Below, piece by piece: positions 1 to 41,666 of a stretch of 41,666 nt of DNA. Position 1 is the stretch's first letter. Each line of letters starts with the position of its first letter. Under the pieces are notes generated by a model. It searched no databases. It was not told the origin of the DNA and worked only from the letters and a program-made list of their open reading frames with translations. Position numbers and translations under genes: made by a program. The DNA is from Chloroflexota bacterium (GTDB lineage Bacteria; Chloroflexota; Anaerolineae; Anaerolineales; Anaerolineaceae), in contig JAJYIW010000003.1 of assembly GCA_021789855.1 (NCBI GenBank), forward strand, positions 1-41,666, written 5' to 3'.

Positions 1-710
1 AATTCATTAACCTGCTCAAACAACGCGGCACGCAGTTCCTCTTCCTCACCAACAATTCATCCAGGCATCGCCGGCAATATGCCGAAAAGATCAGGCGCCT
101 GGGACTGGCCCTACCCGAAGAGGCTATCTTCACTTCTGGCGAAGCCACCGCGATCTACCTGGCCCGCCAGAAACCGAACGCGCGCCTGTTCGTGGCCGGC
201 ACACCCGCGCTTGAAGAGGAAATGACCACCCACGGTTTCACCCTGGTCGAAGAACAACCCGATTTTATCGTCCTGGGCTTCGACACTACGCTCACTTATC
301 AAAAATTGTGGAAATTATGTGACCTGGTGCGCGCAGGTTATCCCTACATCGCCACCCACCCGGACATCAACTGCCCGACTGAAACCGGCTATATGCCGGA
401 TATCGGGGCGTTGATCGCTGCTGTGGCTGCCTCCACCGGTCGCCAGCCTGACACGGTCATCGGTAAACCCAATGCTCCCATCGTCGCGGCGCTGTCCGAA
501 AAGACCGGCCTGCCCGTCCAGGCGCTGGCCATGGTCGGGGACCGCCTGTACACCGACATCGCCCTTGGCGCGGCGGGGTTGACCACGATCCTGGTCTTGA
601 GCGGCGAGACCCGGCCTGAAGACCTGCCTGGCTCGCCCTACCAACCGGATTACATTGTGCAGGACCTGGCCGCCCTGGCGCAGGCGTTGATAGCCCTGCC
701 TGTGCTTTAA
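1..710 (+). CDS. HAD-superfamily hydrolase, NagD/phosphoglycolate phosphatase-like (5' truncated by window edge)
   Basis: Frame 3 is open from the window start (FINLLKQRGTQFLFLTNNSS...) through ...MVGDRLYTDIALGAAGLTTILVLSGE...; the LTNNS and GDRLYTDI motifs are typical of NagD-type HAD phosphatases. Confidence 0.9.
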   Translation, partial: FINLLKQRGTQFLFLTNNSSRHRRQYAEKIRRLGLALPEEAIFTSGEATAIYLARQKPNARLFVAGTPALEEEMTTHGFTLVEEQPDFIVLGFDTTLTYQKLWKLCDLVRAGYPYIATHPDINCPTETGYMPDIGALIAAVAASTGRQPDTVIGKPNAPIVAALSEKTGLPVQALAMVGDRLYTDIALGAAGLTTILVLSGETRPEDLPGSPYQPDYIVQDLAALAQALIALPVL

Positions 711-787
711 TACCACACTGGCCTGTCGCCCAAAGCAAGTTTGACACTTTGCAGGGGATAGGGCATTTATTCTCCCGTTTTTTCCTC

Positions 788-818
788 TTGACAAATTTAA
801 ATATTAGGATAATATAAT
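788..818 (+). promoter_or_regulatory. Candidate promoter for the membrane protein/wHTH/CPBP cassette
   Basis: TTGACA at 788-793 followed by TAATAT (810-815, 16-bp spacer), overlapping TATAAT (813-818), in an AT-rich intergenic stretch. Confidence 0.6.
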
Positions 819-864
819 GACTAGTTTGTATTACTAACCTGTTTGAAAAGAGGATTGAAGCTGT

Positions 865-1500
865 ATGAAAAATTCCATCGATATGATCATCCATCGTACG
901 CAGCGATATTGGTACGTAGACGGCCTCGCTGAAATTACGATTGGAGTGTTCTTTGTGGCGCTTAGCGTCTATTTCTTCGTCCAGTCACGGATCAGGACCG
1001 TTTCAATCAATCCTGTTCTGGCCAACCTCGGCCTGCTCGCTGTCATCCTGATCGTTCTCCTGCTATTCCGTTTCGTTTTACAAACTATCAAGACCCGTGT
1101 GACCTATCCGCGTACGGGATACGTTGCCTTCCCAGGCAAGCAGAAGAGTTTGCGCTGGCAACGCTATGGGGTAACTGCCTGGTTAGTGGTAGTCTGCATC
1201 TCGCTGGTTGTCCTGGCATTACATTCGCATACTACCCCCTCCTGGACACCTCTCCTGATGGGTGCAGTAGCTGGCCTCACCGTCCTTGCTTTGAGCTATC
1301 GCTTCCGTTTGTTACGTTTTACCTTCCTGGCCTGCGCGCTGGTGCTGATCGGTGTGGGGGTGGCATGGATCAATCCGGGCGAGACACTCGCCGTAGTCTT
1401 GTCATCCGCCGCTGACGGAATCTGTTTTATTATCTCCGGTGGGCTGACCCTTGTGCGTTATCTGCGGAGCACTCAGCCGTCCGCTGAGGCGAATCTATGA
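865..1500 (+). CDS. Multi-pass membrane protein of unknown function
   Basis: 211-aa ORF with several hydrophobic segments, downstream of a promoter-like sequence and co-directional with a wHTH regulator. Confidence 0.8.
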   Translation: MKNSIDMIIHRTQRYWYVDGLAEITIGVFFVALSVYFFVQSRIRTVSINPVLANLGLLAVILIVLLLFRFVLQTIKTRVTYPRTGYVAFPGKQKSLRWQRYGVTAWLVVVCISLVVLALHSHTTPSWTPLLMGAVAGLTVLALSYRFRLLRFTFLACALVLIGVGVAWINPGETLAVVLSSAADGICFIISGGLTLVRYLRSTQPSAEANL

Positions 1501-1527
1501 CCCCGACGCGGTATTTCGGAGGCTGGT

Positions 1528-1854
1528 ATGAGCAGTAAAACCTGGTGCGCTAGCACAGTTAACCGGCTGATCCACGAGCCTTCCCGGATGCAGATCATGG
1601 CGATCCTTTATGCTGGCGAGCAGGTCAGCTTCCTTTACTTGCTCCGTGAGACCGGGCTGACCAAGGGGAACCTCTCCAACCATCTCACCCGCCTCGAGCA
1701 GGGCGGTTACATTTGTATCGAGAAATCGTTTCGAGGAAAAATCCCCCAGACCCTGTTGAGCATCACGCCTGAGGGTCGATCAGCATTTCAAATCTACCGA
1801 AAGCAATTGAAACTGCTTGCAGACTCCCTGCCCCCAAGTGATCAGGAGACATAA
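1528..1854 (+). CDS. Winged-helix transcriptional regulator (ArsR/MarR-like, HTH_34-type)
   Basis: 108 aa; IHEPSRMQIMAILY...VSFLYLLRETGLTKGNLSNHLTRLEQGGYICIEKSFRGKIPQTLLSITPEGRSAF is a classic HTH_34-type winged helix. Confidence 0.9.
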   Translation: MSSKTWCASTVNRLIHEPSRMQIMAILYAGEQVSFLYLLRETGLTKGNLSNHLTRLEQGGYICIEKSFRGKIPQTLLSITPEGRSAFQIYRKQLKLLADSLPPSDQET

Positions 1855-1885
1855 GGGAGTTTCAAGTGTGGAGGTTTTTGAAGAT

Positions 1886-2953
1886 ATGCATACGGATACT
1901 GGTATGGAAATTCATCTCACCCCCAACTGGCGCCACGTGGGCGCTTTCCTGGGCCTTACCTTCAGCCTGACCTGGCTGCTCGACCTGGCTATATATCTGC
2001 ATGGCGGATTGCGCATCCCAGGCATAGCCATCTTCACCCAATTAGAGACACTGCTACCCGCGTTCAGCGCCACCGTTTTAGGCTTGTTCTTCTTTACCGA
2101 AAGCCCCATTTATCGCAAACGGTCCGCCGGGCGGGGACGGTGGTTCTACGACTACTTTTTGTTGATGACGGTGATCTACGCCCTCGCCGCCCTGAGAGTG
2201 TTCCTGGCCCCGGCGCAGAATACCATCACGATTGCAGCCGTCGTCCTCCAGATTCTGATAATCCTGGGCCTGCTCTTGCTGATCCTGCTGCGCTTCATCG
2301 CAGGCGGCGAGGCAATGGCCCGAGTCTGGCTTTCCTGGGGGAACGTACGCTACTGGCTGTTCTTTGGCCTGGGATTTGTCGTTTATTACGCCTTACAGGT
2401 CGCGCTCAATGCCATGTTTGATCTGGGCGGGGCCAGTCTGGCACTGCCGGGTACCCACTCCCCAATCCTGCTGATCCTGACCGGGGTCCAGACCGTGCTC
2501 TTAACGCCGCTCCTGGCCATCCTCGTCTTCTTCGGCGAGGAGTACGGCTGGCGGGGTTACCTTCAAAGTGAGCTGGTTAAGCTGGGCCGGGTGCGCGGCA
2601 TCCTGCTGGTGGGCGTGATTTGGGGCGTCTGGCACTGGCCGATCATCCTCATGGGCGCCAACTACCCGGGCCATCCGCTGCTGGGCCTGCTGCTGATGAC
2701 GCTCTATTCCACCGGCAACGCGGTGGTCCTGGGGTATGCCGTGCTCCGGTCGGGCAGCGTTTTGCTGGCTGCCTTCCTGCATGGCCTCATTGACCAGGTG
2801 ATTAACTTTATCGTGGCGTTGGGTTTCAGGCCGCACGACCCCGCCTTTTCCTTCGGCATCGGCGTCTATGGGATCGCGACGCTGGCTATCGTTGCCTTCC
2901 TCCTCCTGCGCGACCCCATCTGGCGGGGCAGGGGCAGCAATCTCGCCCGTTAA
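1886..2953 (+). CDS. CPBP family intramembrane glutamic endopeptidase (Abi/CAAX-protease-like)
   Basis: Multi-pass protein with EEYGWRGYLQ, WGVWHWPIIL and FLHGLIDQ motifs of the CPBP family. ORF opens at 1817; the ATG at 1886 avoids overlap with the wHTH gene. Confidence 0.9.
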   Translation: MHTDTGMEIHLTPNWRHVGAFLGLTFSLTWLLDLAIYLHGGLRIPGIAIFTQLETLLPAFSATVLGLFFFTESPIYRKRSAGRGRWFYDYFLLMTVIYALAALRVFLAPAQNTITIAAVVLQILIILGLLLLILLRFIAGGEAMARVWLSWGNVRYWLFFGLGFVVYYALQVALNAMFDLGGASLALPGTHSPILLILTGVQTVLLTPLLAILVFFGEEYGWRGYLQSELVKLGRVRGILLVGVIWGVWHWPIILMGANYPGHPLLGLLLMTLYSTGNAVVLGYAVLRSGSVLLAAFLHGLIDQVINFIVALGFRPHDPAFSFGIGVYGIATLAIVAFLLLRDPIWRGRGSNLAR

Positions 2954-2974
2954 ATGAAATACTGCTGAACTTCT

Positions 2975-3004
2975 CCCCTTCCTCCCTATGCCGGGAGGAA
3001 GGGG
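2975..3004. terminator. Perfect 12-bp hairpin between convergent genes
   Basis: CCCCTTCCTCCC-TATGCC-GGGAGGAAGGGG; lies between the CPBP stop (2953) and the Gfo/Idh stop (3025). Confidence 0.55.
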
Positions 3005-3024
3005 TTGGGGGATAGAGAGCGCTC

Positions 3025-4131
3025 CTAGCCGTCCAGCTCGCTGACCGGCAGCCCCAGTACCATTCGCGCAGGCCGTTCACAACTGCTCTGCATCTGGATG
3101 TGCCGTCCTTCGCGTGACGCGTCGATGATGGTATGCATCAGGTCCAATACATGGTAGGCCATGTCACTGTTGGCACGGTGTGCGCGGCCCGAGCGCAGAG
3201 CATAGGCCATGTCAGCCAGGCCCAGGCTGCGGCTGTTGGCAGAACGCAGCGGCAGGAGAGGGATATCCTCCCAGTCGTCCGCGCGCGCCTTGAACAATCT
3301 TACCGGGCCGCCAAATGTGTTGGGGTCGGGCACGCTGAGCGTGCCTTCGCTCCCATAGATCTCGATCCGCGGCAGGCTGGCCTTCCACACGTCAAAACTG
3401 GTGATGATATTCCCCACCACTCCGCTGGCAAAATCCAGCACCCCCACCAGGTGGGTCGGCGTCTCTACCGCGATGCGGTGGCCGGCATTGGGCCCGCGGC
3501 TGACCACGCGCTCAGGGAAGGAGATACGGGTCGAGCCAGTGACGCGTTGCACCGGGCCCAGCAGGCTCACCAGCGCCGTCAGGTAATAGGGGCCCATGTC
3601 GAACATCGGGCCGCCGCCCGTTTTATAGAAGAAATCTGGCGCAGGATGCCAGTCCTCAGGGCCATGTCCGAGCATGAAAGCCGTTGCCGCCACCGGCACC
3701 CCGATCGCGCCATCGTCGATCAGCTTGCGGCAGGTCTGCAATCCAGCTCCCATGAAGGTATCGGGGGCGCAGCCAATGCGCAGCCCCTTCTCTCCAGCCA
3801 GCCTGAGCATCTTTTGGGCGTCCTCCCGGAAGATCGCCAGCGGCTTCTCGTTATAAACCGATTTTCCTGCCTCTAGCGCCGCCAGGGCGAGCTCGGCATG
3901 GCCGGCTGGCGGAGTCAGGTTGAGCACAATTTGAATATCGGGATCGGCCAGAAGCTCTTCAGGCGCGATCGCCCTGGGAATACCATATTTTTCCGCCTGG
4001 GCCTTCGCCCGGGGGCTGTCAATATCGGCTACCGCTACCACATCCAGGATATCGAACGTCTTCGAAATCTCCAGGTAGGCGCTGCTGATATTACCGGTGC
4101 CGATGATACCTACTTTCGTCTTTGTGATCAT
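3025..4131 (-). CDS. Gfo/Idh/MocA family oxidoreductase
   Basis: [15 protein letters not shown] Rossmann motif and NEKPLA (EKP) motif; [16 protein letters not shown] typical of the family. Confidence 0.93.
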
Positions 4132-4140
4132 CCATGCCTC

Positions 4141-4785
4141 CTAACGGCTGGCCCAAAGCAGTCCACGCCTGACGAGCTCGCGCGCTTCGGGCACATCAAA
4201 ATCCTTGGCTACATGTCCAACCGAGGCGTAAAACACCTTGCCGGCTCCCCAACGCCGTTTCCACGCCACCGGCATCACGGTACCTGCGATCCACGGCGCA
4301 ACTTCTCCGGTAAAGGTGGTGGTGGCGAGCACTTCATTCGAGGGGTCCACCTGCATGTAATACTGCTCGGAATGCATCCGGAAGTCCTTCAATCCAGCGG
4401 TGATGGGATCCGTCTTGTTGGTAATGGTCACCGAATAATCGATGACCCCACCCGGGTGCGCCACCCACTGCCCCCCCACCATGAACTGGTAATCGCACTC
4501 GTTGCGGAAAGAATCGCCCGCCCCGCCGTGCCAGCCGGCAAACCCGGCCCCGTTGCGCACTGCTTTTTGCAGCCCGGCCAATTGCTCACGAGTGATCGTG
4601 CCCATCGTCCAGCACTGGACGATCAAGTCATAACCTGCCATCCTGGCTTCATCAAGGTAAGCGTCCAGGGTATCCCGTACTTCCACCTGGTATCCGGCCT
4701 GGGCAACCAGCGGAGCGAAGATGTCCGTGGTTTGCTTGGGCTCATGCCCATCCCAACCGCCCCACACAAACAAGGCCTGTTTCAT
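4141..4785 (-). CDS. ThuA-like domain protein (trehalose-utilization family)
   Basis: [13 protein letters not shown]...[33 protein letters not shown]...[22 protein letters not shown]; ThuA-domain pattern. Confidence 0.9.
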
Positions 4786-5519
4786 AAGGTCCTCAGGTAC
4801 GCGGCGCTTTTCCGTACTGCCTCAATCGCATCGGTGGCAACCTCGTCCATCTCGACCACCAGCCATTTTGCGTTCGAGCCAGCCGCCTCGACCAGGCCCT
4901 TGACGTTGATTACCCCATCGCCCACGGCTGTCATCGGCTGCCCCTTAACGGCCGGCCCATCTTTAATATGCAGATAGCTCGCACGCGAACCGAATTCCTT
5001 GACCGCTGCAATCGGATCGACTCCGCCCACCTGAATCCAGTAGGTATCCAGCTCGAAGAAGATTCCCGGATCGAGCAACTGCTTCATCATCTGGTAAGGA
5101 TAGCCAAAATCCATCTTGGTATATTCCCACCAATGATTATGCACCCCCATCGACAGGCCGTTTTCCTTGCAGGCCTGGTAAGCGGCGTTCAGGCGGTCGA
5201 CCGTGCGCCTGATTTCCTCCGGGGTTTTCACGTCCTCGGGGCGAATTTGGGTATTGACCAGGGTCGTGCAATCGATCGCCCGCATCGTTTCGACCACCTC
5301 GTTTTTTGCGTCGCCCACGGGGGGCTGGATGTGCGCGCTGGACACCTTCAGGCCTAATTCCTTGAAAAGCTTTCCGGCTTTTTCCGGAGTAGTGCCGGCG
5401 AATCCCGCCGTTTCCACGCCGTTATATCCGGCGGCGGCCACCTTGCGAATGAGACCATCAAAATCATTCGGCAAGATAAAGCGTAGGGTATACAGTTGCA
5501 AAGAAATTTGCTTGGACAT
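4782..5519 (-). CDS. Sugar phosphate isomerase/epimerase (AP_endonuc_2 TIM barrel)
   Basis: [37 protein letters not shown]...GVHNHWWEY...[12 protein letters not shown]...HIKDGP; 4-bp overlap with the ThuA gene. Confidence 0.92.
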
Positions 5520-5610
5520 AACAACCTCTCTATCTAAAATTTGGCTAACCCGATCCTGCTTTCCCCTCCCCGTCTACCGGTGAGGAAGGGGGCGAGGGCG
5601 AGGGTAAGTT

Positions 5611-6804
5611 TCAATATCTGATCATCACCTGCTTTTCCGTCTCTGCCGATTGCAATATCGCGTCGCAGATGACGGCTGCCTTATAACCATCTTCAAAGGT
5701 AGCGCCATAAGGCCCAATGGGCGTATCTTTCACAATCGCTTCGAGCAGGTGCGCAATTTCGTGAATGAACGAGTGTTCCCAACCGATCATGTGCCCGTGC
5801 GGCCACCAGTATCCCCAGAAGGGATGGTAGGCCTCGCTCACCAACACGTTGTGGAACCCCTGGGTCTCTTTGGGCGCCTCGCCCTTCCAGAACACTTCCA
5901 GCTCGTTTAACCGCTCCAGGTCAAAGACGATTGAGCCCTTAGCGCCGTTGATCTCGATCACCTGGTGGTTTTTTCGGCCGGGGCAAAAACGAGACGCCTC
6001 CAAGGTGCCCAAAGCGCCGTTTTCAAACTCCAGGGTGGCCGCAAAAGCATCGTCCACCGTCACAGTGCCGGTGCCTGAGCCATCGGCCAGGGGTCGCTCT
6101 TTAATGAATGTCCTGGTCATGGCAGAGAGGCGGCGCGGCTCGCCTACCAGGAAACGGGCCAGGTCGATGGTGTGTGCGCCCAGGTCGCCCAATGCGCCAC
6201 TGCCGGCCACGGATTTATCCAGCCGCCAGCTCATCGGAAACTTGGGATCGGTGATCCATTCTTGCAGGTACACGCCCCGGAAATGGTAAATTTCCCCCAG
6301 GGCGCCGCTTTCGATCAGCATTTTCGCCTGGCGGATAGCCGGCACAAAGCGGTAGTTGAAACCCACCATCGCCTTGATCCCGGCTTTGGTGGCAGCTTCA
6401 ACCATCGGAGCCGCCTCTTTTGCCGTTCGCGCCAGGGGTTTTTCGCACAGGATGTGCTTCCCAGCCTGCGCCGCAGCAATGCTTGACTCGGGGTGAGCCA
6501 CGTTCGGCACGCCGTTATCCACCAACTGGATGCGATCATCCTTGAGCATCTCCCGCCAATCGGTGTAATAGCGCTCGTAACCATAGCGGGAGGCCGCTTC
6601 ACGCACTGCCTCCTCGTTTCGTCCGGCGATCCCAAGCAGCCTGGGGATAGCCGGCGGCGGGTAGATCATATAAGGCAATGTTTTATACGCATTCGTATGG
6701 GCTTTGCCCATGAAGGCATAGCCCAACATGCCCACCCCAATTTCCGGAATGGCGCCGGTTGCCCTTGCCCCTGCCATCGTGACAAAACCGACATCTTCCG
6801 CCAT
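5611..6804 (-). CDS. Gfo/Idh/MocA family oxidoreductase (second copy)
   Basis: GVGMLGYAFMGKAHTNAY, CEKPLARTAKEA, LGDLGAHTIDLARFLVGE. Confidence 0.94.
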   Translation of the reverse strand: MAEDVGFVTMAGARATGAIPEIGVGMLGYAFMGKAHTNAYKTLPYMIYPPPAIPRLLGIAGRNEEAVREAASRYGYERYYTDWREMLKDDRIQLVDNGVPNVAHPESSIAAAQAGKHILCEKPLARTAKEAAPMVEAATKAGIKAMVGFNYRFVPAIRQAKMLIESGALGEIYHFRGVYLQEWITDPKFPMSWRLDKSVAGSGALGDLGAHTIDLARFLVGEPRRLSAMTRTFIKERPLADGSGTGTVTVDDAFAATLEFENGALGTLEASRFCPGRKNHQVIEINGAKGSIVFDLERLNELEVFWKGEAPKETQGFHNVLVSEAYHPFWGYWWPHGHMIGWEHSFIHEIAHLLEAIVKDTPIGPYGATFEDGYKAAVICDAILQSAETEKQVMIRY

Positions 6805-6812
6805 AGCTCACC

Positions 6813-7814
6813 TCACTTCCTTTCGAAAGCCGCGTCAAAGGCCACCTTGGAGGGGGCAAAATCGATGCGCTTAACGAACGCTGCCGCTTCCGTCGCGCCG
6901 TGTTCGCGATCCATCCCGCCGTCTTCCCATTCCACCGAGAGAGGCCCTTCGTAACCCACATCATTCAGGGCGCGGATGATCTCCTCGAACTTGACCGAGC
7001 CATGTCCCAGCGAGCGAAAATCCCAATACCGGCGCGCATCCCCAAAGGCCAGGTGCCCGCCAAAGACGCCCGCCATGGTGGGATGATCAGACCAGTAGAC
7101 ATCTTTCATGTGCACATGGTAGATATGCTCACCGAAGCGCCGGATAAAGCCCACATAATCCACCCCCTGGTAGCCCAGGTGGCTGGGGTCAAAATTGAAA
7201 CCAAAGGCCTTGCGGTGGCCAATCGCTTCCAACGCCATGTCTGCAGTGGCCATATCGAAGGCGATTTCGGTGGGATGGGCTTCCAGGGCAAACTTTACCC
7301 CCACCTCATCAAATACATCCAGGATCGGGTTCCACATCTCTGCGAAAAAGCGGTAGCCATTGGGAACCAGGTCGGGCGGGTTGGCCGGGAATGAATACAG
7401 GTACGGCCAGATCGATGAGCCGGTAAAGCCCGGCACGACTTTCACCCCGAACTTTGCCGCAGCCCGGGCGGTGGCTTTCATCTCCTCCGCAGCCCTCCGG
7501 CGGACGCCGTCTTCCTTGCCATCTCCCCACACGCGCTCCGGTAATATGCTTTTATGCCGGTCGTCAATCCGGTCACACACCGCCTGCCCCACCAGGTGAT
7601 TGCTGATGGCAAAACACTTCAATCCGTAGTGGTTGAGAACATCCCAACGGTTGCGCATATACGCATCATCGCTCAACGCTTTGGCTACATCGAAATGATC
7701 CCCCCAACAGGCCAGCTCAAGCCCATCATAACCAAACGACCTGGCCTTCTGGCACAGGGTTTCAAAAGGTAAGTCAGCCCATTGGCCGGTAAAGAGGGTA
7801 ACGGGACGTGTCAT
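6813..7814 (-). CDS. Sugar phosphate isomerase/epimerase (second copy)
   Basis: [54 protein letters not shown]_endonuc_2 pattern. Confidence 0.93.
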
Positions 7815-7901
7815 GGATTCACTCCTTTATATATTATATGAACAGTTATGGAGATGGATATATTAACCAGGGGAATGACTGAAGAGCCAGACATCTTTTG
7901 T

Positions 7902-7931
7902 ATGGTAGTGCTTGACCGGAACTTTGTCAAG
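7902..7931 (-). promoter_or_regulatory. Promoter of the minus-strand sugar operon with overlapping operator palindrome
   Basis: On the minus strand TTGACA (7930-7925)-N17-TACCAT (7907-7902); -35 is embedded in a perfect inverted repeat CTTGAC-N9-GTCAAG (7911-7931). Confidence 0.6.
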
Positions 7932-8094
7932 CCTCCTCCGGCCTTAAAACCAGGCGCCGTCAAAAAGGCGGAGCAAAGCTTTTACTTCCCCATAACGAAC
8001 TGTGTAAGAAGTCGCATGGTGGTAAAATGCTTCATCCAAATCACTTGAAACACTGAGAGGGAGAACCCCCCTGTTTTTTTAACCCGGAGGAAAG

Positions 8095-8754
8095 ATGAAC
8101 CATCTTGAACTGCTGATCCAAAAATATCCCGACCTGGAAGAATGCCTGCCAGATATCCGCACCGCTTACGAAGGGATGCTCAAGGCATTTCAACAAGGTA
8201 AAAAATTGCTAATTTGCGGCAATGGTGGCAGCGCGGCAGACAGTGAGCATTTCGTGGGCGAGTTAATGAAAGGGTTCCGCCTTCCCAGGCCTATCCCAAA
8301 TGAGCTCTTGCAACGCTTGATTACCAGCTACCCGGAGCACGGCGCGTACCTGGCAGCTCATTTGCAAGGGGCATTCCCCACCCTGTCCCTGGTCAGCCAG
8401 ACGGCGTTGATCACCGCCATCGCCAATGATGTCGCCCCTGACATGATCTTTGCCCAACAGGTATACGGCTATGGCCGGCCTGGCGATATGCTCTTAGCCC
8501 TGAGCACTTCGGGGACATCGCGCAATGTCATTAACGCCATTGAGCTGGCCCGCACCCTGGAGCTCTTCACCATCGGTATGACCGGCAAAAACGGCGGCGC
8601 CATGAAAGGTCTTTGCACGGTGACCATCCAGGTGCCCTGGGAGCAGACCCCGGACATCCAGGAACGCCACCTGGCCGTGTATCATGCGCTTTCTTCCATG
8701 CTGGAAGAGCGCTTTTTCGGCCAGACCGGGAACCGTGAGGGATATCACCCATGA
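8095..8754 (+). CDS. SIS-domain protein, GmhA-like phosphosugar isomerase
   Basis: KKLLICGNGGSAADSEHFVGELMKGF...LALSTSGTSRNVINAI...DIQERHLAVYHAL; GmhA-type motifs. Confidence 0.9.
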   Translation: MNHLELLIQKYPDLEECLPDIRTAYEGMLKAFQQGKKLLICGNGGSAADSEHFVGELMKGFRLPRPIPNELLQRLITSYPEHGAYLAAHLQGAFPTLSLVSQTALITAIANDVAPDMIFAQQVYGYGRPGDMLLALSTSGTSRNVINAIELARTLELFTIGMTGKNGGAMKGLCTVTIQVPWEQTPDIQERHLAVYHALSSMLEERFFGQTGNREGYHP

Positions 8755-9734
8755 CCCTCCTGGCGGGGGTCGATATCGGCGGCACCAAGTGCGCCGTGTC
8801 CCTCGGAAGAGCCAGCGAGAATGGGGTGGAAGTGATCCAAAAAAGGCGTTTCGCCACGCCAGTTTCACCCGCTGCGACTCTGGCTGCCATCGAGACCTCG
8901 CTCGAAGAGATGCTGGACGATAGTGGGCTGCGCAAGCAACTGGCGGCCATGGGGGTCAGTTGTGGTGGCCCGCTGGATAGCCGGGCTGGCCTGATCCTAT
9001 CGCCGCCGAACCTGCCCAATTGGGATCGCGTGGATGTCGTGTCCCCATTGCGTACAAGGTTCAACGTCCCCGTTGCCTTACAAAATGACGCCAACGCCTG
9101 CGCCCTGGCCGAGTGGCAGTGGGGCGCTGGCCGTGGATTGAGCAACCTCATCTTCTTGACGTTTGGCACGGGCATGGGCGCCGGTTTGATCCTGGATGGC
9201 CGCCTGTATTCCGGTACCAACGACATGGCGGGGGAGGTCGGCCATATTCGCCTGGAGCCGGACGGCCCGGTAGGGTATGGTAAGGCCGGCTCCTTTGAAG
9301 GATTCTGCAGCGGCGGGGGGATGGCCCAACTGGCGCGCGCCAGGGCTGCTCAACAGATTAGCCGGGGGAAAGCGCCAGCGTTCTGTCCCACCCTGGACGA
9401 CCTGCCCGGCGTCACTGCTGCCACCGTGGCTGGTGCGGCTTCCCAGGGCGATCCCCTGGCCATAGAGATTTTTACCCTGGTCGGCCGCCAACTCGGGCGG
9501 GGATTAGCCATCCTGGTTGACATGCTCAACCCGCAGCGAATCATCATTGGCAGCATTTATACCCGCCAGAAAGCCCTCTTGAAAGACGCCATGCTGGCCA
9601 CGCTGCGCCAGGAAGCTTTACCGCAATCCCTCTCCGTTTGCCAGGTGGTGCCGGCCGGCCTCGGCGAAGCCGTAGGTGACCTCGCCAGTTTATCCGTGGC
9701 CCTTTTGGCCCTGCAGCCCCTGTCGCCTTATTGA
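8751..9734 (+). CDS. ROK family protein (putative sugar kinase) with atypical zinc-site region
   Basis: LAGVDIGGTKCAVSLG, LQNDANACALAEWQWGAG, FLTFGTGMGAGLILDG, GEVGHIRLE. 4-bp ATGA overlap with the SIS gene. Confidence 0.92.
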   Translation: MTLLAGVDIGGTKCAVSLGRASENGVEVIQKRRFATPVSPAATLAAIETSLEEMLDDSGLRKQLAAMGVSCGGPLDSRAGLILSPPNLPNWDRVDVVSPLRTRFNVPVALQNDANACALAEWQWGAGRGLSNLIFLTFGTGMGAGLILDGRLYSGTNDMAGEVGHIRLEPDGPVGYGKAGSFEGFCSGGGMAQLARARAAQQISRGKAPAFCPTLDDLPGVTAATVAGAASQGDPLAIEIFTLVGRQLGRGLAILVDMLNPQRIIIGSIYTRQKALLKDAMLATLRQEALPQSLSVCQVVPAGLGEAVGDLASLSVALLALQPLSPY

Positions 9735-9742
9735 GGAAAAGC

Positions 9743-10906
9743 ATGACCATTTCCATCCAACCTGTCATTGTCGCTGAAAACAATCCGGTAGCCTTCCATA
9801 TCTCTGGACTGACGCCCGGCCAGGATTACCAGCTTAAGCTCCTCGTGGTGGCTGAAAGTGGCACCCGCTATGAGAGCATGGCCTCCGCTTCGGACAGCGG
9901 CCAGGTGGCCTGGCAACTGGAGGCCGGCTGGAGTGGTGAAGCGTTGATTGACCTCATCCCTTCCGCCGGCGACCGCGCTGCCGCCACGCTCCACGTCTTC
10001 GCGGTCCCGGCTGAGCTGGCCCGGCGTATCCCTCTGCGGGTCGATTTCCATATCCACACCCGCTATTCAGACGGGCATAGTACGCCCGCGGAGATGGTGA
10101 TCCGGGGGCGGGAGTTAGGCCTGGACGCGTTGGCTATCACCGATCACAATCGCTTCGATCCCTCCCTGGAGGGGATAAAGGCCGCCCATGATTTAGGCCT
10201 GGGCCTGATGTGTTTCACCGGCGAAGAGATCACCGCCTATGACTGGCACCTCCTCTCGATTAATGCCACCGCGGACGTCCAGCCCGAAGATACCGGCGAA
10301 ACCGGGTTGGTAAACGCGCTTGCACGGGTGCATGCCCTGGGCGGTAAGGCTTACCTCGCTCACCCCTACTGGATCGGCAGCCGCCAGCGCAACATGCCCT
10401 CGGCGGATTATGATCGCCTCCTGGCAGAAGGCGGCCTGGATGGGATCGAGCTGCTGGGAGATGTCGCCTGGGAAGAGAACCTGCTCTCCATTACCCGTTA
10501 CCATGACCTGCCCCTCGAAGAACGCCCGCCTATCCTGGGTAATTCAGATACCCATTGGGCCAAACACACCTTTGGCGGGTATTGGACGCTGGTCTTTGCC
10601 CAAACGCAGGATCAGGCCGGCGTCCTGGATGCCATTGCCGATCATCATGCGGTCGCCTGCGCCAGGCTGTTAGCCGGCCCGGCGGCGCGCCAGCCCCAGG
10701 ATGAAATCCTGGCCTTTGGCCCCTTCAAACAGGTTGAGCTGGCGCTTTTCCTGGAACGCTATGTGTTCCCCGAGCACGACCGCCTCTGCCGCCTCGAAGC
10801 CGGCCTGGCCTGGCGCCGGCTTGCTGGCGAGGACCTGCCCTCTTCAGCGGTCCGGCAGGCCGCCGAAGAGGTTAAAACCTTCATGCGGCGCTGCTTTGGA
10901 GACTAG
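9743..10906 (+). CDS. PHP-domain metal-dependent phosphoesterase (CehA/McbA-like) with N-terminal beta-sandwich-like region
   Basis: VDFHIHTRYSDGHSTPAEMVIRGRELGLDALAITDHNRF...AYLAHPYW...ILGNSDTHW; metal-binding motifs of PHP enzymes. Confidence 0.9.
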   Translation: MTISIQPVIVAENNPVAFHISGLTPGQDYQLKLLVVAESGTRYESMASASDSGQVAWQLEAGWSGEALIDLIPSAGDRAAATLHVFAVPAELARRIPLRVDFHIHTRYSDGHSTPAEMVIRGRELGLDALAITDHNRFDPSLEGIKAAHDLGLGLMCFTGEEITAYDWHLLSINATADVQPEDTGETGLVNALARVHALGGKAYLAHPYWIGSRQRNMPSADYDRLLAEGGLDGIELLGDVAWEENLLSITRYHDLPLEERPPILGNSDTHWAKHTFGGYWTLVFAQTQDQAGVLDAIADHHAVACARLLAGPAARQPQDEILAFGPFKQVELALFLERYVFPEHDRLCRLEAGLAWRRLAGEDLPSSAVRQAAEEVKTFMRRCFGD

Positions 10907-10908
10907 CC

Positions 10909-12015
10909 ATGGATTACGCCCAGGTTCAAAAACCAACCTTGATTTTAAATCAGGCGCGCTGCCAGGCGAACATAAACCGCATGGCCGCAAAAGCCAGGGC
11001 CAACCGGGTTCGCTTCCGGCCGCACTTTAAGACCCACCAATCCGCCGGCGTTGGCGAATGGTTTCGCGCCGCCGGCGTGGACGCCATCACGGTTTCGTCG
11101 GTCGATATGGCAACCTATTTCGCCGGCCACGGATGGAAGGATATCACCCTGGCTTTTTCGTTGAATTGGCGGCAGATGGCAGACATCGATGTCCTGGCCC
11201 AACGGGTGCGCCTGGGCCTGTTGTTCGAATCGCTGGAAAGCGCGGCGTTTGCTTCGGAGCGCCTCAGCCATCCCGTGGATGGATGGATCAAGGTGGATGT
11301 GGGCGCCCACCGGACGGGCATCCCGGTCGAAAACACCGCCGAAGTGATCGCCCTGGCAGGCGCCCTAGACCGCTCCGGTATCATCCATCTCAAGGGGTTG
11401 CTGACGCATGCCGGTCACACCTACCACGCAGCCGGCCGCGCCGCCATCGCGGCCATTTACCGGGATTCCGTCGAGCATCTCAAAACCCTGGCAGGCCGGC
11501 TGGCTCAGGCCGGCTACCCGGGTGTAGAGCTATCGGTCGGCGATACACCCGCCTGCTCGCTGGTTGAGGATTTTCTCGGCGTCGACGAAATCAGGCCAGG
11601 TAATTTCGTGTTTTACGACGCCATGCAATGGCAAATCGGTAGCTGCCGGGAAGAAGACATCGCCCTGGCAGTAGCCTGCCCGGTCGTCGCTCGACATGCC
11701 GGCCGGCGGGAAGTCGTCCTATACGGCGGCGCCATCCACCTGTCTAAGGAGCTGATGATGATGGATGATCACCCATCCTACGGGTTGGCGGCTTACCCCA
11801 CCCTGGATGGATGGAGCCATTTCCTGTCAGGCGCTTACGTTTCCTCACTCTCCCAGGAACACGGCCTCGTCAAAGTATCCCAGGCAGATTTTGAGCAAAT
11901 TCATGTCGGGGATCTCTTGATGGTGATCCCGGTCCATTCCTGCCTGGCAGTCGATTGCCTGGCTACCTACCTGACTTTGTCGGGACAACAAATCGATAGC
12001 TTAAAATCCCGTTAA
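10909..12015 (+). CDS. PLP-dependent alanine racemase-N / D-threonine aldolase-D-serine dehydratase-like (DSD1) protein
   Basis: FRPHFKTHQSAGVGEWFRAAGVDAITVSSVDMATYFAGHG...KVDVGAHRTGI...GDTPACS; C-terminal PVHSCLAVDCLAT has the HxC metal-site pattern of this family. Confidence 0.85.
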   Translation: MDYAQVQKPTLILNQARCQANINRMAAKARANRVRFRPHFKTHQSAGVGEWFRAAGVDAITVSSVDMATYFAGHGWKDITLAFSLNWRQMADIDVLAQRVRLGLLFESLESAAFASERLSHPVDGWIKVDVGAHRTGIPVENTAEVIALAGALDRSGIIHLKGLLTHAGHTYHAAGRAAIAAIYRDSVEHLKTLAGRLAQAGYPGVELSVGDTPACSLVEDFLGVDEIRPGNFVFYDAMQWQIGSCREEDIALAVACPVVARHAGRREVVLYGGAIHLSKELMMMDDHPSYGLAAYPTLDGWSHFLSGAYVSSLSQEHGLVKVSQADFEQIHVGDLLMVIPVHSCLAVDCLATYLTLSGQQIDSLKSR

Positions 12016-12026
12016 AGTGCTACACT

Positions 12027-12042
12027 ATCTCAGAAATGAGAT
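12027..12042 (+). repeat. Short perfect inverted repeat with GAAA tetraloop ahead of mgtA
   Basis: ATCTCA-GAAA-TGAGAT, a few bases upstream of the CAGGAG ribosome-binding-like sequence. Confidence 0.4.
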
Positions 12043-12063
12043 TCCCCCAGGAGCAAAAGCGCC

Positions 12064-14628
12064 ATGGATCAGACGACAGTTCCTCCTTCATCCTCTGTCA
12101 ATGAGCTCCTCAGCCGGTTCAATACGAGCCGCCAGGGACTGACCACGCAGGCTGGGCGAGAGCGCCTGGCCGAGTGGGGGCCGAACGATGCAGCCCCCAA
12201 AAAACATATCCCCGTTATCGTGCAGTTCCTCTCTTACTTTGCCAGCCCGTTGGTGATCATTTTGCTGGTCGCTGCGATCATTTCAGGGGTTCTGGGCGAT
12301 CCGATCAATGCTTCGATTATCACCGGCGTGGTCCTCCTGAGCGTGATCGTCAATTTCACCCAAACCTACCGTTCCCAAAAAGCGGTGGATGAGCTACGGA
12401 GCGGTATGTCTCCCACGGCCACGGTGCTGCGCGATGGGGAGTTTATCGAGCTCCCCCGGGTTGGCCTGGTTCCCGGCGATATCATCCGCCTGTCCGCTGG
12501 CGACCTGGTGCCGGCGGATGCTCGCTTGCTTGAATCCAAAGACCTCCACGTCCAGGAGGCTGCCCTCACCGGGGAATCGCTTCCGGCGGAAAAGGATGCA
12601 GGGGCGCCGGATGCTGCTCCTGCCGGCGATCACCACGACACGGTGTTCTTTGGCACCTCCGTGGTGAGCGGCGCCGCCACCGCCCTGGTCTTTGCTACCG
12701 GCGTTCACACGGAATTTGGCGACATCGCCGCCCGCCTGGCCGCCCGCCCACCCGAATCGGAGTTCGAACGCGGCACCAGGCGCTTTGGCTTTCTGATTAT
12801 GCAGACCGTCTTCTTCCTCGTCGTTTTCGTGCTGATGGTCAGCATCCTGCTCAAGCGCGACACTATGGAGTCGCTCCTCTTCGCCGTGGCCCTCGCCGTC
12901 GGCCTGACCCCCGAATTCCTGCCCATGATCACCACCGTGACGCTGGGCAATGGCGCCGTGCGCATGGCCAAAAAGAAGGTGATCGTCAAGCAGGTGGCCG
13001 CCATGCAAAATTTCGGCAGCATGGACATCCTGTGCAGCGATAAGACCGGCACGCTCACCACCGGCGAGATGACCCTTGAACGCCATGTTGACCCGTCCGG
13101 CAAAGACAACGAGTCCATTTTCACCCTGACCTACTTGAACAGTTATTTTGAGACCGGCATCAAGGATGCGGCCAATGTCGCTGCCTTGAAAAAAGGCGGC
13201 ACGAACCCGCTGGACCTGGCCGTCTTGCGCCACGGGCACCCCGATATCAACGCGTACACAAAACTGGACGAAATCCCTTTCGACTTTGAGCGGCGGATGC
13301 TCTCGATCGTGGTGAAATGGGATGCCAAGCGCATCCTGATCACCAAAGGCGCACCCGAAAGCGTTATTGCGATTTGCAGCACCTATGAGGTGGATGGACA
13401 GCAGGCTGTGCTCGATGACGCCATGCGCAAGAAGACCGTCGCCGTCTACCAGGATCTGAGCAGCCAGGGCTACCGCGTGCTGGCGGTAGCCTACCGGGAT
13501 GTTCCAGAGCAGGCTGCTTACAATAAGGCCGATGAAAAAGACCTGATCTTGATCGGCTACGCGGCGTTTATCGACCCGCCCCTGCCAGATGCCTTGAAAA
13601 CCATCCAGGACCTGCATGTAGACGGGGTTGATATCAAGATTCTCACCGGCGACAATGACCTGGTTGCCAGGCACATCTGCACCCAGGTGGGCCTGGATCC
13701 GGGCGAAATCGTCCTGGGAAGTGACCTGGAGAAGATCAGCGAAGCGGCCCTGGCCCAGGTGGCCGAGACCACCACGGTGTTTGCCCGGGTTTCGCCCGCC
13801 CAGAAGAACCGCATTATCCTGGCGTTAAAACGGCGCAGCCACGTGGTCGGCTACATGGGCGATGGGATCAACGACGCCCCCTCGCTGCATACCGCTGACG
13901 TGGGCATCTCATTCGCCTCGGCCGTGGACGTCGCCAAGGATGCGGCCGATATCATCCTCATGGAACCTGGCCTGGATGTGCTTAACAACGGCATCATTGA
14001 AGGGCGCAAGGCCTTTGGCAACGTGATGAAATATCTCCTCATGGGCACCAGCTCAAACTTCGGCAACATGTTCAGCATGGCGGGCGCTTCCCTTATCCTG
14101 CCTTTCCTGCCCATGCTGGCCACCCAGATTTTGCTCAACAACTTCCTCTATGACCTGTCCCAGATCACCATCCCCAGCGATAACGTGGATGAAAGTTTCA
14201 CCCGCCGCCCCAAGCACTGGGATATCCGCTTTATCCGCAATTTCATGGTGCTGATCGGGCCGATCAGTTCGATCTTTGATTTTCTTACCTTTTATGTCAT
14301 GTTGCACCTGTTCCATGCCGATGAGATGCTGTTCCATACCGGCTGGTTCGTCGAATCGCTCATGACCCAGACCCTGGTGCTGTTCATCATCCGCACTTCA
14401 GGCAACCCGTTGCGTAGCCGGCCAAGCCGCCCGCTCACGTTCACCACTCTGGCTATCGTCATCGTGGGTATCATTTTGCCCTTCACCCCCCTGGCCGGAC
14501 CCCTGGGTTTTACCGCCCTTCCCAGCCACTACTTCATCTTCCTCTTCCTGGCCACAGCCACCTACCTGCTGCTGGTTCAATGGGCCAAGTCAAAGCTCTA
14601 TGCCCATATTTTTAAAGAAGAATTATAA
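12064..14628 (+). CDS. mgtA: Magnesium-translocating P-type ATPase (MgtA/MgtB family)
   Basis: EAALTGESLPAEKD, DKTGTLTTGEMTLERHVDPSGK, MGDGINDAPSLHTADVGISF, SNFGNMFSMAGASLILPFLPMLATQILLNNFLYDLSQITIPSDNVD; MgtA-type signature. Confidence 0.93.
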   Translation: MDQTTVPPSSSVNELLSRFNTSRQGLTTQAGRERLAEWGPNDAAPKKHIPVIVQFLSYFASPLVIILLVAAIISGVLGDPINASIITGVVLLSVIVNFTQTYRSQKAVDELRSGMSPTATVLRDGEFIELPRVGLVPGDIIRLSAGDLVPADARLLESKDLHVQEAALTGESLPAEKDAGAPDAAPAGDHHDTVFFGTSVVSGAATALVFATGVHTEFGDIAARLAARPPESEFERGTRRFGFLIMQTVFFLVVFVLMVSILLKRDTMESLLFAVALAVGLTPEFLPMITTVTLGNGAVRMAKKKVIVKQVAAMQNFGSMDILCSDKTGTLTTGEMTLERHVDPSGKDNESIFTLTYLNSYFETGIKDAANVAALKKGGTNPLDLAVLRHGHPDINAYTKLDEIPFDFERRMLSIVVKWDAKRILITKGAPESVIAICSTYEVDGQQAVLDDAMRKKTVAVYQDLSSQGYRVLAVAYRDVPEQAAYNKADEKDLILIGYAAFIDPPLPDALKTIQDLHVDGVDIKILTGDNDLVARHICTQVGLDPGEIVLGSDLEKISEAALAQVAETTTVFARVSPAQKNRIILALKRRSHVVGYMGDGINDAPSLHTADVGISFASAVDVAKDAADIILMEPGLDVLNNGIIEGRKAFGNVMKYLLMGTSSNFGNMFSMAGASLILPFLPMLATQILLNNFLYDLSQITIPSDNVDESFTRRPKHWDIRFIRNFMVLIGPISSIFDFLTFYVMLHLFHADEMLFHTGWFVESLMTQTLVLFIIRTSGNPLRSRPSRPLTFTTLAIVIVGIILPFTPLAGPLGFTALPSHYFIFLFLATATYLLLVQWAKSKLYAHIFKEEL

Positions 14629-14646
14629 AGCCCGAGGTCATGAGCC

Positions 14647-15456
14647 ATGCCTGAGTTACCTGAAATCGCAAATCTGGCTTCGCAGATGGACCGGCACCTG
14701 TCCGGTAAGCAAATCAGTTCGATAGAGATCGTCCAGCCAAAATGCCTGAACCTTCCCACCGGAGATTTTTCACAGGCGCTCACGGGCGCCCGGATCGACC
14801 AAGCCAGCTACCATGGCAAATGGATCCAGGTACACACCAGCCAGGGCTGGCTGTTGATCAACCTGGGCATGGGCGGGGAAATCTTGCTCACCACCCGCCA
14901 GGAATTGCCTCCAAAATGGCGGGCTATCTTTGATTTTGGAGATGCGACCTGCCTGGCCATCAACTTCTGGTGGTTCGGCTACCTCCATTACGTACCAGAA
15001 GGAGCCCTGGAGACCCACGAGATGACTGCCAGGCTGGGGCCTAACGTGCTGGATCTATCCAACGATGACCTGCGCCGCCTGATTAAAGGCCAGCGGGGGA
15101 CCATTAAATCCTTCTTGTTGGATCAATCCAAAATGGCCGGCATTGGCAACGCTTACATCCATGATATTTTATTCCTCGCCCGACTGCACCCTCAGCGCAA
15201 GATGGACGGCCTGGCACCCGGCGAAATCGATGCCCTGGCCGCCGCCATCCAGCAAGGCCTGCGCCCCAGCCTGGATAAAGGCGGCGCCTTCTACGAAAAA
15301 GATATTTTTGGCCGGCAAGGCGGCTTTAGCATGGACGATATTCTCATTGGCTATAAGGAAACTCAACCCTGCCCTGCCTGTGGAACCCCGATTATTAAAA
15401 TAAAGACGGGCAGCACCAGCTCCTTCATCTGCCCCCATTGTCAGCCGGCCGGTTAA
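14647..15456 (+). CDS. Fpg/Nei family DNA glycosylase-AP lyase
   Basis: N-terminus MPELPE, helix-two-turn-helix GIGNAYIHDILFLARLHPQRK, C-terminal zinc finger CPACGTPIIKIKTGSTSSFICPHC. Confidence 0.93.
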   Translation: MPELPEIANLASQMDRHLSGKQISSIEIVQPKCLNLPTGDFSQALTGARIDQASYHGKWIQVHTSQGWLLINLGMGGEILLTTRQELPPKWRAIFDFGDATCLAINFWWFGYLHYVPEGALETHEMTARLGPNVLDLSNDDLRRLIKGQRGTIKSFLLDQSKMAGIGNAYIHDILFLARLHPQRKMDGLAPGEIDALAAAIQQGLRPSLDKGGAFYEKDIFGRQGGFSMDDILIGYKETQPCPACGTPIIKIKTGSTSSFICPHCQPAG

Positions 15457-15974
15457 GCGCCCTCGCAGAGGTCTATCGCCCAATCATTGCAGCGCATGGA
15501 ATGGCCTGGCGGGTACTCAAAGTCGACCGGCCCGAGCAGCCCGAACCCTGCCTTCCGGCAGACGGCGTTGGATGGGCCGTTGTCCACCGCAGGAAAAGCA
15601 TGCATAGGGCGACATGGTCTGGCGGTCCGAGCTCGCTCGATCAGGGTTGCGGCCGCCTGGGTCGCGACCCCTTGCCCCTGAAACTCCGGCAACACGCTCC
15701 AGCCTGTCTCCCAAACCATCTGTCCCTGCCACTCGCGCTCCCAATAACCAATGGAGCCGGCTGGGGTGTGCGTCGCTCCCACGGCCACCACAAACATAGT
15801 CCCACCCTCATCACGGCTGCTCTGGCAATAGCGCGCATGGCGCAGGCGGATCGCTTCCAGGCTCTCGGGGCCGCCCAGGTGCTCGGTCATTGCCGGATCG
15901 CCCATTAATCGCTCCAAAAGAGGTAAATCCCCATCCGACCAGGGTCGAAGAGTCACTTCCAGGCGCCCGTCCAT
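15453..15974 (-). CDS. GNAT family N-acetyltransferase
   Basis: VTLRPWSDGDLPLLERLMGDPAMTEHLGGPES...WETGWSVLPEFQGQGVATQAAATLIERAR...NGPSNAVCRKAGF; acetyl-CoA binding motif. Confidence 0.9.
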   Translation of the reverse strand: MDGRLEVTLRPWSDGDLPLLERLMGDPAMTEHLGGPESLEAIRLRHARYCQSSRDEGGTMFVVAVGATHTPAGSIGYWEREWQGQMVWETGWSVLPEFQGQGVATQAAATLIERARTARPCRPMHAFPAVDNGPSNAVCRKAGFGLLGPVDFEYPPGHSMRCNDWAIDLCEGA

Positions 15975-16032
15975 CCTTTACACCTCTCAGATTAAAAACA
16001 TCTTACAAAAATGAAAATAGACAAATGTCTAC

Positions 16033-16061
16033 TTGTAATTTACCCTTAATTCGACTATACT
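16033..16061 (+). promoter_or_regulatory. Promoter of the dcw cluster (Pmra-like)
   Basis: TTGTAA (16033-16038)-N17-TATACT (16056-16061). Confidence 0.65.
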
Positions 16062-16070
16062 TTAGAGTAC

Positions 16071-16110
16071 AAGTGGTAGGAAGTGGATATTTGTGGGAAT
16101 AAGTGGATCG
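16071..16110 (+). promoter_or_regulatory. Four tandem MraZ-box-like repeats (10-bp period)
   Basis: AAGTGGTAGG / AAGTGGATAT / TTGTGGGAAT / AAGTGGATCG, contiguous and in register. Confidence 0.8.
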
Positions 16111-16129
16111 CCGGTCATCCCGGCGTTTT
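16109..16129 (+). terminator. Terminator-like hairpin in the mraZ 5' leader (candidate attenuator)
   Basis: CGCCGG-TCATC-CCGGCG followed by TTTTGCTTATTTT. Confidence 0.4.
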
Positions 16130-16154
16130 GCTTATTTTAGGAGACACAGAACAA

Positions 16155-16592
16155 ATGTTCCTCGGGCAATATGAGCACAACATCGATGAAAAAGGTCGCC
16201 TGACCATCCCGGCCCGATATCGTGAGCTGCTCAACGAGGGCGCCTATATTACCCGCGGATTTGATAAGAACCTGTACGTCCTGACAGCCACCTCCTTCCA
16301 ACACATTTATGATCAGGTCAACAGCACCAGTCTGACCAATGCTTCCTCCCGTTCGTTGCGCCATTTTCTGTTCGCCAATGCTGAACGGGTCGAAGTGGAT
16401 AAGGCTGGCCGAATCCTGATCCCCCAATTTCTTCGCGAGATTGCCCATCTCGACTCAAATGCCTTTGTCGTTGGCGCAGGCAGCTTCTTCGAAATCTGGT
16501 CGCCCGAAACGTGGACGCAACAAAACCAGCGCCTCAACGACGCAGATACAAACGCCGACCTTTACGCTGCTTTTGACCTCTCCGCAGCCTGA
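16155..16592 (+). CDS. mraZ: Transcriptional regulator MraZ
   Basis: MFLGQYEHNIDEKGRLTIPARYRELL... and VDKAGRILIPQFLREIAHLD; both SpoVT-AbrB-like halves present. ORF opens upstream at 16083; ATG at 16155 preferred. Confidence 0.96.
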   Translation: MFLGQYEHNIDEKGRLTIPARYRELLNEGAYITRGFDKNLYVLTATSFQHIYDQVNSTSLTNASSRSLRHFLFANAERVEVDKAGRILIPQFLREIAHLDSNAFVVGAGSFFEIWSPETWTQQNQRLNDADTNADLYAAFDLSAA

Positions 16593-16594
16593 AA

Positions 16595-17515
16595 ATGTCA
16601 GAGCTGCCGCACCTTCCTGTTCTTTACCAGGAAATTATACTATCGCTTCGTCCCTTTAGCCCGGGCCATTACATTGATGGTACGGTAGGAGCGGGTGGGC
16701 ATGCCTGGGGCATTCTGCAGGCCAGCCATCCAGCAGGTCGCCTCTTGGGCTTGGATGTCGATCCTCAGGCGCTTGAGCTGGCTCGCCGGCGACTATCCCC
16801 TTTTGGTGAACGGGTTAATCTGGTTCAGGCTTCTTACACCACACTGCGGAACCAGATGGCGAGCCTGGGATGGGCCTCAGTCGATGGGATCGTCTTGGAT
16901 CTGGGCGTGTCATCGATGCAGATTGACACCCCTGAACGAGGCTTTTCCTTCCAGTCGGATGGCCCCCTGGATATGCGCTTCGACCCGGCTCAATCGCTCA
17001 ATGCAGGGGCTCTGGTGAATGGCCTGCCAGAACGAGAGCTCGCCGATCTGCTCTGGCGCTACGGAGAAGAAGGCCACTCCCACCGGCTGGCTCGCGCCAT
17101 CGTCCAGGCCAGGCCGCTTCAATCCACCCGGCAGCTCGCTGAAGTAATTTCCAGGGCCACTCGCCAAAGGGGCAAAATTCACCCAGCCACACGAACGTTT
17201 CAGGCGTTACGCATCGCTGTGAATGAGGAGCTCCACGCCCTTGAATTGGTTTTACCTGCGGCGATCGACGCTCTGGCACCAGGGGGTCGATTAGCCATCA
17301 TCTCGTTTCATTCGCTCGAGGATCGCATGGTTAAACAGTTCGTCATCCGTGAAAGTCGCGACTGCATCTGCCCACCCGATCAACCCGTGTGTACCTGTGG
17401 CCACAAAGCCACCCTTAAAATCATTAACAAGCACCCTATCGAAGCCAGTCAGGAAGAGAAGGAGCTTAACACCCGTTCACGCAGCGCAAAGCTGCGCGTA
17501 GTTGAAAGAATTTAG
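16595..17515 (+). CDS. rsmH: 16S rRNA (cytosine(1402)-N(4))-methyltransferase RsmH
   Basis: LPVLYQEIILSLRPFSPGHYIDGTVGAGGHAWGIL, GVSSMQIDTPERGFSFQSDGPLDMRFD, HSLEDRMVKQF. Confidence 0.97.
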   Translation: MSELPHLPVLYQEIILSLRPFSPGHYIDGTVGAGGHAWGILQASHPAGRLLGLDVDPQALELARRRLSPFGERVNLVQASYTTLRNQMASLGWASVDGIVLDLGVSSMQIDTPERGFSFQSDGPLDMRFDPAQSLNAGALVNGLPERELADLLWRYGEEGHSHRLARAIVQARPLQSTRQLAEVISRATRQRGKIHPATRTFQALRIAVNEELHALELVLPAAIDALAPGGRLAIISFHSLEDRMVKQFVIRESRDCICPPDQPVCTCGHKATLKIINKHPIEASQEEKELNTRSRSAKLRVVERI

Positions 17516-17531
17516 GTGGCATGACTGTTGC

Positions 17532-18014
17532 ATGGAACAGACCATGACAAATCGACTTGTACAAGCTTACCGTCAGGCGCCTTGGCGAATCCAGATCCAA
17601 TGGATTGGCATTTTTGCCGTAGGGCTGCTCCTGGTAGCCCTCGTGGCAGGGTTTTACCTCAACATCACCACCCGCGCAGCCAACGCCGGCGCAGACATCC
17701 AATCGATGCTCTACCAGCAACAGGGCGAAGAGCGCGAAATTGCTGATTTAAATGCCCAGCTGGCGGAAATCACCTCGTCCAGTGCGATGGAAAAGCGCGC
17801 CGAGGCCTTAGGCTTTATCCCCATTGCGGTCGGGCAGCCCACTTACCTGGCTGTTCCTGGCTACGTCTCCGATCAAACGCCCAACCTGGCCCCTCCACCA
17901 TCCAACGCCATCGTCAATGCACCTCTAATTTTGCCCGACTACACCCAATCGTTGTGGGATTGGCTTTACAACAGCTTATCGCCCACCCTGACTAAAGGAA
18001 CGGTAAAGCCATGA
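17532..18014 (+). CDS. ftsL: FtsL-like division protein (single TM, short extracytoplasmic coiled coil)
   Basis: Position between rsmH and ftsI; one TM segment (IQWIGIFAVGLLLVALVAGFYL) then a heptad-like region (MLYQQQGEEREIADLNAQLAEITSSSAMEKRAEALGF). Confidence 0.75.
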   Translation: MEQTMTNRLVQAYRQAPWRIQIQWIGIFAVGLLLVALVAGFYLNITTRAANAGADIQSMLYQQQGEEREIADLNAQLAEITSSSAMEKRAEALGFIPIAVGQPTYLAVPGYVSDQTPNLAPPPSNAIVNAPLILPDYTQSLWDWLYNSLSPTLTKGTVKP

Positions 18015-19864
18015 ACCCTCCTCATGTTCTCCGTTACTACATCCTCAGCACGATCCTGGGGCTGGCCAGCTTCGCGATTATTTTTAAAATGGTAGATATC
18101 CAGCACAGCCCCTACGCGCAGGCCATTTTGAAAAAGGCCCTGATCTATGCCGATTCCGTGCAAATGGTTTACCCTGAGCGCGGCAATATTTATGATCAAC
18201 TAGGAAATTTGCTGGCCGGGAATAACACGGTGTACGAGGTGGGCATAGAAGTCGGCGGCGCCAACGCCCCTGAGCCGGATATTGGCTCGATCGCGGCTCA
18301 ATTGTCGGCCATTACCGGTAAAGATGCCGGCCAGATGATCACCAATTACATCAATAGCAAAAACAAGAACTTGCAATATGCCGTGCTGGTTGATTACGTC
18401 ACGCCCGACCAGTTAAAGACTCTCCAGGACGCCATAAAAGCCCAATCGGCCCAGGCTGGCAGAAGCAATAAATCCGATAAGGTGGGCATTGAAGCCCTGC
18501 ATTGGATCCCGCACCTGATTCGAACTTACCCGGAAAACGATGTGGCTTCCAACATCATCGGGTACTATCCTTTCCTGAGCACCAGCCAGCTTGAAAAGGT
18601 GGGGGACAAGGAAATAGCGGTCCCCGCCGCAGGTACGTATGGAGTCGAACAAAATTATAATGACCGCCTGGCCGGCACCCCCCAGTTGGAAACCATTCCC
18701 AACGATCCCTTGCAGGTCACCAATGTCCCTGAGGTTCCCCCTGGCGATAGCCTGATCCTGACCATTGATGTCCGTGTCCAGGCCGCCATGGAGCATATCC
18801 TCGACAAAGCCCTCAGAGATAGCGGGGCCGATTCCGGGACCATCATTGTGGAAAATCCGCGCACGGGTGAAATTCTGGCGATGGCCAACAGCCCCCGCCT
18901 CAACCCCAACCAGTATTGGGACTTCACCAAGATTTTCCCCAACCCCATCTATTTCAACCGCGCGGTAAGCGTCACCTACGAGCCCGGTTCTGTCTTCAAG
19001 GTCCTCACCATGGCCGGGGCGCTTGATTCAGGTACGGTAAAGCCGGACACAACCTTTTACGATAATGGCGTCTTCGAGTACGGTGGAGCCTACATCCATG
19101 ACTGGAACGGCGGCGCCTGGGGCGAGCAAACCATGACCGGCTGCATGGAGCATTCTCTCAATGTGTGCCTGGCCTGGGTGGCCACCAGGTTAGGCGCTAA
19201 CCGGTTTTATAATTACATCCAGTCTTTTGGAATTGGTCACACCACCGGCATCGACCTGGGAAACGAAGCCAATTATCCCCTTCGCCTCCCTGGCGAGGAT
19301 CTGTCGAGCACTGTGCCCAATTTCGTGAAATGGAGCGACATCGACCTGGCCACCAATGCCTTCGGACAGGGCCTGGCCGTTACCCCAATCCAGATGGTCA
19401 TGGCCGTCTCAGCGGTGGCCAATGACGGTAAAATGATGGCCCCGCATGTGCTGAAGGCCTTTGTCGAAAATGGCCGCCAGTATCCAACCGTTCCCCAGGT
19501 CGTGGGGCAACCGATCAGCGCAGCAACCGCCCACACCGAGACGGAGATGCTGGCTGTCTCCCTCGAAAAAGAATCGTCATCAGCCGAAGTGGCGGGTTAC
19601 CGGGTGGCCGGAAAAACTGGTACAGCCCAGATTGCCATGCCCTACGGCGGCTATTCCGACACCTTGACCAACGCTTCCTTCGTGGGATGGGGGCCGGTCG
19701 ACGATCCGCAGTTCCTGATTTATGTCTGGCTGGAAAAGCCCACCGCTTCCCAATGGGGCTCAGTGGTAGCCGCTCCGGTCTTCGCTGACGCCGTTAAAAG
19801 CCTGGTGGTATTAAGAAATATACCCCCAGACAGCGTCAGGAAACAATTACAGGCTAACCCTTAA
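18011..19864 (+). CDS. ftsI: Peptidoglycan transpeptidase, FtsI/PBP class B
   Basis: EPGSVFKVLTMAGAL (SxxK), HSLN (SxN), GKTGTAQIA (KTG); N-terminal TM anchor; no PASTA-like tail seen. Confidence 0.94.
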   Translation: MNPPHVLRYYILSTILGLASFAIIFKMVDIQHSPYAQAILKKALIYADSVQMVYPERGNIYDQLGNLLAGNNTVYEVGIEVGGANAPEPDIGSIAAQLSAITGKDAGQMITNYINSKNKNLQYAVLVDYVTPDQLKTLQDAIKAQSAQAGRSNKSDKVGIEALHWIPHLIRTYPENDVASNIIGYYPFLSTSQLEKVGDKEIAVPAAGTYGVEQNYNDRLAGTPQLETIPNDPLQVTNVPEVPPGDSLILTIDVRVQAAMEHILDKALRDSGADSGTIIVENPRTGEILAMANSPRLNPNQYWDFTKIFPNPIYFNRAVSVTYEPGSVFKVLTMAGALDSGTVKPDTTFYDNGVFEYGGAYIHDWNGGAWGEQTMTGCMEHSLNVCLAWVATRLGANRFYNYIQSFGIGHTTGIDLGNEANYPLRLPGEDLSSTVPNFVKWSDIDLATNAFGQGLAVTPIQMVMAVSAVANDGKMMAPHVLKAFVENGRQYPTVPQVVGQPISAATAHTETEMLAVSLEKESSSAEVAGYRVAGKTGTAQIAMPYGGYSDTLTNASFVGWGPVDDPQFLIYVWLEKPTASQWGSVVAAPVFADAVKSLVVLRNIPPDSVRKQLQANP

Positions 19865-19897
19865 TGACCTGAATGCAAGAGGTGACGGAGAGAAGTT

Positions 19898-21319
19898 TTG
19901 TTTACGCTAGCAGATAGCCTGGAAGCTCTTACGGGAAAACGCCCACCGGCTGCCGACCTCGCCATAACCGAGGCCGCAGTCGATTCACGCCAGGTCATCC
20001 CCGGCTCTTTGTTTGTTGCCCTTCCAGGTGAACACACCGATGGCCATGCTTACCTGGGAGATGCCTTCCAGGCAGGGGCTCACCTGGCCCTGGTTCAGAA
20101 CGATGTTTCCGCAGACTATCCCACGCTGGACCTGCGCAATGGCGTTCTCCCCGATCCCCTGGTGATCCCGCCGGCTCCATTTTGCCTTTGGGTGCATGAC
20201 AGCCTGCAAGCCTTACAGCAGATGGCCGGCTTTTGGCGGCGCAAGCAATCCTTGCGCGTCATCGGCATCACCGGCAGCGTGGGCAAATCCACCACCAAGG
20301 AGGTGGTCGCCGATGTCCTCAGCCAGCGCTACCGCACCCTGAAAAATCCTGGCAACATGAACAACGAGATCGGCCTGCCCCTCACCCTGTTGCGCCTGAC
20401 TTCCGCCCACGAACGCGCTGTCCTCGAGATGGGCTTTTATGTTCCCGGTGAAATCCGCTTCCTTTGCGACCTGGCCCTTCCATCGGTAGGCGTGGTGACC
20501 AACGTGGGCACCGTCCACGCAGAACGAGCCGGCTCTCAGGAAGCCATCGCCCGCGGAAAAACCGAGCTGGTAGAAGCTCTCCCGCCTGCTCCTGACGGCG
20601 TAGCGATCCTCAATTATGACGACCCGTGGGTGCGCCCCATGGCCGAGAAGACCCGCGCCAGGGTGTTCTATTATGGTCTCGATCCTCAGGCTGATTTATG
20701 GGCTGACGAGATTGAAGGGTTTGGCCTGGAAGGCATTCGCTTCCGCCTGCATTATGCCAACGAAGTGATCCATTTGCGTATCCCCCTGATCGGTCGCCAT
20801 TCGGTCCACACTGCCCTGCGCGCTTCCGCCGTGGCCCTGGTGGAAAACCTGACCTGGGAAGAAATTGTTTCCGGCCTGGGGATGGGCCACAACCAGCTTC
20901 GCCTGGTCACGGTGCATACCCGCAGGGGCGCTCTGGTTCTGGACGACACGTATAACGCTTCGCCCGAATCGACCCTGGCCGCCTTGAACCTCCTGGCCGA
21001 CCTCCAGGGGCGAAAAGTGGCCGTCCTGGGTGATATGCTCGAGCTGGGCCCCTATGAAAGGCAGGGGCATGAAATGGTCGGCGTCCGCGCTTCGGAAGTC
21101 GCCGACGAGTTAATCGTGTATGGAGACCGGGCCGCCACGATCGCTGAGGCCGCTCGCCAGAATGGCATGGATATAGAGGCCATTCACGCTTTTGAAGACG
21201 TCCCGGCGATCATTGATTACCTGGACAAAACCCTGGCCCAGGGTGACGTCGTCCTGGTCAAGGGATCGCACGGGATGCGTATGGATCGCATCGTCGCTGC
21301 CCTGGAGGCTGCCGCATGA
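19898..21319 (+). CDS. murF: UDP-N-acetylmuramoyl-tripeptide--D-alanyl-D-alanine ligase
   Basis: VIGITGSVGKSTTKEVVADVL, NMNNEIGLPLTLL, DDTYNASPESTLAAL; TTG start at 19898. Confidence 0.95.
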   Translation: MFTLADSLEALTGKRPPAADLAITEAAVDSRQVIPGSLFVALPGEHTDGHAYLGDAFQAGAHLALVQNDVSADYPTLDLRNGVLPDPLVIPPAPFCLWVHDSLQALQQMAGFWRRKQSLRVIGITGSVGKSTTKEVVADVLSQRYRTLKNPGNMNNEIGLPLTLLRLTSAHERAVLEMGFYVPGEIRFLCDLALPSVGVVTNVGTVHAERAGSQEAIARGKTELVEALPPAPDGVAILNYDDPWVRPMAEKTRARVFYYGLDPQADLWADEIEGFGLEGIRFRLHYANEVIHLRIPLIGRHSVHTALRASAVALVENLTWEEIVSGLGMGHNQLRLVTVHTRRGALVLDDTYNASPESTLAALNLLADLQGRKVAVLGDMLELGPYERQGHEMVGVRASEVADELIVYGDRAATIAEAARQNGMDIEAIHAFEDVPAIIDYLDKTLAQGDVVLVKGSHGMRMDRIVAALEAAA

Positions 21320-22308
21320 AAGACACAGCACTGGCTATCGCCTTGAGTGGTCTCAGTTTTATGCTCGCGGTCATCTGGGGCGCTCCGCTGATTCAGGTGC
21401 TCAAGCACTTCAATATCGGTAAATTGATCCGCATTGAAGGCCCTGAATCGCACCTGCGGAAATTGGGCACGCCTACCATGGGCGGGGTCATGATCCTCAT
21501 GCCCGTGGCGCTGATCACCGTCCTGCTCAATGCCGCCTCTCTCATCGGCTTGAACGTGCTGGGGCGCTCCGTGCTGGTGCCGTTGCTGGCCCTGGGTGGA
21601 TACGCCATCATGGGCGCCATTGACGATTGGGAAGGGATCCGCGGCCCACGGCGCGGCCTGGGAATGCGTGCACGCACCAAGTTTATCATCCAGGTGATCA
21701 TGGCCGTCGCCATCGCCTTTGGTCTCCAATACCTCTTACGAGTCCCGCAGTTGTATTGGCCCGGCTTAAAAGTGCCCATCGACCTGGGCGTGCTCTATAT
21801 CCCCACGGCGACCTTCATCATTGTGGGCATGTCCAATGCGGTTAATTTTACCGATGGGCTGGACGGGCTGGCAGGCCTTATTTCTGCCACGGCTTTCGCC
21901 GCGTACGGCTTGATTGCCCTGTCCCAGGGGCAGGTCTTCCTTGGCCGGTTTTGCTTCACCCTGGTCGGCGCCCTGTTCGGCTTCCTGTGGTTCAACGTCC
22001 ACCCGGCCGAGCTGATCATGGGCGATACCGGCTCCCAGCCCCTCGGCGCGGCGTTGGGTATCGTGGCTTTGATGACCGGCCAGTGGCTGCTCCTCCCGCT
22101 GATTGCCATCATCCCGGTGAGCGAAGCCCTCAGTGTGGTAATCCAGATTGTCTATTTCCGCTTCACCCACGGGAAAAGGTTCTTCAAAATGGCGCCTATC
22201 CATCACCATTTCGAGCTCTTGGGCTGGAGCGAGACCCAGGTGGTCCAGCGTTTCTGGCTGATCAGCCTCATGTTTGCCTTGTTGGGCGTGGCGGTATCGG
22301 TGGTATGA
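21316..22308 (+). CDS. mraY: Phospho-N-acetylmuramoyl-pentapeptide-transferase
   Basis: LGTPTMGGVMIL, NFTDGLDGLAG, MGDTGSQPLG, APIHHHFELLGWSETQVVQRFW. Confidence 0.97.
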   Translation: MKDTALAIALSGLSFMLAVIWGAPLIQVLKHFNIGKLIRIEGPESHLRKLGTPTMGGVMILMPVALITVLLNAASLIGLNVLGRSVLVPLLALGGYAIMGAIDDWEGIRGPRRGLGMRARTKFIIQVIMAVAIAFGLQYLLRVPQLYWPGLKVPIDLGVLYIPTATFIIVGMSNAVNFTDGLDGLAGLISATAFAAYGLIALSQGQVFLGRFCFTLVGALFGFLWFNVHPAELIMGDTGSQPLGAALGIVALMTGQWLLLPLIAIIPVSEALSVVIQIVYFRFTHGKRFFKMAPIHHHFELLGWSETQVVQRFWLISLMFALLGVAVSVV

Positions 22309-22309
22309 G

Positions 22310-23695
22310 ATGAAAAAAGATTGGGAAGGTCAGCGCGTGTTAATCATTGGAGCCGCCCGCCAGGGCCAGGCTCTGGCGCGCTACCTGGCCGGTAAAGGCG
22401 CCCGGGTGACCCTCAACGACCAGCTTTCTTCCATCGACCTGTCCAACGTGGTGGCGGGACTGAGCGGCCTGGGCATCACGTTTGCCCTGGGTGGGCACCC
22501 CCTGGAGCTGCTGGACAGCGCCGACCTGGTCTGCCTGTCGGGCGGTGTGCCCTTGAGCCTGCCCCTGGTCGTCGAAGCGACCCGGCGCGGCCTGCCCCTG
22601 TCGAACGACTCGCAGCTCTTTATGGAAATTGCGCCCTGCCCGGTGATCGGCATCACCGGATCGGCCGGCAAAACCACCACCACCACGCTGGTTGGGCGCA
22701 TCGCTGCCGCAGGCTTGCCGCAAGGCCGCCGCGCCTGGGTCGGCGGCAACATCGGCCTGCCGATGATCGACCACGTGGACGAAATGAAACCCGATGACCT
22801 GGTCGTACTGGAGTTATCCAGCTTTCAGCTAGAACAAATGACCCTCTCTCCCCGCGTGGCAGCGGTGCTTAATATCACCCCGAACCACCTGGATCGACAC
22901 GGCAGCATGGAGGCCTACACAGCGGCGAAGGCACACATCTTGCTCCACCAGGATCGAGGAGATGTCGCCGTGTTAAACCATGAAGATGAAGGGTCGTGGG
23001 CCCTGGCAGGCCTGGTGCAAGGCCGTCTGGTTACTTTCAGCTTGAACCCACCTCCCCCCGGACAGGCAGGCGTTTACCTGGCGCATGGGTGGTTATCTCT
23101 GCAAGACGGCGACCGGCAGGTCGAGATCATGCCCCAGTCGCTGATCGCCCTGCGCGGCGCGCATAACCTGGCCAATGTCCTGGCAGCCTGCGCCATCGCC
23201 TATGCTGCCGGCCTTCCCATTTCAGCCATGCCCGCTGGCATCCAGGGTTTTGCCGGTGTAGCGCACCGCCTCGAATTCGTCCGTGAGTGGCGCGGGGCAG
23301 CCTGGTACAACGACTCGATCGCCACGGCTCCTGAGCGCAGCATGGCCGCGATTCGCTCTTTCAGCGAACCGCTGGTGCTGCTGGCGGGTGGCCGGGATAA
23401 GAATTTGCCCTGGGATGAGTTTGCCAGCCTCGCCCACCAGCGTGTGGATCACCTGGTTGTGTTCGGCGAAGCCGCCGAAATAATTCTGTCCGCCCTGGGG
23501 CTGGCCCATTCCGGGCAGCGCCCCTATACCATTACCCGGTGCACCGGGCTCCAACAGGCCGTCCAGGCAGCCGCTTCTTTAGCCAAACCCGGCGATGTGG
23601 TCTTGCTATCGCCCGGGGGAACCAGTTTCGATGAATTCCGCGATTTTGAAGAACGCGGGGAGTGTTTTCAAAAATGGGTGAAGGAACTTTCGTAA
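22310..23695 (+). CDS. murD: UDP-N-acetylmuramoylalanine--D-glutamate ligase
   Basis: VIGITGSAGKTTTTTLVG, VLELSSFQLEQM, NITPNHLDRHGSMEAY, YNDSIATAPE, GGRDKNLPW. ATG at 22310 preferred over the ORF opening at 22274. Confidence 0.96.
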   Translation: MKKDWEGQRVLIIGAARQGQALARYLAGKGARVTLNDQLSSIDLSNVVAGLSGLGITFALGGHPLELLDSADLVCLSGGVPLSLPLVVEATRRGLPLSNDSQLFMEIAPCPVIGITGSAGKTTTTTLVGRIAAAGLPQGRRAWVGGNIGLPMIDHVDEMKPDDLVVLELSSFQLEQMTLSPRVAAVLNITPNHLDRHGSMEAYTAAKAHILLHQDRGDVAVLNHEDEGSWALAGLVQGRLVTFSLNPPPPGQAGVYLAHGWLSLQDGDRQVEIMPQSLIALRGAHNLANVLAACAIAYAAGLPISAMPAGIQGFAGVAHRLEFVREWRGAAWYNDSIATAPERSMAAIRSFSEPLVLLAGGRDKNLPWDEFASLAHQRVDHLVVFGEAAEIILSALGLAHSGQRPYTITRCTGLQQAVQAAASLAKPGDVVLLSPGGTSFDEFRDFEERGECFQKWVKELS

Positions 23696-24900
23696 AACCT
23701 GTTGCGTCTCTAAAAGCTAAAACAACCAGCCGGCTGCTCAGTCTGCATATTGATGTCCCTTTGCTCCTGATTGTCTTCTCGCTGTGCGTGTTTGGTCTGT
23801 TGATGGTCTATTCGGCCAGCAGCTCAACCTTCATTTTTACCCGCCAGGTGGAATGGATGCTGATTGGCCTGGTGGTAATGGTTGGCCTGACCCTCATCGA
23901 TTACCATAAGCTTCGCCCGTTTCTGCTGCCGGTATGGATCGGCACACTCATTGCCCTGGCCGCAGTGTTATTCATCAACGATATGCGCTACAATGCCGCT
24001 CGCACCCTCAACAATGGCTCCTTCCAGCCTTCTGAGCTGGCCAAGCTGGTCATCATCATCTACCTGTCTTTCTGGCTGTCCATTCGCCAGGATAAACTCA
24101 ACGACATCTATATCGGCCTGATCCCCCTGGCCTTCATCCTGGGAGCCACCGGCGGGTTTATCTATCTGCAGCCTGACCTGAGCGCTACCCTCACGATCTT
24201 CGCGCTGGGATTTATGCTGTTCTTCCTGGCAGGGGGATCGCTGCGCCAGCTTGTGCTGGTAGCGGTCGTTGCTCTCCTGGCCGGTTGGTTAATCGTCGTG
24301 CTGAACCCGGGAGGCACAGCCAGCGCCCGCATTAACAGCTACCTGGTTGGCATCCGCGATCCGTTGGAGGGCTCCAACCAGCTCCAGCGTTCCCTTGAGG
24401 GGATTATCAAGGGCGGCCTGTTCGGCGTGGGCATTGGTAAGGCGGATATCAAGTGGAGCGGCCTCCCCGTCCCTTCGCGCGACAGCATCTTTGTGATTGT
24501 GGTCGAGGAGACCGGCCTGGTGGTTGCCTCGTTGCTGACGCTGATGTATGCCGGTTTGGTCTGGCGAGGCATGGTCATTGCCCGGCGCGCCAAAGATCAA
24601 TTGGGATCGTTGCTCGCCGCCGGTATGACTTTCTGGTTGGCGTTTGAAGCCGTGATTAACATGGGCATGGTTGTCGGTCTATTTCCTATTGCGGGCAACG
24701 CTCTGCCCTTTATGAGCGCAGGAGGTTCCAGCCTGGTCGTATCCATGGCCGCCATTGGCGTCATCATGAGCGTGGCGCGCCAATCTGAGGTAGTAAAGGA
24801 GTCAGAAGGGAGAACATTCAGTGCGGTTGTTGATTTGCGCCGGTGGGACCGGAGGCGGCGTGTATCCCGCCCTCGCCGTCCTGCAGGCCCTCGGGAATGA
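23674..24900 (+). CDS. ftsW: Lipid II polymerase/division protein FtsW
   Basis: SEDS-family multi-pass protein; LMVYSASS, QPSELAKLVIIIYL, QPDLSATLTIFALGF, GLFPIAGNALPFMSAGGSSLVVSM. Confidence 0.94.
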   Translation: MGEGTFVKPVASLKAKTTSRLLSLHIDVPLLLIVFSLCVFGLLMVYSASSSTFIFTRQVEWMLIGLVVMVGLTLIDYHKLRPFLLPVWIGTLIALAAVLFINDMRYNAARTLNNGSFQPSELAKLVIIIYLSFWLSIRQDKLNDIYIGLIPLAFILGATGGFIYLQPDLSATLTIFALGFMLFFLAGGSLRQLVLVAVVALLAGWLIVVLNPGGTASARINSYLVGIRDPLEGSNQLQRSLEGIIKGGLFGVGIGKADIKWSGLPVPSRDSIFVIVVEETGLVVASLLTLMYAGLVWRGMVIARRAKDQLGSLLAAGMTFWLAFEAVINMGMVVGLFPIAGNALPFMSAGGSSLVVSMAAIGVIMSVARQSEVVKESEGRTFSAVVDLRRWDRRRRVSRPRRPAGPRE

Positions 24901-25924
24901 TATGGAGCAGGTGCTTTGGGTTGGCAGTCAGGGTGGCATTGAAGCAGACCTGGTGAATCGCAGCCATATTCCATTTGCTGCGATTCCCGCTGCAGGCTTG
25001 CACGGCGTGGGTGCGCGCCAGTTGCCGCGTAACCTGTGGCGGTTAGGGCAGGGCGTGCTGGCCTCTCACCATATCCTGCGTGCCTTCAAGCCGGACGTGC
25101 TGCTTTTCACCGGCGGCTACGTGGCATTCCCCATGGCTGTCGCCGGCCGCGCCGTTCCCACCTTGCTCTACGTTCCCGATATTGAGCCGGGTTGGGCGTT
25201 AAAAACCCTCGGCCGCTTCGCTGATCACATCGCAGTGACCAGCGATGAAACCTTTAAGTATTATTTGTCGCATAAACCCACCTCCGTGACGGGTTACCCC
25301 ACCCGGGCCGGCCTGGCCGACGTCCACCCTGACCAGGCGCGCAAGGCCCTTCACCTGGATTGCGATCACCCGGTCCTCCTCGTGGCAGGCGGCAGCACCG
25401 GCACCCGTTCCATCAGCCGCGCCCTCCTGTCCATCCTGCCGGAATTGTTACAGGATACCCAGGTCGTCCATATCACCGGACAGCGGGATTGGGATGAGGT
25501 GCAGGCTGCTACCGCTAACCTTCCCGACGACAGGGCCAGCCGTTATCACGCTTACCCCTACCTCCACGAGATGGGCCATGCCCTGGCCGCCGCTGACCTG
25601 GCCGTTTCTCGCGCGGGGGGTTCCACTCTCGGAGAGTACCCCCTCTTCGGCCTGCCGGCCATACTGGTGCCTTATCCCTATGCCTGGCGTTATCAAAAAG
25701 TTAACGCCGATTTCCTCTCCAATCATGGAGCCGCGGTTACCCTGGAAGACGCTCGCCTTAAAGACCAGCTCTTGCCGACCATCCATGCCCTGCTTGGCGA
25801 CACCGTGCGCCTGGAAACCATGCGCACCGCCATGAAAAGCCTGGCGACCCCCCAGGCCGCTTCCAGGCTGGCAGACCTGGTGAAGGAGCTGGGTAACCGC
25901 TCTGCAGACAGGAGGCGCCGCTGA
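24821..25924 (+). CDS. murG: UDP-N-acetylglucosamine--undecaprenyl-pyrophosphoryl-MurNAc-pentapeptide GlcNAc transferase
   Basis: GTG start; LLICAGGTGGGVYPALAVLQAL, VLLVAGGSTGTRSISRAL, AVSRAGGSTLGEYPLFGLPAILVPYPYA. Confidence 0.95.
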   Translation: MRLLICAGGTGGGVYPALAVLQALGNDMEQVLWVGSQGGIEADLVNRSHIPFAAIPAAGLHGVGARQLPRNLWRLGQGVLASHHILRAFKPDVLLFTGGYVAFPMAVAGRAVPTLLYVPDIEPGWALKTLGRFADHIAVTSDETFKYYLSHKPTSVTGYPTRAGLADVHPDQARKALHLDCDHPVLLVAGGSTGTRSISRALLSILPELLQDTQVVHITGQRDWDEVQAATANLPDDRASRYHAYPYLHEMGHALAAADLAVSRAGGSTLGEYPLFGLPAILVPYPYAWRYQKVNADFLSNHGAAVTLEDARLKDQLLPTIHALLGDTVRLETMRTAMKSLATPQAASRLADLVKELGNRSADRRRR

Positions 25925-25927
25925 GCC

Positions 25928-26458
25928 ATGGTGAGCCTGATCTTCCTCTTCTGGATGTATGTGATCCTTTTCGCCGTGATCGGCGGGATGCGCGGGTGGG
26001 CCAAAGAAATCCTGGTCACCTTCAGCGTCATCCTGGCCTTATTTATCATCACGGTGATCGAGCGGTTTGTCCCGTTCGTCCGCGATGCCATTGCCGGCAT
26101 AGCCCAATTTTGGCTCCGCGTGGCGATCTTGCTGGCCCTGGTGTTTTTCGGGTACCAGGGCCCCAATATTCCCCGCCTGGCGGGCACCAATCGCTTCGTG
26201 CGCGAACGGTTTCAGGATATTTTATTGGGCGTTTTCCTGGGCGCCGTCAACGGCTTCTTTATTTTCGGATCATTCTGGTATTTCCTGGATCAGGCCAAAT
26301 ATCCCATCGCATTGATTGCGGCCCCCGATCCAGCCACCTCACTCGGCCAGGCTGCCTTGACCATGATAAAATACCTGGCCCCGGCCTGGCTGGGAGCGCC
26401 CGCGATTTATTTCGCCGTAGCCCTCGCTTTTGTTTTTGTATTGGTGGTGTTTATCTAA
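25928..26458 (+). CDS. CvpA-like multi-pass membrane protein embedded in the dcw cluster
   Basis: 176 aa, N-terminal AVIGGMRGWAKEILVTFSVILALFI resembles CvpA topology (hydrophobic-RG-hydrophobic); sits between murG and murC with immediate adjacency to murC (TAA|ATG). Confidence 0.7.
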   Translation: MVSLIFLFWMYVILFAVIGGMRGWAKEILVTFSVILALFIITVIERFVPFVRDAIAGIAQFWLRVAILLALVFFGYQGPNIPRLAGTNRFVRERFQDILLGVFLGAVNGFFIFGSFWYFLDQAKYPIALIAAPDPATSLGQAALTMIKYLAPAWLGAPAIYFAVALAFVFVLVVFI

Positions 26459-27871
26459 ATGACTAAAGTGCATCTGGTTGGAATCGGTGGTAGCGGCATG
26501 TCGGCCATCGCTCGGGTCTTGCTCGAAAGCGGCGAGACGGTGAGCGGTTCGGACCGGCTGTCTTCACCTATGACGGAAGCCCTGCGCGCCGCCGGCGTGC
26601 GCCTCTCCATCGGCCACGCCGCGGAAAACGTTCAAGGCGCCGATGTGGTAGTGCGCTCTTCCGCCGTCCCCGATGACAACCCCGAAGTGGTAGCCGCCAG
26701 GGCCGCCGGCATCCCCGTGTTGAAGCGCGCTGAATTCCTGGGCCAGTTGATGAAAAACCGCCAGGTCGTCGCCATCGCCGGCACCCACGGCAAGACCACC
26801 ACCACCGCCATGACCGCCTGGATGCTGGTCAGCGCCGGTAAAGCCCCTTCTTTTATCATCGGCGGTGTGCTGAAAAATCTGAACACCAACGCCCACGCCG
26901 GCCGCGGGGATACCTTCGTCATCGAAGCCGACGAATATGACTCGATGTTCCTCGGCCTCGCCCCTTCCGTCGCGGTCATCACCAATATCGACTACGACCA
27001 TCCCGATTACTACCCCACCCCGGCAGCCTACCAAAAGGCCTTCGTCGATTTTACCGGCAAGCTCATCCCGGGCGGTTGGCTGTTGCTTTGCCACGACGAC
27101 CCCGGTGCCCTCAACCTTTACCAGCGCCTTGCGGAGAATGCTGCCTTCCCAGGCAGCCTGGCCAGCTACGGCCTGTCCTCTGCTCCCAAGGAAGCTTCCT
27201 ATTACCAGGCCAGCCAGCTCACCCCGAGCGCTGCCGGCGGGTTCAGCTTCACCGCCACTTACCAGGCCGGCGCAGGCCAGCCCGAGTCACTGGCGCAGGT
27301 CAGCCTGCAGGTCCCTGGCGAGCACAACGTCCGCAACGCCCTGGCCGCCCTGGCCGTCGGCCACCACCTGGGCCTGCCCGTGGCGCAGGCCGCTGGCGCT
27401 CTCAGCGCCTACCAGGGCAGCGCCCGCCGCTTTGACATCGCCGGCGAGCAACAGGGGATTGTCCTGATCAACGATTACGCCCACCACCCCACCGAGATCA
27501 GCGCCACCCTGGCCGCTGCCAGGGCGCGCTACCCCGGGCGCCGCATCTGGGCAGTCTGGCAGCCCCATACCTATTCCCGCACCCGCGCGATGACCGCCGG
27601 GTTTGCCGCTGCCTTCGAGGCCGCCGACCAGGTGGTGATCACCGAGATTTATGCCGCCCGCGAGCCGGCCGGCGCTGCCGTATCCGCCGCAAGCCTGGTC
27701 GCTGGGATGACCCATCCTGGCGTCCATTTCATCCCCACCCTGGAGGAAGTGACCAGCTACCTGCTCGCCCACCTCGCCCCCGGCGACGTCGTCCTGGTGC
27801 TCTCGGCCGGCGACGCCGATCAGGTCAACCGTGACCTGCTGACCGGTCTCCAACAACGGGAGGAAAGATAA
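26459..27871 (+). CDS. murC: UDP-N-acetylmuramate--L-alanine ligase
   Basis: VHLVGIGGSGMSAIARVLLESGETVSGSD, AIAGTHGKTTTTAMTAWML, NDYAHHPTEISATLAAAR. Confidence 0.97.
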   Translation: MTKVHLVGIGGSGMSAIARVLLESGETVSGSDRLSSPMTEALRAAGVRLSIGHAAENVQGADVVVRSSAVPDDNPEVVAARAAGIPVLKRAEFLGQLMKNRQVVAIAGTHGKTTTTAMTAWMLVSAGKAPSFIIGGVLKNLNTNAHAGRGDTFVIEADEYDSMFLGLAPSVAVITNIDYDHPDYYPTPAAYQKAFVDFTGKLIPGGWLLLCHDDPGALNLYQRLAENAAFPGSLASYGLSSAPKEASYYQASQLTPSAAGGFSFTATYQAGAGQPESLAQVSLQVPGEHNVRNALAALAVGHHLGLPVAQAAGALSAYQGSARRFDIAGEQQGIVLINDYAHHPTEISATLAAARARYPGRRIWAVWQPHTYSRTRAMTAGFAAAFEAADQVVITEIYAAREPAGAAVSAASLVAGMTHPGVHFIPTLEEVTSYLLAHLAPGDVVLVLSAGDADQVNRDLLTGLQQREER

Positions 27872-27872
27872 G

Positions 27873-28817
27873 ATGCCCGTAAAGCTATCTCTCCCCCTCG
27901 ATGCCATCCGCGCTGCCTTTGGCGAACACCTCCAGGAAAACGTGGTGCTGGCCAACTACACCACCGCCCATGTCGGCGGCCCAGCCGACGCCCTCCTGCC
28001 AGTCAACACGCTGGATGAGCTGGAGCAGGCGGTATCCAAGCTCTGGGAGCTTCAGGCGCCGTTCACCATTCTGGGCAGCGGCTCCAACATCCTGGTCAGC
28101 GATGCCGGCCTGCACGGTGTCGCCGTGCTCAACCGCGCGCGCAACGTTAAAATCGACAGCCGCAGCATAGCTCCCAGCGTGTGGGCCGAATCGGGAGCCA
28201 ACCTGGGGCACATGGCGCGCCAGGTGGCCTTACGCGGCTTGAGCGGCCTGGAATGGGCGACCGGCATTCCCGGCAGCGTCGGCGGGGCCGTGTATGGCAA
28301 CGCCGGGGCTCACGGCGGCGATATTAATCATTGTTTAATCCTGGCCGAAATCTTGCACCCTGTCCAGGGGAGGGTTGCCTGGACTGTGGAGCAAATGGCA
28401 TACGATTATCGCAGCAGCTTGTTGAAACGCGAGCACAGCCCTGCAGTGATCCTGAGCGCCCGCCTGCGCCTCGAACCCGGCAATCCTGCCGAGATCCGCA
28501 CCAGAATGGACACTTTTTCAGAACACCGCCGGCGCACCCAACCCCCTGGGGCTACCATGGGCTCGATGTTTAAGAATCCCCCTGGCGACTTCGCTGGGCG
28601 GTTGATCGAGGCTGCCGGGCTAAAAGGTTCGACCATCGGCGGGGCTGAAATCAGCCCCATGCACGCCAATTTTTTCGTTAATCACGGTACGGCCACGGCC
28701 AGGGACATTTACCAGTTGATCCACCGGGCGCAAAAAACGGTCGCTGACCGCTTTGGCATCCAGCTCGAGCTGGAGATCGAATTATTGGGCGATTTTAACG
28801 GAAATGGAAAAGGATGA
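27873..28817 (+). CDS. murB: UDP-N-acetylenolpyruvoylglucosamine reductase
   Basis: TTAHVGGPADALLPV, ILGSGSNILVSDAGL, GIPGSVGGAVYGNAGAHGGDI, GSMFKNPPGDFAGRLIEAAGLKG. Confidence 0.96.
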   Translation: MPVKLSLPLDAIRAAFGEHLQENVVLANYTTAHVGGPADALLPVNTLDELEQAVSKLWELQAPFTILGSGSNILVSDAGLHGVAVLNRARNVKIDSRSIAPSVWAESGANLGHMARQVALRGLSGLEWATGIPGSVGGAVYGNAGAHGGDINHCLILAEILHPVQGRVAWTVEQMAYDYRSSLLKREHSPAVILSARLRLEPGNPAEIRTRMDTFSEHRRRTQPPGATMGSMFKNPPGDFAGRLIEAAGLKGSTIGGAEISPMHANFFVNHGTATARDIYQLIHRAQKTVADRFGIQLELEIELLGDFNGNGKG

Positions 28818-29935
28818 TGGGCGATAAGATTCGCATGGGTGTGATTTTTGGAGGCCGTTCAGGCGAGCATGAAGTCTCGTTGATGTCCGCCCGCTCGCTG
28901 TTGCAAGTGCTGGACCCTCAAAAATACGCCGTGGTTCAGATTGGCATTACCCACACCGGCGCCTGGGTGGCCGGTGATAACGTCCTGGAGGCCCTCCAGA
29001 GCGACCAGGTCGATGCCTTGCCGCCCGCCGCTATTTTCCCCGACCCCTCCCGCCGGGCGCTCTATACCCTCTCACCCGGCCAGTATGGTGACATCCTCGC
29101 CCTCTTCAGCCAGTTGGACGTGGTCTTTCCCATCTTGCATGGCACTTTTGGTGAAGATGGCACCCTCCAGGGCCTGCTTGAGATGGCCGACCTGGCATAC
29201 GTCGGCGCTGGGGTGCTCGGCTCATCGGTTGGCATGGACAAGGCCCTGTTCAAGGATGTGATGCGCGCCAACAACATTCCGGTGCCCCGCTCCATCACCG
29301 TGACCCGCCGCCAGATACAGAGCCAGATGGATCAGGTGCTCGACCAGGCGGAATCCCTGGCCGCTTACCCGCTCTTTGTCAAGCCGGTCAACCTGGGCTC
29401 TTCGGTCGGCGTGAGCAAAGTGTGCTCGCGTTCCGATTTATACGAAGGTATCCTGGATGCCGCCCGGTATGACCGGCGCGTCCTGATCGAACAGGGGATC
29501 AACGCCCGCGAGATTGAGGTCAGTGTGCTGGGAAACGATGCACCTATGGCTTCCGTGCCGGGTGAAATCATCCCATCGGACGACTTTTACTCCTACCGCG
29601 CCAAGTACCTGGATGAAACCTCACAGCTCATCATCCCGGCGGAGCTGCCAGAAACCGTGGCGGATGCCCTGCGCGCTTATGCCGTGCGTATTTTCCAGGC
29701 AGTCGATTGCGCCGGGATGGCCAGGGTCGATTTTTTGCTGGAAAGGGATACCAACGAAATTTTTGTCAGTGAAATTAACACCATCCCGGGGTTCACCCGC
29801 ATCAGCATGTACCCCAAGTTGTGGCAGGCCAGCGGGATTGGTTATCCCGAGCTGGTCGACCGGCTGATTGAGCTGGCGTTCGAACGCAAAGCCGAGCGGG
29901 ATCACACCGAGCGCCAGTATGGAAGGAAAGCATGA
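28814..29935 (+). CDS. ddl: D-alanine--D-alanine ligase
   Basis: MGVIFGGRSGEHEVSLMSARS, LHGTFGEDGTLQGLLEMADLAYVGAGVLGSSVGMDK, EINTIPGFTRISMYPKLWQASG. Confidence 0.97.
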   Translation: MMGDKIRMGVIFGGRSGEHEVSLMSARSLLQVLDPQKYAVVQIGITHTGAWVAGDNVLEALQSDQVDALPPAAIFPDPSRRALYTLSPGQYGDILALFSQLDVVFPILHGTFGEDGTLQGLLEMADLAYVGAGVLGSSVGMDKALFKDVMRANNIPVPRSITVTRRQIQSQMDQVLDQAESLAAYPLFVKPVNLGSSVGVSKVCSRSDLYEGILDAARYDRRVLIEQGINAREIEVSVLGNDAPMASVPGEIIPSDDFYSYRAKYLDETSQLIIPAELPETVADALRAYAVRIFQAVDCAGMARVDFLLERDTNEIFVSEINTIPGFTRISMYPKLWQASGIGYPELVDRLIELAFERKAERDHTERQYGRKA

Positions 29936-31047
29936 GCCGCCCGACTCAGAAACCCCTCTCGCGCGCCGATGAGCTGCGCTCAAAGCGCCGCCCGCGCCAG
30001 GATCACCTGCAATACAGTCAGGATCAGCTCAAGCGCGGCGCCACCCCAGGACGGGCAGCCGTGTCGCACCCGGTCATCTCACGCGGAACATTCCCTGCCG
30101 GCGATGTCCGCCAGGGCCGCGGCATGCCGAACCTGCGCGGCGTTACCAACCTGCGTGGCAGCGCTGCTTATCACGGCGCCACCACCGTCCCGGTGCACCA
30201 GCGCGCTCAGAGCCGGGTAAACCGCCAGTTTACCATCCCGCTCTCCACCACCGGCGCCGAATTACGCCTGCCGGTGATCCCTGACCTCCATCTGGGTTGG
30301 CGGCTCATTTCCGCCGCCCTGGTCTTCTGCGTCGCCGCCCTCCTGATCGCCCTGTGGAACGCACCCCTCTTCCAGCTTGGCCAGGCCAGGCTGGAAGGCG
30401 CCAAACGCCTGACTGCTGCCGATATCAACACTGTCCTCAAGGTGGATGGCCTGTCGGTCGTCCAGGCCTCGCCGCGCCAGATGGAGCGCGATCTGCAAGC
30501 CGCCTTCCCCGACCTGGCCTCCGTTCACGTCAGCGTCGGCTTGCCTGCCTCGCTCACCGTCCAGGTCACCGAGCGCCAGCCCGTCATCGCCTGGAAAGTG
30601 GGCGACTCCGTCCAGTGGGTGGATCAGAACGGCATGGCTTTTCCCGTCCGTGGGACAGTCAAAGGCCTGGTCGAAGTGGATGCCCAGGCTGCTCCCGCGG
30701 CCTCCCTTCCAGCGCCTTCCACCGGCGATGCAACCGTCAGCGCCGCTGTAACCACCGCCCAGCCGAAGGCGCCTGCACCGTTCATCGACCCGACCCTGGT
30801 CAAAGCCATCCTGACCCTCAGCCCCCAGGTACCCCAGGGCACGCCAATCCTGTATAGCCAGGATTACGGGTTGGGTTGGAATGATCCCCAGGGCTGGCAA
30901 GTTTATTTTGGTAATAGCCTGGACAACATGGATGAGAAGCTGACCATGTACAAAGCTATCGTGGCAGACCTGAACAAGCAAAACATCCATCCCAAAATTA
31001 TCAGCGTGCAGTTTCCGCGCGCCCCATTTTATCGTCTGGAGCAGTGA
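29932..31047 (+). CDS. ftsQ: Division protein FtsQ/DivIB with long Arg/Gly-rich N-terminal region and Ala/Pro-rich insert
   Basis: Single TM (ISAALVFCVAALLIALW) followed by POTRA-like LFQLGQARLEGAKRLTAADINTVLKVDGLSVVQASPRQMERDLQAAFPDLASVHVSVGLPASLTVQVTERQPVIAWKVG; position ddl-ftsQ-ftsA. Confidence 0.9.
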   Translation: MSRPTQKPLSRADELRSKRRPRQDHLQYSQDQLKRGATPGRAAVSHPVISRGTFPAGDVRQGRGMPNLRGVTNLRGSAAYHGATTVPVHQRAQSRVNRQFTIPLSTTGAELRLPVIPDLHLGWRLISAALVFCVAALLIALWNAPLFQLGQARLEGAKRLTAADINTVLKVDGLSVVQASPRQMERDLQAAFPDLASVHVSVGLPASLTVQVTERQPVIAWKVGDSVQWVDQNGMAFPVRGTVKGLVEVDAQAAPAASLPAPSTGDATVSAAVTTAQPKAPAPFIDPTLVKAILTLSPQVPQGTPILYSQDYGLGWNDPQGWQVYFGNSLDNMDEKLTMYKAIVADLNKQNIHPKIISVQFPRAPFYRLEQ

Positions 31048-31051
31048 CACC

Positions 31052-32284
31052 ATGATCGAACCTATTTTAGTTGGGATTGATATAGGCACCACAAAGATCT
31101 GTACCCTGGTCGCCCGGGTCGAAGGCGAGCGCAATTTGCGCATCCTCGGCGTGGGAATCGAGCCCTCGCAAGGGATCAAAAAAGGGACGGTGGTGGATCT
31201 GGCTGCGGCGTCACAGGCTGTCGCGCGTTCGCTCGACAAGGCCCAACGGTCATCCGGGCTGGAGATTCACTCCGCGCTGGTTAGCCTGGCTGGTTCGCAC
31301 GTCTCTTCGGTCAACAGTCGCGGCGTGGTGGGCATCTCCGGTCGCGTCATCGAACAGGATGACATCTTGCGCGCCCTGGATGCCGCCCAGGCAGTAGCCA
31401 TCCCCCACAACCGTGAAGTGATCCACGTGATCCAGCGCGGTTTTATCATCGATGGTCAGGATGGCATCCGCATGCCCATCGGCATGCACGGTTATCGCCT
31501 GGAAGTAGAGGCACACATCATCACCGCCGCAGCGGCCACCGTCGAAAATCTACGCCAGTGCGTGGCGGCCTCGGGGGTAGAAGTTTCCCAGTTCGTCCTC
31601 AACCCCCTGGCTTCGGCTGAAGTCGTGCTCTCCGAGACCGAGCGCCAGATGGGCGCCGTGGTGTGCGACATCGGGGGCGGCACCACCGATATGGCCATCT
31701 ACATCGAAGGGGACGTCTGGCATACCATGGTCCTGGCCGTCGGGGGCAACCACATCACCTCCGATATCGCTCATGGCCTGCGCCTCTCGATCAGCCAGGC
31801 CGAAGAGCTGAAGAAACAGCATGGTTTTGCCGTGGAAGATGAAGTACGCCCCGAAGAATCCTTCAACGTGCGCGCTTTCGGAGAAGAGAAACCCGTGCAG
31901 GTCAGCCGGGCCGAGCTGGCCAACATCATTGAAGCCCGCGTTGAAGAAATTTTCTTACTCGTCCTCCAGGAGATCAAGCGCTCCGGCTACGACGGTCTGC
32001 TTCCTGCTGGAATGGTTCTTACCGGGGGCACCAGCCTCCTGCCCGGCATCCGCAGCCTGGCCAGCCGCGTGATGGGCCTGCCCGTTCGCATTGCCCGCCC
32101 GGAGAACTTGATCGGCTTAACCGACCAGCTCAACTCGCCCGCCTATTCCACCAGCGTGGGCTTGCTGAATTGGGCGCTCTTAATGAATGAGACCAATCCC
32201 GAAAACATCAGCGTGGGTTCAGACTCGCGCAACGTGATCGATATCGGGCGGCTCAAAGGATGGTTAAAAAAGCTCTTGCCATAA
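31052..32284 (+). CDS. ftsA: Division protein FtsA
   Basis: LVGIDIGTTKICTLVARVEG, GAVVCDIGGGTTDMAIYIEGDV, LTGGTSLLPGIRSLASRVMGLPVRIARP. Confidence 0.96.
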   Translation: MIEPILVGIDIGTTKICTLVARVEGERNLRILGVGIEPSQGIKKGTVVDLAAASQAVARSLDKAQRSSGLEIHSALVSLAGSHVSSVNSRGVVGISGRVIEQDDILRALDAAQAVAIPHNREVIHVIQRGFIIDGQDGIRMPIGMHGYRLEVEAHIITAAAATVENLRQCVAASGVEVSQFVLNPLASAEVVLSETERQMGAVVCDIGGGTTDMAIYIEGDVWHTMVLAVGGNHITSDIAHGLRLSISQAEELKKQHGFAVEDEVRPEESFNVRAFGEEKPVQVSRAELANIIEARVEEIFLLVLQEIKRSGYDGLLPAGMVLTGGTSLLPGIRSLASRVMGLPVRIARPENLIGLTDQLNSPAYSTSVGLLNWALLMNETNPENISVGSDSRNVIDIGRLKGWLKKLLP

Positions 32285-32374
32285 TCATCTGGCATGAGTT
32301 TACGCGTTTGAGGAGAACAAACCGTAATTGTCTATTCGAAGTTTCACATCTGATCTGAGAGGAGAATTTTAATC

Positions 32375-33589
32375 ATGGAACCTAATCAATCACCAGTCGA
32401 AACCTTTGCTCGTATCAAAGTGGTTGGCGTGGGCGGCGGAGGCTGCAACGCCGTCAACCGCATGATCGACGAAGGACTATCCGGCGTCGAGTTTATCACC
32501 ATCAATACCGACGCCCAGGCATTGCTCCTGTCCAAAGCCGCCACGCGCGTTCGCATCGGCGATAAAGTGACGCGCGGGCTCGGCGCAGGCGGGAACCCCG
32601 AGATGGGGCGCAAGGCCGCTGAAGAATCAGCCGAAGAATTATACGAGGTATTGAAGGGCAGCGACATGGTCTTCGTCACCGCCGGCATGGGCGGCGGCAC
32701 CGGCACCGGCGCGGTGCCCATCGTAGCCCAGATTGCCAAAGAAGTCGGCGCACTCACCATCGGCGTAGTGACCCGGCCCTTCACCTTTGAGGGCGCCCGC
32801 CGTCAAAAGGTGGCCGAGGAAGGCACCAACCTGCTCAAGGATCATGCCGATACCCTCATCGTTATCCCCAACGACCGCCTCCTCCAGATTGTGGATAAGC
32901 GCGCCAGCCTGCAAGATGCCTTCCGCATGGCCGATGACGTGCTGCACCAGGGCATCCAGGGGATCTCCGAGCTGATCACCGTCCCCGGCCTGATCAACCT
33001 GGACTTCGCCGATGTGCGCACGATTATGTCGGAAGGCGGCGCAGCCCTCATGGCGGTCGGCACGGCATCGGGCGAGGATCGCGCCCGCGTGGCGGCGGAA
33101 ATGGCTATTTCCAGCCACCTGCTGGACGTCACCATCGATGGCGCTCGCGGCATCCTCTTCAACGTCACCGGCGGGCCTAACCTGACCCTCTTCGAGGTCA
33201 ACCAGGCCGCGGCCATCATTAAAGAAACCGCTCACCCGGATGTCAACCTGATCTTCGGCGCGGTGATCGATTCCAACCTGGGCGAAAATATTCGCATCAC
33301 GGTCATTGCCACGGGTTTTGACCGCGCGGGCGTGCACCCCGTCGTGGAGACACAGAAGCCACGCGAAGAAGGCCATTCACGTCCACGCCCGGACGATCAC
33401 GTAACCCGGCCTGACAATGCCGCTATGACCCCGGCCCCGGCGTATAAGCCAGCCGCTTACTCCGTTCAGCCGGGCATCCAGGAAAATGCTCAAGGCGGTT
33501 CCCTGCAGGAGACTTTCTCCACCCGGGTGAACACCGATGAATTAGACATACCCACATTCCTGCGGAAACGCCAGCAGTCTTCACGCTGA
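32375..33589 (+). CDS. ftsZ: Division protein FtsZ
   Basis: [41 protein letters not shown] (tubulin signature), C-terminal peptide [13 protein letters not shown]. Confidence 0.98.
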
Positions 33590-33672
33590 GCGGGCTACCG
33601 CAGGGGTGATTAATGGTTGAGGCGAGCTCCTCTCTCAGGTGCTCCTTAAGTCAAGGGGGTTATTTCAACGCG

Positions 33673-33701
33673 CCCAGGCGGGTCTCTCCTCCCCGCCTGG
33701 G
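33673..33701. terminator. Hairpin between convergent ftsZ and alaS
   Basis: CCCAGGCGGG-TCTCTCCTC-CCCGCCTGGG, perfect 10-bp stem; weak downstream T run. Confidence 0.6.
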
Positions 33702-33739
33702 CCACTTATTAAGAACAGGAGATGGCCTGGCCTTGCGAC

Positions 33740-35545
33740 CTAATCCCCCCCGTCTTCCAGCATGGCGCGGATGCGCCGCACGCCCTTCCCCACCGCTTCC
33801 TGTTTGATTATTTTAAAGCGACCCAGCACACTGGTATGGTCTACGTGCGGCCCGCCGCACACCTCCCGCGAAAACTGCCCGATCGAGTAAACCTTCACCT
33901 GCTCGCCGTACTTCTCGCCAAAGAAAGCCAGCGCGCCTGACGCGACCGCCTGCTCCAGCGGCATGATCGCCATCGTCACCGGCAGGTCGGCCTGGATCGC
34001 CGCATTGACCCGCTCCTCAACCTCCTGGAGCTGCGCCTCGCTCAGGCGCTCAGGCCAGGAAAAATCGAAACGCAGCCGTTCTGGGGTGATGTTAGAGCCC
34101 ATTTGGTGCACGGCCGGCCCCAATACCTGGCGCAGGGCCGCCTGCAGCAGGTGGCTGGCCGTGTGCATGCGCGTGCTCGCCTCGGAGTGGTCCGCCAGCC
34201 CACCTTTGAACTTCTTTTCAGCGCTCTGGCGTGAAAGCGCCTGGTGAGCAGCATAACAGCGCTCAAAGCCCTCTTCATCTACGCGCAGTCCTTCTTCCTC
34301 CGCCAGCGCCGCCGTCAACGAGAGCGGCAGCCCATACGTTTCGTACAGATCAAACGCCTGCTCTCCCGAGATCAGGCTGGCTCCGCTATCCCGCAGCGTG
34401 CGGATCACCTTTTTCACCCGCGGCGCGTCCTCGGTCAGGATACGCCGGTAGCGCTGCTCCTCTTCATCCAGCAGCGTGATGATGCGTTCCCGCGCGCCGG
34501 CCACCCCCGGGTAAACCGGCGCAAACACCTCGACGACCTGTTCACCCAGCCGGGAACAAAAAGGCTCCTGCAAGCCCAGCTCGCGCCCGGCGTCGACCGC
34601 CCGGCGGATCAAGCGTCGCACCACATAACCGGCTTCCAGGTTCGATGGCGCCGCGCCATCTCCTATGGCCATCGCCGCTGCGCGCAGGTGATCCACCGCC
34701 ACCCGGAACGGCCGCGTCGCCCGGGCGTAGGCCCTGCCCGACAGGCGCTCCAGGCGTTCCACCAGCGGCCGCAGCGTATCCACCTGGAACACATCCCCGC
34801 CAGCCCCGCCTCCCTCCAGCACAGCCAGCGCGGTTAGCATGCGCTCAACGCCCATGCCCGTGTCCACATTGGGGTGCGCCAGCCGGAGGTAATCGCCGCT
34901 CGCTGTCTTTTCGTAAGCCATGAAGACGTTGTTCCACACCTCCAGCCACCGGCCGCAGGCGCAGCCCGGGCGGCAGCCGGGGTGATCGGGCGCCCCGGTA
35001 TCCACAAAGATCTCCGAATCAGGCCCGCACGGCCCGCTATGCCCGGCCGGCCCCCACCAGTTATCCGCCCTGGGCAGGAAAAAGATGCGTTCCTCCGGGA
35101 TGCCCAGCCGCCGCCACACGCCAGCCGAAGCGTCATCCCGCGCCGCGGTCTCATCGCCGGCGAACACCGTCACCCCCAGCCGGCCCGGCGGCACCCCCAG
35201 CACCTTCACCAGGAACGTATAGCTCCACGCCAGCGACTCCTCCTTGAAATAATCCCCCAGGGACCAGTTGCCCAGCATTTCAAAGAAGGTCAGATGCGAA
35301 GCGTCCCCCACCTCCTCAATATCGTTGGTACGCAGGCACTTCTGCACATCCGTCAGCCGGCGACCCAACGGGTGGGCCTCGCCCAACAGGAACGGCACCA
35401 GCGGGTGCATTCCCGCGGTGGTGAACAAAACGGTCGGGTCGTTCTCCGGCAGCAGGGATGCTGACGGCAGCCGGCGGTGGCCCAGCTCCTCAAAATAGGA
35501 CAGGTACGCCTCGCGCAGCTCATTCGCATTCATCGCTTGCTTCAT
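33740..35545 (-). CDS. alaS: Alanyl-tRNA synthetase, short form (catalytic + editing domains, no C-terminal C-Ala region)
   Basis: LREAYLSYFEELGHRRLPSASLLPENDPTVLFTTAGMHPLVPFLLGE; editing-domain HTASH and CGGPH motifs; ends soon after KQEAVGKGVRRIRAML at 601 aa. Confidence 0.93.
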   Translation of the reverse strand: MKQAMNANELREAYLSYFEELGHRRLPSASLLPENDPTVLFTTAGMHPLVPFLLGEAHPLGRRLTDVQKCLRTNDIEEVGDASHLTFFEMLGNWSLGDYFKEESLAWSYTFLVKVLGVPPGRLGVTVFAGDETAARDDASAGVWRRLGIPEERIFFLPRADNWWGPAGHSGPCGPDSEIFVDTGAPDHPGCRPGCACGRWLEVWNNVFMAYEKTASGDYLRLAHPNVDTGMGVERMLTALAVLEGGGAGGDVFQVDTLRPLVERLERLSGRAYARATRPFRVAVDHLRAAAMAIGDGAAPSNLEAGYVVRRLIRRAVDAGRELGLQEPFCSRLGEQVVEVFAPVYPGVAGARERIITLLDEEEQRYRRILTEDAPRVKKVIRTLRDSGASLISGEQAFDLYETYGLPLSLTAALAEEEGLRVDEEGFERCYAAHQALSRQSAEKKFKGGLADHSEASTRMHTASHLLQAALRQVLGPAVHQMGSNITPERLRFDFSWPERLSEAQLQEVEERVNAAIQADLPVTMAIMPLEQAVASGALAFFGEKYGEQVKVYSIGQFSREVCGGPHVDHTSVLGRFKIIKQEAVGKGVRRIRAMLEDGGD

Positions 35546-35573
35546 CCTTTCTCATATCAAACACCCTGGGGAT

Positions 35574-35843
35574 AAAAAAATCCCCAGCGCAGGCTGAGGA
35601 CGAAAGACTCGTGGTACCACCTCATTTCGGCCGCTCCTTGCAGAGCGTCCCTTGGTGGCCAGGCGAACCTGGCCCTGCTCAATAACGGGAGCGCCCGGCG
35701 AGTTTTACTGGCCCACGCGTGGGGTGTTCTTCTCGCGCCTCCAGGGTGGCCAGCGCCGGATATCAGCGCCAGGTTTTCACCCTTTCACCTGGCTCTCTGG
35801 GCCGCTCTCCAGCGCCTGTTCCCTGTCACAGGCAATTTCTCTG
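35574..35843 (-). promoter_or_regulatory. T-box riboswitch leader of alaS
   Basis: Minus strand: TGAGG-TGGTACC-ACGA-gtctt-TCGT-CCTCA antiterminator (35624-35595), alternative terminator CCTCAGC-CTGC-GCTGGGG-ATTTTTTT (35599-35574), upstream AGAGAGCCAGGT...ACCTGGC Stem I-like element. Confidence 0.92.
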
Positions 35844-35872
35844 ATTATAGCTCTCCCCACCCCGGAAGGCAA
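35844..35872 (-). promoter_or_regulatory. Promoter of T-box/alaS transcript
   Basis: Minus strand TTGCCT (35872-35867)-N17-TATAAT (35849-35844). Confidence 0.65.
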
Positions 35873-36006
35873 GCGCCTTTCGCTTGTTTCACGTCATGGC
35901 GAAGAACATAGCGACGAACCAACCTGTTTCTCCCCGCTTTCTGTTAACAATTCTTAATTTCCTGTTCATCCAGCCCTATTATTAAAGAAGCCCCCTGAGC
36001 ACAATC

Positions 36007-36022
36007 TAGAACTTGCGTTCTA
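36007..36022. promoter_or_regulatory. GAAC-N4-GTTC palindrome (LexA/Cheo-box-like candidate operator)
   Basis: TAGAAC-TTGC-GTTCTA, perfect 6-bp arms, in the intergenic region upstream of nrdR. Confidence 0.4.
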
Positions 36023-36078
36023 AACAATCTCCACGTTTTTTCACCGGATATTTTAAGAAACGTATGCGCAATTAAGTC

Positions 36079-36107
36079 TTGCAATGTCATTCCGGTTGTG
36101 CTAGAAT
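36079..36107 (+). promoter_or_regulatory. Promoter of nrdR-nrdJ
   Basis: TTGCAA (36079-36084)-N17-TAGAAT (36102-36107). Confidence 0.6.
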
Positions 36108-36127
36108 AATCACACATAGTACAGACA

Positions 36128-36172
36128 GGGGGAAACCTTGTTTCGCCCCCCACCAGTGGGGGTACCTTTTTC
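36128..36172 (+). promoter_or_regulatory. Candidate attenuator in the nrdR-nrdJ leader (two overlapping hairpins)
   Basis: GGGGGAAAC-CTT-GTTTC(G)CCCC overlaps CCCCCA-CCAG-TGGGGG-TACCTTTTTC; the C-run is shared. Confidence 0.45.
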
Positions 36173-36201
36173 TATATAACGAAGCCTGGAATGGAGCATA
36201 G

Positions 36202-36651
36202 ATGCGTTGTCCTTATTGCCAGAACGAAGAGTCAAGAGTCCTCGATACCAGCCACGACGCCCGTGGCGGCGTGCGTCGCCGGCGCGAGTGCGAGCGCTGC
36301 GGCCAGCGGTTCAGCACCTATGAACGGCCCATCCTGGCCACCCCCCTCATCGTCAAGCAGGATGGCACCCGCGAAGAGTTCGACCGCGAAAAACTCGGGC
36401 GCGGAATCCGTATAGCCTGCGCCAAACGGCCGGTTTCAGCCGCCGACATCGAGCACCTGATCGGTGAGATTGAGTCTTCGCTACAGCGCATGGGACGCGC
36501 CGAGGTTCCCTCGCGCGTGGTGGGAGACACGGTCATTAACGGTTTGAAGAACCTCGATCAGATCGCATACATCCGTTACGCTATTGTTTATCTTCACATG
36601 GACGACCTGCGTGAAATACGCCAGGAAATTGACCGATTATTGGAAGGATGA
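36202..36651 (+). CDS. nrdR: Transcriptional repressor NrdR
   Basis: MRCPYCQNEESRVLDTSHDARGGVRRRRECERCGQRFSTYERP zinc ribbon followed by ATP-cone. Confidence 0.97.
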   Translation: MRCPYCQNEESRVLDTSHDARGGVRRRRECERCGQRFSTYERPILATPLIVKQDGTREEFDREKLGRGIRIACAKRPVSAADIEHLIGEIESSLQRMGRAEVPSRVVGDTVINGLKNLDQIAYIRYAIVYLHMDDLREIRQEIDRLLEG

Positions 36652-36661
36652 GGTATAGATT

Positions 36662-39352
36662 ATGGACAAGACGAAAGCTACAAAACAGGCCCCCGCCAGT
36701 GCATCGAGTGCCAGCGCACCCCTGACCACCTCCCCCTTGCCTGCCAGCGCTCGCCCGGTCGTGCTGGCCGATAACGCCCGGCAGGTGCTGCTCAAGCGGT
36801 ACGTGCGCCGCGGGCAGGATGGCAAGCCCATTGAAACCATCGAAGAGATGTTCTGGCGCGTGGCCCTCCACATCGCCCGGGTCGAAGCCACCTGGGACAC
36901 CGACGTCCAGGCGCGCGCGCTGGAGTTTTACGACCTGTTGACCACCAAGCGCTTTTTCCCCAACTCGCCCACCTTCACCGGCGCCGGCACGCCCCTCGGC
37001 CAGCTCGCCGCCTGTTTTGTCCTGGCCATTTCGGATGATATGGGCCGCGACCCCAACGGCATCTTTAACACCCTGCGCAACGCCGCCCTCATCCAGCAGA
37101 CCGGGGGCGGCAATGGCTTCTCCTTCTCCCGCCTGCGCCCCAAGGGCAGCCTGGTCAAGTCCTCGGCCGGGCAGGCCACCGGCCCGGTCGGCTTCCTCCG
37201 CGTCTACGACCACGCCTTCGGCGAAGTGGCCCAGGGCGGAACCCGCCGGGGCGCCAACATGGGCGTCCTGCGCGTCGATCATCCCGACATCGAGGACTTC
37301 ATCGCCTGCAAGACCAACGAGAACCAGATCACCAACTTCAACATTTCCGTCGGCATGACCGATGCCTTTATGCGCGCCGTGGAAGCCGACGCCGATTGGG
37401 ACCTGGTCTTCCCCGACGTGACCTCCCCCCTGTATAAAGGCTTCTACGGCACCCTCGAGCAGGCCGTCGATGCCGGCATTCCCCTCAAGGTTTTCAAGAC
37501 GGTGCGCGCCAGGGAGCTGTTCGATCAAATCGTCGCCCAGGCGCACCACAACGGCGAGCCTGGCCTGCTCTTCCTCGATGCCGCCAATCGTGCTAACCCC
37601 GTCCCGCACCTTTACCAGCTCGAATCTACCAACCCCTGCGGGGAGCAATTCCTCGGACCGAACGAGAGCTGCTGCCTGGGCTCGGTGAACCTGGCCCAGC
37701 ACTTCGGCCCGGACCATAGCGTCGATTGGGACCGGCTGCGCCAAAGCGTAGAACTCGCCACCATCTTCCTGGATGACGTGGTGGACGCCAATGGCTATGT
37801 CCCCGCTGTCCCTGAGCTGTCCGCCGCTGCCCACCGCGCACGCCGCATCGGGCTGGGCATCATGGGCCTGGCCGACCTGATGTACCACGCCGGCGTCCGC
37901 TACGGCTCGCCCGAAAGCCTGGAGTTCGCCTCGCAGGTGATGGAATTCATCCGTTACCACGCCATGCGCACCAGCGTTGATCTGGCCCGCCAGCGTGGCG
38001 CTTTCCCTGCCATCCAGGGCAGCATTTACGATCCCCAGGCCTTCACCTGGCAGCCGCCTGTCTCCATCGTGCCCTACACCCGCGATTGGGCCCGCCCGCC
38101 CGTCGATTGGAGCGCCATCGCCCAGGACATCCGCCAGTTTGGCATCCGCAACGCCGCCCAGACCACCATCGCGCCCACCGGCACCATCGCCACCGTCGCC
38201 TCCACCGAGGGCTACGGCTGCGAGCCGGTTTTCGCCCTGGCGTATACTCGCCACGTCAACGACAACGGCAAGGACCTCCAGCTCGCTTACGCCAGCCCCC
38301 TCTTTGAGGAAGCCCTGCTCAAGGCCGGCCTGGACGACGCTAGCCGCCAGGCCATCGTCGACCGCGTCATGACCAATGGCACCTGCCAGGATGTCCCCGG
38401 CCTGCCCCTCTCCTTGCAGGACGTCTTTGTCGTCTCAGGCGACATCACCGCCGAAGAACACGTGCGCATGCAGGCCGCCTTGCAGGCCTTTGTGGACAAC
38501 AGCCTGTCCAAGACGATCAACTTCCCTGCCGGCGCCACCCTGGAAGATGTGGCCACTGCCTACCGGCTCGCCTGGCAGTTGGGCTGCAAAGGCATCACCG
38601 TCTACGTCACCGGATCGCGCGACAAGGTCGTCCTGGAGACCAAAGCCACCGCTGAGAAGAAGCAGGTTCAACCAAAATCGTCTGAAACTGCCGGACAGGA
38701 GGCCGAGGCTTCCGCCTCACGCGGAAGCAATGGCTACAAGCCGGCAGAAGGCCTCGGAGAGACCCAACCCGCCGCGCCAGAGAACGCCGCTTTGCAGCTT
38801 CCCATCTGGCACGAAGCAAAAAAACCCCGCCCGCGCTTCCTCCACGGCTACACCTGCTCGATCGAGACTCCCTTGGGTAAAGCCTTCATCACCATCAATG
38901 AGAATGGCGGTAACCAGCCCTTCGAAGTGTTCATCAATACCGCCAAGGCCGGCTCCGACACCGCCGCCGTCTCCGAAGCCATCGGCCGTCTCATCTCCCA
39001 CATCCTGCGCCTGGCCTCGCCCGTCGAGCCGCGCGAGCGCCTTAAAGAAGTGGTGCGCCAGCTCTCCGGCATCGGCGGCGGGCGTTCCCTCGGCTTCGGC
39101 CCCAACCGCGTCCGCTCCCTGCCCGACGGCGTCGCCCACGCCCTCGACGAATACCTCCAGACCATCTCTGGCCTGGGCCTGGCGCCCGAAAAGCTCCTCC
39201 CCGCCGAGAGCCCTGCCGAGCCCGAAAGCATCCCGATCGCCGAACAGCCCTTCCTCAAGATCGGCGACCTCTGCCCCGAGTGCGGCCAGGCCGCCATGGT
39301 CAATGAAGAAGGCTGCCACAAGTGCTACGCCTGCGGCTACAGCGAGTGCTGA
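36662..39352 (+). CDS. nrdJ: Adenosylcobalamin-dependent (class II) ribonucleoside-diphosphate reductase
   Basis: [77 protein letters not shown]-terminal CPECG...[12 protein letters not shown]. Confidence 0.96.
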
Positions 39353-39367
39353 GAAAAAACCCAAGAA

Positions 39368-39400
39368 AGACCCCAGGGGTTTTGGAAACCCCTGGGGTCT
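39368..39400 (-). terminator. Perfect 15-bp hairpin; intrinsic terminator for the minus-strand small gene
   Basis: AGACCCCAGGGGTTT-TGG-AAACCCCTGGGGTCT; on the minus strand followed by TTCTTGGGTTTTTTCTC. Confidence 0.75.
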
Positions 39401-39403
39401 GCG

Positions 39404-39592
39404 CTAAAACAATTTGATCAACCGTCTGGTCGTCCGGTGATAAACCCGGTTATACAGGGCCCGTTTAGGATTGGTGATCCATCCCATGCCCCGTGGCGCT
39501 CGTATTTTGCTCCGGATCATCCGTTTGATCGAGGTCCTGGCTGCAATGGATTTCCGCAAAGACGGCGTTCTGATTCCAAATTTCATCGTCAT
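39404..39592 (-). CDS. Small basic protein, phage-associated-like family of unknown function
   Basis: 62 aa, MTMKFGIRTPSLRKSIAARTSIKRMIRSKIRAPRGMGWITNPKRALYNRVYHRTTRRLIKLF; AAAGGGG Shine-Dalgarno upstream; own terminator hairpin downstream. Confidence 0.75.
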   Translation of the reverse strand: MTMKFGIRTPSLRKSIAARTSIKRMIRSKIRAPRGMGWITNPKRALYNRVYHRTTRRLIKLF

Positions 39593-39604
39593 ACCCCTTT
39601 CTGT

Positions 39605-41041
39605 TTAACCCAACAGCATTTCTACCACCTCACGTAATGTCGTATCTTCCCCCACGTTTCCAGGGAAGATAATATACGCCATGCCCGGAAATTTGCTCTC
39701 CGGCCCGGTCAGCCACACCGGGATGCCCGGGCGCACCTGCCCCAGCACGATGGCCCGCCGCACCCGCAGCGCTTTCACCCCCACGTCGCTGGAAGTGATC
39801 CCGCCCTTGGCGATGATAAAGCCTGGCCGCACCGCCAGCCCGCTGATCACCCCCGTGAGCGCGTCGGCAATTTCGACCGCAATCATCAATTGCCGTTCCT
39901 TATCCTCGGTATCCAGGTCCAGGCGTTCGCGCCGGGTGTAAACCACCGCACTGACCCCCCGTTGGAGCGCCGCCTCGGCCAGGCCAGTGACCCGCGCGGT
40001 CTCGCCTATCAATCCACCCTTCACCAGCGCCAGGTGCTGGTTGAACTCAATCAGCTCGATCGGGGAGCCGCAACGGCGCAGTTCCTCCAGCTGGCGGGTG
40101 GTGCGATTAACGTGCGAGCCAATGAGGACAACCCCCGCGCGCGGCTGCCCATCGCCCACCAGCTCGCGCCGGCTGAGCAACGGTCGCTCAGTCACGCCCC
40201 CCAGCACCCGCGGCAGCCCCGCCGCGCTGCGTAGAATGAAATGCTTTCCCCGTCTCAGCGCCCGCAACAAAGCGATGGCGAACACCTGGATATCGCAGGT
40301 ATCGGCCGCATTGACGATGATCTTGTTGAAGTGCTCAACCGCCAGCAGTTGCGCCTCGATCGCGTCCACCGCCGTCGCGCGCAGGGCGTCCAGGGAGATC
40401 GATACCATGTCCCTGGCGCGATAGGCCCCGCCGGTTTTCTCTTCGACCCACTCCCCCAGGTGAGACGCCCGGTACCCGAAGGTCTTATCCCGGGCAAACT
40501 CCGTCTCGCCGGCAGGAACCAGCCGGCTGCCCTCCTTCACGTAATGGACATCATCCAGCGTGAAGCGGCCGCCCTCTTTGAAAAATGGGCAGATCACCTC
40601 GCCGTCGAAGGCAACCCCCGTCAGCGCTTCCAGCTCCTCTTTCAGGGTCTGCGTTTCGAGCGGGTAATGCCCGCGCAGGGTCGAATCGCTCCGGCTGATC
40701 AGCAGAAAGTCCTTCCCGCAACGGCGCGCCGCCGTCACGAGGTTCCGGGCGATCTCCCGATGCGCCTCGACCGTCTGCGCCTGGGTAAACCCGCGGGAAT
40801 TGGTCAGCACAAAAAACAGCCGGTTGTCCTCGCCCAGCCCGTTAGCCAGCGTCTCCACCAGCCAGTCCGTGTACACCGAGACATCGTGGACAGTTTGCAC
40901 CCCGGTGGGGTCGTCATCCAGCGCCACCATCTTCTGGCCCGCCCTGGCCAGCTCATCGGCCAGCAGCCGGTCAATCAACGCCTGGTCCGGCCTGGGGTAC
41001 GTTTCGAGGATCGAAACATCCAATGGCTGGAGCGCGCCCAT
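39605..41041 (-). CDS. otnK: Four-carbon acid sugar kinase family protein (OtnK/DUF1537-like)
   Basis: MVALDDDPTGVQTVHDVSVYTDW, LTNSRGFTQAQTVEAHREIARN, RSDSTLRGHYPLE, FIIAKGGITSSDVGVKALRVRRAIVLGQVRPGIPVW. Start chosen at internal ATG 41041. Confidence 0.9.
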   Translation of the reverse strand: MGALQPLDVSILETYPRPDQALIDRLLADELARAGQKMVALDDDPTGVQTVHDVSVYTDWLVETLANGLGEDNRLFFVLTNSRGFTQAQTVEAHREIARNLVTAARRCGKDFLLISRSDSTLRGHYPLETQTLKEELEALTGVAFDGEVICPFFKEGGRFTLDDVHYVKEGSRLVPAGETEFARDKTFGYRASHLGEWVEEKTGGAYRARDMVSISLDALRATAVDAIEAQLLAVEHFNKIIVNAADTCDIQVFAIALLRALRRGKHFILRSAAGLPRVLGGVTERPLLSRRELVGDGQPRAGVVLIGSHVNRTTRQLEELRRCGSPIELIEFNQHLALVKGGLIGETARVTGLAEAALQRGVSAVVYTRRERLDLDTEDKERQLMIAVEIADALTGVISGLAVRPGFIIAKGGITSSDVGVKALRVRRAIVLGQVRPGIPVWLTGPESKFPGMAYIIFPGNVGEDTTLREVVEMLLG

Positions 41042-41042
41042 C

Positions 41043-41666
41043 TCAGGCCTCCTTCTCCTTTTCTTCATTTGGCTTGCTGACCGACACACCGGCCAGTTTT
41101 TCGAAGTACTGCACGATGCCGCTGTGATCGTCTTCCAGGTGGCCGTCCACTTTCAGCGCCAGCATCACCTCGAGCAACTGGCTGGTGAAGGGCAGCGGTA
41201 CGTCCAGCGCGTGAGCCGTGGCCATCACGTTTTTAATGTCCTTCAGGTTAATAGAGAGCTTGCCGCCAGGCTTGAAATCGTGAGCTATCATCATGGGGGC
41301 CTTGGCGTCCAGCACGGCGCTGCCCGCCAGCCCGCCCCGAATGGCCTGGTACACCTTCTCCGGGTCAACCCCCGCCCGGGTAGCCAGCACCAGCGCCTCG
41401 GCGACCGCGACGATGTTCAAATTGACAATGATCTGGTTCGCCAGCTTGGCGATGCACCCGCTGCCGCAGGGGCCCACCCGTAGCGCAGACGCCCCCATCA
41501 TGCGAAAATACGACTGGATACGTTCGAAGAGCTCGGCCTGCCCGCCCACCATAAAGGCTAGCGTCCCATCGATCGCCCGGGGCTCGCCCCCGCTGACCGG
41601 TGCATCCAGGAACCCCACCGCGTGCGCCGCCAGTTGCGTTTCGCAGGCCTGCGCCTCCCCCGGCGT
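41043..41666 (-). CDS. NAD(P)-binding beta-hydroxyacid dehydrogenase (HIBADH/LtnD-like), N-terminus beyond window
   Basis: GFLDAPVSGGEPRAIDGTLAFMVGG...GPCGSGCIAKLANQIIVNLNIVAVAEALVLATRAGVDPEKVYQAIRGGLAGS; frame stays open to the window end. Confidence 0.93.
   Translation of the reverse strand, partial: TPGEAQACETQLAAHAVGFLDAPVSGGEPRAIDGTLAFMVGGQAELFERIQSYFRMMGASALRVGPCGSGCIAKLANQIIVNLNIVAVAEALVLATRAGVDPEKVYQAIRGGLAGSAVLDAKAPMMIAHDFKPGGKLSINLKDIKNVMATAHALDVPLPFTSQLLEVMLALKVDGHLEDDHSGIVQYFEKLAGVSVSKPNEEKEKEA

Follow-up and report, generated by a model that had tools for sequence, protein, structure and literature searches.

What is the function of four G-rich 10-mers that follow one another without a gap between a putative promoter and mraZ, the first gene of the dcw cluster, in a member of the Anaerolineales? 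The repeats lie in a window of 41,666 nucleotides from the phylum Chloroflexota (contig JAJYIW010000003.1, forward strand). By MraZ, the closest named relatives of this genome belong to Anaerolineae and Anaerolineales. The sequence-only reading had taken them for a MraZ operator that subjects the whole dcw cluster to autoregulation. Comparison bears this out: the repeats are kept before mraZ orthologs in the order and the phylum, no array lies before rsmH where mraZ is missing, and the boxes match the sites of Mollicutes, Burkholderia cenocepacia and Escherichia coli. The repeats are very probably the operator of MraZ, and autorepression of the dcw cluster by MraZ is a prediction that the comparisons strongly support. 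A literature search found no study of MraZ autoregulation in Chloroflexota.

The promoter, the repeat array and mraZ

On direct read of the sequence, the four contiguous 10-mers at 16071-16110, downstream of TTGTAA-N17-TATACT, are exactly as first described. The features of the locus are as follows.

16033..16061, + strand: promoter, with a -35 element TTGTAA (16033-16038), a 17-nt spacer and a -10 element TATACT (16056-16061), called from sequence and conservation in leaders
16071..16080, + strand: predicted MraZ box 1, AAGTGGTAGG (sequence; shuffle test; kept in relatives)
16081..16090, + strand: predicted MraZ box 2, AAGTGGATAT (same evidence)
16091..16100, + strand: predicted MraZ box 3, TTGTGGGAAT (same evidence)
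16101..16110, + strand: predicted MraZ box 4, AAGTGGATCG (same evidence)
16109..16125, + strand: stem-loop CGCCGG-UCAUC-CCGGCG of the leader RNA, conserved among relatives and adjoining box 4 (fold; covariation in 77 leaders; G.U bias)
16139..16143, + strand: probable Shine-Dalgarno sequence AGGAG, outside the stem-loop core (sequence; unpaired in the centroid fold)
16148..16154, + strand: AGAACAA motif just 5' of the start codon, conserved in the order as GAACNN or GCACAA (leader alignment)
16155..16592, + strand: mraZ, 145 aa, gene of the proposed repressor (Pfam PF02381, 111 bits, two domains; orthologs in 39 of 41 relatives)
16595..33589, + strand: dcw cluster, the proposed regulated unit (closely packed genes on the same strand; Pfam)

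The GTGG cores of the boxes start at 16073, 16083, 16093 and 16103. This arrangement is not due to chance: four consecutive AAGTGG-N4 units with at most three mismatches occur once in the window and in none of 100 dinucleotide shuffles, and the three-fold pattern, again with at most three mismatches, has its sole occurrence in the 3.4-Mb draft genome at this array. The promoter matches the consensus at 9 of 12 positions; since a shuffled region would be expected to contain 0.5 sites of this kind, its assignment rests on conservation. Transcription would start at about 16068. The GTG of box 2, at 16083, shares an open reading frame with mraZ; it was ruled out as the start codon because relatives align from MF[LM]G at 16155. 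The near-invariance of GAACNN or GCACAA immediately 5' of the mraZ start (alignment positions G65, A67 and C68 are invariant or nearly so) exceeds what a Shine-Dalgarno sequence requires. A GAAC-AAAU-GUUC hairpin around the start codon was considered and dropped, as many relatives read GCAC, which breaks the pairing.

The mraZ product contains two PF02381 stretches, each with the D-x-x-G-R motif of the family (DEKGR and DKAGR), matches solved MraZ chains, and shares residues D11, K13, R15, D82, G85 and R86 invariantly with 17 relatives. For the more recent MraZ structures 9QLG, 9QLR and 9SX6, a literature search yielded no paper. An ABC-transporter ATPase (L003, 1369-2430, - strand, contig C94 of G000) carries a C-terminal MraZ/AbrB-like stretch that scores 23.4 bits, barely above the cut-off.

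From mraZ (16155) to ftsZ (33589), the cluster lies on one strand in the order mraZ, rsmH, ftsL-like, ftsI-like PBP, murF, mraY, murD, ftsW, murG, a 176-aa ORF, murC, murB, ddl, ftsQ, ftsA-like and ftsZ; genes packed so closely on the same strand would probably be co-transcribed. The membrane-like 176-aa ORF (25928-26455, + strand) has no Pfam match. Convergent to ftsZ is a short alanyl-tRNA synthetase gene (33740-35545, - strand, 601 aa), whose product has the catalytic and SAD domains and no further domain that we could find.

Conservation of the array across the phylum

The proposed check of the operator, conservation of the repeats upstream of orthologous mraZ genes, was performed on 101 distinct mraZ upstream regions from 40 relatives and 80 named loci, mostly from Anaerolineales with some close kin, and on 56 mraZ leaders from the rest of Chloroflexota. 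The repeats were found in all 101 of the former and in 48 of the latter. At least two copies of GTGG stand in exact 10-bp register in 101/101 leaders of Anaerolineales and kin and at least three in 93/101; base-shuffled controls contain two in-register copies in 39 of 2020 cases and three in 0 of 2020, counts that are not probabilities, as related sequences are not independent. Outside the order, the 48 of 56 leaders with at least three in-register copies represent 35 of 38 families, and none of 2800 shuffles of these leaders has an array. The box profile in the order is A-N-A-A-A-GTGG, i.e., AAAGTGG-N3, with the next box 10 bases further on. A few mraZ leaders contain no array: those of G058 and G154 have no box and that of G086 has one.

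The converse comparison involved 14 Chloroflexota genomes with rsmH present and no MraZ match, several of them incomplete drafts in which single absences are uncertain. No in-register GTGG pair was found within the ~600 nt searched before rsmH in any of these 14 genomes, which represent eight families, and this set agrees with boxes that exist for MraZ. Across 41 genomes, the three-fold GTGG pattern falls mostly in mraZ leaders, and the few other matches look scattered; a MraZ regulon with a single site is likely by this measure.

Three features that mark a MraZ operator are found here: direct repeats with a GTG core, spaced by 10 bp, in three or more copies; a position between the promoter and mraZ; and conservation before orthologs together with absence where mraZ has been lost. 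This sequence evidence extends predicted MraZ autoregulation to the whole phylum, and the control provided by mraZ loss ties the boxes to MraZ.

Two further observations concern similar genes and repeats. Four genomes of one Anaerolineales family (G035, G289, G330 and G303) carry an additional MraZ-type gene that starts with TTG (L154-L157), and the GTGG boxes are absent from these second copies; the palindrome upstream of them, of the type TGGTCAT-NN-ATGACCA, suggests a different regulator. In G030, tandem GTGGACATTC 10-mers occur at several places (contigs C15, C28, C36 and C53) and seem to be a repeat of another kind rather than MraZ sites.

Register of the array with the -10 box

A promoter of the form TTG-N16-18-TANNNT lies just 5' of the array in 99 of the 101 leaders. 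The first GTGG follows the -10 hexamer immediately (0 nt) in 63 of these 99, after 10 nt in 27 and after 20 nt in 3; the exceptions have spacings of 9 nt (three leaders), 1 nt (two leaders) and 11 nt, the last found in the window itself, whose array is one base off the usual register. Because 93 of 99 first boxes begin 0, 10 or 20 nt from the -10 hexamer, the array extends over the start site and into the footprint of RNA polymerase.

This arrangement bears on how MraZ would act. The sequence-only reading had placed the repeats downstream of the likely start and suggested roadblock-type repression; bound MraZ would then halt elongating polymerase rather than block initiation. The window by itself fits such a mode, in that the inferred start precedes all four of its canonical boxes. 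The fit does not carry over to the relatives: 63 of 99 leaders have their first box directly against the -10 hexamer, and the array keeps register with that hexamer in 93, and we regard a roadblock as unlikely. The phase-locking of the array to the -10 box and its overlap with the start site favour a block of initiation by MraZ.

We infer MraZ binding, repression and the mode of blocking from these comparisons. In the proposed mechanism, MraZ rings would bind the 10-bp repeats with one GTGG box per subunit and would cover DNA that begins where the -10 box ends and reaches about +40, keeping RNA polymerase from starting. MraZ would thereby hold down the expression of its own gene and of the downstream dcw genes. 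With MraZ off, the transcript would consist first of the copied boxes and then of a stem-loop that ends 25-29 nt 5' of the start codon.

A conserved stem-loop in the mraZ leader

Covariation of the 8-bp stem was assessed in 77 leaders aligned by plain MAFFT. Of all cells, 96.7% are paired; shifting the partner by 1 to 3 columns lowers this to 33.8-50.9%. Double-change cells number 35, versus 6.7 ± 5.2 in shuffles, and compensatory changes occur at six of the eight stem pairs. G.U pairs occupy 55 cells and A.C mismatches 2, and this G.U excess points to a structure in the coding-strand RNA rather than a DNA palindrome. In divergent relatives, a stem of other sequence occupies the same place: GATGAAGGTCGGA/TCCGACCTTCATC in G013, AGCGCC/GGCGCT in G015 and AGCCGGAGC/GCTCCGGCT in G026. 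The loop varies from 3 to 12 in length, and in the present genome the structure can be extended to about 16098-16136. In the centroid fold of the window, the stem-loop leaves the Shine-Dalgarno sequence unpaired. The stem ends 25-29 nt before the ATG (26-27 nt in 61 of 77 leaders), whereas its distance to the last box is more variable, so the stem-loop keeps its place relative to the start codon and not relative to the operator.

A covariance model was built from the array and the leader together; as it includes the boxes, its matches describe the leader as a whole. It finds one place per genome, always 5' of mraZ, in 35 of 41 relatives, and in a sample of the phylum it matches 23 of 25 Anaerolineales, 1 of 13 further members of the class and 0 of 263 from the rest of the phylum. 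Within the order, G017 and G025 score below the model threshold, yet a stem can be seen by eye in both; none was seen in G038. Hairpins of the bare form CGCCGG...CCGGCG abound in some genomes; an origin of the stem as a mobile repeat was rejected, since the model finds a single place per genome, at mraZ. No match to the leader was obtained in Rfam at E values up to 1. By its covariation and distribution, the stem-loop is an RNA hairpin in the leader of a division operon that is conserved, order-specific and uncatalogued, and is new here; the sequence-only reading had not noted it.

Termination is one role that such a hairpin might have. As a weak intrinsic terminator or attenuator, it would leave dcw transcription to be decided after initiation, as in the Rhodobacter UpsM leader (PMC5089854), and the window, in which the stem is followed by TTTTGCTTATTTT, was called terminator-like. 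The combination of a GC-rich stem and a U-run is seen in the window only and is not conserved in the relatives: across the 77 leaders, the 10 nt that follow the stem are 35% T, and in 54 leaders no T run exceeds two within the 12 nt from the stem end. A terminator also has no need of the fixed distance between stem and ATG. Attenuation by this hairpin is improbable, even slightly more so than the roadblock considered above.

We tentatively propose, with some doubt, that the stem-loop instead shields or insulates the leader, acting on mRNA stability or ribosome access. Given the usual ribosome footprint, its constant spacing would put it immediately beyond a ribosome bound at the start codon. 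There it could conceivably act as a barrier, either making the message more stable or holding the transcribed G-rich boxes off the ribosome site. Whether Anaerolineales possess a second, RNA-based cis-acting control of dcw genes atop MraZ repression, tuning the stability or translation of division mRNA, seems to us an evenly balanced matter. The leader stem-loop is directly testable.

Other readings of the repeats

The G-rich repeats might be conserved because they fold into a G-quadruplex with control over the dcw promoter. This has been proposed for PmraZ of Staphylococcus aureus, where a G-quadruplex is reported downstream of the mraZ promoter; conserved motifs of this kind have been described before mraZ in other bacteria as well (PMC11796246). 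The window has four GTGG runs. However, 65 of the 101 arrays lack even four GG runs (loops of at most 12 nt), so a quadruplex cannot be the conserved feature in the order, and four GGG runs occur in none of the 101. Neither the exact 10-bp spacing nor the AAA before GTGG is required for a quadruplex, and no array is present where mraZ is absent. The comparative data argue against reading these G-rich arrays as quadruplexes, which makes that explanation highly improbable; the S. aureus motif and the MraZ boxes of that species may be the same bases. Least credible of all are DnaA boxes (TGTGGATAA type) tying division-gene expression to replication: boxes 2 and 4 read AGTGGATAT and AGTGGATCG and GTGGATAA occurs in some distant Chloroflexota arrays, but of the 325 boxes in the order just 8 agree with the 9-mer at 8 or 9 positions, DnaA boxes do not need a strict 10-bp register, and the array is linked to the presence of mraZ.

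Comparison with known MraZ operators and dcw leaders

The MraZ operator reading can be set beside four described systems. In E. coli (Eraso et al. 2014, cited in PMC8475190), as in the window, mraZ is the first dcw gene and is preceded by four GTGG-type boxes in 10-bp register, which we read in K-12 as AGTGGGAAAT TGTGGGGCAA AGTGGGAATA AGGGG. Unlike here, the E. coli boxes are GTGGG; 7 nt separate TAAACT, our reading of the -10 box, from the first of them, and the leader is just 38 nt (PMC5089854), with no comparable stem-loop in the alignment.

The Mollicutes site AAAGTG[T/G]-N3 (Fisunov et al. 2016, as excerpted in PMC8475190) has the same box core as the AAAGTGG-N3 of Anaerolineales and, in that excerpt, likewise occurs as a single site per genome. 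Judged against it, Anaerolineales differ in that the boxes number three to five, keep a fixed phase with the -10 box and precede a stem-loop. In B. cenocepacia, binding of MraZ has been demonstrated at PmraBc, whose four 7-nt repeats with 3-nt spacers lie downstream of the -10 box and overlap the start site, as here; the sections of that report consulted describe no leader stem-loop (PMC7761207).

A structured 5' leader before mraZ is shared with UpsM of Rhodobacter sphaeroides, where a 268-nt leader contains a terminator that yields an sRNA (PMC5089854); the leader in the window would be ~87 nt, and most relatives are without a U-tract. Judged by its sequence, the array is a new example of an already known type of MraZ operator.
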